This document shows, one piece after another, positions 1-64,000 of a DNA stretch of 64,000 bases. Numbering within the stretch: the stretch's first letter is position 1; each line of letters starts with the position of its first letter. The notes under the pieces were generated by a model. That model was not told the DNA's origin and ran no database searches. It worked only from the letters and a program-made list of their open reading frames with translations. The stretch covers positions 1-64,000 of the forward strand of contig NZ_JAUSUZ010000001.1 in the NCBI RefSeq assembly GCF_030813715.1, in the 5' to 3' direction. The translations under genes and the position numbers were made by a program. Origin of the DNA: Catenuloplanes indicus (GTDB lineage: Bacteria > Actinomycetota > Actinomycetes > Mycobacteriales > Micromonosporaceae).

Positions 1-221
1 TCGGCGTCCTTGACCTCGACCTTCGTGACGGTCCACGTGGCCTGCACGGCGCCGGTGTCGACGGTGAGCGCCTGGCCCACCTTCACGGACTGCGGGGCCG
101 CGGTCGTCGCGGCCGGCGCGGGCGCGGCGCCGGTGTCATCTGCGGTGATGTCGGCGGCTGACCCGCAGCCGAGCACGGCGAAGGCGACTGAGGCGAGCAG
201 GGCGGCGGTGGTCTTCCGCAT
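1..221 (-). CDS. Lipoprotein, DUF4352-like, 3' end outside window
   Basis: The frame opens with ATG at 221 behind a CGGGAG ribosome site and stays open to the window edge, so only 73 codons are visible. The first 19 residues form a lipoprotein signal peptide ending in the lipobox AVLGC. An Ala/Pro/Thr-rich linker follows, then the start of a beta-sandwich (VKVGQALTVDTGAV) of the kind seen in DUF4352 immunoprotective or telomeric-type lipoproteins. It would be anchored to the outer face of the membrane. On a mobile element it may be a lysogenic-conversion or superinfection-exclusion protein; that is inference only. It runs in the same direction as the HD and replication genes to its right. Confidence 0.7.
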   Translation of the reverse strand, partial: MRKTTAALLASVAFAVLGCGSAADITADDTGAAPAPAATTAAPQSVKVGQALTVDTGAVQATWTVTKVEVKDA

Positions 222-367
222 GACGGGTACTCCCGGGGTGGACTGCTACCGGACTGCAGCAGCCCCGCCGGGCAGTCCGGAGCCGGCGGGGCGCGCAGGA
301 GGGAGTCCGGTAGCGGTACGGAGTTACGCGTGTCTGACCGACCGGCGGTAACCGGTGACCGAGTCGG

Positions 368-958
368 CTAATCCGTTCCGGGTCGGCCGTAGGAGGCGAC
401 GATCTTGTGCCACCACGCGTCCACCGGCTGCGATGCGGCAGCCTCAGCCAGCCGCCGGCCGGTCTCGGTCTTGACGGCGGCGAGCATGGTGTCGATCCAC
501 GGCTGCACGAGCGTGTTCCCGGCCGCCTGGTAGGCACGGGCCTGGAGCAGGCACTCCAGCTTGTCGGCGTCCTTCGCGCACACCGCCTCGATGGTTTCCT
601 TCGCCTCGAACTCGGCGACCAGGCCGCGGATGCGCGCGGCGAGGCCAGGCGGCAGCCCTGCCGTCTGGACGGCGGCGACGTCGTTGGGGTCCTGGAGTGT
701 GACGTGCTGCTTCCCGACCGACGGCACATCCCCGGTGCGGGCCTCTGGCACGTCGTGGAACAGGCCCAGCGTGGCCGCCCGGTCCGCGTTCGCTCCCTCC
801 AGCGTCGCGATGACGTAGGCGATGATCCCGACCCGGTAGGAGTGCTCGGCGACGGACTCCGGCTGCCGGATCCCGGCTAGCAGCCAGCCGGCCCGCGGCA
901 GGTTCTTCAGGTGCCCGGCCTCGGCCAGGAACGCCACGGTGGCGTCGTCGGCGCTCAT
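368..958 (-). CDS. HD-domain phosphohydrolase, YfbR/HDDC2-like
   Basis: The protein has 196 residues, typical for the YfbR/HDDC2 family of metal-dependent 5'-deoxynucleotidases that strip phosphate from deoxynucleoside monophosphates. The metal-binding pattern is complete: AEHSYR (H39), the signature FHDVPEAR (H68-D69) and KDADKLE (about 129-135). In phages such enzymes are thought to adjust the dNTP pool or help degrade host DNA. Its start overlaps the stop of the upstream initiator-like gene by four bases, so the two are translationally coupled and probably serve replication together. Confidence 0.85.
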   Translation of the reverse strand: MSADDATVAFLAEAGHLKNLPRAGWLLAGIRQPESVAEHSYRVGIIAYVIATLEGANADRAATLGLFHDVPEARTGDVPSVGKQHVTLQDPNDVAAVQTAGLPPGLAARIRGLVAEFEAKETIEAVCAKDADKLECLLQARAYQAAGNTLVQPWIDTMLAAVKTETGRRLAEAAASQPVDAWWHKIVASYGRPGTD

Positions 959-2160
959 GCGACTTCCTCCCCTTCGATGATGTTCGGGTCGTCCAGGGCG
1001 TACAGCCGTCGAGCTGGCGATTCCCGGCGTGCCAGCCGTCGCTCAAAGAGCTGCTCGATCGTGGGCATTACTCCGCCGTTCGCGTCGACCTCGGCCTGAA
1101 GCTCGGCAGCAGCGTCGCGGGCTCCTTGGGCGCGCTTTGTGCCGGTTGACATCGGCCGTTCGGGTTCGGTTGCGGCCTTTGCCTGTTTGGTGGCCTGCCG
1201 GCAGAGGAAGCAGGGCTGCCAGCCGTCCCCAGGCATGGGTAGGTTCCCGCCGGGCTCGCCGTGCTCGCAGCGCGGCTGGGTTTCGCAGTGGGCGTTGTGG
1301 GCGGCGATGCGCTCCTCGCGGCTGGCCGGCCGGGTCTGCTCCTCGGCCTGCGCCCACCACGGGCCGTCGTGCGGGAACCGGCCGGGGCTCATCGTCGCGG
1401 TGTCGGCTGCGCAAAGGGGGAAGGCGGCGACGATGAGGGGCCAGGGCCGTCCCTCATCGGTAGCGCTTTTGATCGCGTCGAGGATCTTCCGCATGGTCCA
1501 GGCGGGCCGGATGCCGCGGATGGTCTTCGCTAGTTCTTGCTCCTTCGAAGATTCGATCTCCTCCTCCCACTCCCCGGGTTTGGGCGCGACGGTCGGCGTT
1601 GCCGCCGCCGGGCCTGAGGGGGTAGGGGGAGGTGAGGTAGTTCTTTGAGGAGATCTTTGAGGAAAAACCTGAGGGTTAGGGCCTACCAAATTGGTAGGCC
1701 TGTCCTTGCCGTTTTGGTAGGCCTGAGGCCCCCCATTTTGGTAGGCCTCAGGGGGGCCATTTTGGTAGGCCTGATCGACGGCAGGCCCCCCATTTTGGTA
1801 GGCCTCAGTAGCCGGTGCACCACGGAACGCGGCCAGGACGTCGCGAGCCGGGAACCGGAAGCGGGTCCGGACCCCGGTGCGCGAGAAGTACGGCCTACCG
1901 TCCTTACCGACACCGAGCGGCACCCGCAACTCGATCCACTTGCTGGCAATCCGGGCCAAGGTCACCCCGATCTTGTCCTCGCGGATGTCGGTTTTCTCGG
2001 CGAGCCAGTCGAAGCCGGGCCAGCCTTCACGGGCGGGGCCGTTGTCGTCGCTGTCGTCGCGGCAGTTGTCGGCCAGCTCCAGGACGAGGAGCCGCTCGTT
2101 TGCGGTCAGCACGCCGGGCGGGAGGAGGTCGCGCACCTCGCGGCGAAGCTTGAAGCCCAC
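955..2160 (-). CDS. Winged-helix replication-initiator-like protein with AYQNG repeats
   Basis: This 401-residue protein starts with a helix-turn-helix region (about residues 5-110: ANERLLVLELADN, FDWLAEKTDIREDKI) like those of phage and plasmid initiators and DnaD-like loaders. Residues about 115-155 hold four near-copies of A-Y-Q-N-G-G/P. The C-terminal part has a possible zinc site (HNAHCETQPRCEHG, then CFLC). It is the only large protein of the minus replication unit and is coupled to the HD nucleotidase. The DNA coding for the AYQNG repeats is itself a set of iteron-like repeats, which supports a DNA-binding replication role. The exact family is not recognised; a transcription regulator is the main alternative. 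Confidence 0.6.
   Translation of the reverse strand: MGFKLRREVRDLLPPGVLTANERLLVLELADNCRDDSDDNGPAREGWPGFDWLAEKTDIREDKIGVTLARIASKWIELRVPLGVGKDGRPYFSRTGVRTRFRFPARDVLAAFRGAPATEAYQNGGPAVDQAYQNGPPEAYQNGGPQAYQNGKDRPTNLVGPNPQVFPQRSPQRTTSPPPTPSGPAAATPTVAPKPGEWEEEIESSKEQELAKTIRGIRPAWTMRKILDAIKSATDEGRPWPLIVAAFPLCAADTATMSPGRFPHDGPWWAQAEEQTRPASREERIAAHNAHCETQPRCEHGEPGGNLPMPGDGWQPCFLCRQATKQAKAATEPERPMSTGTKRAQGARDAAAELQAEVDANGGVMPTIEQLFERRLARRESPARRLYALDDPNIIEGEEVA
1680..1805. repeat. Iteron-like array of TTGGTAGGCCT
   Basis: The 11-mer TTGGTAGGCCT occurs at 1691, 1714, 1738, 1762 and 1795, so successive spacings are 23, 24, 24 and 33 bp. The first copy is the right arm of a perfect inverted repeat (GGCCTACCAA, one base, TTGGTAGGCC) at 1680-1700. 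The array lies inside the initiator-like gene and codes for its AYQNG repeats. The 23-bp step breaks the reading frame register, so protein repetition alone does not explain the first copy. Confidence 0.6.
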
Positions 2161-2162
2161 GG

Positions 2163-2261
2163 TCAGACCTCCCCGGTCGTGGAAATCCGGGGGAGCGTTA
2201 CCGGTGCGCTGCCGCTACCCTTGGAGGAGCAGACGTAAGGGGCAGGCTTAGCCTGCTTCAT
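2163..2261 (-). CDS. Small 32-residue protein upstream of the initiator gene
   Basis: An ATG at 2261 opens 32 codons that end three bases before the initiator-like gene starts. The product is rich in Ser, Pro and Lys with one cysteine (YVCSSKGSG). The ribosome site is weak (AGAAAGCGAG). It may be a leader peptide that couples translation into the replication gene. No family is recognised and the call rests on position and open frame only. Confidence 0.4.
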   Translation of the reverse strand: MKQAKPAPYVCSSKGSGSAPVTLPRISTTGEV

Positions 2262-2314
2262 GGTCACTCGCTTTCTGATCCTGGTTGCAAGCTCGGACTG
2301 CTGGTGAGTGGCAA

Positions 2315-2349
2315 GGCCCCGGACTGGTGTTGGCGCACCGGCCGGGGCC
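2315..2349 (-). terminator. Hairpin terminator after the GntR gene
   Basis: GGCCCCGG (2315-2322) pairs with CCGGGGCC (2342-2349), 16 bases beyond the stop of the GntR gene. It separates the two regulator genes from the replication unit that starts at 2261, which then needs its own promoter between 2262 and 2314. Confidence 0.6.
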
Positions 2350-2364
2350 GACTTGTTTCTGCTG

Positions 2365-3153
2365 CTAGGCGCTCGTTTCCGGCTTCCACCGATAGCGCAG
2401 TTGCCACCGATTGCCCGGCTTAACGATCACCTCGGCGCTGATGACGGCGCCGTCGCTGTCGTGAACGACCCGGAACGTCCGGAGCATCGGTACGGCCTTC
2501 GACAGGCCGAACACCTCGAGTTCCTTCATCGTCGCTCCGCGGGTGGCGAGCAGGTCGTCGAATGCTGCTGGTGCTCGGCCCATCTCCGCAAGTACGGCCG
2601 GCGCCCCGCCCTTGATCCTCCGGGCCTCGGCGAGGCGAGTGCCGCGGCCGAGGTCGACGGGGAAGTAGATGTGGTCGTATTCGACGGGCGCACCGTCGAG
2701 GAGAAAGACCTGCTCGCGGCAGATGACCGGGTCGCCGAGCTGGATGCCGAACGCCGCCGCAACCTGGCCGGGCGCGGGCACCTCTCCGACACTGCGCAGG
2801 TCGATCGAGCGGGGGCGGCCTTCGGTGGCTGGCCGGGTGATCCACGGGTATGCCTCGCCGGCAAGCGGGACGCGTCCGTAGTCGGCCGGCTCGATGGTCT
2901 CGTGCGGGGTGGTGCGGACGAAGGTGCCGCTGCCACGGCGCCCTTCGAGGTAGCCCTCCTCTTTGAGGAGGTCGTAGGCGTTCTGGGCCGTCGACCGGCC
3001 AGTGTCGTACTGCTCGGCGATGGTCGGGATGGATGGTGCTTGCGAGCCGGGCGGCAGGTTGCCGTCCATGATCTGTGCACGGATCTCGGCGGCGATCTGT
3101 GCGCTGCGCTCGCGGTCGACTTTGGGCTTGGGCGGTGGAGTGGGGCTGTTCAC
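2365..3153 (-). CDS. GntR/HutC-family transcriptional regulator (HTH plus UTRA)
   Basis: This is a full-length HutC-subfamily regulator of 262 residues, started by GTG at 3153. Residues about 17-78 form the GntR winged helix (APSIPTIAEQYDTGRSTAQN then LLKEEGYLEGRRGSGTFV) and about 95-255 form the UTRA ligand domain (REQVFLLDGAPVEYDHIYFP, LRTFRVVHDSDG). Such proteins repress in the absence of a small ligand. It begins five bases after the UTRA-only gene, so both come from one transcript divergent to the tiny-gene array at 3908. On actinobacterial plasmids GntR regulators control replication or transfer; here it most likely controls the divergent promoters in 3689-3907. Confidence 0.9.
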   Translation of the reverse strand: MNSPTPPPKPKVDRERSAQIAAEIRAQIMDGNLPPGSQAPSIPTIAEQYDTGRSTAQNAYDLLKEEGYLEGRRGSGTFVRTTPHETIEPADYGRVPLAGEAYPWITRPATEGRPRSIDLRSVGEVPAPGQVAAAFGIQLGDPVICREQVFLLDGAPVEYDHIYFPVDLGRGTRLAEARRIKGGAPAVLAEMGRAPAAFDDLLATRGATMKELEVFGLSKAVPMLRTFRVVHDSDGAVISAEVIVKPGNRWQLRYRWKPETSA

Positions 3154-3157
3154 CGGG

Positions 3158-3688
3158 TCACGCGGCCTGCATCTGGTAGCGCAGGTGCTGACCGTCAGAC
3201 ATGGTCATGGCCGCGTACTCGAAGGGTGTGCCGTCGGCGGTGAGGCTGAGCCGGGTCAGGACGAGGACGGGTGCGGTGGGCGTTAGGTGCAGGATGGCGG
3301 TCTCCTCTGCGGTGGGGTGACGTGCGGTGACGTCTTCGTGGATCTCGGCGGCGTGGTAGCCGAGCTGGTCGAGCAGGGTGACGGCGCCGCCAGGGATCTT
3401 GCCGGGTGTAGCGAGGGCGGTACCGTCGGCGATCGCGGTGGGGTAGTAGGAGTCGGCGATCTCGACGGGTCGTTCGTCGGCGAGGATGAGCCGCCGCCGG
3501 AGGACGACGGACGTGCCGGGTTCGACGCCAAGGGCGGCGGCGACGTCGGCGCGTGCAGGAACCGGTCCGGCGTGCAGGATGCGTTGGGTGCCGGTGCGGG
3601 ACGTGGCCTGCGCCTGTTTGGCCCAGGCGTCTCCCTGTCCGGGTGTGAGGTAGATGGTGGAGTCGCTGGTCCACTTTTCGCTGGTCAT
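3158..3688 (-). CDS. UTRA-domain protein lacking the GntR DNA-binding domain
   Basis: The 176-residue product matches the C-terminal ligand-binding half of HutC regulators (ADVAAALGVEPGTSVVLRRR, SYYPTAIADGT, VLVLTRLSLTADGTPFEYA) but has only about 35 residues in front of it and no winged helix. A strong AGGAGG site precedes ATG 3688, so the short form is the natural product and not a truncation artefact. It is the first gene of the operon with the full GntR regulator. It may heterodimerise with that protein or buffer its ligand. This role is inferred. Confidence 0.75.
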   Translation of the reverse strand: MTSEKWTSDSTIYLTPGQGDAWAKQAQATSRTGTQRILHAGPVPARADVAAALGVEPGTSVVLRRRLILADERPVEIADSYYPTAIADGTALATPGKIPGGAVTLLDQLGYHAAEIHEDVTARHPTAEETAILHLTPTAPVLVLTRLSLTADGTPFEYAAMTMSDGQHLRYQMQAA

Positions 3689-3907
3689 GTCCCACCTCCT
3701 AGTGCTTGATCGCGGGTCGATCTAGCTGTTCGGAACATTACCGCCGACTCGGTCAGGTTTCTTCGGTGTCATCTGCCCGAGAGTGCTTGTGACTTTACCG
3801 TCACGGCGGTAACGTCCTCAGCATAGGTAAAGGAAAGCCCCACGTCGATCACAGTCCTGGCAGACCTCGACGCGGGGCACCCGCAACCCCCACGAAAGGG
3901 GCTACGC
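3689..3907. promoter_or_regulatory. Divergent control region with TTACCG/CGGTAA operator-like repeats
   Basis: This 219-bp gap separates the minus regulators from the plus array. TTACCGCCG at 3738-3746 is repeated inverted as CGGCGGTAA at 3804-3812, and TTACCG (3795-3800) with CGGTAA (3807-3812) makes a closer inverted repeat. CGGCGGTAA occurs again at 343-351, upstream of the lipoprotein gene. These are good candidates for the binding sites of the adjacent GntR protein. Confidence 0.5.
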
Positions 3908-3979
3908 GTGCACGCTACCAAGCCGCGTACCGCACTCACCGTCACCGGCCGGACGTTCGCCCGTGAGGTGACCGCATGA
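3908..3979 (+). CDS. 23-residue leader peptide of the tiny-gene array
   Basis: GTG 3908 lies eight bases behind a GAAAGGGG ribosome site and opens 23 codons ending in an ATGA overlap with the next gene. The peptide is basic and Thr-rich (TKPRTALTVTGRTFAREVTA). It is the first open frame of the plus array and probably feeds ribosomes into the 3976 gene. Confidence 0.5.
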   Translation: MHATKPRTALTVTGRTFAREVTA

Positions 3980-4290
3980 CCCGGCCCATCTACCCGCTGT
4001 CCGAGCTCGGCGAGCCGCACCCCGGCTGGTGCCACATCCGCCACAACGGCGAGGTCCCGCACCGCTCGCACCCGCGGGACGTCGACACCGAGCAGGGCCC
4101 GCTGTCCGTGTGGGTGTCCCTGCACGACGGCGACCCGGCCCCGACCGTGCACCTGCTGCCCCCGGGCAGCACGAAGCCGATCAACCTGACCGGCGCCGAC
4201 GCCGTCCGGCTGGTCTCGTCGCTGACGTACCTGACGGACTCCCGCGCTGTCGACCCGCTGCCGGTCCGCCGCGCGCACGCCAACTCCTGA
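3976..4290 (+). CDS. DUF6907-like small protein
   Basis: The product has 104 residues and begins with the pattern HPGWCHIRHNGEVPHRSHP, followed by a beta-rich stretch (LSVWVSLHDGD, VHLLPPGS) and a C-terminal helix. This P-x-W-C opening is typical of DUF6907-type proteins found on actinobacterial chromosomes and phages; their function is unknown. Two further members follow at 4361 and 5162. Confidence 0.65.
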   Translation: MTRPIYPLSELGEPHPGWCHIRHNGEVPHRSHPRDVDTEQGPLSVWVSLHDGDPAPTVHLLPPGSTKPINLTGADAVRLVSSLTYLTDSRAVDPLPVRRAHANS

Positions 4291-4332
4291 CCCACGTCTC
4301 TCGCAGCCCATGTCGGCCGAGAGCCGCGGGCT

Positions 4333-4347
4333 GATTCCGCCGGAATC
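4333..4347. repeat. Hairpin directly in front of a Shine-Dalgarno site
   Basis: GATTCC-GCC-GGAATC is a perfect inverted repeat that abuts AAGGAG (4348-4353) and ATG 4361. It is the first of five hairpin plus SD modules in the array. Confidence 0.55.
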
Positions 4348-4360
4348 AAGGAGCTTCAGC

Positions 4361-4732
4361 ATGTCCAACACCGTCACTGCGGGCCGCCCGGTCCCGCCGC
4401 CGTTCACCCCGCCGGCCTCCCCGTTCGCCGACGAGCTGCACCCCGACTGGTGCACCGCGACCGACGCCCGCGGCTGCGGTGTCTGCGGCGCCGCCCACGT
4501 CGAGATCGGCTCCACGTTCGACGACTACTCCAAGTCCGCGCAGATCGCCCCCGTCATGGACTCCGAGACCGGGAAGCCGGGCGTGGACATTACGCTCACC
4601 TCGGCTGTCGGCGAGACCAGCATCTACTTCACCCCGGACGAGGCCGAGAAGGTCGCCGCCGAGATCCTCGCCGCGGCCCGTACCGCCCGGCGCCCGGTGG
4701 CCCGTGCGACCCGGCCGGCGGTCACCCGATGA
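4361..4732 (+). CDS. DUF6907-like protein with paired cysteines
   Basis: The 123-residue product starts at ATG 4361, eight bases after AAGGAG; an upstream in-frame ATG at 4310 has no ribosome site. A proline-rich N-terminus leads into HPDWCTATDARGCGVCGAAH, which has the P-x-W-C motif of its neighbours plus a possible C-x-x-C metal site. A beta-strand region and an Ala/Arg-rich helix follow. Function unknown. Confidence 0.65.
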   Translation: MSNTVTAGRPVPPPFTPPASPFADELHPDWCTATDARGCGVCGAAHVEIGSTFDDYSKSAQIAPVMDSETGKPGVDITLTSAVGETSIYFTPDEAEKVAAEILAAARTARRPVARATRPAVTR

Positions 4733-4980
4733 GCGCCCCGGCCGTTCTCGCCCAGACCGAGGCGCTGACCCCCGGCGACTACTCGTTCGCCGCCGCCTAC
4801 GCCCTGACCGGTCACGCCCTGCCCGAGAACTTCGCGGGCGTCACCACGGTCGCCGCCGGCCAGTCCGGTGACGACGTCCGGGACGCGCTCACCGCCCGGT
4901 TCGCGGACGCGATGGGTGTCGACCCGGCCGACGTGACCCCGCTGGCCCTGCGGCTGCGGCGTACGGCGGTGACCCGATGA
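4729..4980 (+). CDS. Hypothetical protein, 83 aa
   Basis: It starts by ATGA overlap with the preceding gene and ends by the same overlap with the next. The C-terminal half (DDVRDALTARFADAMGVDPADVTPL) reads as two helices; the last residues are basic. No family is recognised. Confidence 0.6.
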   Translation: MSAPAVLAQTEALTPGDYSFAAAYALTGHALPENFAGVTTVAAGQSGDDVRDALTARFADAMGVDPADVTPLALRLRRTAVTR

Positions 4981-5165
4981 AGATCGTCGCCACGGTCACG
5001 CTGCAGGTCGGGGAGCGCGTCGAGACGTTCACCGCCGTCACGGACGCGCCGACCGGCCCGGACTTCTGGATCGACGCCCGCGTCACCCTGGACGCCGCGC
5101 ACCTGCAGGCCACGAACTGGACGCACGACGAGCACCTCGCCGCGCACAAGGCGGCCCGCCGATGA
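4977..5165 (+). CDS. Hypothetical protein, 62 aa, paralogue of 6150-6362
   Basis: The N-terminal beta hairpin (VATVTLQVGERVETFTAVTD) matches that of the gene at 6150 (VTITVEVDGNSKTFTASTA), so the two are diverged duplicates. The C-terminus is a His/Ala-rich helix (HDEHLAAHKAARR). Function unknown. Confidence 0.6.
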   Translation: MKIVATVTLQVGERVETFTAVTDAPTGPDFWIDARVTLDAAHLQATNWTHDEHLAAHKAARR

Positions 5166-5431
5166 CCGCCCCCGCCCTGACCGCGCTCGCGACCGGCGAC
5201 CACCAGCCGTGGTGCGTCGAGCACCACGGCACCACCTGCTACTCCGCGCCCGACCTCATCCCGAACGTGGACGGCGGGCACTTCGGGCAGCTGATCGTCG
5301 AGGCGCACGACGACGGGACGCTCCTCGCGTCCCTGGACGTCGGCATGGTCGCTCTCGACGAGACGGGTCTGCTGGACCTGGCCGCGAAGGCGACCGCTGC
5401 GGCGGCCCGGATCGCGCAGGCACGTCGATGA
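5162..5431 (+). CDS. DUF6907-like protein, third copy
   Basis: The 89-residue product carries HQPWCVEHHGTTCYSAPDL, the same P-W-C opening as the genes at 3976 and 4361, then alternating strands (QLIVEAHDDGTLLASLDVG) and a C-terminal Ala-rich helix (LLDLAAKATAAAARIAQA). The three copies lie within 1.5 kb. Confidence 0.65.
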   Translation: MTAPALTALATGDHQPWCVEHHGTTCYSAPDLIPNVDGGHFGQLIVEAHDDGTLLASLDVGMVALDETGLLDLAAKATAAAARIAQARR

Positions 5432-5685
5432 GCACCTGGAAGCCGATCGACCTGGAACTCGCCCACGCCCACAACCTGGAAGAGATCCTGAATTACGCCG
5501 CGACCCACGACATCGTCCTCACCCCGACCGGCGACGAGTTCGGCGGGATCGACGACCAGGGTTGGATCAACCTGGAGCACGTCCAGGACCTCGGCGACCT
5601 GCTGGAGAAGACCGGCCCGTGGTCGTGGCGGATCTCGGAGGCAGGCCGCCGCCGACTGGCCGTCGCGAACGGGTGGCGACCGTGA
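5428..5685 (+). CDS. Hypothetical protein, 85 aa, winged-helix-like end
   Basis: It is acidic and helical, with a C-terminal pattern ISEAGRRRLAVANGW. The S/T-x-A-G-x-x-x-L ending resembles the last helix of small winged-helix proteins and returns in the genes at 5682 and 6795. Start by ATGA overlap. Function unknown. Confidence 0.6.
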   Translation: MSTWKPIDLELAHAHNLEEILNYAATHDIVLTPTGDEFGGIDDQGWINLEHVQDLGDLLEKTGPWSWRISEAGRRRLAVANGWRP

Positions 5686-5918
5686 ACGCCGCCGAACTGG
5701 CCGCCGCCGCAGAGGCTGACGTTCTGGCCGCGCTCGCCACGGCCGGTGACGTGCCGGTCCTGGTCGAGGCCGGGCACGTCTGGCACGGTGGCCGGCTGGT
5801 CGCGGACGAGGACGCGGCCCTGAACCTGATCGCCCGCGGCCAGGTCCGTGAGGTCGGTACCCAGCTGCAGCTGACCGCGGCCGGCCACAACGCCTACGCC
5901 TCCGGTGGTGTCGCGTGA
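5682..5918 (+). CDS. Hypothetical protein, 78 aa
   Basis: GTG 5682 overlaps the previous stop. An Ala-rich helix (AAELAAAAEADVLAALATAG) is followed by LTAAGHNAYASG, similar to the endings of 5428 and 6795. The three may be diverged copies of one small DNA-binding fold, which is inference. Confidence 0.6.
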   Translation: MNAAELAAAAEADVLAALATAGDVPVLVEAGHVWHGGRLVADEDAALNLIARGQVREVGTQLQLTAAGHNAYASGGVA

Positions 5919-6052
5919 CCGGCGAGCAGCAGCCTGCCCCCGAGGCGGACCCGGGTATCGCCCGGCTCCGTGCGGAGCAGCGCGACCCGGCCCGGGTTGC
6001 CCGCCGGACCCCCGTGAACGAGCACCCGCGTGAGGAGCGGTCCCGGCGCTGA
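5915..6052 (+). CDS. Hypothetical protein, 45 aa, Arg/Glu-rich
   Basis: GTG 5915 overlaps the preceding TGA and opens 45 codons. The product is Pro-rich at the front and strongly charged (LRAEQRDPARVARR, HPREERSRR), probably disordered or helical. Its stop lies just before a hairpin at 6065-6103, so it closes the first sub-operon. Confidence 0.5.
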   Translation: MTGEQQPAPEADPGIARLRAEQRDPARVARRTPVNEHPREERSRR

Positions 6053-6064
6053 CCGGCGGCTCTG

Positions 6065-6103
6065 GCCCTCTAACCCGCGTGCACGACGGCACGGGTGGAG
6101 GGC
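6065..6103. repeat. Intercistronic nested hairpin
   Basis: GCCCTC (6065-6070) pairs with GAGGGC (6098-6103) and ACCCG (6073-6077) with CGGGT (6092-6096). It lies in a 97-bp gap that ends in AAGGAG-aacagc-ATG at 6150. It may act as a terminator or an RNA processing site. Confidence 0.5.
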
Positions 6104-6149
6104 TGGGGCGGCCGGGCCAGACCGGGCCCGCCGAGACAAGGAGAACAGC

Positions 6150-6362
6150 ATGGACGCGATCGTCACGATCACCGTCGAGGTCGACGGGAACAGCAAGACG
6201 TTCACCGCCAGCACCGCCACGGACGGCAGCCCGCACCGTGCCGCTGACAGCCTCCTGTCCGCCCTCCGCGGCGACGCGGGCGAGTGGGTGCGGGAGCGGA
6301 GCGAGGCCGCCCGCGGTCGGCCGGACCGGCTCGTCACCGCCCCGTTCCTGACCGGCCGGTGA
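6150..6362 (+). CDS. Hypothetical protein, 70 aa, paralogue of 4977-5165
   Basis: The start is fixed by AAGGAG at 6138-6143. Two strands (AIVTITVEVDGNSKTFTAST) are followed by a helix (AADSLLSALRGDAGEWVRER) and a basic tail. The front half is homologous to the gene at 4977. Function unknown. Confidence 0.65.
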   Translation: MDAIVTITVEVDGNSKTFTASTATDGSPHRAADSLLSALRGDAGEWVRERSEAARGRPDRLVTAPFLTGR

Positions 6363-6673
6363 CCGGCATGGAGACACGCACCTTCGCTGACCTGACCGAG
6401 GCGGCGACGATCACCGTCCAGCCCGGAATCTACGACGCGTCGATGAACCTCGCCATCTTCCGGCGCGACGACGCCGTGGCACCCGACATGAGCTGGCTGA
6501 ACAAGACCGTCCTCGTCGACACAACCCGGACTCTCGACCTACTGATCGCCGACCTGGGCAAGGACATGCTTGTCGAGTCTGGCTGCCCGAACCCGTACTC
6601 GTGGTCGGTGCACAGCGCGGCCGTGACGGGCCTGTTCGGTGGCGTGCTGACGCGGATGGAGCTGGCGGCATGA
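6359..6673 (+). CDS. Hypothetical protein, 104 aa
   Basis: GTG 6359 overlaps the previous stop; ATG 6368 in the same frame is an alternative start. The sequence mixes strands and short helices (ATITVQPGIYDASMNLAIF, LDLLIADLGKDMLVESG). No known domain is recognised. Confidence 0.6.
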   Translation: MTGMETRTFADLTEAATITVQPGIYDASMNLAIFRRDDAVAPDMSWLNKTVLVDTTRTLDLLIADLGKDMLVESGCPNPYSWSVHSAAVTGLFGGVLTRMELAA

Positions 6674-6798
6674 CCCCGACCCGCCTGTCCGACGGCTTCA
6701 CCCGCCGCGCCCCGCTCGCCGGCCGCCGCCGCAACATCGTCCCCGTGCCGTTCGGTCGGCGCCGGATCCGGCGCCGGCGCGTGGAGGTGGCCCGGTGA
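6670..6798 (+). CDS. Very basic 42-residue protein
   Basis: It is arginine-rich (FTRRAPLAGRRRNIVPVPFG then RRRIRRRRVEV), overlaps both neighbours by four bases, and is likely to bind nucleic acid. No family is recognised. Confidence 0.5.
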   Translation: MTPTRLSDGFTRRAPLAGRRRNIVPVPFGRRRIRRRRVEVAR

Positions 6799-7028
6799 GC
6801 GCCGTAGACGCAGGCTCCGTCGAAGCCCTGCTGCTGGAGGCCGTCGGCCGGGGCGAGTTCACCGTCGACGCTGACAGCCCGACCTGGTTCCGGCGCAACG
6901 GCACCCAGGTCGAGTACGACCTGTACGCAAAGTTGAACAACCTGGGCTGCGACGGGTTCCTCGACTACGACGACGCCGACGGCGCCCCGGTCGAACTGAC
7001 CGAGGCGGGCCGGGAGGTGCTCCGATGA
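6795..7028 (+). CDS. Hypothetical protein, 77 aa
   Basis: GTG start overlapping the previous stop. The product contains SVEALLLEAVGRGEFTVDAD and ends VELTEAGREVLR, the same closing helix as 5428 and 5682. It is acidic. A small winged-helix fold is possible. Confidence 0.6.
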   Translation: MSAVDAGSVEALLLEAVGRGEFTVDADSPTWFRRNGTQVEYDLYAKLNNLGCDGFLDYDDADGAPVELTEAGREVLR

Positions 7029-7258
7029 GCCTGGTGTGGACGGCCTGGTTCTCGGGCGTGCTGACCGTGATGGTCGCGACCGGCCCGACGTCCCGCCGCG
7101 TGTACGAGTGCCACGACGGCACGTGGGTGCGGGTCACCGACGACCTGCACCCGACCCAGTCGAACACCTGGGAGGAGCACCGGATCGACCCGGTGCCGGC
7201 CGCGTCCGCCGTCGAGGTGACCCTGACCGCGCTGGCCGCTGAGGAGATGGCTCGGTGA
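7025..7258 (+). CDS. Hypothetical protein, 77 aa
   Basis: The product begins with strands (WTAWFSGVLTVMVATG, RVYECHDGTWVRVTDDL) followed by an acidic middle and an Ala-rich helix. It is tightly coupled to both neighbours. Function unknown. Confidence 0.6.
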   Translation: MSLVWTAWFSGVLTVMVATGPTSRRVYECHDGTWVRVTDDLHPTQSNTWEEHRIDPVPAASAVEVTLTALAAEEMAR

Positions 7259-7407
7259 CCGCCGCCCTGACCCCGGAGGAAACCCAGCGGGCCGTCGCCG
7301 CCCGGGCGACCGAACTCGCCGCCGCCCGCGGCCAGTCGACGCGGGCGGCTCAGCTCGCGGAGGCATCCCGTCAGGCCGCCGCCCGGAACGAGCGGAACGG
7401 CCGATGA
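7255..7407 (+). CDS. Hypothetical helical protein, 50 aa
   Basis: GTG 7255 overlaps the previous stop and the TGA at 7405 overlaps the next ATG. The product is almost entirely a charged Ala-rich helix (TQRAVAARATELAAARGQST, RAAQLAEASRQAAARNER). It precedes the membrane protein and could be its soluble partner; this is only a guess from position. Confidence 0.5.
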   Translation: MTAALTPEETQRAVAARATELAAARGQSTRAAQLAEASRQAAARNERNGR

Positions 7408-7847
7408 CCGCCGCCGTCGACCTGACCGGCCCGGTCGAGGCCGCGCACGCCCGGGTCGAGCAGCAGCTGGCGAAGGCGGACACCAAGGCGGGGATCGTGT
7501 CCACGTCCGCGGTTGCCGCCGTCGCGGTGTTCGCCGCAGCCGCCGCTGCCACCCACGGCAGTGTCCGGGCCGGGCTCGTCACCGCCGCCGTGGGTGCGTT
7601 CGCCGCGCTCGGGGCGACGCTGTCCGCGCTGTGGCCGCGCCTCGGCGGGGACCACGGGTTCGTGCGGTGGGCGGGCATGGCCCCGGACGCGCTCGCGGCC
7701 GAGCTGGTCGAGTCGCCGCCGGTGGATGCCGCCGCGGTGGTGGGCCTGTCCCAGACGGCGTGGCGCAAGAACAGGGCGATCCAGGCCGCAATCGTGCTGC
7801 TGTTCGTGGCGCCGCTGGCCGGCGTGGTGACGGCGGTCGCGGTCTGA
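7404..7847 (+). CDS. PycTM-like (Pycsar effector family) membrane protein
   Basis: The 147-residue product has the layout of the Pycsar effector family (DUF5706-like): an N-terminal helix with the hallmark QQLAKADTKAGIVSTS, two membrane segments (about residues 33-50 and 55-78), the conserved LWPRLGG-x-x-GFVRWA after them, a linker, and a third membrane segment near the end (about 125-146). In Pycsar defence such proteins disrupt the membrane when a cyclase makes cCMP or cUMP. No nucleotide cyclase gene lies in this element, so the protein is a solo member here. It may serve in superinfection exclusion, or simply be a small membrane protein of the family. Confidence 0.65.
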   Translation: MTAAVDLTGPVEAAHARVEQQLAKADTKAGIVSTSAVAAVAVFAAAAAATHGSVRAGLVTAAVGAFAALGATLSALWPRLGGDHGFVRWAGMAPDALAAELVESPPVDAAAVVGLSQTAWRKNRAIQAAIVLLFVAPLAGVVTAVAV

Positions 7848-7860
7848 GCGGCGCCCAGAG

Positions 7861-7884
7861 CCCACCCGACGCGAGCCGGGTGGG
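7861..7884. repeat. Intercistronic hairpin
   Basis: CCCACCCG (7861-7868) pairs with CGGGTGGG (7877-7884) across an 8-base loop, 14 bases after the membrane protein stop. The next gene starts behind GAGGAGAT at 7934. Confidence 0.55.
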
Positions 7885-7933
7885 CGTGGGGACCGGGCCA
7901 GCACACGGCCAGCCCGGAGATGAGGAGATCCAC

Positions 7934-8245
7934 ATGAACGTGAACAACATGCAGGAGCACCGCGACCTGGTAGCGCAAATTGTGAGTGAGTTCGGCATCC
8001 ACCCGAGCTGGGTGGGGATCGATGCCGTCGGTGACCTGAAGATCGGCTGGGACGCCAGCGGCGGTAACGCCATCGTCGACACGAGGGTCGAGCGGTTCTC
8101 GGACGGCCTGTGGGGCGTGTTCCGGCACGAGCGCCTGAACCACGAGGCCGAGAGTTTCGAGACGGCGCTGCGCTGGGCTCTGAAGCCGCTGGCCGAGGAG
8201 GGCCTCTACAAGACCGGTCCGGTCGGCGCCTTCACGGTCGGCTAG
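7934..8245 (+). CDS. Hypothetical protein, 103 aa
   Basis: ATG 7934 follows GAGGAGATCC. The product starts NNMQEHRDLVAQIVSEFGIH and has a C-terminal helix containing AESFETALRWALKPLAEEGL. It is acidic and soluble. Function unknown. Confidence 0.65.
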   Translation: MNVNNMQEHRDLVAQIVSEFGIHPSWVGIDAVGDLKIGWDASGGNAIVDTRVERFSDGLWGVFRHERLNHEAESFETALRWALKPLAEEGLYKTGPVGAFTVG

Positions 8246-8267
8246 GTCGGCGTCTGACGGCCCCCGC

Positions 8268-8289
8268 GACGCATCCCGGCGGGTGCGTC
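8268..8289. repeat. Intercistronic hairpin
   Basis: GACGCA-t-CCC pairs with GGG-TGCGTC around a three-base loop. It lies between the stop at 8245 and AAGGAG at 8326, the third hairpin plus SD module. Confidence 0.55.
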
Positions 8290-8336
8290 AAGGAGACCGC
8301 CAGAGCATCCGGCTCAGCGGAGACAAGGAGATCAGC

Positions 8337-8516
8337 ATGAGTTTGACCGAGACGCAGTCCCGTCTCTACCAAGACGTGATCGGCGCCGCCGACGGCGACG
8401 ACCACCGGGACGTCCTCGCCGGCATGGACGCGTCCCTGGACGACAAGGTGGCGGTCGCTGAGGAGCTGGGCGGCCCGGGTGCGGGCGAGGCGTACCGGCA
8501 GGAGGTCGGCCGGTGA
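8337..8516 (+). CDS. Hypothetical acidic protein, 59 aa
   Basis: The start at ATG 8337 is set by AAGGAGATCAGC. The product is helical and acidic (SLTETQSRLYQDVIGAADGD, LDDKVAVAEELGG). Function unknown. Confidence 0.6.
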   Translation: MSLTETQSRLYQDVIGAADGDDHRDVLAGMDASLDDKVAVAEELGGPGAGEAYRQEVGR

Positions 8517-8761
8517 GCAGCCCGGTGCAGATGTGGCCGGGCCTGGTCGAGCAGCCGCGCCCCGGCTACGGCTACCTGGTCACCGCCCCCGACCGTAAGT
8601 GGTGGGTGTCGGAGGTCGGGCAGCAGTGGGACGCGTGGCCGTGGCCGGAGTGCGAGGCGCCCGGGTTCGACGACCAGGCGTACATGTGGGAGCACCTGCG
8701 CGGCCGGGGCACGTTCACGGCCGTCGAGAAGATCACCGAGCTGATCGGGGACCCGCAGTGA
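8513..8761 (+). CDS. Hypothetical Trp-rich protein, 82 aa
   Basis: GTG start overlapping the previous stop. It is unusually rich in aromatic residues (RKWWVSEVGQQWDAWPWPEC) and ends with a helix (FTAVEKITELIGD). Function unknown. Confidence 0.6.
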   Translation: MSSPVQMWPGLVEQPRPGYGYLVTAPDRKWWVSEVGQQWDAWPWPECEAPGFDDQAYMWEHLRGRGTFTAVEKITELIGDPQ

Positions 8762-8961
8762 CGGACGCGTTCACGGCGGTCGTCGCCCAATTCCAGGAGT
8801 GCCCGGCCGGACGCCTGTGCTCCTGCCAGCACCCGGGCGGCGAGTACAGCTGTGTCCACTGCCGCTGCGACTGCCCGTTCCCGGACCCGTGCACGGGCGT
8901 GGAGTCCCCGGACGCCTGCCAGTGCTGCGGCCGGGACTTCTTCCACCGAGGTGAGCGGTGA
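8758..8961 (+). CDS. Cysteine-rich protein, 67 aa, probable zinc binder
   Basis: GTG 8758 overlaps the upstream stop. Eleven cysteines in 67 residues form closely spaced pairs (RLCSCQHP, CVHCRCDC, ACQCCGRDFF). The number and spacing suggest two or more zinc sites. There is no signal peptide, so it would act in the cytoplasm. Similar Cys-rich microproteins recur through the element. Confidence 0.6.
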   Translation: MTDAFTAVVAQFQECPAGRLCSCQHPGGEYSCVHCRCDCPFPDPCTGVESPDACQCCGRDFFHRGER

Positions 8962-9188
8962 GCGCCTACGCCAGCGACGACCGGGTGGTCGTGTTCGGCG
9001 GCGGTCACCTCGGCGTGTATCTGCCGCAGGACGACCGGAACGAACGTACCCCGTCCGGCGATGTCCGGCCGCGGACGGAGGGCTGGTTCGCGGCTTACGT
9101 GGCCGGCGAGCCGCAGGGTTCGTTCCGGTCGCTGGATGAGGCGGTGGAGTCGTTGATCGGCCCGCCGCGCACCACCGAGGTTCTGTAG
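8958..9188 (+). CDS. Hypothetical protein, 76 aa
   Basis: GTG start in a GTGA overlap. Beta-strand front (DRVVVFGGGHLGVYL), then GWFAAYVAGEPQGSFRSLDE and a short helix (AVESLIG). Function unknown. It closes a sub-operon before the hairpin at 9197. Confidence 0.6.
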   Translation: MSAYASDDRVVVFGGGHLGVYLPQDDRNERTPSGDVRPRTEGWFAAYVAGEPQGSFRSLDEAVESLIGPPRTTEVL

Positions 9189-9196
9189 TTCCGCGC

Positions 9197-9246
9197 GGGG
9201 AGCAGCGTCCACCTGCCAAGACGAGCGCTGCTCCCCACCACCAACC
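9197..9246. terminator. Strong 11-bp-stem hairpin between sub-operons
   Basis: GGGGAGCAGCG (9197-9207) pairs perfectly with CGCTGCTCCCC (9236-9246). It starts nine bases after the stop at 9188 and is followed by GAAGGAGG and ATG 9270. There is no T-run, as usual in actinobacteria. Confidence 0.6.
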
Positions 9247-9269
9247 ACCCCCCGAAGGAGGGGATCAGC

Positions 9270-9434
9270 ATGCGACAGGATACGACCTGCAACCACCAGC
9301 CCTGCCACTCCTACTGCCCGCGGATCGGCCGTCTCGCCGCCGACGAGGGCCGCCCGCCCGTCCAGCGGACCGGTGTCGGCGCGCTCGCCTCGACCGACAC
9401 GGTGACCACGTCCAACTCGACCAAGGCGGCGTGA
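9270..9434 (+). CDS. Small Cys/His protein, 54 aa
   Basis: ATG 9270 follows GAAGGAGGGGATCAGC. The N-terminus has a compact cluster, TTCNHQPCHSYCPR, that could hold one zinc ion; the rest is Thr/Ser-rich and probably disordered. Function unknown. Confidence 0.55.
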   Translation: MRQDTTCNHQPCHSYCPRIGRLAADEGRPPVQRTGVGALASTDTVTTSNSTKAA

Positions 9435-9646
9435 TGAAGACCGACTCCCGATCCGCGCACCGATGCCGGCCGCTGACCCGCAGGGCGCCCGGTGGTGATC
9501 CGCAGCCGCTCGTGATGCGCGAGTCGTCGATCGCCGCGCTCGCCCTGAACCCGCCGCCCCGCCACGACGTGCTCCTCGGCGCGGGCGGGGTCCTGACCGA
9601 GGTGACCGTGGCGGGTACGCCGGTCGCGTCCTGGAGGCTCGTATGA
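9434..9646 (+). CDS. Hypothetical protein, 70 aa
   Basis: ATG 9434 shares its first base with the previous stop (TGATG). The front is basic (SRSAHRCRPLTRRAPGG); the rest is strands (GGVLTEVTVAGTPVASWRL). Function unknown. Confidence 0.5.
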   Translation: MKTDSRSAHRCRPLTRRAPGGDPQPLVMRESSIAALALNPPPRHDVLLGAGGVLTEVTVAGTPVASWRLV

Positions 9647-9864
9647 CCGGCGCGCAGATGACCGGTGCTCAGATCGACAACGCCGTACACAGCCTCGAAG
9701 CCGCCGGCGTCCACACGGCGATCTCGGTCGAGTCGGGGACCGTCAAGGTCGCGGTGCTGTCTACCGTCTACGGCCGGGAGGCGACGATCCGGGTCCTCGC
9801 CGGGTTGCTGCCGGACGGGGTCGCGTTCGAGGTCGTCTCCTGGCCGAAGGGGGTGGCGTCGTGA
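9643..9864 (+). CDS. Hypothetical protein, 73 aa
   Basis: The start holds a duplicated MTGAQ. The alpha-beta pattern (NAVHSLEAAGVHTAISVESG, VKVAVLSTVYGREATIRVLA) resembles the neighbour at 10055 and the later gene at 21981 (each a helix ending AAG, then strands), suggesting a small repeated family. Function unknown. Confidence 0.55.
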   Translation: MTGAQMTGAQIDNAVHSLEAAGVHTAISVESGTVKVAVLSTVYGREATIRVLAGLLPDGVAFEVVSWPKGVAS

Positions 9865-10058
9865 GCCGCACCTGGGTGACCGCCGACGACGGTGTGACGC
9901 GACTGGTCGAGATCGTCGCCGACGACGCGATCGCCGGCTACCGGGCCCGCTGTACGACGCACGGCTGGCTGGACACGAACGGCGAGCACGGACTCAACCC
10001 GGTGATCGGGTACGCCGGGAACCACATCGACTACGACCACCGGGAGGTGGCGGCATGA
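9861..10058 (+). CDS. Hypothetical protein, 65 aa
   Basis: GTG start, coupled on both sides. Strands (RLVEIVADDAIAGYRARCTT) and HGWLDTNGEHG with several histidines. One cysteine only. Function unknown. Confidence 0.55.
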   Translation: MSRTWVTADDGVTRLVEIVADDAIAGYRARCTTHGWLDTNGEHGLNPVIGYAGNHIDYDHREVAA

Positions 10059-10258
10059 GCGCCCCGGTGCTGGCGGAGCCGATCGAGTGCCTGTGCGCGG
10101 ACCTGGCCGCCGCCGGCCTGCCCGTCACGTGTTGCGTGGAGGGCGGCCGGGTGTGGCTGACCCCGAACGGCCCGGTCGACACGGTGATCGAGGTGCGGGC
10201 GCTCGCGGTCGCGCTGCGTCGCGTGCCGGATCCGGTGTGGCGGGAGGCGAGCCGATGA
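10055..10258 (+). CDS. Hypothetical protein, 67 aa
   Basis: The product begins with IECLCADLAAAGLPVTCCVE, then strands and VIEVRALAVALRRVPD. Its fold pattern matches 9643 and 24592. Four cysteines. Function unknown. Confidence 0.55.
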   Translation: MSAPVLAEPIECLCADLAAAGLPVTCCVEGGRVWLTPNGPVDTVIEVRALAVALRRVPDPVWREASR

Positions 10259-10569
10259 GCGACGACCGGCCCGCAATCCGCTTCGTCAACTACATGTCGG
10301 ACCGGGAGACGATGAACGCCCGGCTGATCATCGGCCCGTACGAGACGACTGCCGAGCGGGACGCCGACCTGGACCGCCTGTCCGGGCTGCCGCTCGGTGA
10401 CGACTGCTTCTACGGCGGGCAGGAGTTCGACGCCGCGACGATGGCCGAGGCCAGCGACGGCTGGCATGACGAGACGGTCGAGCCCGCCCAGGTCGCGCAC
10501 GCCACCACCATCCGCGGCTTCCACGCCGCGTTCGACGGCGTGCCCGAGGACGAGGAGGACGACGAGTGA
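10255..10569 (+). CDS. Hypothetical acidic protein, 104 aa
   Basis: The core is an alpha-beta unit (MNARLIIGPYETTAERDADL) and the C-terminus is very acidic (VPEDEEDDE). Such acidic tails occur in DNA-mimic and inhibitor proteins, but nothing else supports that here. Confidence 0.6.
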   Translation: MSDDRPAIRFVNYMSDRETMNARLIIGPYETTAERDADLDRLSGLPLGDDCFYGGQEFDAATMAEASDGWHDETVEPAQVAHATTIRGFHAAFDGVPEDEEDDE

Positions 10570-10973
10570 GCGACCTGTTCTTCGACTGGATGTTCACGCG
10601 CCGGTTCGCCAAGCACGCCTACGACGACCGGTTCCTTCTCCACGACGGCACCCGGTACATCGTCTGTAACCTGTCCGACCGCGACCATCAATGCTGGGTC
10701 GCTGCGTGGACGGCCGACGGGCAGATGCCGCTGACACCACTCAACGTTCTCAGCGAGCAGCACGTGTGGGAGCGTCAGTATCGGCCCGCCGCGGAGATGA
10801 TGGCGCTGTGGAACGGGATCTTCAAGCCGGGCGATGACCTGCCCGGGTGTGTGTTCACCGGCCGGTCCTGGGACGGGGTCGCTGTCCGGGACGTGTTTCG
10901 GGACTCGGGCTGGTCGACGGACGCCGTCCGCGGTGAGTTGGTCGCGCTGCTCGACGCTGTGGAGGCGTCGTGA
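10566..10973 (+). CDS. Hypothetical protein, 135 aa
   Basis: GTG start overlapping the previous stop. The product is aromatic-rich (SDLFFDWMFTRRFAKHAYDD) with strands and a C-terminal helix (VRGELVALLDAVEAS). No family is recognised. Confidence 0.6.
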   Translation: MSDLFFDWMFTRRFAKHAYDDRFLLHDGTRYIVCNLSDRDHQCWVAAWTADGQMPLTPLNVLSEQHVWERQYRPAAEMMALWNGIFKPGDDLPGCVFTGRSWDGVAVRDVFRDSGWSTDAVRGELVALLDAVEAS

Positions 10974-11284
10974 GGCCGTCGCGGGAGCTCGACCACCTCA
11001 TCTGGCCGCACTCCGACATCACGCACATCTGGCCGGACCTAAAGCCCGGCATGACGATCGGCTGGTGGGAGGGGCCCGACGGCCCCGACTACCTGAACGT
11101 CCTCGCCGTCCACCCGCCAAACCCGGACGACGAGGAGTGGGTGTACATCGACGCGGTCGAGGGCCGCTTCCGGCGCCTGCCCGGCGACATCTTCGAGGAG
11201 ATCACACCGGAGATGGCGGACCTGATGGGTGTGATCGTCGTGGCCGAGTCGGCACGGCTGGCCGCGAACGGCGGTGCCTCGTGA
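10970..11284 (+). CDS. Hypothetical protein, 104 aa
   Basis: The product contains HIWPDLKPGMTIGWWEG and EEWVYIDAVEGRFRRLPG, a compact beta arrangement, then a helix (EEITPEMADLMGVIVVAESA). Function unknown. Confidence 0.6.
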   Translation: MRPSRELDHLIWPHSDITHIWPDLKPGMTIGWWEGPDGPDYLNVLAVHPPNPDDEEWVYIDAVEGRFRRLPGDIFEEITPEMADLMGVIVVAESARLAANGGAS

Positions 11285-11529
11285 CCACCATCTACGAGGA
11301 GCCGCTGCTGGCCCTCCAGGACACCACGACCCGCGAGACGATGCAGATCGCCTGGGACGGCGACGGGCCCGCGCTCGGCCTGCACTTCGCGCTCAAGCCC
11401 GGCATCCGCTGGGTGACCGTCACCAGCGCGGTCGTCGACGACGAGAGCGGGCAGATCACCGTCACGGTCGACGGGGTCGAGTCGACCTGGACCCGCTACT
11501 TCCCGGCGACGTACCGGAGGGCGTTATGA
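11281..11529 (+). CDS. Hypothetical beta-rich protein, 82 aa
   Basis: GTG start in a GTGA overlap. The sequence alternates strands (RWVTVTSAVVDDESGQITVT) with few helices. Function unknown. Confidence 0.6.
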   Translation: MTTIYEEPLLALQDTTTRETMQIAWDGDGPALGLHFALKPGIRWVTVTSAVVDDESGQITVTVDGVESTWTRYFPATYRRAL

Positions 11530-11666
11530 CCGCCGCGCACGAGGCGGAGCCGGCCGCCCAGACTGCGGAGGAGCTGCTGGCCGAGTTCGGGCGGGACGGC
11601 CTGGACGCGACCACAGAGCCGGTCCTGGATCAGATCGTGGCGGGGGAGTGGCCCGCCGGCGAGTAG
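11526..11666 (+). CDS. Hypothetical acidic protein, 46 aa
   Basis: ATGA overlap start. A Glu-rich helix (TAEELLAEFGRDGLDATTEP) dominates. It is the last gene of the 7.7-kb array; a terminator follows 14 bases later. Confidence 0.55.
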   Translation: MTAAHEAEPAAQTAEELLAEFGRDGLDATTEPVLDQIVAGEWPAGE

Positions 11667-11680
11667 AGCACGCACGTGAG

Positions 11681-11713
11681 AACGCCCCGCACGGCTTCGG
11701 CCGGCGGGGCGTT
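11681..11713. terminator. Bidirectional terminator between convergent arrays
   Basis: AACGCCCCGC (11681-11690) pairs with GCGGGGCGTT (11704-11713). It sits between the plus array ending at 11666 and the minus gene ending at 11729. The same stem sequence recurs at 12221-12255. Confidence 0.75.
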
Positions 11714-11728
11714 GCGCTGCCTGGGGTT

Positions 11729-12031
11729 CTACTCGCCGGCGAGGGCCGTGTTCGCGGCGGTCGCGAGGGCGAGTGCGGCGGTGCGGACCTGGGCGAGCTG
11801 GGCCGCGTTCAGGCCTGCCTGGCTGCCTGCGGCGAGCGCGGCGGTGAGGGCCTGCATCTGGCTGGCGAGGGCGGCTGCGGTCGGCTGGCTGGCCGGGGAC
11901 GCCGGTGCGGCCGGTGCGGGGGTGGGGCTGTGGGGGGTGGGGAAGCCGAGCACCTGCGACAGGGTCGGGCCGGCGGCGGCGGTGGAGCGGAGCAGGGCGT
12001 ACCTGGCGGCTGCGGACGCGGATGCGGGCAT
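11729..12031 (-). CDS. Ala-rich hypothetical protein, 100 aa
   Basis: ATG 12031 follows AGGAGGCACCCC. The product has a basic front (AAARYALLRSTAAAG), a Pro/Ala linker and an Ala/Gln-rich helical region (ALASQMQALTAALAAGSQAG). It resembles no known family; the low complexity makes homology calls unsafe. It is the last gene of the minus array. Confidence 0.5.
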   Translation of the reverse strand: MPASASAAARYALLRSTAAAGPTLSQVLGFPTPHSPTPAPAAPASPASQPTAAALASQMQALTAALAAGSQAGLNAAQLAQVRTAALALATAANTALAGE

Positions 12032-12220
12032 GGGGTGCCTCCTGGGGCTGGTGCGGGGGTTTGGGGGTTGCCCTCGCGGCGTGGCCTGCGGTGGGGCTGA
12101 CACCAGCTTGCGGGCTGAGAAATTCGGGGTCAAGGTGGGCGAATGTGTTTCCCTGACTGGGTGACACGCGCTGCGCGTCCACTGTGGAGTCCGTGCCGGT
12201 TTGGGGGCGTGCGGACGCGG

Positions 12221-12255
12221 GAACGCCCCGCCGGCGGGGGCCGTGCGGGGCGTTC
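12221..12255 (-). terminator. Terminator after the 86-residue gene
   Basis: GAACGCCCCGC (12221-12231) pairs with GCGGGGCGTTC (12245-12255), 12 bases downstream of the stop at 12268. The 190 bases between it and the next start (12031) hold no gene. Confidence 0.65.
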
Positions 12256-12267
12256 TGCTGTCCGGGA

Positions 12268-12528
12268 TCAGGTGATCGGCTGGCCGGCGGCGAGCCGGGA
12301 CAGATAGCCGATGACCTCGTCGGCGGTCAGCCCGTCCATGACGATGACGCCGCGGGCGGTGTCGGTGGCGGGTTCGTCGTCGGTCGGGTCGACCTCCAGC
12401 TCGTACAGCCAGATGCTGTGCGGGTCGGTGGTGACGTTCGCGCCGCGGCCGGACGGGAACTGGTAGTGGGCGTGGCCGGGCGCCGAATCGGTGATGAAGA
12501 AGTCCAGGTCGGCGAGGGTGGCCGTCAT
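12268..12528 (-). CDS. Hypothetical protein, 86 aa, YQFP family
   Basis: The product includes HAHYQFPSGRGANVTTDPHS and a C-terminal helix (LTADEVIGYLSRLAAG). It is a paralogue of the next gene upstream (12525-12746), with which it overlaps by four bases. Function unknown. Confidence 0.6.
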   Translation of the reverse strand: MTATLADLDFFITDSAPGHAHYQFPSGRGANVTTDPHSIWLYELEVDPTDDEPATDTARGVIVMDGLTADEVIGYLSRLAAGQPIT

Positions 12529-12746
12529 GCCGCCGCCAGCTGGAGCAGCTTCGCGGTCGCGTCGTCCTCGGACAGGCCGCGCATGCTGGGTCCGTCGGAG
12601 ACGGCGATGCTCCAGGTGGTGCCGTTGAAGACGATGGACGCCTCGGTGCCGTCCGGGAACTGGTAGCGGGCGGAGTCATCGTTACGGCTGACGAGGTGCT
12701 GGTCGAGGCCGTCGCGCCACGGCAGGGTGTTGGTCGGTGCGGTCAT
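12525..12746 (-). CDS. Hypothetical protein, 73 aa, YQFP family
   Basis: ATG 12746 follows AAGGAGCCCCGC. The body (ARYQFPDGTEASIVFNGTTW then LSEDDATAKLLQLAAA) aligns with the 86-residue neighbour over the strand-helix core. The pair arose by duplication. Function unknown. Confidence 0.6.
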   Translation of the reverse strand: MTAPTNTLPWRDGLDQHLVSRNDDSARYQFPDGTEASIVFNGTTWSIAVSDGPSMRGLSEDDATAKLLQLAAA

Positions 12747-12824
12747 GCGGGGCTCCTTGCGGGGGTGAGGGGTCCGCCGCCGTCCGGGGAAGAGAACGGC
12801 GGCGGCTGGCCGGTTGGCCACCGT

Positions 12825-12854
12825 GCCCGCCCGAGCAGGTGCGATCGGGCGGGC
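12825..12854 (-). terminator. Hairpin between minus genes
   Basis: GCCCGCCCGA (12825-12834) pairs with TCGGGCGGGC (12845-12854), 14 bases after the stop at 12869. Confidence 0.6.
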
Positions 12855-12868
12855 CGGAAGCACAGCGG

Positions 12869-13219
12869 TCAGTACCGGCGTTCGGCGTCGGGCCGGTTGA
12901 GGGTGTTGACCCCGTTGAGCGCGTCGTTCCAGGCGTCCTGCTCGCCGGCGGGAAGCGTGATCCCGGAGCCGAGCATCGCCGCGGTCTGGGCGAGGACGGC
13001 GAGGGTGTGCGCGGACTCGCGCAGGTGCGCGGCATACACGCCCGGGCCCTCGTTGCGGTGCTCGCGGTTGTAGACGTGCTGGCCGTTGAAGCGGTTGTAG
13101 ACGCCGCTCCCGGCAGGGTTGTTCATCTGGGCGACCACCCGGTCGGCCTCGTAGAGGCGGCGGATCGATTCGGCGGCGAGTTCGGGGCCGGAGTAGAGGC
13201 GGACGGTCGTGTCTGTCAC
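12869..13219 (-). CDS. Hypothetical protein, 116 aa
   Basis: GTG 13219 is preceded by AGGAGAGCAC, which argues against the longer frame opening at 13282. The product starts TDTTVRLYSGPELAAESIRR and has a middle rich in Asn, Tyr and Gly (GVYNRFNGQHVYNREH). Function unknown. Confidence 0.55.
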   Translation of the reverse strand: MTDTTVRLYSGPELAAESIRRLYEADRVVAQMNNPAGSGVYNRFNGQHVYNREHRNEGPGVYAAHLRESAHTLAVLAQTAAMLGSGITLPAGEQDAWNDALNGVNTLNRPDAERRY

Positions 13220-13315
13220 GTGCTCTCCTGCTGGTCGAGGTCCGGGCTGTCCGGCCTGCCACCGCCACAGCACCCGCCACATACGGGCGCGGATGCTGGA
13301 CGGGGCCAGGCCGGG

Positions 13316-13525
13316 CTACCGGAACGTGACCGTGATCCCACGGGCCGCCCCGTAGTCGACGATCAACTTGGTGCGCTCCTCCCCGAGAACGAAGAAGCCG
13401 AGGTCGAGCGTCAGGCTGGTCGCGGTGTGTGCGGCCACGGTGACGAACGCGCGGACGTCGAGCGCAACCATCTCGGCGTGCTCGAATACGTCGGTGACGG
13501 TCGGGGTTCGGTCGGTGCTGTCCAT
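13316..13525 (-). CDS. Hypothetical protein, 69 aa
   Basis: The product has a helix (DVFEHAEMVALDVRAFVTVA) and strands (SLTLDLGFFVLGEE). It is separated from its neighbours by short gaps with no strong ribosome site visible. Function unknown. Confidence 0.5.
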   Translation of the reverse strand: MDSTDRTPTVTDVFEHAEMVALDVRAFVTVAAHTATSLTLDLGFFVLGEERTKLIVDYGAARGITVTFR

Positions 13526-13540
13526 GCTGGTGTCCCCCGG

Positions 13541-13849
13541 TCAGCCGATGTTGTAGGTGCCGGAGTGCTCGACGTGCTCGATCTCGACGGGCCGCACGCC
13601 GTCCGCGGTGGCGACCGTGAACGAGCCGCCGTTGATGCCGGTGACGACGCCCTCGACGCGCTTACCGCCGTACAGGACCGCGATGAACCCGGTCAGGGTC
13701 GGGGCGTTGAAGCTGAACTGGGCGTGGGCGGTGATCGTGGCGATGGCCTGCTCGCGGTGGCGGCGCTCGCGTGGGGTCTGCGGCTCGGCGTGCTGGATGG
13801 CGTCGTTGCGGGTGCTGATCTCGTCGAGCATGGCGCGGATGTCGCTCAT
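13541..13849 (-). CDS. Hypothetical protein, 102 aa
   Basis: An N-terminal helix (DIRAMLDEISTRNDAIQHAE) and a basic stretch (RERRHREQAIATITAH) precede a small beta barrel (AVLYGGKRVEGVVTGINGG, FTVATADGVRPVEIEHVE), similar in outline to Hfq/Sm-like or KOW-type folds. The resemblance is structural guesswork from strand pattern only. Confidence 0.55.
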   Translation of the reverse strand: MSDIRAMLDEISTRNDAIQHAEPQTPRERRHREQAIATITAHAQFSFNAPTLTGFIAVLYGGKRVEGVVTGINGGSFTVATADGVRPVEIEHVEHSGTYNIG

Positions 13850-13878
13850 CGGGTGGTCTCGCTTTCGGTGTCGGGTGG

Positions 13879-13924
13879 GCTGGCCGGGCGCGTCCAGCGG
13901 GGGTCTGTGACACGCCCGGCCAGC
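13879..13924 (-). terminator. 12-bp-stem hairpin
   Basis: GCTGGCCGGGCG (13879-13890) pairs perfectly with CGCCCGGCCAGC (13913-13924), 19 bases after the stop at 13943. Almost the same stem occurs at 14415-14455. Confidence 0.6.
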
Positions 13925-13942
13925 AGGGGGAGGGAGGAAAGA

Positions 13943-14194
13943 TCAGTTGATGCAGCAGAGGTACGAGCCGCACGGGCCGTCCGGCTTGCAGTCGCCGTCC
14001 GGGTCGTGGTGGTGGCCGCAGCCGCAGCACGCCCAAGCGCCGAGGTCGTGGATGTCGCCGCAGCAGCAGCGCATCTGCGCGTAGACGGTCCAGTGCTGGC
14101 CGCCGCACAGCCGGTGGCCGGTCATCGTGCCGACCTCGCCGTCGACGACCTCAGGCTGTACGACCTGGCTGGGGCGGGGGACGAGGCTGCCCAT
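13943..14194 (-). CDS. Cys/His-rich zinc-binding-like protein, 83 aa
   Basis: ATG 14194 shares a base with the upstream stop (TGATG); an internal ATG before TGHRLCGG is a possible alternative. The C-terminal half is crowded with metal ligands: MRCCCGDIHD, WACCGCGHHHDPDGDC and PCGSYLCC. Eleven cysteines and five histidines suggest at least two zinc sites. Function unknown. Confidence 0.6.
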   Translation of the reverse strand: MGSLVPRPSQVVQPEVVDGEVGTMTGHRLCGGQHWTVYAQMRCCCGDIHDLGAWACCGCGHHHDPDGDCKPDGPCGSYLCCIN

Positions 14195-14385
14195 CAGGCG
14201 GCGATCCGGGCGAGGCCCGCGGTCCGGGCGCGCTGCACGCCGATCGACTCGGCGATCGCGGCACGGCGGGCGGTCTGCCGGCCAGGGCGGCGCCGGGGGC
14301 GGGCGGGGCGGGTGTCGTCGAGGTCCAGGTCGCGGGCGGGGCGGGTGTCGTCGAGGTCCAGGTCGCGGGCGGTGATGGCGCGCAT
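14194..14385 (-). CDS. Basic protein with duplicated 11-residue unit, 63 aa
   Basis: ATG 14385 follows AAGGAGCACCCC, so the longer frame from 14457 is rejected. The sequence has two exact copies of ARDLDLDDTRP (a 33-bp tandem repeat at about 14305-14370), then an Arg-rich stretch (ARPRRRPGRQTARRAAIAES). An acidic repeat next to a basic tail suggests a nucleic-acid or protein docking peptide. Function unknown. Confidence 0.55.
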   Translation of the reverse strand: MRAITARDLDLDDTRPARDLDLDDTRPARPRRRPGRQTARRAAIAESIGVQRARTAGLARIAA

Positions 14386-14414
14386 GGGGTGCTCCTTCAG
14401 AGCTGGATGGGGGC

Positions 14415-14455
14415 GGCTGGCCGGGCGGTCCTGTGCCGGACGCGCCCGGCCAGCC
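14415..14455 (-). terminator. 13-bp-stem hairpin
   Basis: GGCTGGCCGGGCG (14415-14427) pairs with CGCCCGGCCAGCC (14443-14455), 20 bases beyond the stop at 14476 and before the SD of the next minus gene. Confidence 0.6.
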
Positions 14456-14475
14456 ATTACGGGGGAGAAAAAAGA

Positions 14476-15138
14476 TCAGGCGGCGGTGAAACCGAGCAGC
14501 GCGGTCGCCTTGCCGGTCGGCTGCCCGCCGGCCAGGTAGCCGTACGTCTCCAGCCAGCACCGCCCGGCGGCGTTCAGGCGGCCGGCGGACCAGTTCCCGC
14601 GGCAGGTGTCGCCGGGGGCGGTGTCGAGGTCCATGAGCAGGCGGGTCCCGGCGGCGTCAAGGGCGTCACGGCGGGCGGTCCGGTGCTTGTCCCGGCCGCG
14701 GCCAGCGCGCCAGACGATGCCGTCGATCGCGGCGATGAGCATGGCGCGGATTGCCGACGGGCCGGGCGGGGTGGTGGAGGCGCCGCCGCGGCGGATCGGG
14801 ACCTGGCGGCCGCGGTCGACGGCGAAGTCCTTCAGGCGGGCGGTCGGCTCGGCCGGCGCGGGTGCCGGGGCGGTCCACTTGGCGCTGCCGTCGGCGGTGG
14901 CCATCTTCTCGACGATCTGCGCCGCGCTCATCTGCGCCTGGGCGAGGTAGGCGACTCGGGCCCAGTAGTCGCGGGCGCTGTCCTTGTTCTCGAACGGGTT
15001 GGTGAGCTCGTCGTGGCGGGTCATGCCGGAGCGGGCGGTGACGGTGTAGCCGTCGACGGCGGTGGAGAGGGACAGCGTCAGGGTGCCGTAGGTGCGCTCG
15101 GCGACGACGGTCCCGGGCGAAGCGGTAGTGTTCTGCAT
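14476..15138 (-). CDS. Hypothetical protein, 220 aa
   Basis: ATG 15138 is preceded by CAGGAGCGATC; a longer frame to 15372 would run through the control region and is rejected. The N-terminal third is beta-rich (RTYGTLTLSLSTAVDGYTVT), residues about 50-85 are helical (ARDYWARVAYLAQAQ), and the C-terminal part is basic (RRGGASTTPPGPSAIRAMLI, RAGRGRDKHRTARRDALDAA). It heads the minus array. No family is recognised. Confidence 0.6.
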   Translation of the reverse strand: MQNTTASPGTVVAERTYGTLTLSLSTAVDGYTVTARSGMTRHDELTNPFENKDSARDYWARVAYLAQAQMSAAQIVEKMATADGSAKWTAPAPAPAEPTARLKDFAVDRGRQVPIRRGGASTTPPGPSAIRAMLIAAIDGIVWRAGRGRDKHRTARRDALDAAGTRLLMDLDTAPGDTCRGNWSAGRLNAAGRCWLETYGYLAGGQPTGKATALLGFTAA

Positions 15139-15204
15139 TGCTGATCGCTCCTGGTAGCTCAGGGTCGGTCGGTTCGCGGTTGGCATTCGCAGTGCTTTCC
15201 GCGT

Positions 15205-15382
15205 GGCCCGGTCGGGAGTTCGCAGCTCCTGGCCGGGCCGTCTTGCGTTGTGCCGGGGTTCGCAGCCCCGGCGGCCTTGCTGGGGACTACTTTGCCCCAC
15301 GCCGACCGTAAGTGTCAAGTGACTTGGCACAGTGGCCTTGCTTAGTTGCTTGGCAAAGCTGCTTTGTGTCATTCTGTGGAGG
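15205..15382. promoter_or_regulatory. Divergent control region with twin hairpins
   Basis: Two hairpins with the same 7-base loop TTCGCAG lie side by side: GGCCCGG..GGAG-loop-CTCC..CCGGGCC (15205-15239) and GCCGGGG-loop-CCCCGGC (15252-15272). They fall in the 5' leader of the 220-residue minus gene. On the other side, CTTGGCACAG (15323) and CTTGGCAAAG (15349) form direct repeats 26 bp apart in front of the plus gene at 15383. The AT-richer 15290-15375 stretch probably carries both promoters. Confidence 0.5.
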
Positions 15383-15793
15383 ATGACCGACTACTCACGC
15401 GCGCTCCACAACGCCGCAGACGAATACCGGGCCGCAGAAGCCCAGCTCAACCGCGCCCGCGACAACCTCGCCGCCACCATCCGCGCCGCCTACTTCGACA
15501 CCACGAAGAAAGCCGACGTCCTCCGCGGCATCAACTACGAGTGGTCCCGCACCCATCTCGACGACACCATCATCAAAGCCTGGTGGAACGAACTCGACGA
15601 CGCGCTCCGCCAGCGCCTCCTCGCCGCCGTCGACCAGCCGCACCTACCCACGGAGCTGATCCCCGAACTCGCGGAGGCCGGCGTCGCCGTCCAGTTCTGG
15701 AGATTCGCCGGCGAAATGGAACCCGTCTGGCCGCGCGGACTCAAGCACTTCCTCGCCGAACGCAAGCCCCGGACCCCCAAGGAGCCCGCATGA
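15383..15793 (+). CDS. Hypothetical helical protein, 136 aa
   Basis: ATG 15383 follows GGAGG directly; the frame from 15332 lacks a ribosome site. The N-terminus is a coiled helix (AADEYRAAEAQLNRARDNLA). The end is basic (KHFLAERKPRTPKEP). It opens a three-gene unit under the repeats at 15323-15358. Function unknown. Confidence 0.6.
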   Translation: MTDYSRALHNAADEYRAAEAQLNRARDNLAATIRAAYFDTTKKADVLRGINYEWSRTHLDDTIIKAWWNELDDALRQRLLAAVDQPHLPTELIPELAEAGVAVQFWRFAGEMEPVWPRGLKHFLAERKPRTPKEPA

Positions 15794-16092
15794 TCCTCGA
15801 AGGCCAGAGCGGCAACTACCTCGACAGCGACGCGTTCGACGCCGCCTACCGCGCCCTCATGCCGTTCAACCCGATCGCCCAGGCCCGCGCCACCATCGCC
15901 GAGACCGTCGTCGCCACACTCATCGAACAGCGCGCCACCAACGGGATCGACCACCTGCGCGACCTGGCGCAGTCACCGACCCTCCGCCTGCCCCTCGTCG
16001 AGCAGATCAAGGCGCAGCTCTCCGGGTCGCTGAACGCGCCGCGCACTGGGGTCGACGAGGCGATCGCGGCTGGCGCCGCCGCCCTGTCCTGA
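15790..16092 (+). CDS. Hypothetical helical protein, 100 aa
   Basis: ATGA overlap with the preceding gene. Predominantly helical (PIAQARATIAETVVATLIEQ, LVEQIKAQLSG). Function unknown. Confidence 0.6.
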   Translation: MILEGQSGNYLDSDAFDAAYRALMPFNPIAQARATIAETVVATLIEQRATNGIDHLRDLAQSPTLRLPLVEQIKAQLSGSLNAPRTGVDEAIAAGAAALS

Positions 16093-16120
16093 CCGCGGTC
16101 AAGAGGCAGAAGGAGCCCGC

Positions 16121-16384
16121 ATGACGATTCCGACTTCTGCGGAAGGCGACGTCCCCTGGGATGCCGTCGATGGTTGGGGTGGGCACTACCGGTCGAGAAT
16201 CGACCCGGCGTGGGAAGTGCATGAGGCTGCCGGTGGCGCGGGCTGGGAGCTGCGTAACACTGCGACCGGCTCCGTGCGGCCGATCGATACGCGCGGCGGA
16301 CTGTATGCGGCGCTGGATATCGCCGAGGCTGCGATTCGCAGCGTGGTGCACGGTGATCCTGGCAGCCAACGCTGGACAACCTGA
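16121..16384 (+). CDS. Hypothetical protein, 87 aa
   Basis: ATG 16121 follows AGAAGGAGCCCGC. The product begins TIPTSAEGDVPWDAVDGWGG and has a small alpha-beta core (IDTRGGLYAALDIAEAAIRS). It has fewer G/C third positions than the genes around it. A terminator follows. Confidence 0.6.
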   Translation: MTIPTSAEGDVPWDAVDGWGGHYRSRIDPAWEVHEAAGGAGWELRNTATGSVRPIDTRGGLYAALDIAEAAIRSVVHGDPGSQRWTT

Positions 16385-16396
16385 CCTGTGTCGCCC

Positions 16397-16438
16397 GATG
16401 CCCGGCGTGCCGCCTTCCCGGTGGCGCGGCCGGGCATC
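16397..16438 (+). terminator. Terminator hairpin
   Basis: GATGCCCGGC (16397-16406) pairs with GCCGGGCATC (16429-16438); the intervening bases can form an inner weak stem. It isolates the following regulator-containing unit. Confidence 0.7.
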
Positions 16439-16471
16439 GTCGCGTCTGGCCCCGTTGGAGTGACGAAGCTT

Positions 16472-16498
16472 TTGCTTCCTAAATTAGGATGCTAATGT
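16472..16498 (+). promoter_or_regulatory. Promoter with embedded palindrome for the Aca2-like operon
   Basis: TTGCTT (16472-16477) and TAATGT (16493-16498) are spaced 15 bp apart and resemble -35 and -10 boxes. The perfect palindrome TCCTAA-A-TTAGGA (16477-16489) lies between them, where a bound repressor would block RNA polymerase. The regulator two genes downstream is the obvious candidate. Confidence 0.55.
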
Positions 16499-16549
16499 TG
16501 GTGCATCGCCAGGGGACAGCCCCAGGCAACCACAGACAGGAGACCCACC

Positions 16550-16858
16550 ATGGTCACCACCACCAGCTACGGCACCTGGGCCAACCACGGCGACGGCGAA
16601 CTCACCCTCGAAGCGGGCGTCGCCACCTCCCTCGGCGAATACGCCAACGACTACGACCTCGACGCGCTCACCACCGCCTACCGCGACGCGATCAACGACG
16701 CCCTCCCGGACAGCATCAGCCTCGCCGGCAGCGACTTCTACGGCCCCGCCTACGACACGGACCGGGACTTCACCGGCGAGCCCGCCGACGCCATCCGCGA
16801 GGCGATCGCCTCCGTCGACTTCTGGTCCCTTGCCGCGAAGTACGACAAGACCGCCTGA
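16550..16858 (+). CDS. Small acidic protein in anti-CRISPR position, 102 aa
   Basis: ATG 16550 follows CAGGAGACCC. The product is strongly acidic, with many more Asp/Glu than Lys/Arg (LGEYANDYDLDALTTAYRDA, GPAYDTDRDFTGEPADAIRE), soluble and without any known domain. It lies directly behind the palindromic promoter and directly in front of an Aca2/YdiL-like HTH gene, the arrangement of acr-aca operons. Small acidic proteins in this position often block CRISPR-Cas or other nucleases. That role is inferred from neighbourhood alone. Confidence 0.55.
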   Translation: MVTTTSYGTWANHGDGELTLEAGVATSLGEYANDYDLDALTTAYRDAINDALPDSISLAGSDFYGPAYDTDRDFTGEPADAIREAIASVDFWSLAAKYDKTA

Positions 16859-16925
16859 CCCGTCCCGCCCAGCTGGCCCGGACCCCCACGATGGGGCCGG
16901 GCCGCTCGTCATAGAGGAGCCCACC

Positions 16926-17558
16926 GTGCCGCACATGACCGGCGCCGCCCTGCACATCCACCGCCGCGGGCTCGGCCTGACCGGCGACCAGCTCGCCGCG
17001 ATCGTCGCGGTCACCGGCCGCACCATCCGAGCCTGGGAAGCAGGCCGCGACCCGATCCCCGCCGGCGCCGCAACCGAGATCGAGCGGCTGCGCGAGCGAA
17101 CCCGGGAGGCGATCACCGCCCTGACCGTCGACCTCGCCGACCACGACGGCGACCCGACCATCGCCGTCTACCGCGGCGACGACGAGTTCTGGGCCGCCCA
17201 CCCCGACGCCAAACCACTGCCGGCCGCCTGGCACCAAATGGTCGCCGCTCGCGTCGCCGAACACGTCCCGACCGCCCGGATCGTCTGGGCCGGCGCCACC
17301 GGCGATCAGCCGGTCCGGCGCTGGCCGCTGACCCGGCTCGCCGAGGCCGCCGCAGCCGCCAGGCAGAACCGGGACGCTGGCGCCGTGAAGAAGATGCTGC
17401 CGCACCTGCGGCTCCTCGCCCTCGACGAGCGCGTCCAGGCCGAGACCCGGATCAACGTGCTCCTCTCGGCCGCGCGCGCGATCGACCCGCGCATCGGTCG
17501 CGCCGCCAGCCCAGCCGACGCGCTGGACGTGCTCCTCGTCGCGGCCGACGCCCGATGA
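16926..17558 (+). CDS. Aca2/YdiL-like HTH transcriptional regulator
   Basis: GTG 16926 is well placed behind GAGGAG; ATG 16935 is in frame. Residues about 5-50 form a Cro-like HTH (GLGLTGDQLAAIVAVTGRTI then WEAGRDPIPAG). Residues about 75-110 (IAVYRGDDEFWAAHPDAKPL followed by AAWHQMVAARVAEH) match the C-terminal part of the YdiL/Aca2 family, in which an aromatic-D-E-aromatic segment precedes a helix of the dimer interface. A further 90 residues of helical unknown sequence make it longer (210) than Aca2. It probably represses its own operon through the palindrome at 16477-16489. Confidence 0.6.
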   Translation: MPHMTGAALHIHRRGLGLTGDQLAAIVAVTGRTIRAWEAGRDPIPAGAATEIERLRERTREAITALTVDLADHDGDPTIAVYRGDDEFWAAHPDAKPLPAAWHQMVAARVAEHVPTARIVWAGATGDQPVRRWPLTRLAEAAAAARQNRDAGAVKKMLPHLRLLALDERVQAETRINVLLSAARAIDPRIGRAASPADALDVLLVAADAR

Positions 17559-18070
17559 ACGACCGGCAGCTCGTGGCGCCGCCGGTCGTCCGGGTCACGC
17601 CCGGCACGGCGGCGCACCGCGAACTACTCGCCGACCTGGGCCGTGAGCCGCTGGCGGGGGAATGGTGGGAGGACGCCGAGTCCGCGGTGGACGCAGACAG
17701 TGCACGTACCTCGTACATGGTCGTCTACGCGGACGGGCCGGACAACCGACCGGTGCCCGCAGCGTGGGCCGGCTGGCGGCTGGAGGCCGACGGCACGCGG
17801 CTGAAGTGCGTCGACAACTACGTCCGGCGTGGCTTCCGGCAGCGCAGCCCCGAGCTGTATCGGCTCGTCTACGCGGCCCGGCACCGCCAGGTCGTCCTCA
17901 AGCTGCGCCTGCCCGCCGAGACGTACCTGTTCCCGGAGCCGATCGGCCGGCACCTCGCCTCCGGCTGGCAGATCGACCCGGCGCCGGGCGCGGCTGGGGA
18001 GTCCACGCCCTACGGCGGCGGGCCGGTCCACCGGTGGCAGCGGCTCGTCTGGACGCCACGGGCGCGCTGA
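17555..18070 (+). CDS. GNAT-like protein of unknown substrate, 171 aa
   Basis: The start overlaps the regulator stop by four bases. The order of elements recalls GNAT acyltransferases: TSYMVVYADGPDNRPVPAAW and AGWRLEADGTRLKCVDNYV as central strands, RRGFRQRSPELYRLVYAARH like the acetyl-CoA-binding turn and helix, then a strand and a C-terminal lobe (IGRHLASGWQIDPAPG). The diagnostic Q/R-x-x-G-x-G/A loop is imperfect (RGFRQRS), so the call is tentative. Operon position suggests it works with the putative inhibitor or regulator. Confidence 0.45.
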   Translation: MNDRQLVAPPVVRVTPGTAAHRELLADLGREPLAGEWWEDAESAVDADSARTSYMVVYADGPDNRPVPAAWAGWRLEADGTRLKCVDNYVRRGFRQRSPELYRLVYAARHRQVVLKLRLPAETYLFPEPIGRHLASGWQIDPAPGAAGESTPYGGGPVHRWQRLVWTPRAR

Positions 18071-18120
18071 CTGCAGTTCGGCGCGCCGCAGGGAGGGCAG
18101 CATGCCGGGGAACGGCGCGT

Positions 18121-18882
18121 CTACCACCGGTGCTGGCGCCACTGCCAACGATTCCGCAGGTCATGCCACCGATTCGACAATCCTCCGCGCTGGTTCATCG
18201 ACCGTACGTAGGCGGCATGATGCGGATGCCTTTGCAGTAGATCAACGAACTCGCGCAACTCCACTGCGGCGTCAAAGGAGCGGCCGTCCAAGACCGCCGC
18301 CCTCGTCCGGTCCACGAAGGCGTTCAGGACCGGATCGTCGCTGACCTGCAATGCACGCATCAGTGCAGGGATATGATCGTCAATCAGGGCCCGCAGGTGC
18401 GCGAGGAACCTTTCTTCGCCGTCGGCGTCAATGAACGGTAGCTCCGCTGGAAGCGTGTGCTCGTCCATGAAGTCGAGCCCGTCCCACCGCATGTGAAGAA
18501 CTTCCTTCAGTCCATGGCAGTGCACCGCATGCAGGGGCGGGTGAGGCAAGGCGGAGCTATGGAGCATACGGTTTGCCGACCGCTCCGGAGCCGCCAGGAG
18601 GGCGGTGGCGGCATGGATTTCGCGTCGCCACTTGCGTGCTGCCAAGACGACGGCATCCTTGCGCTCTTGGGCTCGCTCGCTGGCGGCCGCCCGGTTGAAC
18701 AGCGTGGCCGCGATCAGCGCCGTGGTAGAGAAGCCGGTCGCCCCGGACAGCAGGTTGACGAAGTACGGGTGCCCCTGCAGGAAGTCGAGCGCGAGCCACT
18801 CCAGCAGCACGCCGGCTGCGAACGTGGTGACGGCGACTACGGCGAGCCCGCGCAAGACCGAACCGGGGAGACGCTGCTGCAT
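18121..18882 (-). CDS. Membrane protein with long cytoplasmic helical domain, 253 aa
   Basis: Two membrane segments lie at residues about 10-30 (LAVVAVTTFAAGVLLEWLAL) and 40-60 (LLSGATGFSTTALIAATLF). A basic charged helix (ASERAQERKDAVVLAARKWR) and about 170 soluble residues follow. It stands alone in reverse orientation between two plus operons and its codons are less G/C-biased, both typical of a moron expressed in the lysogen. Function unknown; an exclusion or sensing role is conceivable. Confidence 0.6.
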   Translation of the reverse strand: MQQRLPGSVLRGLAVVAVTTFAAGVLLEWLALDFLQGHPYFVNLLSGATGFSTTALIAATLFNRAAASERAQERKDAVVLAARKWRREIHAATALLAAPERSANRMLHSSALPHPPLHAVHCHGLKEVLHMRWDGLDFMDEHTLPAELPFIDADGEERFLAHLRALIDDHIPALMRALQVSDDPVLNAFVDRTRAAVLDGRSFDAAVELREFVDLLQRHPHHAAYVRSMNQRGGLSNRWHDLRNRWQWRQHRW

Positions 18883-18926
18883 GACGTTCAGTGTCCCAGC
18901 GGAAGTCCACCATCGAACGTGCTCGT

Positions 18927-18966
18927 TGAAGGCCCGCGCGCTTCCGATGGGGGCGGCGGGCCTTCA
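18927..18966 (-). terminator. Terminator of the HTH gene
   Basis: TGAAGGCCCGC (18927-18937) pairs with GCGGGCCTTCA (18956-18966), 12 bases beyond the stop at 18978. Confidence 0.7.
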
Positions 18967-18977
18967 GCATGTCCGGG

Positions 18978-19634
18978 CTACGCGCTCGGCCCTTCCGCGT
19001 CTGCATCGGAGGCGGATCGTTCGCTCGACTGCTCTGCGCCTAGCGACGCCTCAATATGCTCGATGCCGCGCTGTGCTTCGTCACGCCATCCTGTGACGAC
19101 GAAAATGTCGCCGTCTGTTTGGTGAGTCGTCGGCGCTGACCCTCGTGCAGAAGTCGTCTTCATGCCGCGGGCTGGCGGTAGCAGGCCGGCCAGGCGCGCC
19201 TCTCGAATCCACGAGTAAATCGTGTTCTCCGGGTGCCCTGACGCGCGTGCCATGTCCCGGCTGGGCTTTGGGGAGTACCGCGACCAGGTCTTGAAGTGTT
19301 CGGCGACGAGCGTCAGAAATTCGCCCTTGCTCAGGCTGCCGCGTTCGAGCGGCGGCAGGGCGGCGAGGTCTTCGGCTTGCTTGCTGGTGCCGACACCCGC
19401 GAGCGCGTCTTCGAGGGCGCTCGCGGGAATTTTCCGCAGTGCGTCGGTGGTGACTCTGTCGGTGAGCAGCAGCATGCCGGTGATGACGGGCCGGCCGTGT
19501 TCGTCTGGCTGGTGCTGGGTCCAGAGTGTCGCGCCGGGGATGCCCGCGTCGTCGCCGGGCCATTGCGTCCAAGCGCCGCCGAACTGCGCCTTCAGCTGCT
19601 CGGCGATGTCGGTTCTGTCAGTTTCGGCGGACAC
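18978..19634 (-). CDS. HTH-containing protein divergent to the excisionase gene, 218 aa
   Basis: GTG 19634 is the first reasonable start; the frame continues upstream only into the oppositely oriented Xis gene. The N-terminal half is alpha-beta (TDIAEQLKAQFGGAWTQWPG, RPVITGMLLLTDRVTT). A helix-turn-helix (RDMARASGHPENTIYSWIRE, followed by ARLAGLLPPARG) occupies about residues 115-155, and the tail is acidic and Ser-rich. Related proteins occur next to integrase or excisionase genes of actinobacterial elements. It probably regulates the Xis-helicase operon. Confidence 0.6.
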   Translation of the reverse strand: MSAETDRTDIAEQLKAQFGGAWTQWPGDDAGIPGATLWTQHQPDEHGRPVITGMLLLTDRVTTDALRKIPASALEDALAGVGTSKQAEDLAALPPLERGSLSKGEFLTLVAEHFKTWSRYSPKPSRDMARASGHPENTIYSWIREARLAGLLPPARGMKTTSARGSAPTTHQTDGDIFVVTGWRDEAQRGIEHIEASLGAEQSSERSASDADAEGPSA

Positions 19635-19704
19635 AGGTGTCGAGGCTAGCAGGACGGCTTCCGTCCATGATCGGAACTTGGGGGTATCGCAAGGGTTTCG
19701 CGGG

Positions 19705-19749
19705 AAGCTTGCGTGGCTCGGTGGGATGTGATGGGATCTACGCAAGCTT
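19705..19749. promoter_or_regulatory. Inverted repeat between divergent HTH and Xis genes
   Basis: AAGCTTGCGT (19705-19714) is repeated inverted as ACGCAAGCTT (19740-19749) with 25 bases between them. The outer sequences (CGCGG and CCGCG) extend the symmetry imperfectly. The site lies 28 bases upstream of the TTG start of the Xis-like gene, where an operator would be expected. Confidence 0.5.
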
Positions 19750-19776
19750 TCCGCGATTTGCTTGGAGTGATCGAGA

Positions 19777-19953
19777 TTGAACGAGTACCTCACGCCGGCC
19801 GAAGCCCGCACCCGGATCAAGGTCTCCAAAACCTTTATGAGCGACCTGCTCACCAGCGGCCGACTGCGGTCCTCAAAGGTCGGCAGGCTCCGGCGCATCG
19901 CCGCCACGGACTTGGAGGAGTACATGAAGGCCCGCATCGACCGCGCCGCCTGA
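19777..19953 (+). CDS. Excisionase-like HTH_17 protein with TTG start, 58 aa
   Basis: TTG 19777 lies nine bases after GGAG and opens 58 codons. The sequence is a textbook excisionase/MerR-type winged helix: YLTPAEARTRIKVSKTFMSD, then LLTSGRLRSSKVGRLRRIA and a closing helix (TDLEEYMKARIDRAA). Proteins of this kind direct serine or tyrosine integrases toward excision or act as small repressors. It is easily missed because of the TTG start. It is the first gene of the operon with the replicative helicase, although the integrase is 17 kb away. Confidence 0.75.
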   Translation: MNEYLTPAEARTRIKVSKTFMSDLLTSGRLRSSKVGRLRRIAATDLEEYMKARIDRAA

Positions 19954-19967
19954 CCCCCCAAAGCGCA

Positions 19968-19995
19968 AACGCCGGGGTGGCTAGACCCCGGCGTT
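19968..19995 (+). terminator. Terminator after the Xis-like gene
   Basis: AACGCCGGGGT (19968-19978) pairs with ACCCCGGCGTT (19985-19995) around a six-base loop. It should limit read-through from Xis into the helicase gene, so helicase expression may need antitermination or its own promoter. Confidence 0.7.
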
Positions 19996-20018
19996 GCAGT
20001 GACCTCGAAAGGCCCACA

Positions 20019-20306
20019 GTGACCACAGCATCGCACACCCGGGAAGCGTTCGGAACCATCCCGAACCAAGTCACACCCGAAGACGCCGGCTCGCCCGAGG
20101 TCATCGTCTTGACCCGCGCCGAGTACGAACAGCACGCCACCCTCCACTGGCGGCTCGGACACCAAGCGGGCATCGTCGCCGGCATCCGCTGGGCCGACCG
20201 GCAGTACAACAACGCCATCGCCGAGGTCGCCGCCGGCATCCCCGCACCCGCACACGAGATCGTCGCCGCATACGTCCGCCGCCTCGACCGGCAGGCCGCC
20301 GCGTGA
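20019..20306 (+). CDS. Hypothetical protein coupled to the helicase, 95 aa
   Basis: GTG 20019 follows CGAAAGG. The product is helical (RAEYEQHATLHWRLGHQAGI, AGIRWADRQYNNAIAEVAAG) and its stop overlaps the helicase start by four bases. It may be a helicase accessory factor; no family is recognised. Confidence 0.6.
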   Translation: MTTASHTREAFGTIPNQVTPEDAGSPEVIVLTRAEYEQHATLHWRLGHQAGIVAGIRWADRQYNNAIAEVAAGIPAPAHEIVAAYVRRLDRQAAA

Positions 20307-21781
20307 CCGACGCCGCCCGGCCGCGCGGCGCCGACATGTTCCCCGACGACCCGCAACTCGCCGCGGAATGGGACCGCGCCGACGCCCCCGAACAGCCCAA
20401 GCGGCGCGGCCCGGCCGCCGCCAAGCTCACGTTCGGGCCGATCAAGCTCGCCGACCTCGTCTACCCGCACATGGTCGGCGTCTTCCGATGGAACGCGCAG
20501 CTCGGCTGGATGCACTACACCGGCGCGAAATGGGCGACCGGCGCCGACCCGGCGGCCCTGCTCTGCGTCGTCGACACCGTCAAGCAGTACGCGCACCAGC
20601 TCATCGACGCTCGGCCGCTCGGCCCGACCGCCGACGACCTGAAAGAGCTCGCCGCGATGTCGTCCGGCGCTGTGCACTCGCACGCCCTGAAGATCCTGCG
20701 CGGGATGGACGACATCTTCACCCCGGTGGAGGAGTTCGACCGGCCGCCCGATCCGGGCCAGCCGTGGCGGCTGCACTGCGCGAACGGCGTCACGCTCGTT
20801 CTGCGCGCCGATGGCACCATGAGCCGCCGGCAGACGTCGCCCGACGACCGGAACACCCTCGTTGCCTGCGACTACCTGCCGGATGCCGAAGCGCCCGCGG
20901 TCGGTGCGGCGTTCGCCGCCTACCAGCCCGACGCCGAGGTGCGCCGCTACCTGATGCAGATGTGGATGCGCGGACTGTCCGGGCTCGGCGCGGAGAAGTT
21001 CATGGTCAACCTCGGGGCGACCGGCGGGAACGGCAAAGGCACCATGCAGGCGATCCTGACCGGCGTTGCCGGCAGCTACTCGGCCGAACTCCCCGTCGAG
21101 GTCATCCTCAAGGGCAACCGTGCTGCCCGCGAGGTCTACCGGTCCGAGCTCGCGCTGCTGCGCGGCGCCCGCCTGGTGTGGTGCGACGAGCCCGAGGAAG
21201 GCGCCCGCTACGACACCGGCGTGCTGAAGAAGCTCACCGGCGGCAACGAGGTCTCCGGCCGCGGCATGGGCAAGGAGGCGGTGACGTTCGCCGGGCACTG
21301 GCTGTTCTCGATGGCGTCGAACAGCCGCCCGTCGTGGTCGGCGGACGGCGGCATGGACCGCCGCTACATCGAGGTCCCGTGGGACTACCAGATCCCCGAG
21401 AGTCAGCGCCGCGAGGACTTCAAGGAAGCCCTGCGCGCCGAGGCGCCCGGCATGTTGAACGAGCTGCTGAAGCACTGGCTCGGGACCGCGCAGCCGCCGG
21501 TGCCGGCCGTCGTGGCGAAGCAGACCGCGGAGGGCCGCAACGAGTCGTCGCCGGCGGCCGGGTTCGTTCGGGACGCGATCGAGGAGCGACCGGAGGAGTC
21601 CGTCTCCGGCGTGAACATGTACGCCGCGTATTCGGAGTGGGCGCGCCAGAACGGCATCCGGCCGGTGTCGTCGACCAAGCTCGGGGCCGAACTGACCCGC
21701 CTGGGCTTGGAGAAGGAGCACACGAGGAGCGGGAAGAGGTATCTGGGGGTGTCCGTCGTGCCCGAATACGTCCGCATTTAG
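20303..21781 (+). CDS. Phage/plasmid SF3 (D5-type) replicative helicase
   Basis: This 492-residue protein contains the D5_N-type region (residues about 75-215: YLPDAEAPAVGAAFAAYQPD) and an SF3 helicase core. The Walker A motif is GATGGNGKGT at about 238-247, Walker B is ARLVWCDEPEEG, and the sensor motif is WLFSMASNSRP near 340. The C-terminal domain (SSPAAGFVRDAIEERPEESV) matches the DNA-binding part of P4-family helicases. There is no N-terminal primase-polymerase domain, so a separate primase would be needed. It would unwind the origin during element replication, and an origin-like inverted repeat follows its stop directly. Confidence 0.9.
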   Translation: MTDAARPRGADMFPDDPQLAAEWDRADAPEQPKRRGPAAAKLTFGPIKLADLVYPHMVGVFRWNAQLGWMHYTGAKWATGADPAALLCVVDTVKQYAHQLIDARPLGPTADDLKELAAMSSGAVHSHALKILRGMDDIFTPVEEFDRPPDPGQPWRLHCANGVTLVLRADGTMSRRQTSPDDRNTLVACDYLPDAEAPAVGAAFAAYQPDAEVRRYLMQMWMRGLSGLGAEKFMVNLGATGGNGKGTMQAILTGVAGSYSAELPVEVILKGNRAAREVYRSELALLRGARLVWCDEPEEGARYDTGVLKKLTGGNEVSGRGMGKEAVTFAGHWLFSMASNSRPSWSADGGMDRRYIEVPWDYQIPESQRREDFKEALRAEAPGMLNELLKHWLGTAQPPVPAVVAKQTAEGRNESSPAAGFVRDAIEERPEESVSGVNMYAAYSEWARQNGIRPVSSTKLGAELTRLGLEKEHTRSGKRYLGVSVVPEYVRI

Positions 21782-21791
21782 AGCGTGGAGC

Positions 21792-21900
21792 GTGACGGGT
21801 GTGACGGGTTGAGGCCCGTTTCCACATAGCTCCTTACATATACGCGAAGGGCCTACCCCAAAAACGCCCTCAACCCGTCACACCCGTCACAGAGATCAAC
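21792..21900. other. Candidate replication origin: 23-bp inverted repeat of double GTGACGGGT
   Basis: The left arm (21792-21814) holds GTGACGGGT twice in tandem followed by TGAGG; the right arm (21878-21900) is its perfect reverse complement. The 63 bases between the arms include an AT-richer stretch (TTACATATACG) and GGCCTACCCCAAAA, close to the iteron GGCCTACCAAAA found inside the initiator-like gene at 1680-1805. The site starts 10 bases after the helicase stop. No gene is present in the 199-bp gap 21782-21980. Confidence 0.55.
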
Positions 21901-21980
21901 AGCACGGTAAGTAGCCAACCCGAGCCCACCTTCCATCGGTGCGCTCTTGGCCCTCCCGACCACGAACCGAGGAGACCCCG

Positions 21981-22220
21981 ATGACCATCACCACCAGCGA
22001 CGTGGACGACGTCCTCGCCGCCTGCATCGCCGCCGGCCTGCCCCACCCGCGGGGCATCGTCACAGACGGCACCGCCATCCGCTTCCACATGGCGACCGCC
22101 GCCGACGTGGACACCTACGCCGAACGCCTGGACGCCTCGCCCGTCGTCGACGGCGACCAGACGCTCGTCGAGTTCGCGTCCGACGGCCACCAGATCATCA
22201 TCACCGGGCCCACCGCATGA
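21981..22220 (+). CDS. Hypothetical protein, 79 aa
   Basis: ATG 21981 follows GAGGAGACCCCG. Alpha-beta pattern (DVDDVLAACIAAGLPHPRGI, TAIRFHMATAADVDTYAERL) like the genes at 9643 and 10055. Function unknown. Confidence 0.6.
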   Translation: MTITTSDVDDVLAACIAAGLPHPRGIVTDGTAIRFHMATAADVDTYAERLDASPVVDGDQTLVEFASDGHQIIITGPTA

Positions 22221-22561
22221 CCGCTGACGGCGACCTGCTCACCCAGGCCGCCGACTACCTCGACAACGTCCTCGCCGCCTGCTCGCCCGGCCCGTGGCGG
22301 CGCACCGGCCACGGCGACTTCGGGCCCGGCGTCAGCGCAACCCCCGACCGCTGGGACCCGACCGACCCGCACCTGAGCGTCGAAACCGACGACGGCGATC
22401 GTGGCCGGGCCGACGCCGCCTACATCGAGGCCGTGAACCCGATCGTCGGGCACGCCCTGCGAGATCTGCTGCGCGTTGCCGTGCAGTCGTCCGCGCCGTC
22501 CGACTACCTGCTTGCCGCGGCCCGGGAGATCCTGGCCGGCCGCGACGCCTACCCGTACTGA
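22217..22561 (+). CDS. Hypothetical protein, 114 aa
   Basis: ATGA overlap start. The front (LLTQAADYLDNVLAACSPGP then WRRTGHGDFGPG) resembles a widespread phage family in which a helix is followed by GPW and an acidic domain. The end is helical (VGHALRDLLRVAVQ). The gene at 25582 shares the GPWR segment. Function unknown. Confidence 0.55.
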   Translation: MTADGDLLTQAADYLDNVLAACSPGPWRRTGHGDFGPGVSATPDRWDPTDPHLSVETDDGDRGRADAAYIEAVNPIVGHALRDLLRVAVQSSAPSDYLLAAAREILAGRDAYPY

Positions 22562-22576
22562 CCGAAGGAGACGACC

Positions 22577-23044
22577 ATGACCACGATTGACATCACCGAC
22601 GAGATGATCGCCGCCTACATCGACGGCACCCGCGCCGGTGCACACCCGCCCCGCACCGAGGCCCAGGTGACCCGCGCCGGCCTGGCCGCCGTCCTCAACC
22701 ACCCCGCCGTCCTCAACCACCCCGCCGTCCGGCGGGCCGTCCTCACCGCGGTCTCCGCCGAGCACGCCGAGATGATGGCCGGCTTGCCCCGCTGGGACGA
22801 CCTGTCCGACCTCGACAAGGGCGCCGTCCTGCTGCACCTCGCCAAGGTCGAGAACGAGGGCGCCGCGTACGCCGCCGAGAACTACCCGGCCAAATTTATC
22901 GACGACCCGCGCCTGACCGCGCTCGACGACGAGGACGCCTGCGACCACGCGCTCGCGCTGGAGAGCGAGTGCGAAGACCTCGACGACGGCGAGCGGCGGC
23001 GGCTCTACAACCTCGCCCTCAACCACAAGCGGGGTACGGCGTGA
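22577..23044 (+). CDS. Hypothetical protein, 155 aa, with AVLNHP duplication
   Basis: ATG 22577 follows GAAGGAGACGACC. Two features stand out: an in-frame tandem duplication AVLNHPAVLNHPAV coded by an 18-bp repeat at about 22690-22726, and a very acidic second half (DDEDACDHALALESECEDLD). Mostly helical. Function unknown. Confidence 0.6.
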   Translation: MTTIDITDEMIAAYIDGTRAGAHPPRTEAQVTRAGLAAVLNHPAVLNHPAVRRAVLTAVSAEHAEMMAGLPRWDDLSDLDKGAVLLHLAKVENEGAAYAAENYPAKFIDDPRLTALDDEDACDHALALESECEDLDDGERRRLYNLALNHKRGTA

Positions 23045-23235
23045 CCGACCCGCAGCCGGCCGAGGACTTCAACGACCCCCGGCACATCTACCAGGCCCGC
23101 GCCGCTCAGGCCGCCCGCGAGGCGGAGCACGACTTCGTGCGCGGCATCGACGCTGAGATCAGCACGCCGGCGCCGGGCATCGGCACCCTGATGCGGCGGG
23201 CGCTGAGTAGCCTGCCCGACGAGGAGGACGCGTGA
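23041..23235 (+). CDS. Hypothetical protein, 64 aa
   Basis: GTG in a GTGA overlap. A charged helix (IYQARAAQAAREAEHDFVRG) precedes an acidic tail. Function unknown. Confidence 0.55.
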   Translation: MTDPQPAEDFNDPRHIYQARAAQAAREAEHDFVRGIDAEISTPAPGIGTLMRRALSSLPDEEDA

Positions 23236-23459
23236 CCTCCCCGCTGATCCTGATCCCCACGCACCGCCTGGACCCGGCCGAGCCGCACATCATCGCCGAG
23301 CCGGACGCGTGCACCCTCTGCGGCATCCCGCGACGCGAGCACGGCCAGCACTACTTCGCCGGCCACGAGGGCGATGACCGGAAGGGCTGGGTCGCCCCGG
23401 ACAACCAGACCAGGCTGGCCCGGATGCGGGCGCGGCGCGCGGCAAGGACGACAGCATGA
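23232..23459 (+). CDS. Small zinc-finger-like protein, 75 aa
   Basis: GTG start. The centre has CTLCGIPRREHGQHYFAGHE, a C-x-x-C with several downstream histidines that could bind zinc, and the end is basic (LARMRARRAARTTA). A nucleic-acid role is plausible. Confidence 0.55.
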   Translation: MTSPLILIPTHRLDPAEPHIIAEPDACTLCGIPRREHGQHYFAGHEGDDRKGWVAPDNQTRLARMRARRAARTTA

Positions 23460-23737
23460 ACGCCGACGCGTTCTTTGAGGGCGCCGCCGAACTCGGCCGG
23501 ATCATCGCCGCCCAACGGGCCGTCATCCGCGAGGAGGAGAACGCCGCCCGCCAACGGCGCAAGGACGCCACGAACGCCCGCCGCCGGGCCCGGTACGCGG
23601 CAACGAAACGCCTGCGGCCCGCGCGTACGGCGGTCGCCACCGAGGACGACCACGAGGAGACGTGCACCTGCTTCCGCGGCTTCGCGCCGTGCTCGTACTG
23701 CACCACTTACGACCCCGACGCCGAGGAGACCGCATGA
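23456..23737 (+). CDS. Basic coiled helix with C-terminal Cys cluster, 93 aa
   Basis: The middle is a very basic helix (ENAARQRRKDATNARRRARY) and the end holds ETCTCFRGFAPCSYC, two cysteine pairs suitable for one zinc ion. ATGA overlap start. A DNA- or RNA-binding protein is likely from composition. Confidence 0.55.
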   Translation: MNADAFFEGAAELGRIIAAQRAVIREEENAARQRRKDATNARRRARYAATKRLRPARTAVATEDDHEETCTCFRGFAPCSYCTTYDPDAEETA

Positions 23738-23985
23738 TCGAGCCCGACGACCACACGATCGTCATGATCGGCAGCCTGGTCGACAACGACCCCTGGCACC
23801 TCGAACTCTGGGCCCGCGACGACACGAACGCGAAAACGCCCACGAGGCCGGAAGCGCGCTGGTTTCGGACCGGTGACGGTGTCGACAGCGACGAGCCCCA
23901 CCCGGGCATCGAGTGGCGGCTCCTGGAGCGCCGCGCCGAGCTGCGCAAGGACAAGCTCACCGTGCTCGGATCGGCGGCGCCGTGA
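23734..23985 (+). CDS. Hypothetical protein, 83 aa
   Basis: Front strands (DDHTIVMIGSLVDNDPWHLE) and a basic C-terminal helix (WRLLERRAELRKDKLTV). Coupled on both sides. Function unknown. Confidence 0.55.
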   Translation: MIEPDDHTIVMIGSLVDNDPWHLELWARDDTNAKTPTRPEARWFRTGDGVDSDEPHPGIEWRLLERRAELRKDKLTVLGSAAP

Positions 23986-24377
23986 CCGTGGACCACGACA
24001 CCCTGACCACACTCCTCGGCGACCTGTACGAGGAGTGTGACGGCGGCCGGCCCTACGTCGACCCCGAGTACGCCGGCCTGCTCCTCGACGTCGTCACCGC
24101 CACGCTCGACCCGGCCGAACTGGCCGGCTACCCGACCACCCTGCGGGCGTTCGTGCAGTTCCACCACGACGACCTCGCCGAGATGATCCGCGACTACGGC
24201 CCGGACAGCGCGTTTGCCAAGCACGTGTGGCCGTACCAGCTCGTCCGGACCCCGCACGCCATCGCCCTGTGTGAGCGGCTGACGGTGAAGCCGATCGACC
24301 TGACCTACTACTGGAACGAGAACTTCGAGTCGGACACGCCGATCGACGACCTCGCCTGTGCGTGGGGGAGAGGCTGA
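23982..24377 (+). CDS. Hypothetical protein, 131 aa
   Basis: GTG 23982 overlaps the previous stop. Acidic, helical sequence (HDTLTTLLGDLYEECDGG, LLLDVVTATLDPAELAGY), with aromatic clusters near the end (LTYYWNENFESD). Function unknown. Confidence 0.55.
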   Translation: MTVDHDTLTTLLGDLYEECDGGRPYVDPEYAGLLLDVVTATLDPAELAGYPTTLRAFVQFHHDDLAEMIRDYGPDSAFAKHVWPYQLVRTPHAIALCERLTVKPIDLTYYWNENFESDTPIDDLACAWGRG

Positions 24378-24595
24378 TGGGCGCCCGCCTGCGCAAGCTG
24401 TGGTGGACGTACGGGCCGACGTTCCAGTGGCGCACCTTCCGTCTCCACGGCGACCCGCCGAACGGCGCCTGGCGGTTGATCCGCATCACCCAGATCTGCG
24501 GCGGCAGGAACTGGTCGCTGGCCATCACCCAAACCGGGCCGGTCCAGAACGCGCCCGACCAGCCGCGAACCACCACAACCGAGGAGGCCCGATGA
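24377..24595 (+). CDS. Hypothetical basic protein, 72 aa
   Basis: ATG 24377 shares a base with the preceding TGA. Trp/Arg-rich front (LRKLWWTYGPTFQWRTFRLH) and strands after it. Function unknown. Confidence 0.5.
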   Translation: MGARLRKLWWTYGPTFQWRTFRLHGDPPNGAWRLIRITQICGGRNWSLAITQTGPVQNAPDQPRTTTTEEAR

Positions 24596-24828
24596 CCATC
24601 CCGACGTACACGTTGCGCTGCCACAGCGCCGACGACGCCACCCGGCTCGTGCCGTTCCTGCACCGCATGGGCCTCATCGGAGCCGAAGCCGACAACGGCA
24701 CCGTCACCTTCCCGTACGGCAGCCCGAACCCTATGAACACCCTCATCGAGGTCATGGAACTCGCCCGGCACCTCGACCTGGCCGGCGACATCGATGCGTC
24801 CGAGCTGCTGATCCAGGGCACCCGATGA
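24592..24828 (+). CDS. Hypothetical protein, 78 aa
   Basis: Alpha-beta unit (TYTLRCHSADDATRLVPFLH, TLIEVMELARHLDLA) similar in outline to 10055. ATGA overlap start. Function unknown. Confidence 0.55.
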   Translation: MTIPTYTLRCHSADDATRLVPFLHRMGLIGAEADNGTVTFPYGSPNPMNTLIEVMELARHLDLAGDIDASELLIQGTR

Positions 24829-25058
24829 CCGCTGACCTTATGCCCGACGACGAGTTCGACGCGATGATCGCCGAGCTGGACGCCGCGATCGCCAAGGCCG
24901 GCGGACGGGTCCGGTTCTGGACCTGCCCGGTCCGCGCCCACCGCGAACGCCTCGATGAGAACGGCTGGCCGGTCGTGACCGTCGAGTGGCGGAACGGGAT
25001 CGCCCACTGCACCGCGCCCCGCTGCAACCAGACGAGCCGCCAGAGGAGCACCACATGA
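24825..25058 (+). CDS. Hypothetical protein, 77 aa, possible zinc site
   Basis: An N-terminal helix (DDEFDAMIAELDAAIAKAGG) precedes FWTCPVRAHRERLDENGW and IAHCTAPRCN. The three Cys and several His could bind one zinc. It overlaps the HAD gene by four bases. Confidence 0.55.
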   Translation: MTADLMPDDEFDAMIAELDAAIAKAGGRVRFWTCPVRAHRERLDENGWPVVTVEWRNGIAHCTAPRCNQTSRQRSTT

Positions 25059-25585
25059 CCACCCGGCCCGTGTGGTTGCTCGACGTCGACGGGGTCATCA
25101 ACGCCTGGGACGCCGACTGGGGCACCGGCCCGACCAAGACCCGCGTCGACCGGCTCAACATCCGCTGGGCACCGGAACTCGCCGCACGCATCCGCGCCGT
25201 CGCGCCCGCCGTCGACATCGTGTGGGCGACCACCTGGTGCGGATTCCCCGACCAGCTCACCGCGCTCGGGCAGATGCTCGGGCTGGAAGGCCTGCCGTCC
25301 GCGTTCGACGGCCGGCCACTCAGCAAGACCTGGGCCGACCAGAAGCTCGAAGCCGCGCTCCGCGTCCTCGACGGCGGGCGCCGGCTCATCTGGACCGACG
25401 ACACCGAAGTCCAGGCCGCCGCCGACCTGTACCCGCAGATCGCCGCGGCAGCCCGCGACAGGCGGGCGCTGCTGATTGAGCCGGACGGTCGGCGCGGCCT
25501 GCGGCCCGCACACCTGGACGCGATCGAGGCGTTCACCCGGCCGTTGACCACCACGACCACCGCCAGCACCGAGGAGAGCCGATGA
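25055..25585 (+). CDS. HAD-superfamily phosphatase of the RNA-repair-associated type
   Basis: The 176-residue protein carries the HAD motifs: I WLLDVDGVINAWD (nucleophile D near residue 9), II IVWATTWCG, and IV LIWTDDTEVQ. It matches the family described as HAD domain in Swiss Army Knife RNA repair proteins; phage members are thought to trim nucleic-acid or nucleotide phosphates. A paralogue sits on the host chromosome at 51951-52460 with the same VWLLDVDGVIN opening and C-terminal RRGLQPADLDA/RRGLRPAHLDA motif. The gene is embedded in the small-gene operon by overlaps on both sides. Confidence 0.8.
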   Translation: MTTRPVWLLDVDGVINAWDADWGTGPTKTRVDRLNIRWAPELAARIRAVAPAVDIVWATTWCGFPDQLTALGQMLGLEGLPSAFDGRPLSKTWADQKLEAALRVLDGGRRLIWTDDTEVQAAADLYPQIAAAARDRRALLIEPDGRRGLRPAHLDAIEAFTRPLTTTTTASTEESR

Positions 25586-25800
25586 CCACGCCCCGCACCG
25601 ACACCCAGCGCCTCGCCGACGCCGCCGAGGCCCTGTCCGGAAACGCCGACAACGGCCCGTGGCGGACCATCGAAGACCCGCGCATCCGCAGCTTCGTCGC
25701 CGAGCACGTCATCGGGGCGTGCCGGGACGTGGCGAAAGCCGCGGGCCTGGACGACGTGGCCGCCGAGTGCACGAAGCTCCTCGCCGAGGAGGCACGATGA
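25582..25800 (+). CDS. Hypothetical protein, 72 aa
   Basis: Helical (TQRLADAAEALSGNADNG then GPWRTIEDPRIRSFVAEHV). The GPWR segment recalls the gene at 22217. Function unknown. Confidence 0.55.
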   Translation: MTTPRTDTQRLADAAEALSGNADNGPWRTIEDPRIRSFVAEHVIGACRDVAKAAGLDDVAAECTKLLAEEAR

Positions 25801-25997
25801 CCGATCTGTCCACCGGGCCGCGCGCCCTGAACCCTGCCGAGCTGGCTGGCGCGGTCGAGGACGGCGTCGAGTGCGGCACCTGCGCCAGCCCGCCGACCGC
25901 CGGCACTCTCGGCTACGACCGCACCCGGGCCGACCAGCCTGCCGTCTGGACGTACGAGTGCGCGGCCGGGCACACGTGGACGGACACGAGCAGCTGA
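25797..25997 (+). CDS. Zinc-ribbon-like protein, 66 aa
   Basis: The pattern VECGTCASPPTAG ... WTYECAAGHTWTD gives C-x-x-C and a later C-x-x-x-H, a treble-clef/zinc-ribbon arrangement also seen in host DUF1-type ribbon domains. Cytoplasmic. Function unknown. Confidence 0.6.
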   Translation: MTDLSTGPRALNPAELAGAVEDGVECGTCASPPTAGTLGYDRTRADQPAVWTYECAAGHTWTDTSS

Positions 25998-26004
25998 GCC
26001 CGTC

Positions 26005-26037
26005 GCCCGTCCGGCTGCACCACGGCGCCGGGCGGGC
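26005..26037. repeat. Intercistronic hairpin
   Basis: GCCCGTCCGG (26005-26014) pairs with CCGGGCGGGC (26028-26037) with one G-T pair. It lies just after the zinc-ribbon gene. Confidence 0.5.
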
Positions 26038-26112
26038 GTGTCCCGCCGCACCTGCGGCACCCTGATCAAACCGCACCTCGCCGGGCACCTCAACGACAAG
26101 GAACCCACATGA
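26038..26112 (+). CDS. Possible 24-residue peptide
   Basis: GTG 26038 opens 24 codons (SRRTCGTLIKPHLAGHLNDK) ending in an ATGA overlap with the next gene, the coupling used all over this operon. No ribosome site is evident because the hairpin directly precedes it, so this is uncertain. Confidence 0.35.
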   Translation: MSRRTCGTLIKPHLAGHLNDKEPT

Positions 26113-26357
26113 TCGACCGTGAGTACCACATCTACCAGCACCAGTGCACCAGCTGCGCGACGCCGTGCGACCCGGCCCGGTCGTGGCGGTGGGACGTCAT
26201 ATCCACATCGACGGAGACCGGCAACGAGACCGACCTGATGATGCCCGGCATGTACGCCACCGAGGCAGCCGCGCAGGCTGCTGCGGACGCCTACGAGGAG
26301 AACCAAGTGCGGATGGACCGCAAGGCGCTGGGCCTGCCGTACGAGGAGCCGGTGTGA
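26109..26357 (+). CDS. Hypothetical protein, 82 aa, with C-x-x-C
   Basis: AAGGAACCCAC precedes ATG 26109. HQCTSCATPCDP may bind metal; the rest is strand then helix (MYATEAAAQAAADAYEENQV). Function unknown. Confidence 0.55.
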   Translation: MIDREYHIYQHQCTSCATPCDPARSWRWDVISTSTETGNETDLMMPGMYATEAAAQAAADAYEENQVRMDRKALGLPYEEPV

Positions 26358-26839
26358 CCGGCGGGAAGGAAGTGGGAGCCGCAGCCGGGCTCGCTCGGCC
26401 ACGGCAACCACTCGACGTCGACCAGCTCCCTCCGACCCAGGCGCTGCTGTTGGAGGTGCTCGCCGCCCGGTACCGGCTCGGCGAGCACCTGTGGACGTTC
26501 CCGAGCTCGTGCACGTCCGCTGCCCGCGGACTGTCCGGGCGCGGGCTGATCGGCTGGAAGGGCGGGGTCGCCCCGCGCACGATCCAGGCGTGGCTGACCG
26601 ACGCCGGCCGCCAGGTGTGCCTGCTCGACGGGTACGAACCCGCACCGGTCAAGGCCGCGCGCGAGGCCGAGCGGAAGCGGATCGCTTACCGGATCCGGGC
26701 CGAGCTGGTCTGTTGCGACATCTACGACCGCGACCACGGCACCAACCGCGCCGGGCGCACCCACCCGATCTGCTTCTGGGGTGAGGCCGGCGCCCAGATT
26801 GCCGAGGACCCCAGCGGGCCGGATGAGGTCGCACCGTGA
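26354..26839 (+). CDS. Putative winged-helix protein, 161 aa
   Basis: GTG 26354 overlaps the previous stop. Residues about 25-95 (QALLLEVLAARYRLGEHLWT, ARGLSGRGLIGWKGGVAPR, IQAWLTDAGRQVCL) fit a winged helix of the MarR-like sort with the S-G-R-G-L-I wing entry. The C-terminus has AYRIRAELVCCDIYDRDHGT and THPICFWG, with cysteines. It is probably a phage regulator; the family is not identified. Confidence 0.5.
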   Translation: MTGGKEVGAAAGLARPRQPLDVDQLPPTQALLLEVLAARYRLGEHLWTFPSSCTSAARGLSGRGLIGWKGGVAPRTIQAWLTDAGRQVCLLDGYEPAPVKAAREAERKRIAYRIRAELVCCDIYDRDHGTNRAGRTHPICFWGEAGAQIAEDPSGPDEVAP

Positions 26840-27351
26840 CCTGGCCCGCGGTCGCGCTCACCGGCCACCGGGACCTGGGCGACGCCACGGACTGGGTTGC
26901 CGGCCAACTCGCCGACGGCGCCCGCCGTCTCGCCGACCAGGGCACGACGGTCGGGGCTTCCGGGATGGCGCTCGGCGCGGACACGCTCTGGGCCCGCGCC
27001 GTACTGGCCGCCGGGATGCAACTGCACGCCGTGATTCCGTTCGAGGCGCAGGCCGACCGATGGACGCCCGAGCAGCAGGCGCAGTGGCTGCGGCTGCGCG
27101 GGCTCGCCGCCCGAGAGACGGTCTGCGGTCCGAACCCGCGCGACCACGTGCGGGCGACCGCCGCGCTGCACTATCGGAACCAGGTGCTCATCGCGGCAGC
27201 GGAAGGGCTCGTGGTCGTCTGGGACGGCCGCCGGCGTGGCGGCACCTGGAGCGCGCTGCTGTTCGCGGCCACGCTCCACCACGAGGTGGTTTGGATCGAC
27301 CCGGTCCGGCGGCAGACGATCAGGACCGCGGCCGCCGCGCTGGCCAGCTAA
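26836..27351 (+). CDS. SLOG-superfamily protein, YpsA-like
   Basis: The 171-residue protein begins with VALTGHRDLGDATDW, the T-G-H-R motif of the YpsA/DUF1273 branch of the SLOG Rossmann fold, and continues with GASGMALGADTLWARAV and VVVWDGRRRGGTWSALL. SLOG proteins bind nucleotides or their derivatives; phage copies are suspected in nucleotide signalling or DNA processing. It is the last gene of the plus operon that begins with Xis and overlaps the convergent minus gene by four bases. Confidence 0.8.
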   Translation: MTWPAVALTGHRDLGDATDWVAGQLADGARRLADQGTTVGASGMALGADTLWARAVLAAGMQLHAVIPFEAQADRWTPEQQAQWLRLRGLAARETVCGPNPRDHVRATAALHYRNQVLIAAAEGLVVVWDGRRRGGTWSALLFAATLHHEVVWIDPVRRQTIRTAAAALAS

Positions 27352-27743
27352 GCCGGGTCGGGTGCGAGGAGATCCCCAGCGGCGCGGGTGATCGCATACG
27401 TCCACCAGGTCGCGTGCCCGTGCACATACAGCATCGGCGACGTTGACCCCTCGCCGCGGGCGAGCGCGTCCCGGCCGATGACGATGTCGAGCGGGGCGCC
27501 GGGGATCCGCACCGGCACCTCGACGCCGTTCGTGCCGGTGAGCGTCCACCCGAACCGGCCGTCCGCGGACGGCTCGCTGCCCCCGTGCAGCACGTGCACG
27601 TCCAGGTCGGGGGAGCGGACGGGCTCGCCAGCCAGGACGGCGCCGTGCTCCTGAACGGCCTTGACGAACGCGGCCAGGACTACGGCGGCGGCTTCCTCGG
27701 TGGCGCCTTCGACGGGATCAGTCCCCGGGTTGATCACACTCAC
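27348..27743 (-). CDS. Hypothetical protein, 131 aa
   Basis: GTG 27743. Helix (TEEAAAVVLAAFVKAVQEHG), then a beta-rich middle (GRFGWTLTGTNGVEVPVRIP) and VHGHATWWTYAITRAAGDLL at the end. It is the only minus gene in this stretch and its stop overlaps that of the convergent SLOG gene. Function unknown. Confidence 0.55.
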   Translation of the reverse strand: MSVINPGTDPVEGATEEAAAVVLAAFVKAVQEHGAVLAGEPVRSPDLDVHVLHGGSEPSADGRFGWTLTGTNGVEVPVRIPGAPLDIVIGRDALARGEGSTSPMLYVHGHATWWTYAITRAAGDLLAPDPA

Positions 27744-27811
27744 GCGAACACGGTAACCCGGACGGGTGAAGCGGCGGAGCGCGCGGGACCGGAAAGCGCA
27801 ACCATCAAAGA

Positions 27812-28198
27812 ATGACAGAAGGTAAGCGCCTCGCTCCGGAACAACGCCTAGCTGACCTCATCGCCGCCTACCGTTCCACCTTGGCGGCGCATGGCCGGGA
27901 CCGCGCCGTGCGCGACCTAACGGCAAACCTCACGGAGATGAACCATTGGAGCCTCGCCCCGATTGTGATCGCAGCGATCGAACGCATAGTCCCGGCCGCG
28001 CCACCCGTCGCATCACCACTGGATAAAGGATTCACGCCATACACACCGCTTCCCCGCGATCCCCTCGCTGGCTGGCTACAGGAACCCCGAAATGACCCTC
28101 TGGGGCCTGGCATCAAGCGCTTGACCCCGAAGGCGAAGCGCGGCAAGCGTTCCAGCGGTGATGACGACGATTCTGCGGCAGGCGCCGATCAGGGTTGA
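27812..28198 (+). CDS. Hypothetical protein, 128 aa
   Basis: ATG 27812 has no good ribosome site, so leaderless initiation is possible. The helical front (RLADLIAAYRSTLAAHGRDR) leads to a Pro-rich linker and a basic-acidic tail (KRGKRSSGDDDDSAAG). Codon use is less GC-biased than in its neighbours, hinting at a later acquisition. Function unknown. Confidence 0.55.
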   Translation: MTEGKRLAPEQRLADLIAAYRSTLAAHGRDRAVRDLTANLTEMNHWSLAPIVIAAIERIVPAAPPVASPLDKGFTPYTPLPRDPLAGWLQEPRNDPLGPGIKRLTPKAKRGKRSSGDDDDSAAGADQG

Positions 28199-28345
28199 CG
28201 CACGTGGGTGGCGGTCGCCGCGGATTCAATGGCTCGCCCGGCGGGACCGGACACCGGAGTGACGTGCTCTCCGAGCGATTAACGGCCAGGCACGCAACTT
28301 CGCTGTTTCCACAGTTCGCGGCCCCTGCGCGTCGTACGGTGGCGG

Positions 28346-29362
28346 GTGTCGCACCACCGGGACGGCCCGCTCCGGCCGCCCATCGAACCCATGCGCGCCG
28401 CCACCGCCCCGCACCTACCGGAGACCCGCGGCTGGCGGCACGAACCCAAGTGGGACGGCTACCGGGCCACCGCCTGGCGGCTCGACAACGGCCGGGCCGT
28501 CATTTACTCCCGGCACCTCCGCGACCTCACCGCCTACTTCCCCGACGTGGCCGCGCACCTCGAGGCGTGGCTGCCGCCCGGCACCGTTCTCGACGGCGAA
28601 CTGGTCTCCTGGAACCCGCAGACCGGGCGGACGGACTTCGCCGCGCTCGGCCGCCGCATCACCGCGGGGCGCGGACTCGGTGCGGAAGCCGCCGCCAACC
28701 CGGTGCACCTGGTCGCGTTCGACTGCCTCGCCGAGCGCGGCACCGTCCTGCTGCGCCGCCCGCTCGCCGAACGCCGCCAGCACCTCGAACAGCTGCTCGC
28801 CGGCGCCCCGGCCGCGCTGTCGCTGTGCGCGCAGACCGACGACCCAGACGAGGCCCGGGCGTGGATGGCCGACTACGCGCCCGCCGGCATCGAAGGCATC
28901 GTGAGTAAACCCGCTGCGAGCGTGTACACGCCCGGGCGGGCCGGATGGGTCAAGGTGAAGACCAGGGCCAGCGTCGAAGCGCTCATCGGCGGCGTCACCG
29001 GCAGGCTCGACCACCCGTCGTCGCTGCTGCTCGCCCGCTACGACGCCCGCGGAGGATTGCGGTACGTCGGTCGCACCCACCAGCTGCCCGCCGCCGTCCG
29101 TGCCGAACTCGACGGGCTGCTGCTGCCCGCGGACCGCCAGGTGTGGCCGGTGCCGCTCCCGGCGCGCTGGGCCGGCGACCTGACCGACCCGAAGCCGGTC
29201 CCGTACGTGCCGGTGGAGCCGCTGGTCGTGGTCGAGGTCGCGGCTGACGTCGCTTACGAACACGGCCGATGGCGGCACCGGCTACGGGCACTGCGGGTCA
29301 GGCCCGACCTCGACCCGGCTGTGCTGCCGCTGTGGACGCTCGACGCTGGAAGTGCTGCCTAA
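28346..29362 (+). CDS. ATP-dependent DNA ligase (LigC/LigD-type)
   Basis: The 338-residue protein has all nucleotidyltransferase motifs: I EPKWDGYRA with the AMP-accepting lysine at 35, III VLDGELVSW, IV GIEGIVSKP and V WVKVKTRASVE, followed by an OB-fold domain from about residue 215. The length fits stand-alone LigC-type enzymes and the ligase part of LigD. It would seal nicks during replication or integration of the element. GTG 28346 is the likely start; ATG 28391, nearer motif I, is an alternative. A 147-bp gap upstream should hold its promoter. Confidence 0.9.
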   Translation: MSHHRDGPLRPPIEPMRAATAPHLPETRGWRHEPKWDGYRATAWRLDNGRAVIYSRHLRDLTAYFPDVAAHLEAWLPPGTVLDGELVSWNPQTGRTDFAALGRRITAGRGLGAEAAANPVHLVAFDCLAERGTVLLRRPLAERRQHLEQLLAGAPAALSLCAQTDDPDEARAWMADYAPAGIEGIVSKPAASVYTPGRAGWVKVKTRASVEALIGGVTGRLDHPSSLLLARYDARGGLRYVGRTHQLPAAVRAELDGLLLPADRQVWPVPLPARWAGDLTDPKPVPYVPVEPLVVVEVAADVAYEHGRWRHRLRALRVRPDLDPAVLPLWTLDAGSAA

Positions 29363-29410
29363 CCCGGCGGAGGGCCTGATGGACGTCGATCGCGCATCGT
29401 ATCCTTCGGC

Positions 29411-29968
29411 GTGGCCTCATGGACCCAGTACGTCATCCCCGCTCTCATCGCCGCCGTGGTTGCACTCACTGTTGGGATCTCCACAATCCTCACAACTCGT
29501 GCCGGTTGGCGGCGGGAAGCCGAACGCGAGCACCGTCGTTGGGCACGCGAGCAGCGCGTTACCGCATATCTGGAGTTTCTTGATCGATGCTGGGAATGCT
29601 GCGTCAATGCCCGGGATCAGTACTGGGAAGCCCCTGATCTGACCAGGGAGCCGCAGTGGTACGAGGAGGTGAATCGGGCACTTCTGCGTGTGGAGGCCTT
29701 CGGGTCGCCGGAGGTTGCCGAGCAGGCGCGTAGCACTGTAAAGGCTGTCGCCAAGGCCATCGACGAAGAATCTCGTGGTCAGTGGGCCGGTTCGTTCATC
29801 CCCGGCGGCGAGGGGGAGGTGCTGCTGCCTTTCATCGACGCAATGCGGCGTGACCTGGGCATTGGTGCTAATGGTATAGGCGGGCTGATGGCAGGCGTGG
29901 CGCTACCTCGACGTGGGCCTGATGAGAGCGACCCAGAATCCCAAACATCTGCCAGTCTGGATGCATGA
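29411..29968 (+). CDS. Single-pass membrane protein with cytoplasmic helical domain, 185 aa
   Basis: The N-terminal segment (YVIPALIAAVVALTVGISTI) spans the membrane; a basic charged helix (RREAEREHRRWAREQRVTAY) and a helical cytoplasmic region follow. This topology is common in actinobacterial proteins of unknown function and mirrors the minus gene at 18121. Codon bias is weaker than in the neighbours. Confidence 0.6.
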   Translation: MASWTQYVIPALIAAVVALTVGISTILTTRAGWRREAEREHRRWAREQRVTAYLEFLDRCWECCVNARDQYWEAPDLTREPQWYEEVNRALLRVEAFGSPEVAEQARSTVKAVAKAIDEESRGQWAGSFIPGGEGEVLLPFIDAMRRDLGIGANGIGGLMAGVALPRRGPDESDPESQTSASLDA

Positions 29969-30237
29969 CCCCTGGTGAACGAAGCCTGGACGACATCGAG
30001 GCGAACCTGAACAAGGCGGCGGAAGCCCTGACGGCCGAGCCCGAAGGGCGCTTTCCGGAGTGGGCGTATCAGCTCGCGCACGTCCAGATCAGTATCGCCC
30101 GCGAGCAACTGAAGGAGCGGCGGGCGCTGGCCACTGTGCGGGCGGAGCTTGAAGTGGAGCTGAACGCCGCGAAGCTGGTCGTCCGGCGGCTGGGCGAGCG
30201 CCTGACCGAAATCGAAGGCTGGCGAAGGCGGCTGTAA
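29965..30237 (+). CDS. Hypothetical coiled-coil protein, 90 aa
   Basis: ATGA overlap with the membrane protein gene. Helical throughout (DDIEANLNKAAEALTAEPEG, AHVQISIAREQLKERRALAT, VVRRLGERLTEIEGW). It may pair with the membrane protein helix. Function unknown. Confidence 0.6.
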   Translation: MTPGERSLDDIEANLNKAAEALTAEPEGRFPEWAYQLAHVQISIAREQLKERRALATVRAELEVELNAAKLVVRRLGERLTEIEGWRRRL

Positions 30238-30258
30238 GCGCGGCTCCACAGACTGAAA

Positions 30259-30322
30259 TCGGTAGAAGTTATTGCTCTCAAGCCTGGCGGTCGCCTAACT
30301 TGGTAGATCAAGCATCTATCAA
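30259..30322. promoter_or_regulatory. Operator-like repeats upstream of the 113-residue HTH gene
   Basis: TCGGTAGAAGTTATTG at 30259-30274 is repeated exactly at 30691-30706. TTGGTAGAT-caagc-ATCTATCAA at 30300-30322 is a near-perfect inverted repeat that contains the same GGTAGA core. The AT-rich character fits a promoter-operator for the HTH gene at 30340. Confidence 0.55.
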
Positions 30323-30339
30323 CCAGGGAGATCGCCAGG

Positions 30340-30681
30340 GTGAGCACCGGAGTCCTCTATCGTCGGCGCGGTAACTTCCATCAAGTTCCGGAGGCTCCCG
30401 TGCCCGACCGCCCGTTCCTCAACCGCGACGACGTTGCGGCGATCGGCGGCGTCGAGCCGAAGACCATCTCCCAGCACCTCTACGAGTCGCAGGTTGAGAT
30501 CGGCGCGGACAAGCGCGACGGCAAGTTCGCCGACGACCCCTTCCCGATCCCGGACGGCCGTGCCGGGCGCGCGCCGTGGTGGTACCTGGAGCGACGCGAC
30601 GAGATCGCCTCCTGGTTTGAGCGGCACCCGCGCCGGCGCAAGGGCGACGGCATCGGGGGGCGCCCCCGTAAGGCTGATTGA
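30340..30681 (+). CDS. HTH protein upstream of the antirepressor, 113 aa
   Basis: GTG 30340 follows GGGAGATCGCC. The core, RPFLNRDDVAAIGGVEPKTI followed by SQHLYESQVE and a wing containing FPIPDGRAGRAPWWY, has the layout of an excisionase/AlpA-like winged helix; the tail (RHPRRRKGDGIGGRPRK) is basic. It sits between two copies of the same 16-bp repeat and in front of an antirepressor gene, so it is probably a regulator acting on these sites. Confidence 0.6.
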   Translation: MSTGVLYRRRGNFHQVPEAPVPDRPFLNRDDVAAIGGVEPKTISQHLYESQVEIGADKRDGKFADDPFPIPDGRAGRAPWWYLERRDEIASWFERHPRRRKGDGIGGRPRKAD

Positions 30682-30690
30682 CCCCAAAAC

Positions 30691-30743
30691 TCGGTAGAAG
30701 TTATTGACCGCAATGGCTCGTGCTCCTAAATTGGTAGTAGTTG
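30691..30743. promoter_or_regulatory. Second copy of the 16-bp repeat, in front of the antirepressor
   Basis: TCGGTAGAAGTTATTG (30691-30706) is identical to 30259-30274, and TTGGTAGTAGTTG (30731-30743) is a third, diverged copy 40 bp on. They lie in the leader of the antirepressor gene if it starts at ATG 30767. Confidence 0.55.
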
Positions 30744-30766
30744 AAGACACCGATTTCGGAGACCTG

Positions 30767-31624
30767 ATGCAGAGCACCACCGCGAACCTCCCCGAGCCGG
30801 CCGCCGCCGATCCGCTGACCTTCACCAACCCGGACACCGGCGAGCAGATCCAGACCATCACCGCCGACGGCACCGTCTGGATCGTCGCAGCGCCCGTTGC
30901 CCGAGCCCTCGGTTACCGCGACGCCAACGACCTCGTTCGCAACCTCGACGCCGACGAGAGGGGTACGCAGACTGTGCGTACCCCCGGTGGTTCGCAGGTC
31001 ATGACCGTGATCAGTGAGCCGGGCCTCTACCGGGCGCTCGCCACCCGCCGCTCTGGCGCGATCCGGAACCCGCAGATGAAGGACCGCGTCGAGCGCTTCC
31101 AGCGCTGGGTGTTCCACGAGGTGATCCCCGCCGCCGCCCGCGGAGGGCGGCCGCTCCCGCGCAACTTCGCCGAAGCTCTCCAGCTCGCCGCCGACCAGGC
31201 GCGCGCCATCGAGGAGCACAAGGCGCAGATCGCCGAGCTGGAGCCACGCGCCGCGCAGGCCGACCACTACCGGGCCGCCGACACCCTCGTCACGATCAGC
31301 TCGTTCGCCAACGACCTGCAGCTCTGGGCCAAGGAAACGCACAACGTGCGGATCCTCCACGAACACGTCTTCAACTTCATGGCCGAACTCGGCCTGCTCA
31401 TTCGCGGCAACACGCTCCGGAACAACCAGCCCACCGCGAACGCGATCGACCGCGGCCTGCTGCGCCCCAAGCACACGGTGATCGAGCGGACCGCCGGCCC
31501 CGAGGAGAAGATCTCCGCCCGGCTCACGCAGAAGGGCGTCTCGTACGTGTGGGACAAGGCCACCGCCCGGATCGCCGCGAACGGCAACCTTGCCCCCAGT
31601 ACCGCGCTCGCCACTACCAACTGA
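30767..31624 (+). CDS. Phage antirepressor (Bro-N plus KilAC domains)
   Basis: ATG 30767 lies behind GGAG; a TTG at 30704 in frame is less likely because it sits in the operator repeat. Residues about 20-110 form a Bro-N domain (VWIVAAPVARALGYRDANDL, MTVISEPGLYRALATRRSG, RFQRWVFHEVIPAARGG after RVE). Residues about 165-275 match the phage antirepressor KilAC domain (WAKETHNVRILHEHVFNFM, ISARLTQKGVSYVWDKA). Such proteins release lysogeny repressors or alter early transcription. This is one of the strongest phage marks in the element. Confidence 0.9.
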   Translation: MQSTTANLPEPAAADPLTFTNPDTGEQIQTITADGTVWIVAAPVARALGYRDANDLVRNLDADERGTQTVRTPGGSQVMTVISEPGLYRALATRRSGAIRNPQMKDRVERFQRWVFHEVIPAAARGGRPLPRNFAEALQLAADQARAIEEHKAQIAELEPRAAQADHYRAADTLVTISSFANDLQLWAKETHNVRILHEHVFNFMAELGLLIRGNTLRNNQPTANAIDRGLLRPKHTVIERTAGPEEKISARLTQKGVSYVWDKATARIAANGNLAPSTALATTN

Positions 31625-31638
31625 CCAGGAGGAACACC

Positions 31639-31827
31639 ATGCCCGAAATCTTCCCCGAGGCGCACGTCATGGCCGAGATTGACCGACTCAACGAGCGCAT
31701 CCAGCAGATGCAGGCCGTCGTGGACGCCGCGACGAAGTGGCGCCAGTGGTACAGCGGCGGCGCCGAGTTCTCCTGGGACGCCGACCGCGACCTCGCCGCG
31801 GCCGTGGACGCGTTCCAGTCCGCATGA
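31639..31827 (+). CDS. Hypothetical coiled-coil protein, 62 aa
   Basis: ATG 31639 follows CAGGAGGAAC. Helix MAEIDRLNERIQQMQAVVDA and a Trp-rich middle (TKWRQWYSGGAEFSWDAD). Function unknown. Confidence 0.6.
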   Translation: MPEIFPEAHVMAEIDRLNERIQQMQAVVDAATKWRQWYSGGAEFSWDADRDLAAAVDAFQSA

Positions 31828-32015
31828 CGCCGGAACTCCTCGCCGAGGCCATCAACTCGCTGGAGCGGGTGGGCTGCCAATTCTGGGCCTGCGAGGGGCC
31901 GACGCTCGACCCGATCGACATGGTCACCTGCTACCGGTGCACGACCCTCGGCAAGCTCTACGCCGTCCGCGACGGCAACCTCAACCCGACCACCGCCCTG
32001 GAGGCAGCAGGATGA
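31824..32015 (+). CDS. Hypothetical protein, 63 aa, four cysteines
   Basis: The product starts TPELLAEAINSLERVGCQFW and has CEGPTLDPIDMVTCYRC, giving four cysteines that could coordinate zinc. ATGA overlap. Function unknown. Confidence 0.55.
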   Translation: MTPELLAEAINSLERVGCQFWACEGPTLDPIDMVTCYRCTTLGKLYAVRDGNLNPTTALEAAG

Positions 32016-32248
32016 CCATCATCGCGACCGTCCCGTACGCCCCGGTCCTGCCCGTCGACGCGACCGTCACGATCAACGGCGTCGAGTACCCCATCCCCGC
32101 CGACCAGATCGACGGCATGTTCGTCGACGGCCCCGTGTACCGGATCACCGCCGCCGTCGCCGCGGCCGGCTACCGGCGGACCAGCATCATCCGGTACGTC
32201 GGCGACCTGGCCGAGTTCGACGTCGAGCCGATCGAGGGCGACGCCTGA
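32012..32248 (+). CDS. Hypothetical protein, 78 aa
   Basis: Strands (DATVTINGVEYPIPADQIDG) then VYRITAAVAAAGYRRTSIIR and an acidic tail. Ends by sharing a base with the next start. Function unknown. Confidence 0.55.
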   Translation: MTIIATVPYAPVLPVDATVTINGVEYPIPADQIDGMFVDGPVYRITAAVAAAGYRRTSIIRYVGDLAEFDVEPIEGDA

Positions 32249-32484
32249 TGGACGTCCGCTCCCGCATCCAGCCCGTCGTCGCCACGCACCTGGCAGGCGA
32301 CACCGTGGACGCCGACACGCTCGCCCAGCAGATCGGCGACGCGCTCGAAGCCGGCGGCATCTACACCGGCGACGAGATCGCCGACTACCTCACCGACATC
32401 CCCGACTGGGACCAGCTCGGGGCCGACCGGCTCGCGGAACAGCTGGCCGAGGCGATCGAGGCCGACCGGGACGAGGAGGGCTGA
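32248..32484 (+). CDS. Hypothetical very acidic protein, 78 aa
   Basis: Nearly a quarter of the residues are Asp or Glu (TVDADTLAQQIGDALEAGG, DEIADYLTDIPDWDQLGADR). Helical. Possible DNA mimic by composition only. TGATG couplings on both sides. Confidence 0.55.
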   Translation: MDVRSRIQPVVATHLAGDTVDADTLAQQIGDALEAGGIYTGDEIADYLTDIPDWDQLGADRLAEQLAEAIEADRDEEG

Positions 32485-32696
32485 TGTTCGACCTGCACCT
32501 CGCGAATATCGCCGCCGGCCACCGCCGCCTGCAGGCATCCGCCGACACAGCGCACGAGGCCGCCCACTGGGACGCCGAAGCCGCCCGGTTCGAGCAGCTG
32601 GCCGAGATCGCCCAGACCGACCCGGCCGCCGCCCGCGCCGCGTACCGGCCGACGAACGCCTACGACCCGACCAGCGCCCAGGAGGCGACCGCATGA
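32484..32696 (+). CDS. Hypothetical helical protein, 70 aa
   Basis: Long helices (LHLANIAAGHRRLQASADTA, EAARFEQLAEIAQTDPAAAR). The ending YRPTNAYDPTSAQEAT is likely disordered. Function unknown. Confidence 0.55.
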   Translation: MFDLHLANIAAGHRRLQASADTAHEAAHWDAEAARFEQLAEIAQTDPAAARAAYRPTNAYDPTSAQEATA

Positions 32697-33370
32697 ACGT
32701 CTCCCCGGACCGCATCGGGCACGACCACCACGTCAACGCGGCCTGCGCGCTCAACACCGTGCCGCTCCTCGCCGCCCGCGTCACCGCGCTGCTGTGGTGG
32801 GGGCGGCGCATCACCGTCGTTCGCCGCTGGCTCGACCGAGACAGCACCCCGGACCTGAAGGTCGGCCTGACCGTCGACCACCAGCAGGGCGACCGGGCCG
32901 TCCGGGCGAACACCGGCGATGACTTTGCCGGTTTCGGCGTCCACCTCGCCCCCGGCATCGAAGGCTTCGGGTTCAACGCGTACGGCTCCGACGGCAGCCG
33001 CACCGAGGCGGAGGTGTGGAAGCGCTGGCACGCCGGCGACCGCCGGGAGATCACCCTCGTCGAGCTGTCGGGTGGCGGGGACAACGGGCCGGGCCTGAAC
33101 GACTCTCTGACGATCACCCGCTACAACCAGCACCGGGTCGGCGAGCAGATCCAGATCGGCTTCGACCACCACGCCTACTCGGCCGTGTGGCAGGAGCGGT
33201 CCGATCGCGGCTGGCAGCTCGGCGGCGAGTCCCTGGACATCTCCTACTGCGATGCGTGGGCACAGCACGGCCCGTACCGAGTCCGGTGCGGCTTCCCGCT
33301 CGCCGGGGATGCGTGCGCGGGCGGCGACGACCACATTGATCGCACCGCGCCCGTGGTGGTGAGCGTCTGA
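32693..33370 (+). CDS. Hypothetical protein, 225 aa
   Basis: One of the larger unknown proteins. The N-terminal helix (AACALNTVPLLAARVTALLW) is followed by a beta-rich body (DLKVGLTVDHQQGDRAVRAN, GFGVHLAPGIEGFGFNAYG, TLVELSGGGDNGPGLNDSLT) and a Cys-containing end (SYCDAWAQHGPYRVRCGF). Without a recognised motif no role can be given. It overlaps the DUF6283 gene by one base. Confidence 0.6.
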   Translation: MNVSPDRIGHDHHVNAACALNTVPLLAARVTALLWWGRRITVVRRWLDRDSTPDLKVGLTVDHQQGDRAVRANTGDDFAGFGVHLAPGIEGFGFNAYGSDGSRTEAEVWKRWHAGDRREITLVELSGGGDNGPGLNDSLTITRYNQHRVGEQIQIGFDHHAYSAVWQERSDRGWQLGGESLDISYCDAWAQHGPYRVRCGFPLAGDACAGGDDHIDRTAPVVVSV

Positions 33371-33783
33371 TGGCCGCCGAGATCGCCCGCCGCCGCGCCG
33401 ATTTGAACCACGACGTCGTCACTCTCACCGGCAGCCAGAGGCTCCACCGGCGGTCGCCGTGCGGCGGCTGCCCGTGGCGCACCGACCAGAACGGCAGCTT
33501 TCCCGCCGAGGCGTTCCGGCTGTCCGCGCCGACCGCCTACGACATGGCCGACAGGGCGTTCGGCTGCCACGAAGCGTCGCACGACCACCCGCTCACCTGC
33601 GCCGGGTTCCTGCTCCGCGGCGCCGACCACAACTTCGCCATCCGTCTGGCCGCCGCCCGAGGTGACATCGACCTCGGCGCGGTCCACGACGGCGGACACA
33701 ACCTGCACGACTCGTACCGGGCGATGTCCGTCGCGAACGGCGTCGACCCGGACGACCCCGCCCTGCGGCCCTGCCGACCCTGA
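33370..33783 (+). CDS. DUF6283-like zinc-binding protein, 137 aa
   Basis: The family mark is the N-terminal CGGCPWRTDQNGSFPAEAFR with C-x-x-C-P-W, then FGCHEASHDHPLTCAGFLL, which together supply four cysteines and histidines for a metal site. Homologues are common in actinobacteria and their phages, without known function. Confidence 0.7.
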   Translation: MAAEIARRRADLNHDVVTLTGSQRLHRRSPCGGCPWRTDQNGSFPAEAFRLSAPTAYDMADRAFGCHEASHDHPLTCAGFLLRGADHNFAIRLAAARGDIDLGAVHDGGHNLHDSYRAMSVANGVDPDDPALRPCRP

Positions 33784-33796
33784 CCAGGAGGAACCC

Positions 33797-34063
33797 ATGA
33801 CCGACACCGCCAACGTCCGCCCGAACCAGCTGTGGGCCGACAACGACCCACGTTCCGCCGGCCGCACCCTGCGCGTCGTCTCCGTGGACGGCGACTACGC
33901 CGAGTGCGTCGTCGAGACGAACGCGACCGACATCCAGCACGAGATCGACAACCCGACCCGCACCTACTCGCGGCCCACCGACCGGCGCGGCAAAACGGTC
34001 CGGATCAAGACGTCCCGCATGCAGCCGACCAGCACCGGCTACCGGCTGGAGCGCGACGCGTGA
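33797..34063 (+). CDS. Hypothetical protein, 88 aa, DUF6354-like
   Basis: ATG 33797 follows CAGGAGGAACCC. The first half, RPNQLWADNDPRSAGRTLRV then YAECVVET, fits a small KOW/SH3-like barrel found in phage proteins annotated DUF6354; the second half is basic (RRGKTVRIKTSRMQPTSTGY). Function unknown. Confidence 0.55.
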   Translation: MTDTANVRPNQLWADNDPRSAGRTLRVVSVDGDYAECVVETNATDIQHEIDNPTRTYSRPTDRRGKTVRIKTSRMQPTSTGYRLERDA

Positions 34064-34488
34064 CTCGCTCACCGCTGTTTGCGGCGGCCGTCGTGTCCGC
34101 CGCCCTGCTGGCCGGCTGCGGCACCGCCGGCCCCGAGCCGTACCGGCCGGAGCCCGCCCAGCCGCCGGCGCAGCTGCCGATCTCCGGGGCGGGCGGCGGC
34201 GAGTCCGACGACGACTCGGACTGCGACGCCGAGGACCGGGCACGCAACGAGCTGCCCGACTGCGGGTGGACGGACGGCGGCCGGTTCGTGCAGTGGTCGT
34301 GGGTGCGCGCCGGGAAGACGACGCCACCCGCGGGCTGGCGGGCCGACAGCGAACGGAAGGTGACCGTGCAGACGCCGCAGCCGGTCGCGCCCAGGGCGAC
34401 GGCGCCGCGGTCCAGCGGGGACGAGAAGCGCGAGCCCGCGCCGACCAAGACGAAACCGACCACACCGAGCAAGAGGAGCAAGCGATGA
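34060..34488 (+). CDS. Lipoprotein, 142 aa
   Basis: GTG 34060 overlaps the previous stop. The signal peptide (FAAAVVSAALLAGCG) ends in the lipobox LLAGC. A short Cys-containing domain (DDDSDCDAEDRARNELPDCG) is followed by a Lys/Pro/Thr-rich tail (PAPTKTKPTTPSKRSKR) that could sit in the cell wall. This is the second lipoprotein of the element and may serve superinfection exclusion. Confidence 0.7.
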   Translation: MTRSPLFAAAVVSAALLAGCGTAGPEPYRPEPAQPPAQLPISGAGGGESDDDSDCDAEDRARNELPDCGWTDGGRFVQWSWVRAGKTTPPAGWRADSERKVTVQTPQPVAPRATAPRSSGDEKREPAPTKTKPTTPSKRSKR

Positions 34489-34772
34489 CCGAGTTCGTTC
34501 CGCGCGGCGTGCCCGCGACCCTGGCGGCCGAGGCGGTGGCCGAGATGGTCTCGCCCGTCCGCTGCCTGATCTGCTCCGCCATCTACGACGTGGGCAAGGT
34601 GACCGTCACCGCCCGGTACACCGACTGCTCCGTCTGGGTGTCGCCGTGCTGCAACCAGCAGGTCGACGATCGGCAGCACCCGTGGACCGCCACGCCGCGC
34701 ATCGAGACCATCGACAAGGCCAGCTTCAGCCCTTACGCGCTGGACGTGTTCGGCCGGATGGAGTGGTCGTGA
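34485..34772 (+). CDS. Zinc-ribbon-like protein, 95 aa
   Basis: RCLICSAIYDVGKVTVTARY supplies C-x-x-C, and DCSVWVSPCCNQQVDD supplies the second cysteine set. The remainder is strand-rich. Start by ATGA overlap. Function unknown. Confidence 0.6.
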   Translation: MTEFVPRGVPATLAAEAVAEMVSPVRCLICSAIYDVGKVTVTARYTDCSVWVSPCCNQQVDDRQHPWTATPRIETIDKASFSPYALDVFGRMEWS

Positions 34773-35035
34773 CTGATGCCCTCGCCGACGCGGCCGTCAT
34801 CATCGAGCCGTACATCAGCTCCGACTTCAAACGCCAACCCCGAGCGCTCGGCGCAGCAGAAGACCTCCGCAACGCCGGGCTTCTCGCCGGGTGCGAGCCG
34901 ACCACCCGCAGCCCGCTGCCGGTTGAGGAGCAGGCCGCGAACATCCTCGGCTGCCGCCTCGACTGGCCGGCCGCTGTCGAGATCGCGGGCAAGCTCGGAG
35001 CGCGCGGCCTGCTCCGAGAGGCGGTCGCGGCGTGA
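34769..35035 (+). CDS. Hypothetical protein, 88 aa
   Basis: GTG start. The C-terminal half (LPVEEQAANILGCRLDWPAA then VEIAGKLGARGLLREAV) looks like a compact helical domain. Function unknown. Confidence 0.55.
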   Translation: MTDALADAAVIIEPYISSDFKRQPRALGAAEDLRNAGLLAGCEPTTRSPLPVEEQAANILGCRLDWPAAVEIAGKLGARGLLREAVAA

Positions 35036-35244
35036 GCGGGACCGTGCCGCTGGCCGCCCTGCCGGACGGCTACACCGCCGCCGAGACTAACTACGGCAAC
35101 CTCACCCATGCCGCCGAAACCGGCTCTGGCCAGACACTGTGCGGCCGGGCGGTGTTCTCGTTCCTCAGTGTGGAGCGGTGGCCGGTCGAGTGCCCGCGCT
35201 GCATCAAGCAGGTGTCGAACCAGCACGGCGGGGGAGAGGCGTGA
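35032..35244 (+). CDS. Small zinc-binding-like protein, 70 aa
   Basis: GTG start. THAAETGSGQTLCGRAVFSF and PVECPRCIKQ provide H, C and C-x-x-C ligands as in small treble-clef proteins common in actinobacterial accessory DNA. Function unknown. Confidence 0.6.
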   Translation: MSGTVPLAALPDGYTAAETNYGNLTHAAETGSGQTLCGRAVFSFLSVERWPVECPRCIKQVSNQHGGGEA

Positions 35245-35564
35245 CCGGCCGCCGGGTGAAGGTCCGCGGCGGCCTCTACGCGCCCCGCGTCCCTGCTGGC
35301 GCCGTCTACATCGGCCGACGCGGGCCCGCCCTCGCCGGCTCCCCGTACGCGAACCCGTACCCGGCCCGCGAACACGGCCGCGCCGAAGCGCTCCGGCTCT
35401 ACACCGCCTGGCTGCACCGGCAACCCGACCTCATCGCCCGCGCCCGTACCGAGCTCGCCGGCAAGGACCTCGCCTGCTGGTGCGATGAGCAGCTGCCGCT
35501 CGGCTGGACCGGCCCGTGGTGCCACGGGGACGTGCTCCTCAAGGTGCTCGCCTCGCCGGCCTGA
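35241..35564 (+). CDS. DUF4326 protein, 107 aa
   Basis: GTG 35241 overlaps the previous stop. The sequence has the DUF4326 marks: YIGRRGPALAGSPYANPYPA, a helix (AEALRLYTAWLHRQPDLIAR), LAGKDLACWCDEQLPLGWTG and WCHGDVLL. Conserved Cys and His suggest metal binding or catalysis. Widespread on phages; no function is established. It is the last gene of the long plus operon. Confidence 0.85.
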   Translation: MTGRRVKVRGGLYAPRVPAGAVYIGRRGPALAGSPYANPYPAREHGRAEALRLYTAWLHRQPDLIARARTELAGKDLACWCDEQLPLGWTGPWCHGDVLLKVLASPA

Positions 35565-35586
35565 ACCCCTGGCTTCGGCCTACGCC

Positions 35587-35766
35587 TCACCCGGTGGTTT
35601 GTGCCACCAGGTGGGGCGTTGTGCTGCCGAGCTGCGGTGGTTTGCCTTTCGGGTGTTGGCCGTTGCGGCAGTACGGCATCATGCCGGTGCCGAGCGCCCT
35701 GCGGGCCTTCGTGGGCCAGGTGCAGACGAAGCAGGCCTTCTCTCGTGAGTCTGTTTCACTAGGCAT
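35587..35766 (-). CDS. Zinc-ribbon-like protein, 59 aa, divergent to GntR
   Basis: ATG 35766 opens 59 codons on the minus strand with high G/C third positions. The product reads SRRE-type charged front, then ACFVCTWPTKARRALGTG and MMPYCRNGQHPKGKPPQLG, giving C-x-x-C and C-x-x-x-x-x-H ligands. There is no ribosome site, so it may be leaderless, starting near the palindrome at 35779. Convergent with the DUF4326 gene. Confidence 0.55.
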   Translation of the reverse strand: MPSETDSREKACFVCTWPTKARRALGTGMMPYCRNGQHPKGKPPQLGSTTPHLVAQTTG

Positions 35767-35778
35767 GCACGTACCGTT

Positions 35779-35803
35779 TCATGCAACTTGCAGATTTGCA
35801 TGA
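35779..35803. promoter_or_regulatory. Palindromic operator between zinc-ribbon gene and GntR gene
   Basis: TCATGCAA (35779-35786) and TTGCATGA (35796-35803) are perfect inverted halves 9 bp apart in an AT-rich stretch. A second inverted repeat, GGGATGC-ctgt-GCATCCC (35896-35913), lies nearer the GntR start. Both are suitable for a dimeric regulator; the GntR protein itself is the nearest candidate. Confidence 0.55.
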
Positions 35804-35950
35804 CCCCCGAACGGAGATCGGGGCACCTGTCTGCCCCGCACGACCAAACCGGACAGCCCTGACCAGTAGAAAGACGAGCGGCAGTCCTTGAAATTGGGAT
35901 GCCTGTGCATCCCACGAGCGCAAAAACGACACCCCCATAACCTCACCCGC

Positions 35951-36358
35951 GTGACCCTGCCCGGCCGCGGCCCACGCGGCTACCGCGAACTCGCCGAGCA
36001 CCTCGCCCGGCAAATCCGCGACGGCATCTATCCCGCCGGGCAGCGCCTCCCGTCCGAGCTCGCGCTCCAGCAGACGTACGACCTCGCCCGGAACACCGTC
36101 CGCAAAGCCGTCGAAGAGCTCGAATACCAAGGCCTGGTTGTCGTACAGCGCGGCTACGGTGCCGTCGTGGCCATCGAGCAGGAGAAACAGCGGGTCATCG
36201 TCCCCGCCGGCACCGTCGTGTCCGGGCGGATGCCGACCCTCACCGAGGCGTACGAGTGGGGCCTGCCGCGCGGCATCCCCATGCTCATCGCCACCGGCCC
36301 GGACGGCACCGTGATCCAGGCGCTACCCGCCGACCGGTTCGAGATCGTAACCGAATAG
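35951..36358 (+). CDS. GntR-type HTH regulator with short C-terminal domain
   Basis: GTG 35951 is chosen because the upstream in-frame part lies across an inverted repeat. Residues about 8-75 form a GntR winged helix (YRELAEHLARQIRDGIYPAG, LPSELALQQTYDLARNTVRK, then LEYQGLVVVQRGYGAVV). Only about 55 residues remain (TLTEAYEWGLPRGIPMLIAT), far too few for a UTRA domain, so it lacks the usual ligand pocket. It is well placed near the integrase to control lysogeny or integration. Confidence 0.85.
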   Translation: MTLPGRGPRGYRELAEHLARQIRDGIYPAGQRLPSELALQQTYDLARNTVRKAVEELEYQGLVVVQRGYGAVVAIEQEKQRVIVPAGTVVSGRMPTLTEAYEWGLPRGIPMLIATGPDGTVIQALPADRFEIVTE

Positions 36359-36382
36359 GGCAGGTTACGGGTCTGACCTGCC
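36359..36382 (+). terminator. Terminator after the GntR gene
   Basis: GGCAGGT (36359-36365) pairs with ACCTGCC (36376-36382) directly at the stop codon. Confidence 0.65.
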
Positions 36383-36661
36383 TAAGACACGCGTACGCAT
36401 GTTCGGCTGGATGCAACTCCCGCAATGGCATACTTGCCTGAGTCGCAAGTTTGACCCGGACTATCCGCCCAAAGGGGCATAACCCGCGTCACTCGGACAC
36501 CCAGTGCGCCGTTGATCCCATACCGCCGACACGATCACGGCGACATCGACCACGCGCAACGTCCGCACCCCGACTCCCCACGGGGCGGAGCACAACCGCA
36601 CCACCTCGCTGACACGTGCCAACGGCCGGGGCCTCACCCCGGCGCACCACGGGGGACACCC
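36383..36661. other. Intergenic stretch without a gene
   Basis: No convincing open frame is present. CTTGC-ctgagtc-GCAAG (about 36434-36450) is an imperfect operator-like repeat in the AT-richer part, and the region should contain the promoter of the membrane protein at 36662. Confidence 0.4.
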
Positions 36662-37147
36662 ATGGATGACCTCACACCCCGCATCACCCACGACCGCGGA
36701 CTCTGGGCCACCGCCGTCATCGCCGCCCTCACCGCCGTCATCGGCCTCACCCTCGGCGCTGGCCTCGACCTCGCCCACGGCAACCGATGGCCCGTCCTCG
36801 ACGACATCGCCCACGCCGCCGGCTGGGTCGCCCTCGGCGCCTGGATCACCACACTCATCCGCGGCGCCCATCGCGCCGGAGCCGACACCGCCGCGCGCAT
36901 AGAAGCCCACGTCCAGTCGGTGCGCGAGGAGATCCGCGCCGACCGTGCCGAAATCGAACGCATCCGGGCGCTGATCGAGGCCCTACCCGATGTCATGGAC
37001 AAACGCGTACGAGACGCCGTCGACGAACTCGAGGAACGCCTCGCCGCCGACTTCGTAGCCAAGACCGCGGCCCCACTCGAAAGCCTGGCGGAGCGAAGCG
37101 GGGTGCGCCGCCTCCCCCACGCGCGGGGCGGGAAAGTGACGGGCTAG
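36662..37147 (+). CDS. Membrane protein with coiled-coil, 161 aa
   Basis: ATG 36662 follows a G-rich CACGGGGGACACC. Two membrane segments lie at residues about 15-35 (WATAVIAALTAVIGLTLGAG) and 45-62 (AAGWVALGAWITTLIRGA). A long charged coiled coil follows (VQSVREEIRADRAEIERIRA, RVRDAVDELEERLAADFVAK). The layout resembles phage membrane-anchored structural or exclusion proteins; no family is identified. It converges with the next gene, overlapping it by four bases. Confidence 0.6.
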   Translation: MDDLTPRITHDRGLWATAVIAALTAVIGLTLGAGLDLAHGNRWPVLDDIAHAAGWVALGAWITTLIRGAHRAGADTAARIEAHVQSVREEIRADRAEIERIRALIEALPDVMDKRVRDAVDELEERLAADFVAKTAAPLESLAERSGVRRLPHARGGKVTG

Positions 37148-37332
37148 GCCGCGTCGATACGACGCCCCGCCGCCGGGGCGGCCGGCGGGAGGCGGCGAGC
37201 CAGGATCGCCACCGCCTTCTGCCGCTGCTCCTCGGTGATCGGAGGCAGCCCTGCCAGCAGCGCGGCCACACGCCGCTGCATGGCCTCAGCGACGTCCGGC
37301 GGGAACGGGGCGGTGAAGTCCGCGATGGGCAT
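37144..37332 (-). CDS. Hypothetical protein downstream of the integrase, 62 aa
   Basis: The product is helical and Ala/Arg-rich (PPDVAEAMQRRVAALLAGLP, EEQRQKAVAILARRLP). It follows the integrase by 44 bases in the same direction and is probably co-transcribed. A recombination directionality role is conceivable but the sequence gives no support beyond position. Confidence 0.6.
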   Translation of the reverse strand: MPIADFTAPFPPDVAEAMQRRVAALLAGLPPITEEQRQKAVAILARRLPPAAPAAGRRIDAA

Positions 37333-37376
37333 GAACCCATGCTCCGCCAGAAGCCGCCAGAAAACAAGCGAAAACG

Positions 37377-38852
37377 CTAGTCAAGGCGTCGAGGGTGAAT
37401 CGTCACCCGCTCGGGGTCAAACTTCGGCGACCGCCGCCCCGGCCCGATCACGACCTTGTCCACGAACAGCCCGCACAACTCCGTCTGCTCCAGCACGTCC
37501 AGATCTCCCCGAAGCCAACGCTCCGCCAGATCCGGCAGCGGCTCCCGCAGCGACTCGACGCCCGCAACCGCAGCCAACTCCTCGCGCGCCTCAGTGATCC
37601 GCCGCCGCACACCCCGCAGCAGGGACACCACCTCAGGAACATCACCGTCGTCCGCGCCGTCCAGCGTGCCGGCCAGCACCGCCGCCCGGCCTTCCAGGGA
37701 CGTGATCCGATCCATGATTGATGCAGTGCGTGACGCCGACGCCGCTTCCCGCTCCGCCAGCAGCCGCGCCGTCGCAGGGTTCTGGAGCATCGACACGACG
37801 AACATGCCGATCATCGCCTGCACCTCCTCCAGCCCGACGAACCGGCCGTTGCAGCCGCCGTTATTCGGATCGCATCGCCAGCGCAACCGTTCCTGCTTTT
37901 TGTACGCACTCATCGGAATGCCGCGCACCACACAATCGGAACAGAAGACGAAACCGCTCGCCCAGTACTTACGCCGCCCACCGCTCGACGGCGCAGCCGG
38001 CTTCATCGCCAGCAGCGACCGTAGCTGCTGGTGCTCCTCCGGCTCAATGATCTTCGGCCACACCGCTTCGCTCGTCACCTCGCCAAGATGTTCCCGAAGT
38101 CCGGCGATCCTCGCCGACGACAAGATTTTCTGTAGGCGCACCCGGGTGAACACGTTCCCCTTCACCGTCAGATGCCCGGCGCCCACCACCCACCGATGCA
38201 CCTGCTGCATGCTCTTGCCGTCCTTCAGCAACAGGTCTTTGCAGTGGCGGATGACGGCAGCCTCCTCCTCGTTGATCTCCTCCCGCACGATGACCCGGCG
38301 ATGACCCAGCTCGGCGATGACACGGTTGTATCCGTACGGCCGGGTTCCCCCACCGTTGATGCCGCCGAGTTCCGCCAGCTCACGCACCCCGACCTTGACA
38401 CGGTCTGACCGATGCTCCGACTCGTACCGAGCCCGGTTGACCTTCGCCCGAGCCTCGGCACGCCCGTCTGCGGTCTCCAGGTCGAGGTACCCGGACTGCT
38501 CGATATAGACGAGCGGTTTGACCTTCAGGGCAACGTCGAGAAAGTCCTCGAATTCGCGGGGCGTACGCCAAAGACGGTCCGTATGCCACGCGACGATGCC
38601 GCGGCGCCCGGGCTTCTCGGCAATCCAGTCCAGCAGGGCGTAATAGCCCGGTCGGGGTTTAAACTTCGACGACTTGTCGTATGCGGACATGTCGTCGTCG
38701 ATCTTCGACGTGCCCTCATTTCCGCCGATCTTTTCGATCGCTTTCCGGTTGAGGCGGTTTTGGCGCTTGGCGCTGCCTGCGGTGCTGTTCTTGTTGTCGC
38801 TGAGCCGGGCGTAGTTGCCCCACTCGTACTCGTCATCCACGACAGGGCGCAT
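37377..38852 (-). CDS. Large serine recombinase (site-specific integrase)
   Basis: ATG 38852, behind GGAG, gives 491 residues; a longer open frame through 40175 is antisense read-through. The N-terminal resolvase domain holds the catalytic serine in NYARLSDNK (S18) and WHTDRLWRTPREFEDFL. The recombinase domain follows (GINGGGTRPYGYNRVIAELG), then a zinc ribbon (FCSDCVVRGIP, WRCDPNNGGCNG) and a coiled coil (MDRITSLEGRAAVLAGTLDG) that controls synapsis. Such enzymes integrate phages at short attB sites without host factors. The gene lies directly beside the junction with the chromosomal DUF4331 gene, as expected. Confidence 0.95.
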   Translation of the reverse strand: MRPVVDDEYEWGNYARLSDNKNSTAGSAKRQNRLNRKAIEKIGGNEGTSKIDDDMSAYDKSSKFKPRPGYYALLDWIAEKPGRRGIVAWHTDRLWRTPREFEDFLDVALKVKPLVYIEQSGYLDLETADGRAEARAKVNRARYESEHRSDRVKVGVRELAELGGINGGGTRPYGYNRVIAELGHRRVIVREEINEEEAAVIRHCKDLLLKDGKSMQQVHRWVVGAGHLTVKGNVFTRVRLQKILSSARIAGLREHLGEVTSEAVWPKIIEPEEHQQLRSLLAMKPAAPSSGGRRKYWASGFVFCSDCVVRGIPMSAYKKQERLRWRCDPNNGGCNGRFVGLEEVQAMIGMFVVSMLQNPATARLLAEREAASASRTASIMDRITSLEGRAAVLAGTLDGADDGDVPEVVSLLRGVRRRITEAREELAAVAGVESLREPLPDLAERWLRGDLDVLEQTELCGLFVDKVVIGPGRRSPKFDPERVTIHPRRLD

Positions 38853-38912
38853 GGCCGGAACTCCGAACTGGACACGGAACGCTACTGGGATGATTAGAGT
38901 ACCGCCGGGCAG
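38853..38912. other. Right attachment junction of the element
   Basis: The integrase gene starts at 38852 and the interrupted DUF4331 reading frame resumes at about 38901, with an in-frame TAG at 38895. The recombination core therefore lies between these points, most likely within 38897-38906, where the expected V-F-A-G-Q of the family becomes S-T-A-G-Q. The sequence GGAACTCCGAACTGG next to the integrase start contains short repeats that may be integrase arm sites. Confidence 0.65.
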
Positions 38913-40037
38913 GCCGACGACCCGTTCTTCCTGGATCTGCGCGTCTTCGACCTGCTCTACGGCGGCGACCTGAGCGAGACCGGCAACGACTCGCTCGCCG
39001 GCTTCAACGTGAACACGATCGCGCTGGAGGTGCCGTACAAGGACGTCGCGCTCGGCCACGACGCCGGCCGCAACCCGGTGATCGGCGTCTGGGCAAGCAC
39101 GGAACGGCCGAAGGTACGCATCACCGGGGAGAACCGCGGTGTGACCGGCGAGACCGTGCAGGTCTCCCGGCTCGGCAACCCGCTGGTCAACGAGGTGGTC
39201 GTGCCGGCCGGGCTGAAGGACACGTTCAACGCGTCCGCACCGGACCGGGACGCGGACAACCCGGCGCTGGTCGCCCGGGTCAACGAGCCCGAGGTGCCGA
39301 AGCTGATCGCGCAGATCTACGGCGTCCCGGCGCCCGCGACACCCCGCGCCGACCTGGCCGAGATCTACCTGACCGGGCTCACCACGAAGGCCGGTGGCCC
39401 GATCAGGGCGGACCTGAACTCGCAGCTGGCGAACCCGGACGCGGACCCGGACGCGTTCCGCCCGTCCGAGCAACTGCGGCTGAACCTGACCACGCCGGTG
39501 ACCGCGAACCCGTCCCGGCTCGGCGTGCTCGGCGGCGACCCGCAGGGTTTCCCGAACGGCCGCCGGCTCACCGACGACGTGGTCGACATCTCGCTGCAGG
39601 CGCTGGCCGGCGCCGCGCAGACCGGGAAGCTGGTCGACGCGCTCGGCACCGGCGACAAGGTGGACGCGAACGACCAGGGGTTCACCGGCACGTTCCCGTA
39701 CCTGGCGCTGCCGAACACCGCGCGCACCGGCGGTGGCGCCGCGCCGGCCGCGGACCAGCAGGGCACCGGTGTGGTGCCGCAGCCGGCGGCGCGGACCGGG
39801 CCGCCGGATCAATCGTTGCTGACCACGGCCGCGGCCGGGCTCGCCGGTGCGGCCGGTGCGGCGCTGGTCGTCTTCGGGCTGCTGTGGCGCCGCCGGCAGC
39901 GGGCCGCCACGGCCGTGCCGTCGAGCCCGGCGCCGGTCGTCCCGTTCGCGCCGGGACGCGTGGTCGGCACGGCCCGCGTCTCGGACGATCCCACGCTCCG
40001 CCCGCCGAGCGACCCGTTCACCACGAACGCCGGCTGA
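38901..40037 (+). pseudogene. DUF4331-family gene, 3' part, disrupted by integration
   Basis: The frame resumes with AGQADDPFFLDLRVFDLLYG, an internal DUF4331 motif, and continues through NVNTIALEVPYKDVALG and LPVLGGDP-type segments to a C-terminal membrane anchor (LAGAAGAALVVFGLLWRRR). An in-frame stop lies at 38895 and there is no start nearby, so this is the downstream part of a longer gene; the rest must lie beyond the left end of the element. GTG 39009 could start a truncated product but lacks a ribosome site. The gene leads the TPR and nickel/cobalt transporter genes, so insertion probably alters their expression. Confidence 0.85.
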
Positions 40038-40110
40038 ACCGCCCGCACCACGAACAGAGATCCACGACGACGGTACGGCCGGGAGCAGCGGGAGAGGGGA
40101 GAGCAGGGCG

Positions 40111-41388
40111 ATGGCAGGCAGGACGGGGCCGGTACGGGCCGCGGTGCTGACGATCGCGTCGGCCGTGGTGCTCACGGCGGGGGCCGCGGTGCTGTACCGG
40201 CCGGACGCGCCGCCGGAGATCGCGACCGGCGCGGAGCCGCCGGTGGACGCGGTCGCGGTGCTGCGGGAACGGCTGCGGCTGGTGCCGGGCGACTGGAGGT
40301 CCTGGGCCGGGCTCGCCGTGCGCTACGTTGAGCGGGCCCGCGGCACCGGCGACCCGGGCGACTACGCGCGGGCCGAGGAGTCGGTGCGGCGCTCCTACGC
40401 GCTGCACCCGGACGGCAACGCGGACGCGCTGGTCGCGGACGGGATGCTGGCCAACGCGCGGCACGACTTCGCGGCCGGCCGCGACCGGGCGACCGAGGCG
40501 CTGGCGCTGAACGACCACGACGCGGGCGCGCAGGCGGTGCTCGCGGACGCGCTCACCCAGCTCGGCCCGGCCGGTACCGCGACCGGCGCGGTGCAGCGGC
40601 TGCTCGACCTGCGGCCGGGCCTGTCCGCGTACACGCGCGGCTCCTATGATCTCGAACTTCGCGGCGACGACGCGGGCGCGGCCGACCTGATGACCCGCGC
40701 GCTGACCACCGCCACCGCACCGGCGGACATCGCGTTCTGCCGGGCGCAGCTCGGCGACCTCGCGTTCCACCGCGGCGACCTGGCCGGTGCGGCCGCCGCG
40801 TACGCGGCCGGGCTGGCGGCCGATCCGGGCAGCGCGGCGCTGCGGCGCGGGCAGGCCCGGGTGCTGGCCGCGCAGGGACGCACCGCGGCGGCGCTGGAGA
40901 TCTGGGCCGGGCTGCCGCCGGAGGCCGGGAACCTGATCGAGTACGCGGACCTGCTGCGTGCGCTCGGCCGGCCCGGCGACGCGCGGGCGCAGCTCGCGCT
41001 GGCCGAGGCGCAGCACGGGCTGTTCACCGCGAACGGAGGCGTGGACGGGATCACCGGCGCGCACCTGGCGATCGCGCTCGGCGACCCGGACGCGGCCGTG
41101 ACAGCGGCCCGCGCGGAGTACGACCGGCGGCGGCACCCGGACGTGGCCGACGCCTACGCGTGGGCGCTGCACGCGGCCGGGCGCGACGCGGAGGCGCTGC
41201 CGGTGGCCCGCGAGGCGCTGGCCGGCGGCGCCCGGCCCGCGTCCTACCTGTACCACCTCGGCGTCATCGCGCACGCGCTCGGCGACCCGTCGTGGCGTGG
41301 GCACCTGGCGGAGGCACTGACCCGCAACCCGGCGTTCTCCCCGTCGGGCGCGGCGGACGCCGGCCGGCTGCTGGCGGTGCCGGCATGA
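40111..41388 (+). CDS. TPR-repeat exported protein, 425 aa
   Basis: ATG 40111 follows GGGGAGAGCAGGGCG. An N-terminal membrane anchor or uncleaved signal (AVLTIASAVVLTAGAAVLY) precedes a series of tetratricopeptide-like helix pairs with the A-x-x-x-Y/L pattern (YARAEESVRRSYALHPDGNA, LAGAAAAYAAGLAADPGSAA, DAEALPVAREALAGG). It probably scaffolds an assembly at the membrane with its cluster partners, the DUF4331 protein and the metal transporter, whose gene it overlaps by four bases. Confidence 0.8.
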   Translation: MAGRTGPVRAAVLTIASAVVLTAGAAVLYRPDAPPEIATGAEPPVDAVAVLRERLRLVPGDWRSWAGLAVRYVERARGTGDPGDYARAEESVRRSYALHPDGNADALVADGMLANARHDFAAGRDRATEALALNDHDAGAQAVLADALTQLGPAGTATGAVQRLLDLRPGLSAYTRGSYDLELRGDDAGAADLMTRALTTATAPADIAFCRAQLGDLAFHRGDLAGAAAAYAAGLAADPGSAALRRGQARVLAAQGRTAAALEIWAGLPPEAGNLIEYADLLRALGRPGDARAQLALAEAQHGLFTANGGVDGITGAHLAIALGDPDAAVTAARAEYDRRRHPDVADAYAWALHAAGRDAEALPVAREALAGGARPASYLYHLGVIAHALGDPSWRGHLAEALTRNPAFSPSGAADAGRLLAVPA

Positions 41389-42962
41389 TCCGGCGACTGC
41401 TCGCGCTGCTGGTGGCCGGGACCGCGGTGGCGCTGTGGCCGGCCGCACCGGCGGCCGCGCACCCGCTCGGCAACCTGTCGACCAACCAGTACGTCGGCGT
41501 GACGGTGCGGCCGGACCGGGTCGAGGCGCTGGCCGTGCTCGACCTGGCGGAACTGCCGACGCTGCAGGGCACCGCGCCGGACTGCGCGGAGTTCGCGGCC
41601 GCGATCACGCTGCGGATCGACGGGCGGCCGGTGCGGTGGGCGGTCGAGCCACGCGGCCTGGCATACCTCCCCGGCGAGGGCGGTCTGCGGACCAGCCGGC
41701 TCACCTGCCTGCTGCGCGTCGCGCAGGGACCGTCCGGCACCCTTGAGATCATCAACGGGTACGCGCCGGAGCGCGTCGGCTGGCGCGAGATGACCGCGAC
41801 GGCGGTGGACGGCGTGCGGCTCGTCGACCCGCCGGTTCCGGCCGGGAGCGTCAGCGACGTGCTGCGTACCTATCCGGTCGACCCGCTGGCCGCGTCGCCG
41901 TCCGTGCGGTCGGCGCTGCTGCGGGTCGCGCCCGGCGTGTCCGGTGCGGCTCCGGGTGCCGCGGCGGACACGCCGGGCGTGCTGCGGGAGTGGTTCGCGG
42001 CCGCGGAGTCCGGGTTCCAGCGGCTCGCGGCCGGCCGGCTGACGCCGCTGGTCGGAGTGCTGGCGGTGCTGCTCGCGCTCGCGCTGGGCGCCGGCCATGC
42101 GGCGCTGCCCGGGCACGGGAAGCTGGTGATGGCCGGGTACACGCTCGGCGACGGCTCGTTCGCCGGTCCCCGGCGGCGCCGGTGGGACGGCGCGGTGGTG
42201 GTGGCGACGGTGACGGCGTCGCACACCGGCGGCGTGCTGGTGGTGGGGCTGCTGCTGACCGCGACGTCGCTGGCCGGGGAACGGGTGCTCGCGGCGCTGG
42301 GCGTGGTGAGCGGCGCCGTCGTGCTGGCGGTCGGCATCGGCATGTTCCGCCACCGCACGACCGGCCATCATCACCATCACGGGCCGGGCGGGCACACGCA
42401 CGGCCCGGACGGGCACACGCACGACGGCGGCCGCGCGCATGACGGGGACGGGCGCGTCCACCCTCATGGGCGCCCTGGTCACGGTCATGCCGGAACCGGC
42501 CGGGCCGGTCAGCGGCATGCGCACTCGGGGCTCGGCGGCGGTCGCGCGGACGGTGCGGTCGCCGTGGTGGCCCGGCCGGCACCGGGCGCCCACCGCCACG
42601 ACCACGACCACGACCACGACGGCGGCGGCGCGGCGCGGACGGGGCGGCGGCTCGGGCTGGCCGGGGTCGGGCTCGCGGGCGGGCTGGTGCCGAGCCCGAG
42701 CGCGGTCGTGGTGCTGCTCGGCGCGATCGGGCTCGGCCGTACCGCGTTCGGTGTGCTGCTGGTGGTCGCCTACGGCGCCGGCATGGCCGGCACGCTCACG
42801 CTGGTCGGCCTGGTGCTGGCCACGGTGCGCCGCGGGCTCGGCCGGCTGCCGGAGCTGCCGCGCGCGATCCGGTGGCTGCCCCGGTTCGCGCCGCGCGGCA
42901 CCGCGGTGCTGGTGATGATCGTCGGCCTGGGCATGGCGGCCCGCGCGGCGCTGATGCTCTGA
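41385..42962 (+). CDS. NicO/RcnA-type nickel/cobalt transporter
   Basis: The 525-residue protein has a signal peptide ending APAAAHPLGN, an extracellular beta domain (residues about 30-200), then six or more membrane segments. The transport signatures are HAALPGHGKLVMAGY and TVTASHTGGVLVVG. A long histidine-rich cytoplasmic loop (GHHHHHGPGGHTHGPDGHTH and later HRHDHDHDHDGG) should bind metal. Homologues export or import Ni2+/Co2+. It is convergent with sodN, which codes for a nickel enzyme, so nickel supply is the likely theme. Regulation by a nickel sensor is possible but no operator is recognised. Confidence 0.85.
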   Translation: MIRRLLALLVAGTAVALWPAAPAAAHPLGNLSTNQYVGVTVRPDRVEALAVLDLAELPTLQGTAPDCAEFAAAITLRIDGRPVRWAVEPRGLAYLPGEGGLRTSRLTCLLRVAQGPSGTLEIINGYAPERVGWREMTATAVDGVRLVDPPVPAGSVSDVLRTYPVDPLAASPSVRSALLRVAPGVSGAAPGAAADTPGVLREWFAAAESGFQRLAAGRLTPLVGVLAVLLALALGAGHAALPGHGKLVMAGYTLGDGSFAGPRRRRWDGAVVVATVTASHTGGVLVVGLLLTATSLAGERVLAALGVVSGAVVLAVGIGMFRHRTTGHHHHHGPGGHTHGPDGHTHDGGRAHDGDGRVHPHGRPGHGHAGTGRAGQRHAHSGLGGGRADGAVAVVARPAPGAHRHDHDHDHDGGGAARTGRRLGLAGVGLAGGLVPSPSAVVVLLGAIGLGRTAFGVLLVVAYGAGMAGTLTLVGLVLATVRRGLGRLPELPRAIRWLPRFAPRGTAVLVMIVGLGMAARAALML

Positions 42963-42978
42963 GACCTCACCCCCCATC

Positions 42979-43017
42979 GGTGCGGCGCCGGCGACTCTCC
43001 TCCGCCGGCGCCGCACC
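42979..43017. terminator. Bidirectional terminator, 15-bp stem
   Basis: GGTGCGGCGCCGGCG (42979-42993) pairs perfectly with CGCCGGCGCCGCACC (43003-43017) between the convergent transporter and sodN genes. Confidence 0.85.
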
Positions 43018-43025
43018 CCGGGTGA

Positions 43026-43430
43026 TCAGGCCTGCTTCGTCTCCCAGAAGATCTTCGAGATCTCCTCGATCTTCGCGAGCAGCCGGTCCGCGACCGCCGG
43101 GTCGGCCGAGCCCTTCGCGCCGCTCGCCCCGGCCAGCTTCGTGGCCTCGTTGAACAGCGCGTGCAGCTGCGGGTACTTCTCGAAGTGCGGCGCCTTGAAG
43201 TAGTCGGTCCAGAGCACCCAGAGGTGGTGCTTGACCAGCTCCGCCCGCTGCTCCTTGATGATCAGCGCGCGGGTGCGGAACTCCGCGTCCGTGCTGGCCC
43301 GGTACTTCTCGGCGATGGCCTTGACCGACTCGGCCTCGATCCGGGCCTGCGCCGGGTCGTAGACGCCGCACGGCAGGTCGCAGTGCGCGCTGGCGACGGT
43401 CGCGGGCGTGAGGAAACGCGGGAGACGCAA
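43026..43430 (-). CDS. sodN: Nickel-containing superoxide dismutase
   Basis: The protein has the unmistakable nickel hook HCDLPCGVYDPAQARIEAES. Counting from TTG 43430, H16, C17 and C21 are His1, Cys2 and Cys6 of the mature enzyme after removal of a 15-residue leader (RLPRFLTPATVASA). The rest (KEQRAELVKHHLWVLWTDYF, KAPHFEKYPQLHALFNEATK) follows the known four-helix subunit; the total of 134 residues fits. The enzyme dismutes superoxide in the cytoplasm as a hexamer. The leader must be cut by a SodX-type peptidase, but no sodX gene lies nearby. The start is one base after the stop of the flavin reductase gene. Confidence 0.97.
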   Translation of the reverse strand: MRLPRFLTPATVASAHCDLPCGVYDPAQARIEAESVKAIAEKYRASTDAEFRTRALIIKEQRAELVKHHLWVLWTDYFKAPHFEKYPQLHALFNEATKLAGASGAKGSADPAVADRLLAKIEEISKIFWETKQA

Positions 43431-43431
43431 C

Positions 43432-43938
43432 TCAGTGTCCTTTCGGGGCGTCGACCGTGCGGAACGTACGGTCGTGGTGAATCAGGCGGTCGCCGGGCAC
43501 GCCGAGCAGGACCTCGACGACCTCGGCGACCACGACGGTGGACGTGCCGACCGGCAGCAGGTGCAGCGGCCGGCAGCGGAGCGCGGCCTGGGCGTCGCGC
43601 AGCAGCGGTTCGCCGGTCGGGAGCGTGAGCCAGCCCTGCTCGGGCGTGAACCGGGGCGCGCCGGGCCGGGCGAACGACCGCGCGACGTCCGCGTGCGCCG
43701 GGCCGAGCAGGTGCACCACGAATGCCGGCGCGGCCGTGATGACCCGCGCGGACGGCGAGCCCATCACGGAGAAGGACAGCGCGGGCGGGTCGACCGACAC
43801 GGACGCGACGCTGGACGCGGTCAGGCCGGCCGGCCCGTCCGGCCCGGTGGCGGAGATCAGCGCCACGCCGGTCGGGTAGCCGCGGAACGCGTCCCGGAAC
43901 CGTGCGGACAGGCCGGTGTCGATGTCGCTGATGGTCAC
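43432..43938 (-). CDS. Flavin reductase-domain protein
   Basis: The 168-residue protein is a small flavin reductase (FMN_red/HpaC type): FRGYPTGVALISATGPDG, SSVASVSVDPPALSFSVMG and LLGPAHADVARSFARPG before the C-terminal strands. Such enzymes use NAD(P)H to reduce FMN for a partner monooxygenase or for redox balance. Here it is the first gene of an operon with sodN. Reduced flavin makes superoxide in air, which would give the pairing physiological sense; this is inference. Confidence 0.85.
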   Translation of the reverse strand: MTISDIDTGLSARFRDAFRGYPTGVALISATGPDGPAGLTASSVASVSVDPPALSFSVMGSPSARVITAAPAFVVHLLGPAHADVARSFARPGAPRFTPEQGWLTLPTGEPLLRDAQAALRCRPLHLLPVGTSTVVVAEVVEVLLGVPGDRLIHHDRTFRTVDAPKGH

Positions 43939-44029
43939 GTGAATCCTCGCTCGCCGGGTTGTGCTCCGGAGAACGCTAAGACTTCAACCGTGCTTCAGGT
44001 CAAGGTGAGCCGCGTCGGCGAGACCGGTG

Positions 44030-44296
44030 TCACGGCCTCCCCAGGTGGTTGAGTGCCTCGGTCAGCGCGCCGGTGAACCGGGCCATCTCCGCCGCGTGCG
44101 GGTCCGGCAGCGAGTCGTCCAGCGCGGCGTTCACGGCCCGGAGCACCGCGGCGGCCATCTCGTCGAGGTGCAGCCGGCGCAGGCCCGGATCCAGCCGGAT
44201 GCCGGTGATCCGGCCGTCGCGGCCCGCGGTCACCCGTACCAGCCCGTCCAGCGCCTCGCCCCGGCCCTCCCGGTCGTTGTCGATCACCGTCACCAC
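44030..44296 (-). CDS. YbaB/EbfC-like nucleoid protein
   Basis: The product (88 residues from GTG 44296, which follows a G-rich ribosome site) has the YbaB core: GLVRVTAGRDGRITGIRLDP followed by LHLDEMAAAVLRAVNAALDD. Members bind DNA without sequence preference as dimers. A longer frame to 44380 has no ribosome site. The pattern is also typical of actinobacterial type VII secretion-associated YbaB proteins. Confidence 0.65.
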   Translation of the reverse strand: MVTVIDNDREGRGEALDGLVRVTAGRDGRITGIRLDPGLRRLHLDEMAAAVLRAVNAALDDSLPDPHAAEMARFTGALTEALNHLGRP

Positions 44297-44418
44297 ATCC
44301 CCCCAGCGTGGTCGTCGGCGTACCGTGCCATTCGACCACGCGCATGCAAGCGCGTCTATGGGATTAGGCGACCACCGCATTGCTCATCCCGGCCCGCGCA
44401 CCGTTGTTGATCGAGACT

Positions 44419-44447
44419 TTGACATATCTCGTTAACGACTGTTACGT
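44419..44447 (+). promoter_or_regulatory. Promoter of the amine oxidase gene with palindrome
   Basis: TTGACA (44419-44424), 17 bp, then TTACGT (44442-44447) resembles a sigma-70-type promoter, and the palindrome TCGTTAACGA (44429-44438) lies between the boxes. Confidence 0.5.
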
Positions 44448-44482
44448 GGCTGCGGCAATCAACGGACTCCACACTCCCGGGC

Positions 44483-46048
44483 ATGACTACCAGACGTGAC
44501 TTCCTGTGCGCCGTCGGTGTCTCCGGCGGTGCCGGCGCCATGTTCGCCACGATGGGCGCGCTCGGGCTGGCCCCGGACGCCGCGCACGCCGCCGCCCCGC
44601 CGTACCGGGCACCGCGCACCGGCGACTTCACGCTCACCGGCCGTACCGCCAAGAAGGTCGTGATCCTCGGCGGCGGCGTGGCCGGCCTGGCCGCGGCCTA
44701 CGAGCTGGGCAAGGCCGGCTACGACTGCACGGTCCTCGAGGCACGGGCGGTCGCCGGCGGCCGCAACCGCACGATCCGCGGCGGCGACGCGGAGACCGAC
44801 CTGGACGGCCGCACGCAGCGGGCCACGTTCTCGCCCGGGCAGTACCTCAACGCCGGCCCGGCGCGGATCGCTCAGTGGATGGTCACGCTCGACTACTGCC
44901 GCGAGCTGGGCGTGCCGGTCGAGGTCTTCACGAACAGCAACGCGGACGCGCTGATCTACAACACCGGCATGACCGCGCCGGTCCGGTATCGCACGGCGAA
45001 GGCCGACATGTTCGGCTACGTGTCGGAGCTGCTCACCAAGGCCACGAGCCAGGGCGCGCTGGACGCCACGCTCACGCCGGAGGACCGGGACCGGCTGATC
45101 TCGTTCCTGTCCGGCTTCGGCGGGCTCACGAACGGCGTCTACGCCGGTGGCGGGCGGCGCGGCTACGCCAGCCCGCCCGGCGCCGGCAACGACGCCGGCA
45201 CACTGCTCGGCGACCCACCGGCACTGTCCGAGACGTTCGCCTCCGGCGTCGGCCGCTACTTCAGCTTCGAGTTCGGCTACGACCAGGCGATGCTGATGTT
45301 CCAGCCGGCCGGCGGCATGGACACGATCCCGCGCGCGCTCACCGCCGCGATCGGACCGCGCCGGGTCGTGCTCGGCGCGATCGTCACCTCGGTCACCTCC
45401 GCCGACACCGGCGTCATCGTCGAGTACACCGCCGGCGGGCGGGCCCGTGAGCTGCGCGCCGACTACTGCGTGGCCACGCTGCCGCCGCACCTGATGGCCC
45501 GCGTCCCGCACAACCTCGGCACCGCCGTGACCGCGGCGCTGAACACGTTCCGCGTCGCGCCGTCCGGCAAGATCGGCCTTGAGTACCGCACCCGCTGGTG
45601 GGAACGCGAGATGCGCATCTACGGCGGCATCACCGAGACCGACCTGGACGTGTCACACATCTGGTACCCCTCCTACGACTACCACGGCCGCCGCGGCGTC
45701 GTCGTCGGCTACTACAACACCGGGCAGAACGCGCTGGCGTACGGCAATCTCACCCATCCGGAACGGCTGGAACGCGCGCTGACCGCCGGGGCGCTCATCC
45801 ACGGCCCGCGCTACCGCGAGGACCTCGCCTCGTCGTTCTCGATCGCGTGGCAGAAGGTGCCGCACCTGGAGGGCGCCTGGACCGGCCCGCCCTACGGCAC
45901 CCCCGGCTACGACCTGCTCCTCGCGCCGGCCGGCCGGGTCTACTTCGCCGGTGACTGGCTCAGCCATTCGGTCGCCTGGCAACACGGCTCCTTCGTCTCC
46001 GCCCGCGCGGCCGTCACCGCCCTCCACTCCCGCGTCATGACGACCTGA
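44483..46048 (+). CDS. Tat-exported flavin monoamine/L-amino-acid oxidase
   Basis: The 521-residue protein starts with a twin-arginine signal (TTRRDFLCAVGVSGGAG to PDAAHAAAPP). The dinucleotide fold follows: VVILGGGVAGLAAAYELGKA and VLEARAVAGGRNRTIRGG, and the C-terminal FAD contact is VYFAGDWLSHSVAWQHG. The overall pattern places it in the L-amino-acid/monoamine oxidase family, which deaminates amines or amino acids and releases H2O2 outside the cell. The substrate cannot be read from sequence. It is a single-gene unit. Confidence 0.9.
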   Translation: MTTRRDFLCAVGVSGGAGAMFATMGALGLAPDAAHAAAPPYRAPRTGDFTLTGRTAKKVVILGGGVAGLAAAYELGKAGYDCTVLEARAVAGGRNRTIRGGDAETDLDGRTQRATFSPGQYLNAGPARIAQWMVTLDYCRELGVPVEVFTNSNADALIYNTGMTAPVRYRTAKADMFGYVSELLTKATSQGALDATLTPEDRDRLISFLSGFGGLTNGVYAGGGRRGYASPPGAGNDAGTLLGDPPALSETFASGVGRYFSFEFGYDQAMLMFQPAGGMDTIPRALTAAIGPRRVVLGAIVTSVTSADTGVIVEYTAGGRARELRADYCVATLPPHLMARVPHNLGTAVTAALNTFRVAPSGKIGLEYRTRWWEREMRIYGGITETDLDVSHIWYPSYDYHGRRGVVVGYYNTGQNALAYGNLTHPERLERALTAGALIHGPRYREDLASSFSIAWQKVPHLEGAWTGPPYGTPGYDLLLAPAGRVYFAGDWLSHSVAWQHGSFVSARAAVTALHSRVMTT

Positions 46049-46187
46049 CCCCACCGGCTCCTTCGTACGCATCCCGCTCGACCGGGCCGCGAGCGGCGTC
46101 CCTCGCGCTCCGCCGGTCCGCGGCTCTCCCCCGGCCGGGGGCCTGCCCGGCCGCGCCCGGAACGGCGTCGCCCGCCCTAGGAACGGG

Positions 46188-46460
46188 GTGGTGAGCGTCG
46201 TGGTGCCGGAGTGGCGCCTGACCGGGAACTTCATCGGCACCTGTGCCGACGTGCGCTGTCCGGCGGTAACGCTGTTCCTCGACGGCGAGTCGGAACTGGC
46301 CGACGGGGTGGTCCGGGCCGTCCTGTTCGACCTGACCAGCGGGCCGCTCCTCGTCGATCCGCGGCACCTGGACGGGATCCGGATCGGTGGCGCGGCCGAC
46401 GCGCGGGCACTCCGCGTGGAGTGCCCGGGTGTGCGGACCGGCGGCGTGCGTGTGCCGTAG
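46188..46460 (+). CDS. Hypothetical protein, 90 aa
   Basis: Tandem GTGs at 46188 and 46191 behind AGGAACGG. The sequence (NFIGTCADVRCPAVTLFLDG, SELADGVVRAVLFDLTSG) is a compact beta-rich fold with two cysteines. It has the look of a conserved actinobacterial protein but no family is recognised. Confidence 0.55.
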   Translation: MVSVVVPEWRLTGNFIGTCADVRCPAVTLFLDGESELADGVVRAVLFDLTSGPLLVDPRHLDGIRIGGAADARALRVECPGVRTGGVRVP

Positions 46461-46485
46461 GGGCCGGTCAGCGGGTGGGGTCGGA

Positions 46486-47256
46486 TCAGCGGGTGGGGTC
46501 GAAGATGCGGGACATCAACGCGGCGGTGCGGCGGCGGGGGAGGAAGCGGGTCAGCGTGACGGTGAGGCGGTTGGCGCGGCCGTCGATGACCGCCGGGGCG
46601 GGATTGCGGCGTTCGAGGTGGTGCAGTGCGGTGGCCACGACGTCCTCGGGGCGGCGGACCTTTCCGGCGGTGAGCACGGCCGCGTCCGGGCCCATGTGTG
46701 CGGTGAAGCCGGTGGCGGTGGCACCGGGGGCGACGGCGAAGACGGTGAGGCCGGTGCCGCGCAGCTCGGTCCAGAGCGACTCGGTGAAGCTCAGCATGAA
46801 CGCCTTCGTGGCGCTGTAGACGGCCATCCGCGGCGACGGCAGGTAACCGGAGGCGCTTGCGAGGTTGATCACGAAGCCGTTGCCGGCGTGCCGCAGGCCG
46901 GGCAGGAACGCGGCCGTGAGCTGCACCGGTGCCGCGACGTCGAGCGCGATCTCGGTGGCCAGCTGCCCGGGGTCGGCGTCGGCGAACAGCGTGAACGACC
47001 CCACCGCGGCGTTGTTGATCAAGCTGGTGACGTGCAGGCCGCGGTCGGTGACCGCCCGGTGGAGGTCGGCGGCCGCCGCCGGGGCGGACAGATCAAGCGC
47101 GACGACCTCGACCGGCACGGTACGGCGGAGCTCGTCCGCGAGCGCGGCCAGTGGCCCGGCGCGGCGGGCGACGAGGACGAGGTGCGCACCACGGGCGGCC
47201 AGGGCACGGGCGAACGCGGCGCCGATGCCGGCGCTGGCCCCGGTGATCAGAACGGT
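46486..47256 (-). pseudogene. Short-chain dehydrogenase lacking a start codon
   Basis: The 257-codon frame has the full SDR core: cofactor motif TVLITGASAGIGAAFARALA, INNAAVG, catalytic Ser and VYSATKAFMLSF (Y-x-x-x-K), and the usual APGATATGF. In front of the Rossmann strand the frame is closed by TAG at 47257-47259, and no ATG, GTG or TTG precedes the cofactor motif. The first usable start (GTG near 47118) would delete the motif. Either the start was lost or a base was changed or misread here. The 3' end is followed by a short duplication (46468-46501). Confidence 0.7.
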
Positions 47257-47354
47257 CTAGATCGGGGAGCACCCGGCCAGCGTATCCGTGAGGCGGATCC
47301 GGCATCACGCCGGCGAACGGTCCGGAGGAACGCCAGAAAAAGTTCGGCCGGGGA

Positions 47355-47381
47355 TGTCGAGATCGTGCCGGTGGCTCCGTC
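47355..47381 (+). promoter_or_regulatory. ECF42-type promoter of the YciI-sigma operon
   Basis: TGTCGA (47355-47360) and CGTC (47378-47381) are separated by 17 bp, matching the reported ECF42 target motif (TGTCGA at -35, CGA/TC at -10). It lies 56 bp upstream of the YciI start, so the sigma factor of this operon probably activates its own transcription. Confidence 0.65.
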
Positions 47382-47436
47382 CCCGGGGTGACGGTGGCGA
47401 CAATGGGTCGCACCGGACCGACCGAGGAGACCGATC

Positions 47437-47844
47437 ATGGCGAAGTATCTGCTGCTCAAGCACTACCGCGGCGCACCGGCGGCGGTCAACGACGTGCCGA
47501 TGGCCGAGTGGACGCCGGCGGAGGTCGAGGCGCACGTCCGGTACATGAACGACTTCGCGGACCGGCTGCGGGAGAGCGGCGAGTTCGTGGACGGCCAGGC
47601 GCTGGCACCGCGGGGCGAGTGGGTGCGGTACGACGGGGAGGGCCGGCCGCCGGTGACCGACGGCCCGTTCGCGGAGACCAAGGACCTGATCGCCGGCTGG
47701 ATGGTGATCGACGTGGACGGTCACGAGCGCGCGGTGGAGCTGGCCGGTGAGCTGTCGGCCGCGCCGGGTGCGGGCGGCAAGCCGATCCACGAGTGGCTGG
47801 AGCTGCGTCCGTTCCTGACCGAGCCCCCGACGATCACCGAATGA
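47437..47844 (+). CDS. YciI-related DGPF-domain protein
   Basis: The 135-residue protein carries the DGPF motif (VTDGPFAETKDLIAGWMVID) and the N-terminal KYLLLKHYRG of YCII-related proteins, whose members are ferredoxin-like folds with a His/Asp pair. DGPF proteins are the standard partners of ECF42 sigma factors. ATG 47437 follows GAGGAGACC, and the stop overlaps the sigma-factor start by four bases. Its biochemical role is unknown. Confidence 0.9.
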   Translation: MAKYLLLKHYRGAPAAVNDVPMAEWTPAEVEAHVRYMNDFADRLRESGEFVDGQALAPRGEWVRYDGEGRPPVTDGPFAETKDLIAGWMVIDVDGHERAVELAGELSAAPGAGGKPIHEWLELRPFLTEPPTITE

Positions 47845-48962
47845 GGGAGTTCGTCCCGGTCGTGATCGGCGTCCTCGTCCGCCGCGGAGCCGGCTTCGCG
47901 GCAGCCGAGGACGCGGTCCAGGACGCGCTGGTCGAGGCGATCCGGGTGTGGCCCTCGAACCCGCCCGCGGATCCGAAGGCGTGGCTGATCACGGTGGCCT
48001 GGCGGCGGTTCGCCGACGCGGCGCGGGCCGACGCGGCCCGCCGACGGCGCGAGGAACTGGTCGAGCAACAGCCGGCCCCGGGGCCGGCGAGCACGACCGA
48101 CGACACCCTGCACCTGTACTTCCTGTGCGCGCACCCGTCGCTGTCGCCGTCGTCCGCGGTCGCGCTGACGCTGCGCGCGGTCGGCGGGCTGACCACTCGG
48201 CAGATCGCGGCCGCGTACCTGGTGCCGGAGGCGACCATGGCGCAGCGGATCAGCCGGGCCAAGCGGACCGTGTCCGGCGTGCGGTTCGACCGGCCGGGCG
48301 ACGTCGCGACCGTACTGCGCGTGCTCTACCTGGTCTTCAACGAGGGCTACTCCGGCGACGTCGACCTTTCGGCGGAGGCGATCCGGCTGACCCGGCAGCT
48401 CGCGGCCGGGTACGACCATCCGGAGGTGTCCGGGCTGCTGGCGCTGATGCTGCTGCACCACGCGCGGCGGGCGTCGCGGACCGGGCCGGGCGGCGAGCTG
48501 GTGCCGCTCGCGGCGCAGGACCGGAGCCGCTGGGACACCCGGCTGATCGCGGAGGGCGTCGAGATCCTGCAGGCCGCGCTGGCCCGGGACCGGCTGGGCG
48601 AGTTCCAGGCGCAGGCCGCGATCGCGGCGCTGCACGCGGACGCGCCGGCCGCGGCGGAGACCGACTGGGTGCAGATCCTGGAGTGGTACGACGAACTGGC
48701 CGCGCTGACGGACAGCCCGATCGTGCGGCTGAACCGGGCGGTCGCGGTCGGCGAGGCGGACGGGCCGCGGGCCGGGCTGGCCGCGCTCGCGGCGCTGGAC
48801 GACACGCTGCCGCGCTACACCGCGGTGGCGGCGTACCTGCACGAGCGGGCCGGGGAGCTGGACACGGCCGCGCGGCTCTACGCCGAGGCCGCGCACCGGG
48901 CACTCCACCTGGCCGAACGTGATCATCTGATCCGCCAGGCGGCCCGGCTCAACGCGCGCTGA
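47841..48962 (+). CDS. ECF42-group RNA polymerase sigma factor with TPR-like extension
   Basis: Residues 1-80 form sigma region 2 (GAGFAAAEDAVQDALVEAIR, WLITVAWRRFADAAR) and about 100-155 region 4 (GGLTTRQIAAAYLVPEATMA, QRISRAKRTV). The remaining 220 residues are the characteristic C-terminal domain of this group (LYLVFNEGYSGDVDLSAEAI, LNRAVAVGEADGPRAGLAAL) with TPR-like helices, which controls activity in place of an anti-sigma factor. Total length (373) is typical. Partner and promoter are described in the two preceding entries. Confidence 0.92.
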   Translation: MREFVPVVIGVLVRRGAGFAAAEDAVQDALVEAIRVWPSNPPADPKAWLITVAWRRFADAARADAARRRREELVEQQPAPGPASTTDDTLHLYFLCAHPSLSPSSAVALTLRAVGGLTTRQIAAAYLVPEATMAQRISRAKRTVSGVRFDRPGDVATVLRVLYLVFNEGYSGDVDLSAEAIRLTRQLAAGYDHPEVSGLLALMLLHHARRASRTGPGGELVPLAAQDRSRWDTRLIAEGVEILQAALARDRLGEFQAQAAIAALHADAPAAAETDWVQILEWYDELAALTDSPIVRLNRAVAVGEADGPRAGLAALAALDDTLPRYTAVAAYLHERAGELDTAARLYAEAAHRALHLAERDHLIRQAARLNAR

Positions 48963-48971
48963 CCGACATAT

Positions 48972-49032
48972 GTTCGCGCTCACAGCGCACCGATGCGGAC
49001 CCATTGACATCGCCGGGGTGAGCGCTAACATC
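48972..49032 (+). promoter_or_regulatory. Promoter with LacI-type operators for the GH43 gene
   Basis: TTGACA (49005-49010), 16 bp, TAACAT (49027-49032) is a good promoter. GTGAGCGCTAACAT overlaps its -10 box and TGTTCGCGCTCACA (48972-48985) lies upstream; both resemble the palindrome TGTTAGCGCTAACA bound by LacI-family regulators of plant-polysaccharide genes. The remaining 145 bases to the start codon are an untranslated leader. Confidence 0.6.
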
Positions 49033-49177
49033 ACCTCACGTCGATTTGTAGCCGCCATGTTTCGCCGGTGCGAAGACACCGTGACGGGAAAGGACGGTCC
49101 GCCATGCCCCAGTCCCGGAGAACGTTCCATCGGCTCGCGGACGTCACGTTCCGGGTGACCGCACGAAGGGCGACCGT

Positions 49178-50590
49178 ATGAAGGCACGTGTGCTGACCGT
49201 CGTCGTGGCCGTGCTGCTGCCGCTGATCGTGGTGGCGGCGCCGGCGCAGGCCGCTACGTACACCGGGTACCTGATGGCGCATTTCACCGGCGAGTCGTCG
49301 GAAGGGCAGCAGATCTATCTGTCACACAGCACGGACGGGCTGCGCTGGAGCGACCTGAACAACGGTGCGCCGGTGGTGCGGACCACGATCGGCACCCGCG
49401 GCGTCCGTGATCCAGCGATCGTGCGCTCGCCGGCCGGTGACCGGTACTGGATCATCGCGACGGATCTGTGCATCGGCTGCGGGCAGGACTGGAACGCGGC
49501 GATCAACAACGGCAGCCGCAGCCTCGTCGTCTGGGAGTCGGCGGACCTGGTCACCTGGTCCGCGCCGTGGCTGCTCAATGTGGCGGGTGCGATCCCGGAC
49601 GGGCGCAACGCGTGGGCGCCGGAGGCGATCTGGAACCCGGACACCGGCGACTACGTGCTCTACTGGGCGACGAACGTGCCGCAGAACGGGGCCACGAAGC
49701 ACCGGATCTACTACGCGCGCACGTCGAATTTCCGGTCGATCGGCACGCCGGCTCCGTACATCACCCGGCCCGGCGCGCAGGAGATCATCGATACGCAGAT
49801 CGTGGAGTCGAACACCGGCGGCTACCGGTACGTACGCACGTCCGGCGACGGGCAGATCACCATCGAGGGAAGCAACAGCATCCTGGGTACGTGGACCACG
49901 CTCGGCGATCTCTCCGGCATCGGGCTGACCGGCGCGCAGGTCGAGGGCCCGATGTGGACGAAGTTCAACGACCGCAACGAGTGGGCGCTGTACCTGGACC
50001 AGTACGCGTCCGGGCGCGGCTACCTGCCGGTGCTGACGACGCACCCGGCGAGCGCGACGGCGTACCGGCTGCCGTCGTCCGGGTCGTACGCGATGGGCGG
50101 CACCCGGAAGCGGCACGGCACGATCCTGAACCTGACCGTGGCCGAGCAGTCGCGGGTGCTCGCGCGGTGGCCGAGCGCGCCGGTGAACCGGTTGCAGTCC
50201 TACAACGCGCAGGACCGGTACGTCCGGCACATCAACCTGGACGTGCGGATCGACGCGAACGTGAGCCCGGCCGCGGACGCGCAGTTCCGGATCGTGGCCG
50301 GGCTGGCCGGCGGGACCGGCACGGTGTCGTTCGAGTCGGTCAACTACCCCGGGTACTACCTGCGGCACTACGGGTTCGACTTCCAGCTGGCGCCCGGGGA
50401 CGGCTCGGCCACGTTCGCGGGGGACGCCACGTTCCGCCGGGTGGCCGGGCTGGCGGACGCGTCGTGGAGCTCGTTCCAGTCGTACAACTACCCGGACCGG
50501 TACCTCCGGCACAGCAACTACCTGCTGCGCCTCGACCCGATCACGGACGCCACCGGCCGGGCCGACGCCACGTTCCGGGTGACGTCCTGA
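49178..50590 (+). CDS. Secreted GH43-family glycosidase with AbfB (CBM42) domain
   Basis: The 470-residue protein has a Sec signal ending VVAAPAQA. The five-bladed GH43-type propeller shows the expected acids: RDPAIVRSPAGDRYW, NAWAPEAIWNPDTGDYVLYW and QVEGPMWTKF. From about residue 335 three repeats of the beta-trefoil AbfB domain follow (LQSYNAQDRYVRHINLDVRI, FESVNYPGYYLRHYGFDFQL, FQSYNYPDRYLRHSNYLLRL), which bind arabinofuranosyl side chains. It most likely removes arabinose or xylose from hemicellulose outside the cell. Confidence 0.9.
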   Translation: MKARVLTVVVAVLLPLIVVAAPAQAATYTGYLMAHFTGESSEGQQIYLSHSTDGLRWSDLNNGAPVVRTTIGTRGVRDPAIVRSPAGDRYWIIATDLCIGCGQDWNAAINNGSRSLVVWESADLVTWSAPWLLNVAGAIPDGRNAWAPEAIWNPDTGDYVLYWATNVPQNGATKHRIYYARTSNFRSIGTPAPYITRPGAQEIIDTQIVESNTGGYRYVRTSGDGQITIEGSNSILGTWTTLGDLSGIGLTGAQVEGPMWTKFNDRNEWALYLDQYASGRGYLPVLTTHPASATAYRLPSSGSYAMGGTRKRHGTILNLTVAEQSRVLARWPSAPVNRLQSYNAQDRYVRHINLDVRIDANVSPAADAQFRIVAGLAGGTGTVSFESVNYPGYYLRHYGFDFQLAPGDGSATFAGDATFRRVAGLADASWSSFQSYNYPDRYLRHSNYLLRLDPITDATGRADATFRVTS

Positions 50591-50616
50591 CCCTCCGGGC
50601 GTCACGATCACACATC

Positions 50617-50642
50617 GTGGTCTTCGGTTCTCCGGCGACCAC
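50617..50642 (+). terminator. Terminator after the GH43 gene
   Basis: GTGGTC-tt-CGG pairs with CCG-gc-GACCAC around TTCT, 27 bases beyond the stop. Confidence 0.55.
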
Positions 50643-50740
50643 CCGCGCAACGGACAGGGAGGAGCGCCGGCGACGACCGGTGCCCGCGGGAGCGTGCGGA
50701 CCGTGACCACGCCGGAAGCGGGTATATCCGCTTCGTGCCT

Positions 50741-51895
50741 TCAGTCATGTCGTGGCGGATCGATCACCTCGTACGCGGTGATCAGGCCGAGGAGGTTGCC
50801 GAGCGCGCCGGTGCCGTCGGTGAGCGCGTCGGTGATCTCCGCGTTGAGCGACAGGCGCGGTGCGAGTTCCGCGGTCGGCGTGCCCAGCGCCTCCGCGGCC
50901 GTGGAGACCAGGCCGACCACGAACGCCTCGTCGGCCGGCAGGTTGAGCCGGCGGGCCAGGTTCTGCGCCATCCGGGCGCGGCCGAGACCGGCCGGGGTCT
51001 GGCGCAGCACCTCCTCGTCACCGACCGTGTCCCCGGCCAGCATCAGCGTGGTCCAGTCGCGCAGCCGGTCCTCACCGAGCAGCAGGATCGCCTCCTGCAC
51101 GGACTTGACCTGCACCGGCAGGCCGAGCGGGTCCGCGTTCGCGGCCGCGAGCATGCGCACGGACAGCGTGGCGTCCGAGGTGATCAGCGAGTGGACCTGG
51201 GAGTGCGGCAGCTTGTTGTCGACCAGCATGCCGAGCAGTTCGATGCCGCGCAGGCGCGGCGCGGGCAGCGCGGCCGCGGAGACCACCTCCGGCCGGGAGA
51301 TCGCGTAGCCCTGGAAACCGTCGAAGCCGGCGGCCAGCGCGAACTCCATGTGCTCCGCGTTCTCGACCCGTTCCGCGATCACCATGACCTGCGGGTAGCC
51401 GCGGCACAGCGCGAGCGTGGCGAGGATGTCGTCGCGCGTCGACTCCAGCACGTCGACCTTCACGTAGGCGGCCAGCGGCAGCAGCCGGTCCGCGCCGGTG
51501 CCGGGCACGAAGTCGTCCAGCGCCACCTCGTAGCCCTCGTTGACCAGCCGGCGCACGCCGTCGACGACCGCGTCGTCCACGTCGATCGTCTCCAGGATCT
51601 CCAGGACGACCTTGTCCGGCCCGAACGGCAGCGGCAGCTCGCCGGTCACGAACTCGCGGGTCAGGTTCAGGAAGCACCGCGCGCCGCCGCCCAGCGACTC
51701 CAGCCCGATGTCAGTGATCGACGTGACGATCACCTGACTGGTCGCGCCCGAGTCGCGGTGCGTCGCCTCCAGCGACGCCGAGTCGCGGCGGAACAGCAGC
51801 TCGTGGCCGATGACCGCCCGCTTGCGGTCGAGGACCGCCTGGCGGCCCACGTGTACGGTCCGCGCGGCGCGCGCACCTTCGGGGGAGTTGGACAT
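50741..51895 (-). CDS. EAL-HDOD two-domain signalling protein (YuxH type)
   Basis: Residues about 10-200 are an EAL-like domain (HVGRQAVLDRKRAVIGHELL, VALDDFVPGTGADRLLPLA, VIAERVENAEHMEFALAAGF) and residues about 200-380 a HDOD domain (LLGMLVDNKLPHSQVHSLIT, EAFVVGLVSTAAEALG). The canonical E-A-L triplet and several metal ligands are replaced, so phosphodiesterase activity is doubtful; proteins of this class usually sense or bind c-di-GMP or act as scaffolds. Cytoplasmic. It is a single gene. Confidence 0.9.
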   Translation of the reverse strand: MSNSPEGARAARTVHVGRQAVLDRKRAVIGHELLFRRDSASLEATHRDSGATSQVIVTSITDIGLESLGGGARCFLNLTREFVTGELPLPFGPDKVVLEILETIDVDDAVVDGVRRLVNEGYEVALDDFVPGTGADRLLPLAAYVKVDVLESTRDDILATLALCRGYPQVMVIAERVENAEHMEFALAAGFDGFQGYAISRPEVVSAAALPAPRLRGIELLGMLVDNKLPHSQVHSLITSDATLSVRMLAAANADPLGLPVQVKSVQEAILLLGEDRLRDWTTLMLAGDTVGDEEVLRQTPAGLGRARMAQNLARRLNLPADEAFVVGLVSTAAEALGTPTAELAPRLSLNAEITDALTDGTGALGNLLGLITAYEVIDPPRHD

Positions 51896-51950
51896 GGCCG
51901 CCGTATCGGCGGCGTGCGTCCGGAGCTGAACCTTTCCCGCAACGCGCCCG

Positions 51951-52460
51951 CTACCCGGCCGCGGCCGCGAACTCCTCGACCGCGTCCAGGTCCGCGGGCT
52001 GCAGGCCGCGGCGGGAGTCCGGCGCGATCAGCAGCGCCCGGCCGCCCGCGGTGAGCGCGTCCCGGGCCGGGCCGGCCGCCGGCAGCGCCTCGTCGTCGGT
52101 CCAGATCAGCCGCCGCCCCTCGGCGTGCAGCACGTCACGGGCGGCCCGGTACTTCAGCGGCCGGCACTCCGGCCCGCGCGGCAGCGGTTGCCGGGTGAGC
52201 GCGGCCGCCAGCGGCGGCAGCGACCAGATCCGCTCCAGCAGATGCGCCTCCGGGCACCAGGTGGTGCACCAGCGCACCTCCACCCGCTCCGCCGTGATCA
52301 GCTCCCGCAGCCGCTCGATCAGCGGAGGCGCGAAGCGGATCGGGTAGGTGTAGTCGTCGGCGGGCGAGTAGACGTCCCGGCGCAGCGGCGGGCCGCTCCA
52401 GCCGGGCCGTTTCGCATTGATCACCCCGTCGACGTCGAGCAGCCAGACCGGGGGTGTCAT
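51951..52460 (-). CDS. HAD-superfamily phosphatase, chromosomal paralogue of 25055-25585
   Basis: This 169-residue HAD protein begins VWLLDVDGVINAKRPGWSG, has VRWCTTWCPEAHLLERIWSL, RLIWTDDEALPAAGP and the ending RRGLQPADLDAVEEFAAA. It is the host-side homologue of the element-borne HAD gene and belongs to the same RNA-repair-associated group. Catalysis should need the D of DVDGV and a Mg2+ ion. Confidence 0.8.
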   Translation of the reverse strand: MTPPVWLLDVDGVINAKRPGWSGPPLRRDVYSPADDYTYPIRFAPPLIERLRELITAERVEVRWCTTWCPEAHLLERIWSLPPLAAALTRQPLPRGPECRPLKYRAARDVLHAEGRRLIWTDDEALPAAGPARDALTAGGRALLIAPDSRRGLQPADLDAVEEFAAAAG

Positions 52461-52477
52461 GCGGCGACTCTAATCCG

Positions 52478-52501
52478 CCGGCGCGCGCGGGCGCGCGCCG
52501 G
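52478..52501 (-). terminator. Terminator hairpin of the SDR gene
   Basis: CCGGCGCGCG (52478-52487) pairs with CGCGCGCCGG (52492-52501) over a four-base loop, 44 bases past the SDR stop at 52545. Confidence 0.6.
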
Positions 52502-52544
52502 TTTCCGGCCCGTGACGGCGGGGGCCGCCGCCACGGGGTGAGGG

Positions 52545-53294
52545 TCAGATCTGGTTCTCGCCGCCGTCGACGTAGAGGTTCGCGCCGAGCATGTAGCTGC
52601 TGTCGTCGGAGGCCAGGAACGCGACCGCGGCCGCGACCTCGTCCGGGCGGCCCATCCGGCCGATCGCCACGTTCGCGCCGAGCGCGGCCTTCGCGACCGC
52701 CTCGTTCTCCGCGCCGAACAGCTCGGTGATGCCGGACGTGTCGATCGGCCCGGCGGAGATCGCGTTCACCCGTACGCCCCGGCCCTTCAGCTCGTTCGCC
52801 CAGGTGCGGGCGAACGTGCGGATCGCGGCCTTGGACGCCGCGTAGGCACCGAACGCCACCGTGCCGTGCCCGGCTGCGGTGGAGGCGTTCAGGATCACCG
52901 ACGCGCCCGGGTTGAGCAGCGGCAGCGCGCCCTGCACGGTGAGCATCGTGCCGCGTACGTTGACCGCGAGGATCCGGTCCAGTTCCGCCACGGTCAGCTG
53001 CTCCAGCGTGGCGTGCGAGGCGGTGCCCGCGTTCGCGAACAGCACGTCCAGCCCGCGCCCACGCGCCCGCACCGCGTCGTAGAGCCGGTCCAGGTCCGCC
53101 GGTGCGGTGATGTCGCCCGGCACCGCCGTGACACCCTCGCCGATCTCCGCGACCGCCTCGTCCAGCAACTCCGTGCGCCGCCCGGTGATGAACACGTGCG
53201 CCCCCTCGGCCACCAGCCGCCGCGCGGTCGCCCGCCCGATCCCGCGCGTCCCGCCGCCGGTCACCACCGCGGTCCTGCCGTCCAGCTTGCCCAT
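52545..53294 (-). CDS. SDR-family oxidoreductase
   Basis: A classical SDR of 249 residues: cofactor motif VVTGGGTRGIGRATARRL, NAGTASHATLEQL, SVILNASTAAG and the active-site YAASKAAIRTFARTW, then AISAGPIDTSG. It should oxidise or reduce a small alcohol or ketone with NAD(P)(H). It is transcribed away from a TetR gene 84 bp off and is presumably its target. Confidence 0.92.
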   Translation of the reverse strand: MGKLDGRTAVVTGGGTRGIGRATARRLVAEGAHVFITGRRTELLDEAVAEIGEGVTAVPGDITAPADLDRLYDAVRARGRGLDVLFANAGTASHATLEQLTVAELDRILAVNVRGTMLTVQGALPLLNPGASVILNASTAAGHGTVAFGAYAASKAAIRTFARTWANELKGRGVRVNAISAGPIDTSGITELFGAENEAVAKAALGANVAIGRMGRPDEVAAAVAFLASDDSSYMLGANLYVDGGENQI

Positions 53295-53321
53295 GATGCT
53301 CTCCCGTCCCCTGCCTTACGC

Positions 53322-53369
53322 ACCGATCGGTACTAAAGTAGGACCGTAGCACTTCCATACCGCTCGGTA
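53322..53369. promoter_or_regulatory. Twin TetR operators between SDR and regulator
   Basis: ACCGATCGGTA (53322-53332) and ACCGCTCGGTA (53359-53369) are two near-identical palindromes 37 bp apart in the 84-bp gap, each of the form ACCG-N2-CGGT. Confidence 0.7.
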
Positions 53370-53378
53370 CCGAAGGGT

Positions 53379-53999
53379 ATGATCGAGATCATGGAGGACA
53401 TCCGGAAACCCCTGATCGGCCGGCCGCGCGGCTTCGACGCCGACGAGGCCCTCGAACGGGCCATGCGGGTCTTCTGGGAGCAGGGTTACGAGGGCGCCAG
53501 CCTCGCCGACCTGACCGCCGCCATGGGCATCACGAAGACCAGCATGTACGCGGCGTTCGGCAACAAGGAGGAACTGTTCCGCAAGGCGCTGAAACGGTAC
53601 GAGCAGGGACCGGCGGCGTACGTGGCGTGCGCGCTGATGAAGCCGACCGCGCTGGAGGTCGCCACCGAGTTCCTGACCGGCTCGGTCACCGCGAGCACGC
53701 TGGCGGACAGTCCGGCCGGGTGCCTGAGCGTGCAGGGGTCGCTGGCCGCCGGTGAGGCCGGGCGCGTCGCCCGCGACATTCTCGCCGACTGGCGCAACCA
53801 TGGCCGTACGCTGCTGCGGGAGCGCTTCCAGCGGGCGCTGGACGACGGGGATCTGCCCGCCGGATCCGATCCGGCGCTGATCGCCCGCTACGTGATGACG
53901 GTGGCGAACGGCATCGCCGTGCAGGCGGCCGGCGGTGCCACCCACGAGGAACTGCGGGAGGTGGTCACCGCGGCCCTGCGCCACTGGCCGCCGGCGTGA
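53379..53999 (+). CDS. TetR-family regulator of the divergent SDR gene
   Basis: The 206-residue protein has the TetR HTH at residues about 20-60 (RVFWEQGYEGASLADLTAAM then GITKTSMYAAFGNKEELFRK) and a C-terminal ligand domain of the AcrR/NemR type (DSPAGCLSVQGSLAAGEAG). It should repress the SDR gene and itself through the twin palindromes until an inducer, perhaps a reactive carbonyl substrate of the SDR, binds. A start at ATG 53391 is also possible. Confidence 0.88.
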   Translation: MIEIMEDIRKPLIGRPRGFDADEALERAMRVFWEQGYEGASLADLTAAMGITKTSMYAAFGNKEELFRKALKRYEQGPAAYVACALMKPTALEVATEFLTGSVTASTLADSPAGCLSVQGSLAAGEAGRVARDILADWRNHGRTLLRERFQRALDDGDLPAGSDPALIARYVMTVANGIAVQAAGGATHEELREVVTAALRHWPPA

Positions 54000-54275
54000 T
54001 TGAGCGCTGCGCGCGGCGGGCCTCGTACCGGTCCGCGCCGACCGGTTCGCCGGCCAAGGCCTGGACCGGCGGAGAACCGCGGGCCGCGTTCACGGCATGG
54101 TGCCTTTTTCGTCGATGGACGGCATCCGGATGCTGCTCGACGCCGGGGTGATGCCGGTTCCCGGTGCCGCCGGCGACCAGGGGTGCGGCGCGTGCCGGGG
54201 GCCGGCGGCTGAACCGCGGTGTCGAGGCGCCGTCGAGGCGTCCCGGCGTGGCCTCGACGGTGCCGGGAGAGCGGG

Positions 54276-55526
54276 TCACGCGGCCTGCAGCCCGGCCGGG
54301 AGCGTGGCCGGCGTGAGTTCGCGCATGCCCCACGGGCTGCCGTACGCCGTGAGCAGGTCGAGGAAGGGCCGGGCCGGGAACGCCTCCGGGCCGAGGACGC
54401 CGGTGCCGGACCAGGTGCCGGAGGCGAGGAGTTCGAGCGCGACGACCGGGTTGATCGCGGTCTGCCAGACCACGGCCTGGCAGCCGTACTCGGCCATCGA
54501 CCACTCGTTGTCCACCACGTGGTAGAGGTAGACCTCGCGTGGCACGCCGCGGTACGTGCCGCGCACCCAGGTGCCGGCGCAGGTCTTGCCGCGCATGCGG
54601 GCGCCGAGCGTGGCGGGGTCGGGGAGCGTCGCGGCGACGACGTCGCGTGGGGAGACGGTGACCGGGCCGGCCGGCCCGGGGACGATGATCTTGTCGGCGC
54701 GGTCCAGGCCGATCTGGTGCAGCGTGCGCAGCGTGCGGATGAACTCCTCGCCGAGGCCGTACTTGAACGTGACCCGGCGGGCCGGGACCCAGCGCGGGAT
54801 CAGCAGCACCTCCTCGTGCTCCACGTTGACGCACTGGACCGGGCCGATGCCCTCGGGGAAGTCGAAGACCTCCGGCTCGCTGAACGGCGCGGTGGTGAAC
54901 CAGCCGCGGCCCTTCTCCCACACGACCGGCGGGTTCAGGCACTCCTCGATGGTCGTCCAGATGTTGAACGACGGCGCGAACTCGTGGCCGTCCACGGTCA
55001 GGTTCGCGCCGTCCCGGACGCCGATCTCGTCGATGTCGTCGAAGAGTTCGTCCGCGGCGTGCCGGGCGAACACGTCGGAGAGCCCGGGTTCGACGCCCAT
55101 GCCGACCAGGGCGAGCCGGCCGTCGCGGGCCCAGGCGCCGTCCCGGGCGAACTGATCGTCGCCGAGCTTGACGCCGCACCGGGCGTACGGCGTGTCCGGG
55201 TGCGGGCGGGACAGCGACATCGCCATGTCCAGGTAGGTCACGCCGGCCGCGTACGCGGCGTCGAAGATCGGCATGACGAAGCGCGGGTCGACCGCGTTCA
55301 GCACCACGTCGGCGCCGGTGCGCCGGATCAGCGCGGTGATGGCCGTAGGGTCGGCGGCGTTCACTCGCTCGGCACGGAACCGGGTGTCGCCGGCCGCGGT
55401 GACGGCGGCCTGCGCGCGGCCGAGGTCGTAGTCGGCCACCACCATCTCGTCGAAGAACATCCGCCGGGCGGCGATCCGGGTGATCGCCGTACCGACACCG
55501 CCGGCACCCAACAGCAGGACTCGCAT
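54276..55526 (-). CDS. Saccharopine dehydrogenase-family protein
   Basis: The 416-residue protein opens with the dinucleotide motif VLLLGAGGVGTAITRIAA and has VLNAVDPRFVMPIFDAAYAA and LVGMGVEPGLSDVFARHAAD, as in saccharopine dehydrogenase and carboxynorspermidine synthase-like enzymes. Substrate acids cannot be read, so lysine, polyamine or opine-type chemistry are all possible. It diverges from a TetR-type regulator at 55641. The 276-bp gap on its other side holds no gene. Confidence 0.85.
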   Translation of the reverse strand: MRVLLLGAGGVGTAITRIAARRMFFDEMVVADYDLGRAQAAVTAAGDTRFRAERVNAADPTAITALIRRTGADVVLNAVDPRFVMPIFDAAYAAGVTYLDMAMSLSRPHPDTPYARCGVKLGDDQFARDGAWARDGRLALVGMGVEPGLSDVFARHAADELFDDIDEIGVRDGANLTVDGHEFAPSFNIWTTIEECLNPPVVWEKGRGWFTTAPFSEPEVFDFPEGIGPVQCVNVEHEEVLLIPRWVPARRVTFKYGLGEEFIRTLRTLHQIGLDRADKIIVPGPAGPVTVSPRDVVAATLPDPATLGARMRGKTCAGTWVRGTYRGVPREVYLYHVVDNEWSMAEYGCQAVVWQTAINPVVALELLASGTWSGTGVLGPEAFPARPFLDLLTAYGSPWGMRELTPATLPAGLQAA

Positions 55527-55640
55527 GGGGGAGAGACTCCTATCGATCTTGCGTCAATGTTGTGGGGCCCCGCAGCTGATCAAACGCGCCCTCCTCGCGT
55601 AAGGTCAACTGTGTTGGCATAAGAATCCTGGGGAGGGCCC

Positions 55641-56357
55641 GTGCCGAAGACGGTGGTTCCGGAGGAGAAACGGCGCCGGCGGCGGCCCACGCGCGGCGGC
55701 ACCGTGCTGTCCGAGACGCTGATTGTGGACACCGCGTTACGGCTGCTCAGGGAGCACGGCAGCGCGGGTCTCAGCGCCCGCCGGCTCGGTCTGGCGCTGG
55801 ACTGCGACCCGAGCACGCTGTACCGCTACTTCCGCGGCATGGACGAGCTGACGCTCGCGATCGGCGACACGCTCATCGGCCAGGCGCTGCGCGGCTGGCG
55901 GCCGGCCGGTGCCTGGCGCGACGACCTGCGCGCGCTCGGCCTGCGGATCCACGCGGCCTACGTGGCGCACCCGCAGGCCGCGGTGCTCACCACCAGCCGG
56001 GTCACCGGGAAGACGAACGAGCTCGCGGCGGACGAGGCCGTGCTCGCGGTGCTGCGCGCGTCCGGCCTGCCGGTGCCGGAGGCGGTCGGCGTCTACCACG
56101 CGTTCATCGACCAGGTGCTCGCGTTCGCCGCGCTGGACGCGGCCTCGCTGGCGCTGCCGAACGCGGCGCTGCTGGCCGAGGAGGAGGTGTGGCGCTCCAC
56201 CTACGCCCGGCTGCCGTCCGCCACCCACCCGCACATCGCGGAGGCGGCGCCGCTGCTGGCCACGCAGATGGTCGCCAGCGCCTTCCCGGCGGCGCTGGAC
56301 CTCCTGCTGGACGGTGTAGCCGCGCGGCTGCACGGTGTGGCCGCGCGGATGGCCTGA
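55641..56357 (+). CDS. TetR-family regulator
   Basis: GTG 55641 follows GGGAGGG. After a basic N-terminal arm (EKRRRRRPTRGG) the HTH occupies residues about 28-75 (TALRLLREHGSAGLSARRLG, CDPSTLYRYFRGMDELTL) and the rest is the TetR_C-type ligand domain. It lies 114 bp from the divergent saccharopine dehydrogenase-like gene; GTCAAC-tgt-GTTGGC near 55605 in the gap is an imperfect operator candidate. Confidence 0.88.
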   Translation: MPKTVVPEEKRRRRRPTRGGTVLSETLIVDTALRLLREHGSAGLSARRLGLALDCDPSTLYRYFRGMDELTLAIGDTLIGQALRGWRPAGAWRDDLRALGLRIHAAYVAHPQAAVLTTSRVTGKTNELAADEAVLAVLRASGLPVPEAVGVYHAFIDQVLAFAALDAASLALPNAALLAEEEVWRSTYARLPSATHPHIAEAAPLLATQMVASAFPAALDLLLDGVAARLHGVAARMA

Positions 56358-56492
56358 GAGGACCCAGAAACCGAAAATCAAGCCTATCGGGTACGGATGC
56401 CCGCGCGACGGTCCGGCGGACGCGCTGTGGCGCGTCGCAACGGCCGGTACCGCGGGCGCGCACCACGGGCGTGGACCCGGCATGCTGTCAGG

Positions 56493-57179
56493 GTGATCGG
56501 GCTTGTCGTGGTGGCGTGGGTCGGGGTGGGGGTGACCGCGCTGCTGTGGGGCCGGTCCTGGGTGCGGTGGCTGCGGCTGCGGCGGCGGCCGGTGCTGCAG
56601 GCCGATCAGCTGTCCGGCGTGAAGGACGGCAGCCCGGTGACCGTGGGCGGCACCACGGCGGCGGACGACGGGCGGGTGGCGCCCTGGTCGCGGCTGCCGG
56701 CCGCGTGGCACGAGGAGACCGTGCGGCGCGGGCACCGGGAGCCCGGCGGCGGCTACGTCGACTGGCGCACCGACACCCGCCGCGCCGCGGGTGATCTGAG
56801 CATCCAGCACGGCGGCGTGCGCGTCGAGGTGGCGGCGGACCTGGCCCGGCAGAGCCTGTTCGCGCTGCGGGCGCCGATGGCCGCCCGGTCCTATCAGGAC
56901 AACGGCCGGGAGCGGACCGGGGACCGGCGGCCGTACGCGGTGGCCGAGCACATCGCCCGCCCGGCCACCGCGGTCGTGGTCACCGGCACGCTGCTGGCCG
57001 AGCCGGACGGCACCCGGCGCCTGGTCCGCGGCGGCTGGGCGGACGGCACCGCGGAGGGCGACGCGCGCGAGGTCCGCGGACGCTACGCGGCGTACCGGCG
57101 GAAGGTGCTGATCGCCGGCGCGGCCTTCCTGGTGCCGGCGATGACGCTGACCGTGCTGCTGGTGCTGGACGTGCTCTGA
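56493..57179 (+). CDS. Membrane protein with N- and C-terminal anchors, 228 aa
   Basis: GTG 56493 is preferred because the upstream extension is arginine-rich and lacks a ribosome site. Membrane segments lie at residues 1-20 (LVVVAWVGVGVTALLW) and about 205-226 (AAFLVPAMTLTVLLVL). The domain between is beta-rich (SPVTVGGTTAADDGRVAPWS) and recalls the GIDE-like domain that sits between two such segments, but this is not certain. Function unknown. Confidence 0.65.
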   Translation: MIGLVVVAWVGVGVTALLWGRSWVRWLRLRRRPVLQADQLSGVKDGSPVTVGGTTAADDGRVAPWSRLPAAWHEETVRRGHREPGGGYVDWRTDTRRAAGDLSIQHGGVRVEVAADLARQSLFALRAPMAARSYQDNGRERTGDRRPYAVAEHIARPATAVVVTGTLLAEPDGTRRLVRGGWADGTAEGDAREVRGRYAAYRRKVLIAGAAFLVPAMTLTVLLVLDVL

Positions 57180-57333
57180 GCCGGTCGCGACGGCGCCGGC
57201 CACGGGCCGGGTGTGCCGGTGACGCACGGTGCGGGTTCGTGACAACCCCGCAACAAAGCGTGTCCGGCTCGTGACTCCTAGCGGTCGGATCGACCACAGT
57301 GATCCGGGAGGAGCGACCCCGGGGAGTGGCTTC

Positions 57334-58512
57334 ATGATCGACGAGCGGATCGGCACGCTGCTGGCACAGGTACGCGCGGGGGCGCCCGAGGCGGCGGACC
57401 GCCTCTGGAACGCGGCACGCGCCGCGGGCGGGCCACTGATCTCGCCCGGCACCGGCGGTACGTCGCTGGTGACGTTCGTCTGGCGCGGCGAGGCGCGGAC
57501 CACCACGGTCTGCTGGGGCGTCGAGGCCTCGCTCGCCCGGGTGCCGGGCACCGACCTGTGGCACCGGACCGTGGCGGTGCCGTCCCGGCTGCGCACGCTC
57601 TACTACCTCGGCCACGGTCGCACCGGCTCGCCGCCGGACGCGTCCGGTACCGGCGCCACGCACGTCGACCCGCTCAACCCGCGTACGGTCGCGTTCCCGC
57701 GCGACCCCGGCGACCCGACCGACCGCGACGGGTACGCCTCGCTGCTGGAGCTGCCGGACGCGCCGCCCGAGCCGTGGCTGTCCGGCCCGCCGGTCCCGGC
57801 CGGCCCCCGCGAGCAGCTCGAGGTGCCCAGCGCCGCGCTCGGCGGCGCCCGGCGCGTCACGGTGCACCGCCCCGCCGGCGCGTCCACGGTGGACGCGAAC
57901 GTGCTGGTGGTGTTCGACGGGCACCTCGCGCAGGCCGTGCTGCGCTTCCCGGACCTGGTCGACCGGCTGGTCGCGGCCGGCCGGATACCCCCGGTGGTGG
58001 TGCTCTACGTGCACATCGAGGACGCGCGCCGGGAGCTCGAGCTGGGCAGCACGCCGGAGTACACCGAGTTCGTCGCGCGCGAGCTGATCCCGTGGGCGCG
58101 CGCGGAGTACCGGGTCGCCACGGATCCGGCCCGGGCCGGGCTGGCCGGTGCGTCGCTCGGCGGGCTGACCGCCGCGCACGTCGCGCTGGCCGCGCCGGAC
58201 GTGTTCGGCCGCGCGCTGTCGCACTCCGGCAGCTTCTGGCGAACCGGCCCGGACGGCGAACCGGAGTGGCTGACCCGCCAGTTCGCCACCCGCCCGCGCG
58301 CGGACCTGCGGCTCTACCTCGACGTCGGGGACCGGGAGACCGGCCCGGGCCCGGCCGGCGCGGCACCCCAGGTGGACGTGAACCGGCGCCTGCGCGACGT
58401 GCTGACGGCGAAGGGCTACCCGCTGGACTACCGCGAATACCCCGGCGGTCACGACTACGTGAACTGGCGGCGCCTGTTCCCGGACGCGCTCACCGGCCTG
58501 TTCGGCCACTGA
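57334..58512 (+). CDS. Enterochelin-esterase-like (Fes-type) hydrolase
   Basis: ATG 57334 follows GGGGAGTGGC. An N-terminal early-set domain (residues about 1-150) precedes an alpha/beta hydrolase of the esterase-D/Fes type: LVVFDGHLA, VVVLYVHIEDARRELELG, the nucleophile elbow AGASLGGLTAAHVALA (Ser about 274), YLDVGDRETG and GGHDYVNWRR with the catalytic His. Fes releases iron from catecholate siderophores; other esters are possible. There is no signal peptide, so it acts in the cytoplasm. Confidence 0.88.
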   Translation: MIDERIGTLLAQVRAGAPEAADRLWNAARAAGGPLISPGTGGTSLVTFVWRGEARTTTVCWGVEASLARVPGTDLWHRTVAVPSRLRTLYYLGHGRTGSPPDASGTGATHVDPLNPRTVAFPRDPGDPTDRDGYASLLELPDAPPEPWLSGPPVPAGPREQLEVPSAALGGARRVTVHRPAGASTVDANVLVVFDGHLAQAVLRFPDLVDRLVAAGRIPPVVVLYVHIEDARRELELGSTPEYTEFVARELIPWARAEYRVATDPARAGLAGASLGGLTAAHVALAAPDVFGRALSHSGSFWRTGPDGEPEWLTRQFATRPRADLRLYLDVGDRETGPGPAGAAPQVDVNRRLRDVLTAKGYPLDYREYPGGHDYVNWRRLFPDALTGLFGH

Positions 58513-58537
58513 GGACACACGCCGGAAAGGAAACCGT

Positions 58538-58560
58538 CGCCCACGCGACTCGGGTGGGCG
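58538..58560 (+). terminator. Terminator after the esterase
   Basis: CGCCCAC pairs with GTGGGCG across GCGACTCGG, 26 bases after the stop. The remaining 147 bases to 58707 hold no gene and should contain the promoter of the next one. Confidence 0.55.
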
Positions 58561-58707
58561 CCCGGATTCGCGAGGTTCACGCGATTACGCCGGACCGCGA
58601 AACGGTGCCGAATCACGGCCGACTCCATTCATTTCGATTAACGCGGCGAACCGGAAACCCCGTCTCTCTACGGTGGACCACGTCGCGAATCGAAGGGGGG
58701 CGGACAC

Positions 58708-61700
58708 GTGCGCGCCCGTATGTCGTTCCTGCTCGCCTGGCTGCTCGCCGCCGTGCTGCTGCCGGCGCCCGGGCACGCGGCCCCACCAGCGGATTTCCGC
58801 ACTTCGCTGATCGTCGGCGCCGGCCTGGACGGGCCCAGTGGATTCGAGATCGCGCCGGACGGGCGGATATTCGTCCTGGAACGGTCCGGCACCGTCAAAA
58901 TTGTGAAGAACGGTGTGCTGCTGCCCGCACCGTTCGCATATCTGCCGTCCGAGGCGAGCGGTGACCGCGGCCTGATCGGCATCGCGTTCGACCCGGAGTT
59001 CGGCGTTACGAATCACTATGTCTACTTCTATTACACCGGTCTTGATCTGCATAACCGGCTGGTCAGATTCGACGCGTCCGGCGACGTCGGCACGGACGGC
59101 CCGTTCACGATCTTCCGCACCGAGTCGCTCTCCCAGCACCTGCACGTCGGCGGCAGCATCCGGTTCGGCCCGGACGGGATGCTGTACTTCGCGGTCGGCG
59201 ACAACGGCTACTCCAGCAACGCGCAGCTGCTGACGAACCCGCACGGCAAGATCCTGCGGATCCGCCGGGACGGCACGATCCCGGCCGACAACCCGTTCTA
59301 CGGCCAGGCCGGGAAGGAACAGGCGATCTGGGCGTACGGGTTCCGCAACCCGTGGCGGTTCCAGTTCGACGCCGCGACCGGTGCGCTCTACGGCGGCGAC
59401 GTCGGCGACTTCACCTGGGAGGAGGTGAACCGGATCGTCAAGGGCGGCAACTACGGCTGGCCGCTCAAGGAGGGCTACTGCACCGTGGACTGCGCCGGGT
59501 TCACCGACCCGGTCCACGTCTACCCGCACGACGGTGAGAGCGCGGCCGTCACCGGCGGGCCGGTCTACCGCGGCGATGACTTCCCGCCCGCGTACCGTGG
59601 GAATCTGTTCTTCGGCGACTATGCCAAGGGCTTCCTGCGCCGGGCCGAGCTGGACGCGGCCGGCGCGGTCACGGCGGTGCACGACTTCGACCCGGTCGCC
59701 GGCAGCGTGGTGGACATCAAGCAGGCGGCGGACGGGTCGCTGTACTACCTGACCTACATCCCCGGGCGGCTCTACCGGATCGCGTACGAGCTGGGCAACC
59801 ACTCGCCGTCCGCGGTCGCCGGCGCGGACGTCACCAAGGGCCTCGGGCCGCTGACCGTCCACTTCGACGCCACCGGCAGCACCGACCCGGACGGCGACCC
59901 GCTCGGCTACGCCTGGGACTTCGGCGACGGCACCACCGGCACCGGCCCGGCACCGGTCAAGACCTACCCGGACGTCGGCGTCTACCAGGTCACGCTGACC
60001 GTGGACGACGGACAGGGGCACACCGCGCAGGCCGTGCCGATCGTCATCCAGGTCGGGATCCCGCCCACGGTCACCATCGCGGTACCGGCGGACGAGTCGC
60101 CGTACCGGGCCGGCGACGTGATCACCTACAACGCGTTCGCCACCGACGCGGCCGGGTTCGACCTGGACGACAACGACATCCGCACCACGGTGCTGCTGCA
60201 CCACGGCACGCACACGCACCCGTTCGCCGGGCCGCTGACCGGCCGCGCCGGCTCGTTCACCATCCCGGTCACCGGCGAGTCGTCCGCGGACACCTGGTAC
60301 GGGATCACGGTCACCGCCACCGACGCCAACGGGCTCAGCACGTCGAGGACGATCGAGATCCGGCCGGTGACGGCGCCGCTCACGGTCACCACCGACCCGC
60401 CGGGGCTGGTCGCACACCTGGACGGCATCCCGGTGGGCACGCCGCACCCGGTGCGCGGCGTGGCCGGGTTCCAGCGGGAGATCTACGCGCCGCCGACCGC
60501 GGTCGCGGCGGACGGCACGGTCCACCACTTCACCGGCTGGTCCGACGGCGGCGCGATCCGGCACACGATCACCACGCCGGACACGCCGTCGGTCTACACC
60601 GCCGGCTACGCGCGATCGCCGGACTTCACCGCCACGTTCTTCAACAACACCGGCCTCGCGGGTACGCCGGTGCTGCGCCGGTCGGACCCGGCCGTCGGCT
60701 TCGTCTGGGGCGCGGACCCGCCCGGTCCCGGCGTCGCCGCGGACGGTTTCTCGGCCCGGTGGACGAAACGGCAGCACTTCGCGGCCGGCCGGTACCGGTT
60801 CACCACGGTCACCGACGACGGCGTACGGCTCTACGTCGACCGGAAACTGGTGCTGGACCGGTGGCAGGGGCAGTCCGGGACCGCGCACGACTGGGTCGGC
60901 GACCTCGGCGCCGGCGACCACACGATCACCATGGAGTACTACGACGAGGGCGGCGACGCGCTGGCCACGCTCGGCTGGACCGCCACCACCGACCAGCCGG
61001 ACGAGCGCTTCACCGCGCACTACTGGAACACGCCCGGCACCGGCGGCGCACCCACGATCCCGGCCACGGTACCGACGCTGACCAGGCAGGAGCGCGCGGT
61101 CGACCACGACTGGGCGCTCGGCTCGCCGGACCCGGCGATCGCCGCCGACCACTTCGCGGCCCGGTGGACGCGCACGGTCAGCCTGGCGCCCGGCGAGTAC
61201 ACGTTCACCGCGACCGCGGACGACGGCGTCCGGCTGACCGTGGACGGGCAGCGGCTGATCGACGCGTGGGCGGACAGCGGCGCGACCACGCACACCGCGA
61301 CCACGGTGCTCGACGGCGGGCCGCACACGATCGTGCTGGACTACTACGAGAACGGCGGCGACGCGGTCGCGAAACTGTCCTGGCGGCAGACCGCGGACGC
61401 GGCGGACCCACCGGACTACGCGGCGGAGTACTGGAACGCGCCCGAGCGCCCACCGGCCGTACCCGCGCGGGCCCCTGATCTCGCTCGCCCGGAGCCGGCC
61501 GTGGACGCCGACTGGGGCGGCGGGTCGCCGGACCCGGTGATCGCGCCGGACGGGTTCGTGGCGCGGTGGACGCGCACGGACACGCTGCCGGCCGGCGTCT
61601 ACCGGTTCAGCGGCGCCAGCGACGACGGCATCCGGGTGTTCGTGGACGGTGCGCCGGTGGTGGACCGGTGGGTCGACCAGAACGCGACGTTCAGCGCCGA

Positions 61701-62181
61701 CCTGGTGCTGGCCGCCGGGCCGCACGAGATCCGCGTCGAGTACTACGAGGACGGCGGCGGCGCGCTCGCCCGGTTCGGCTACCAGCGGATCGCGGACGTG
61801 GCGCCGGCCGCCGGCTGGACCGCGGCCTACTTCGGCAACCCGGACCTCGCCGGTACGCCGCTGCTGACCCGCGAGGACGACGCGGTCGACTTCGACTGGG
61901 GCTACGGCACACCGCACCCGGACGTGCCGGCGGACGGGTTCTCCGCCCGCTGGACCCGCACCGCCACCTACCCGGCCGGCACCCACCGGATGACCGTCAC
62001 CGGCGACGACGGCGTGCGGGTGCTGGTCGACGGCGTGCTCGTGATCGACGGCTGGTCCGACCACGGGCCCGCCACGTTCACCGCGGACGTGCCGCTCGAC
62101 GCGGGCGCGCACACCGTGGTCGTCGAATACTACGAGCGCGGCGGGGGCGCGCTCGCCCGGTTCGGTCAGATACGCATCTAG
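58708..62181 (+). CDS. Secreted PQQ-type sugar dehydrogenase with PKD and four PA14 domains
   Basis: GTG 58708 begins a signal peptide (MSFLLAWLLAAVLLPAPGHA). Residues about 30-350 form the six-bladed soluble glucose dehydrogenase/HHIP-like propeller (GPSGFEIAPDGRIFVLERSG, DRGLIGIAFDPEF, HVGGSIRFGPDGMLYFAVGD, YGFRNPWRFQFDAATG). A PKD domain (about 366-455, YAWDFGDGTTGTG) and Ig/PEGA-like parts follow, then four PA14 repeats starting near 638, 766, 902 and 1035 (each with F/Y-x-A-x-Y/F-W/F and DDGVR/I). The enzyme would oxidise sugars or act on the cell surface; PA14 domains bind glycans. The total of 1157 residues is long for the family. Confidence 0.88.
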   Translation: MRARMSFLLAWLLAAVLLPAPGHAAPPADFRTSLIVGAGLDGPSGFEIAPDGRIFVLERSGTVKIVKNGVLLPAPFAYLPSEASGDRGLIGIAFDPEFGVTNHYVYFYYTGLDLHNRLVRFDASGDVGTDGPFTIFRTESLSQHLHVGGSIRFGPDGMLYFAVGDNGYSSNAQLLTNPHGKILRIRRDGTIPADNPFYGQAGKEQAIWAYGFRNPWRFQFDAATGALYGGDVGDFTWEEVNRIVKGGNYGWPLKEGYCTVDCAGFTDPVHVYPHDGESAAVTGGPVYRGDDFPPAYRGNLFFGDYAKGFLRRAELDAAGAVTAVHDFDPVAGSVVDIKQAADGSLYYLTYIPGRLYRIAYELGNHSPSAVAGADVTKGLGPLTVHFDATGSTDPDGDPLGYAWDFGDGTTGTGPAPVKTYPDVGVYQVTLTVDDGQGHTAQAVPIVIQVGIPPTVTIAVPADESPYRAGDVITYNAFATDAAGFDLDDNDIRTTVLLHHGTHTHPFAGPLTGRAGSFTIPVTGESSADTWYGITVTATDANGLSTSRTIEIRPVTAPLTVTTDPPGLVAHLDGIPVGTPHPVRGVAGFQREIYAPPTAVAADGTVHHFTGWSDGGAIRHTITTPDTPSVYTAGYARSPDFTATFFNNTGLAGTPVLRRSDPAVGFVWGADPPGPGVAADGFSARWTKRQHFAAGRYRFTTVTDDGVRLYVDRKLVLDRWQGQSGTAHDWVGDLGAGDHTITMEYYDEGGDALATLGWTATTDQPDERFTAHYWNTPGTGGAPTIPATVPTLTRQERAVDHDWALGSPDPAIAADHFAARWTRTVSLAPGEYTFTATADDGVRLTVDGQRLIDAWADSGATTHTATTVLDGGPHTIVLDYYENGGDAVAKLSWRQTADAADPPDYAAEYWNAPERPPAVPARAPDLARPEPAVDADWGGGSPDPVIAPDGFVARWTRTDTLPAGVYRFSGASDDGIRVFVDGAPVVDRWVDQNATFSADLVLAAGPHEIRVEYYEDGGGALARFGYQRIADVAPAAGWTAAYFGNPDLAGTPLLTREDDAVDFDWGYGTPHPDVPADGFSARWTRTATYPAGTHRMTVTGDDGVRVLVDGVLVIDGWSDHGPATFTADVPLDAGAHTVVVEYYERGGGALARFGQIRI

Positions 62182-62200
62182 CAGGGAGGACACACCGGTC

Positions 62201-64000
62201 ATGGCGGATATCGCGCCCACCCGGATCAGGCCCGCCGAGACCGCCGCGCCACCCGCGGTCAGCGTCGTGGTGCCGACCCGCAACGAGGCCGGCAACGTCC
62301 GGCCGCTGGTCGACCGGCTGCGCGCCGCGTTCGGCAGCACACCCACGGAGATCGTCTTCGTGGACGACAGCGACGACGACACCCCGGCCGCGATCGCCGG
62401 GACCGGTGCGCGCCTGGTGCACCGGCCGGCCGGGCAGCGCGCCGGCGGGCTCGGCGGCGCGGTCGTCGCCGGGTTCCGCGCCGCCACCGCGCCCTGGGTG
62501 GTGGTGATGGACGGCGACCTGCAGCACCCGCCGGAGACCGTGCCGGACCTGCTCGCGGCCGGGGAGGTGGACAACGCGGACGCGGTCGTCGCCAGCCGCT
62601 ACCGGGGCGCGGGCAGCGCGGGCGGGCTCTCCGGCCGGTTCCGGCGGCTCGTCTCACGGGCCACCGGCGCGCTGGCCAAGCTGGTCTTCCCGCTGCGGCT
62701 GCGCGGCGTCACGGACCCGATGAGCGGGTTCTTCGCGGTCCGCCGCGACGCGGTGCCACCGGACGCGCTGCGCCCGGACGGCTACAAGATCCTGCTGGAG
62801 GTGCTGGTCCGCGGCCGGATCGGCCGGGTCGTCGAGGTGCCGTACACGTTCCGGTCCCGGCTGGCCGGCGAGAGCAAGGCGTCGCTGCGCGAGGGCCTGC
62901 GGTTCGGCCGGCACCTGCTCACGCTGCGGCTGTCCCGGCCGCGGATCGCCGGGTTCGCGCTGGCCGGCGCGTCCGGGATCGCGGTCAACTCGGGCGCGCT
63001 GTGGCTGTTCGCGCTCGGCCTGCCGTACCTGGTCGCGGCCGTGCTCGCGGTGCAGGTCGCGATCGGCTGGAACTTCCTGATCATCGACCGGCTGGTGATG
63101 CCGCCCGGCCGGCGGACCCGGCTGCGCCGCTTCGGCCGGTTCCTGCTGCTCAACAACACGCTCACGCCGATCCACGTCGGGTTGCTGTACGCCATGGTCA
63201 CCTACGGCGGGCTGCACTACCTGGCCGCCAACGCGATCGCGATCATGGTCGTGTTCGCGGTGCGCTACCTGGCCACCAGCCGCTGGGTCTACGGCGAGGT
63301 CGCGATGCCCGGCATGCGCGGCGTGGCCGGGGCCGTGCGGCGGGCCGCGCTGACCCGGCTGCTGCTGGCGTTCACGCTGACCACGGTCGCGTTCCCGGCG
63401 CTGGCCGGCTCGGTGTGGGACGCGCTGTGGGAGCGCGGCGGCACCGTGCCGCTGCTGATCCCGCTCGTGGCCGCGTCCGCGCTGGTGGCGGCGCGGCTGC
63501 GGCCGTCGTCGCGGGAACCGGACGTGCACGACCGGCAGGTGGACGGGCTGCTCGCGGCCGCGCTGCTGGTCTGCGCGGGCACACTGGTGCTGGTCACGCC
63601 GGAGCTGACGCTGGTCGCGGGCGTGGCGTTCCAGGCCGGCGCCGCGATCCTGCTGCTCGGTACGCGGGCCACCGCACGGCTGCGCTGGGTGATGCTGTTG
63701 CCGCTGGTCGCCGCGATCCCGACCCCCGGCGTGGTACGGCCGGGAGCGCTGGTCCCGCTGCTCGGTGCGGTGCTGTGCGTGACGGTGTGTGCCGGTGTCC
63801 TCGGTGTGCGGCGGGCCGGGCGGTCGTTCGTACCCTCGTTGCTGTCCTTGATCGTGGTTGCTCTTCTGCCCGCGCTGCTGGGCCGGATGCTGGACGCCGT
63901 GCCGCCACCCGGCGTGACGGATGTGCTGCTCGCCGTCATGGTCGCGTTCTGGGCCGTGCGGTGGGGACGTGCGGAAACGCCCGCGATCGCGCGGCAGTAC
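62201..64000 (+). CDS. GT2 glycosyltransferase-GtrA fusion, 3' end outside window
   Basis: ATG 62201 follows GGGAGGACAC and the frame is open for all 600 visible codons. Residues about 18-240 are a DPM1-type GT2 domain (VSVVVPTRNEAGNVRPLVD, VFVDDSDDDTPAAI, VVVMDGDLQHPPETVPDL, MSGFFAVRRDAV). Residues about 245-365 form a four-helix GtrA domain (GFALAGASGIAVNSGALWLF). At least six more membrane segments follow to the edge. It should transfer a sugar from a nucleotide donor to polyprenyl phosphate for cell-surface glycans or protein mannosylation. It lies 19 bp after the PA14 protein gene and may be co-transcribed. Confidence 0.88.
   Translation, partial: MADIAPTRIRPAETAAPPAVSVVVPTRNEAGNVRPLVDRLRAAFGSTPTEIVFVDDSDDDTPAAIAGTGARLVHRPAGQRAGGLGGAVVAGFRAATAPWVVVMDGDLQHPPETVPDLLAAGEVDNADAVVASRYRGAGSAGGLSGRFRRLVSRATGALAKLVFPLRLRGVTDPMSGFFAVRRDAVPPDALRPDGYKILLEVLVRGRIGRVVEVPYTFRSRLAGESKASLREGLRFGRHLLTLRLSRPRIAGFALAGASGIAVNSGALWLFALGLPYLVAAVLAVQVAIGWNFLIIDRLVMPPGRRTRLRRFGRFLLLNNTLTPIHVGLLYAMVTYGGLHYLAANAIAIMVVFAVRYLATSRWVYGEVAMPGMRGVAGAVRRAALTRLLLAFTLTTVAFPALAGSVWDALWERGGTVPLLIPLVAASALVAARLRPSSREPDVHDRQVDGLLAAALLVCAGTLVLVTPELTLVAGVAFQAGAAILLLGTRATARLRWVMLLPLVAAIPTPGVVRPGALVPLLGAVLCVTVCAGVLGVRRAGRSFVPSLLSLIVVALLPALLGRMLDAVPPPGVTDVLLAVMVAFWAVRWGRAETPAIARQY

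What the first reader, a model, noticed from the sequence alone, without database searches (positions are those of the whole stretch)
16472..18070. Candidate anti-CRISPR (acr-aca-like) operon
The sequence shows a terminator-isolated unit: promoter with an embedded perfect palindrome (TCCTAA-A-TTAGGA), a 102-residue very acidic orphan protein, then a regulator whose HTH and following Y-x-x-x-D-E-F-W-x-x-x-P-D segment resemble the Aca2/YdiL family, then a GNAT-like orphan. Known acr operons have exactly this order: small acr gene(s), aca last or near last, autoregulated through a palindrome in the promoter. That the acidic protein is an inhibitor of CRISPR-Cas or of another defence nuclease is inference.
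Basis: partly seen in the sequence, partly recalled or inferred. Interest (0 to 1): 0.75.

Follow-up and report, generated by a model that had tools for sequence, protein, structure and literature searches.

The report
Aca2-type operon with conserved RNA leader
A prophage in a soil actinomycete carries a small operon built like those that other phages use to control anti-CRISPR genes; relatives in other actinobacterial phages and plasmids share its DNA switch and a structured RNA leader, but what its acidic protein does is still unknown.

Summary
The regulator (16926-17558) matches Pfam Aca2_YdiL above its cut-off, and its best solved relatives are Aca2 proteins. Of 57 distinct regulator loci tabulated, 47 carry an operator palindrome (most often GCTTCCTAAATTAGGAAGC or ACACCCTAAATTAGGGTGT) just before a -10 box. 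A 5' leader with hairpins follows, then usually one or two small genes, then the regulator. On 39 aligned leaders there are compensatory base changes; no Rfam match was found. Operator half-sites covary with the recognition helix, the window itself being an exception. The acidic protein belongs to an uncharacterised family; in a scan anchored on it, 8 of 28 viral loci have an Aca2-like gene directly after it and 17 have none in the fetched flanks, so anti-CRISPR function is not shown. A Gordonia plasmid operon of this design carries a lone Cas5 beside the regulator. Best reading: an Aca2-controlled, probably DNA- and RNA-autoregulated cassette with probably anti-defence cargo. The 'GNAT-like' label is unsupported.

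The parts
16385..16450 (+). GC-rich hairpin upstream of the promoter (terminator-like stem, no T run)
   Evidence: RNA fold -44.7 kcal/mol; terminator scan found none
16470..16498 (+). promoter: -35-like TTTTGC 16470-16475, 17-nt spacer, -10-like TAATGT 16493-16498
   Evidence: by eye from the sequence, by comparison with the same arrangement in relatives; not called by the consensus scan
16477..16489 (.). operator palindrome TCCTAAATTAGGA between -35 and -10 (right flank GGATGC deviates from the family's GGAAGC)
16508..16527 (+). leader hairpin 1 (GCC-A-GGGG-ACAG-CCCC-A-GGC)
   Evidence: fold; family pairs with compensatory changes; model R1 matches 16490-16552 with 37.6 bits, the window being one of its training rows
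16539..16558 (+). predicted second stem over part of the ribosome-binding site and the start codon; not the family's usual SD-in-loop hairpin
   Evidence: fold; deviation visible in the alignment
16550..16858 (+). 102-aa acidic protein, first gene, family A
16859..16925 (+). 67-nt gap between first gene and regulator with a GC-rich fold; here the longest uninterrupted stem is 6 pairs, no more than shuffles give
16926..17558 (+). Aca2-like regulator: HTH plus Aca2-type second domain (residues about 1-125) and an extra C-terminal part of about 85 aa
17555..18070 (+). 171-aa orphan overlapping the end of the regulator gene; no family; 81% identical neighbour in one same-genus genome

Best explanation
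This is an Aca2-controlled cassette of a prophage in an actinomycete, probably a Catenuloplanes. On infection the promoter is free, so the first gene (acidic protein) is made early and in excess. The regulator, last of the conserved core, then accumulates, binds the palindrome between -35 and -10 and shuts transcription off. It probably also binds the 5' leader near the ribosome-binding site and blocks translation, as I recall being reported for Aca2 of phage ZF40. In relatives a GC-rich stem between cargo and regulator probably lowers regulator output relative to cargo. The cargo is most likely a protein that disables a host defence (CRISPR-Cas, restriction or other). Shown here by sequence: regulator family, operator, leader structure in the family, gene order, prophage setting. 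Inferred: binding, repression, RNA control, attenuation and the anti-defence role.
For: Aca2_YdiL hit above cut-off; the four best PDB sequences are Aca2, E 3.5e-4 to 6.4e-3, YdiL only E 0.5; ZF40 Aca2 itself found by tblastn from a sister regulator, E 2e-7. Operator plus leader in 47 of 57 distinct tabulated regulator loci. Leader pairs: 94.2% of cells paired, 7 of 12 pairs with two-sided change against 1.4 +/- 1.1 in shuffles, 0 of 500 reach it. Of 14 sources outside the model's training rows, 6 have a match at E <= 0.0014. Helix and half-site covary: K after W-x-x-G in 30 of 33 distinct TTCC-type helices and 0 of 7 ACCC/CCC-type, Fisher 6e-6. Operator unique in the host. Unlike-looking small families occupy the first place behind one control region; 34 of 41 first genes have net charge of -9 or lower. 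A Gordonia plasmid operon with operator and leader carries a Cas5 (63.8 bits) overlapping the regulator, with no other annotated cas gene in the 32 kb shown; a Cas5 mimic, AcrIB3, is a known inhibitor (PMC13131331, passages). Prophage: terminase, portal, head and tail genes nearby.
Against: No experiment. The cargo has no match in the family libraries or PDB fold search. In the scan anchored on the cargo, 17 of 28 loci have no Aca2-like gene in the fetched flanks (up to 4 kb, less at contig ends), and no leader was found outside loci with an Aca2-like gene; of 16 of these 17 inspected, 6 have an HTH_17-like gene before the family member and several have a 292-aa protein or helicase after it. 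Two further Aca2-like loci, L044 and L021, left out of the 57, showed no such palindrome in 220 nt upstream. Host has no Cas1. Only 35 of 1223 Aca2-like proteins have a known acr upstream (PMC9410906, passages). The window deviates: imperfect right operator arm, ACCC-type helix residues (A before W, R after G) with a TTCC-type operator, no standard second hairpin, no uninterrupted stem between the genes. The covariation tests are not corrected for shared ancestry. ZF40's leader is not matched by the model.
Confidence: 0.6

Rival explanations
1. The same control system drives ordinary early mobile-element genes (DNA handling, replication or conjugation helpers) rather than anti-defence genes; Aca2-like proteins would be general autoregulators of short early operons.
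For: Family A also occurs without Aca2-like genes, beside HTH_17-like and helicase genes; leader-like sites precede several genes in two mycobacteriophages; Aca2-like genes are mostly without known acr (PMC9410906, passages) and include chromosomal YdiL and SO3848 (PMC8434428, passages).
Against: Swapping of many unlike small acidic cargoes behind one control region and the Cas5-bearing operon are more typical of anti-defence cassettes. Family A is rare in genomes (1 of 394 class genomes, the window's own).
Confidence: 0.3
2. It is a toxin-antitoxin-like pair, the regulator being an antitoxin that neutralises a product of the operon.
Against: The only match above cut-off is Aca2_YdiL; the partner gene varies between unlike families while the regulator stays; no toxin family detected in the cargo proteins scanned.
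Confidence: 0.06
3. The palindrome and operon order are coincidental; an unrelated XRE repressor follows an orphan.
For: HTH_31 and HTH_3 similarity below cut-off.
Against: Conserved operator and leader in dozens of loci; Aca2 as best solved relatives.
Confidence: 0.02

Closest known systems
acrIF8-aca2 operon of Pectobacterium phage ZF40
   Same: Small first gene then Aca2 regulator; palindrome directly before the -10 box and a stem-forming leader, both by eye in L129; 32.5% identity between ZF40 Aca2 and a sister of this regulator; an Aca2-RNA complex is in print (PMC11239489, passages).
   Different: Different operator sequence; leader not matched by model R1; 10-nt gap between the genes instead of 67; unrelated cargo by the tests made; the regulator here has about 85 extra C-terminal residues.
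Aca2/YdiL family, Pfam PF08965 (formerly DUF1870), YdiL and SO3848
   Same: Same Pfam family.
   Different: YdiL and SO3848 are not in prophages or islands and have no known function (PMC8434428, passages); YdiL scores only E 0.5.
Start-Associated Sequences (SAS/ESAS) of Cluster K mycobacteriophages
   Same: Repeated element at translation starts, with inverted repeats just upstream of about half of them, in actinobacterial phages (PMC3203893, passages).
   Different: Different sequences; in the passages read no Aca2-like gene or promoter operator is linked to them, and the binding factor is undetermined.
AcrIB3, a Cas5 mimic
   Same: Precedent for a lone Cas5 homologue as CRISPR inhibitor (PMC13131331, passages), as might hold for the Gordonia operon (L126).
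   Different: No Cas homologue was found among the three window genes.
ORFs of Thermobifida phage P318 and Propionibacterium phages
   Same: P318 orf41 begins with the acidic domain (36% identity); Foldseek finds a 387-aa viral protein, probably this one, at E 3.9e-6, then five viral proteins of 100-243 aa, three named as Propionibacterium phage, at TM 0.62-0.74.
   Different: P318 orf41 is 387 aa with no R1 leader match; the other five matches are above E 0.001 and 13-22% identical.

Membership tests
Aca2/YdiL (PF08965) | Family profile above curated cut-off | tested here: met
   36.2 bits against 23.8, residues 4-111 on profile 1-111 of 118
Aca2/YdiL (PF08965) | Closer to Aca2 than to YdiL | tested here: met
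   Aca2 chains E 3.5e-4 to 6.4e-3, YdiL E 0.5
acr-aca operon | Small gene(s) followed by aca, on a mobile element | tested here: met
   order and spacing; prophage genes; co-transcription itself not tested
acr-aca operon | Inverted repeat inside the core promoter, conserved with the regulator | tested here: met
acr-aca operon | Regulator represses that promoter | not testable with these tools
   needs reporter or gel shift
acr-aca operon | First gene inhibits CRISPR-Cas | not testable with these tools
   no match in the libraries or PDB searches made; host lacks Cas1
Aca2-type RNA control | Structured leader at the ribosome-binding site | tested here: inconclusive
   met for the family; the window keeps hairpin 1 but not the usual second hairpin
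Aca2-type RNA control | Regulator binds the leader RNA | not testable with these tools
   inference from ZF40 Aca2
AcrIF8 family (for the sister cargo family C) | Profile or fold similarity to AcrIF8 | tested here: not met
   hhalign probability 0.1% against the single AcrIF8 sequence; no PDB fold match at E <= 0.001
GNAT acetyltransferase (third gene) | GNAT family profile | tested here: not met
   no GNAT match at E <= 1 in Pfam or at E <= 0.1 in PHROGs and NCBIfam; structure not predicted

The most novel reading that the evidence does not exclude
Actinobacterial phages and plasmids use a branch of Aca2 with its own operator code (TTCC half-sites read with H/N and K around the recognition helix, ACCC half-sites with S, D or A and R) and its own RNA leader, controlling a large pool of unlike tiny acidic anti-defence proteins, including family A (this window) and a captured Cas5. 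The leader and operator would then be a hook for finding new inhibitors in a phylum with few characterised ones.
Probability: 0.4. Interest if true: 0.78.

Novelty: new variant of a known kind. Interest (0 to 1): 0.62.

Why it matters
The 12 Aca families known in 2022 came from Proteobacteria and Firmicutes apart from one archaeal-virus family; the same paper predicts four Actinobacteria families beside AcrIC5 (PMC9765179, passages), and an earlier survey lists 15 putative actinobacterial loci (PMC6739104, passages). The loci here are a set in which the switch is conserved and the cargo is not, the pattern that has led to new inhibitors elsewhere. The leader allows a natural test of whether dual DNA and RNA control by one HTH protein is general to the Aca2 family rather than special to one phage.

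Tried and rejected
Rejected: a real second copy of the operon (C2 overlaps both ends of C1). Rejected: AcrIF8 kinship of cargo family C, suspected by eye. Not supported: a PDB fold match for the acidic protein. Inconclusive: kinship of families A and B (hhalign probability 19.5%, 26 columns); PA6 gp43 as the Propionibacterium relative (probability 8%, 19 columns). Third gene: no relatives in viral contigs, 5 of 150 family genomes including the window's own. Exact operator pattern in viral contigs: 17 stretches; the 7 with the leader are, by contig name or length, loci already known from the protein searches, the other 10 are AT-rich and lack it.

Selection and dropped rows: the 57 loci are 66 tabulated less 9 duplicates. 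They hold 9 of 44 plasmid records and 5 phage records. Of, G151, G085 and G002 C4 enter as L061, L075 and L072, and G002 C67 as itself; left out are L044 and L021 (no such palindrome in 220 nt) and 21 weaker places (E 1.2e-6 to 9.6e-4), not examined for operators. Operators of 8 loci were picked by hand, and 1 of these (L125) left the leader table for want of an ATG. Of 41 distinct leaders, 39 were aligned; L049 and L101 were left out for a second hairpin copy. In the half-site test, G486 (no helix extracted), L126 and L128 (other half-sites) were left out. In the gap test 6 of 43 loci gave no measure. In one search, 19 of 28 loci were inspected (L183 was not).

Full report
WHAT IS THERE. The region reads as the finding says. 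A promoter with TTTTGC (16470-16475) and TAATGT (16493-16498), 17 nt apart, encloses the perfect palindrome TCCTAAATTAGGA (16477-16489). With two mismatches allowed, shuffles give 0.03 matches per window against 4 found, two of them the two strands of this site, and the motif occurs once in the host genome even with one mismatch. The second genomic copy is an overlap between two contigs: C2 matches the last 16 kb of C1 and the first 18,768 bases of the window. The setting is a prophage: terminase, portal and head genes lie in the stretch of C2 that overlaps the end of C1, the tape-measure gene on C2, and a P4-type primase (20303-21781) and an anti-repressor (30713-31624) downstream in the window. 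The genus is probably Catenuloplanes: the same-genus genome G002 holds a 453,072-base contig (L043) of the same length as the Catenuloplanes japonicus contig of the matching locus L072.

REGULATOR. 16926-17558 scores 36.2 bits against PF08965 Aca2_YdiL, cut-off 23.8. Among solved structures the four best sequences are Aca2 (E 3.5e-4 to 6.4e-3); YdiL follows at E 0.5. The ten proteins aligned share A100, W102, H103 and R109 in the second domain. The window protein has about 85 further C-terminal residues that 8 of the 9 others lack.

A CONSERVED CONTROL REGION. From I tabulated 66 regulator loci, 57 after removing duplicates; what was left out is listed under Tried and rejected. In 43 an operator was found by script or by hand, and the distinct leaders printed all show hairpin 1 by eye; four more (L074, L125, L127, and L057 of genome G486) were added, giving 47 of 57. 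Of the remaining ten, two are cut by contig ends (L052, which has a partial leader match at its edge, and L076), two are mycobacteriophages with a related but different leader (L050, L051), one is ZF40 itself (L129), and five have no leader match (L130, G002 C67, G360, G593, G512), although G593 has an operator-like palindrome 447 nt upstream. The usual anatomy is TTGCG, then CTTCCTAAATTAGGAAG or ACACCCTAAATTAGGGTGT, then TAnnnT, then hairpin GGUC-A-GGGG-AACAG-CCCC-A-GACC, then hairpin CCGG-AAGGAA-CCGG with the ribosome-binding site in its loop, then ATG. On 39 leaders the named structure pairs in 94.2% of cells; 7 of 12 pairs show changes on both sides (shuffle mean 1.4, 0 of 500), and sliding the partner strand by one column drops pairing to 60% or less. 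No Rfam match was found in three loci at the gathering thresholds or in 16380-16930 at E <= 1. A covariance model gave scores above 30 bits in 4 of 200 family genomes, all of which also hold a strong Aca2-like regulator. Loci from these four were in its training set, so the informative part is the lack of comparable scores in the other 196; 12 of those have 22-25-bit matches that I did not examine. Of 14 sources outside the training rows, 6 match at E <= 0.0014. An uninterrupted stem of at least 7 pairs lies between the last cargo and the regulator in 36 of 37 loci measured; three of the 36 (L083, L093, L096) and the window are within what simple shuffles give.

OPERATOR AND HELIX. Operators fall mostly into TTCC and ACCC (or CCC) half-site types. 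Among distinct recognition helices, K follows W-x-x-G in 30 of 33 TTCC types and 0 of 7 ACCC types (Fisher 6e-6); H or N precedes W in 31 of 33 and 0 of 7 (2e-6). Shared ancestry was not corrected for. Against a simple code, the window combines a TTCC operator with ACCC-like residues (A before W, R after G).

CARGO. First genes are small and mostly acidic: net charge -9 or lower in 34 of 41, one of these (L124) being a cargo-regulator fusion. They look unlike one another: A (window; consensus TTSYGTW...DYRDAINDALP...GDEFIGP), B/E, C, and a basic HTH_17-like protein D whose Pfam match stays below cut-off. By eye, A and C are fused in Nocardiopsis and in phage P318, and cargo and regulator share one frame in two plasmids. 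AlphaFold2 gives family A a fair model (pLDDT 86, pTM 0.77) with no PDB match at E <= 0.001. In the viral library one hit passes that limit, a 387-aa protein that is probably P318 orf41; five proteins of 100-243 aa follow at E 0.0013 to 0.013 and TM 0.62-0.74, three of them named as Propionibacterium phage. A scan anchored on family A returned 28 viral loci (near-duplicates not removed): 8 with the Aca2-like gene directly after it, 3 with one elsewhere in the locus, one of these weak, and 17 without in the fetched flanks. The leader model found 7 of the 8, the eighth starting at a contig end, plus one of the 3, and none of the 17. Of 16 of the 17 inspected, 6 have gene D before A, and several have a 292-aa protein or a helicase after it. 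This is the main evidence against a strict acr label.

LINK TO CRISPR. One Gordonia plasmid operon with operator, hairpin 1, an 83-aa acidic gene and a 301-aa gene has, overlapping the end of the Aca2-like gene, a Cas5 (PF09704, 63.8 bits) with no other annotated cas gene in the 32 kb shown. A Cas5 mimic that poisons Cascade is known (AcrIB3; PMC13131331, passages). The window host has no Cas1, whereas 26 of 61 family genomes match that profile, some of them weakly or in part; other cas genes were not searched.

LITERATURE. I read passages only. PMC9410906: 35 of 1223 Aca2-like proteins follow a known acr. PMC8434428: Aca2-like proteins in diverse contexts. PMC11239489: an Aca2-RNA complex. 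PMC3203893: SAS/ESAS of Cluster K phages. PMC9765179 and PMC6739104: predicted actinobacterial acr-aca loci exist. That ZF40 Aca2 represses translation through leader stem-loops is recalled; the paper is not held. Three searches for actinobacterial Aca2 in print (6 listed, 4 listed, 10 of 15 listed) showed no title on it; this is a view of listings in one open-access library.

VERDICT. The regulatory claim is close to certain at family level. That the cargo is anti-defence is my best guess (about 0.55), and specifically anti-CRISPR about 0.3.

Noticed in passing
L126 / L189 (Gordonia plasmid pGOR1, record 45412-47643): Aca2-like operon with a Cas5 gene overlapping the regulator; a second Gordonia plasmid (hit H34) has a regulator with the same match scores, not fetched.
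   Followed up: partly
L050 and L051 (mycobacteriophages Typha and Bipper): Leader-like hairpins after a TATAAC-type -10 precede several genes each (some matches weak), suggesting a multi-operon regulon.
   Followed up: partly
L057 421-485 and 1929-1993; L075 around 3653 and 5323: Two operator-plus-leader sites in one locus, before different genes.
   Followed up: partly
L124 2389-3381 and L125 2383-3399: Cargo and Aca2-like regulator appear as one long open frame.
   Followed up: no
window 1-18768 and contig C2: C2 bridges the two ends of contig C1; its match to the end of C1 has many small gaps (99.4% identity, 65 gap openings), as expected of an assembly overlap in a circular chromosome cut inside a prophage.
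   Followed up: yes
L011 4707-7811: 1034-aa frame with head-maturation-protease matches at both ends and an 'RNA ligase' family match in between, possibly an intein.
   Followed up: no
L177 5469-7448: 659-aa frame with an intein-like start (C-x-D-x-x-T-E-I-L, motif recalled) in what looks like an amidase.
   Followed up: no
window 50655-50728 and L010 5727-5799: Inverted pair of about 74 bp at about 91% identity.
   Followed up: no
L018: In the same-genus relative the regulator is split over two frames, the upstream small gene looks different, and the third gene is kept at 81% identity.
   Followed up: partly
G593 (L058): Operator-like palindrome TAGTCCTATAACAGGACTA 447 nt upstream of a distant Aca2-like match, without the leader.
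   Followed up: no
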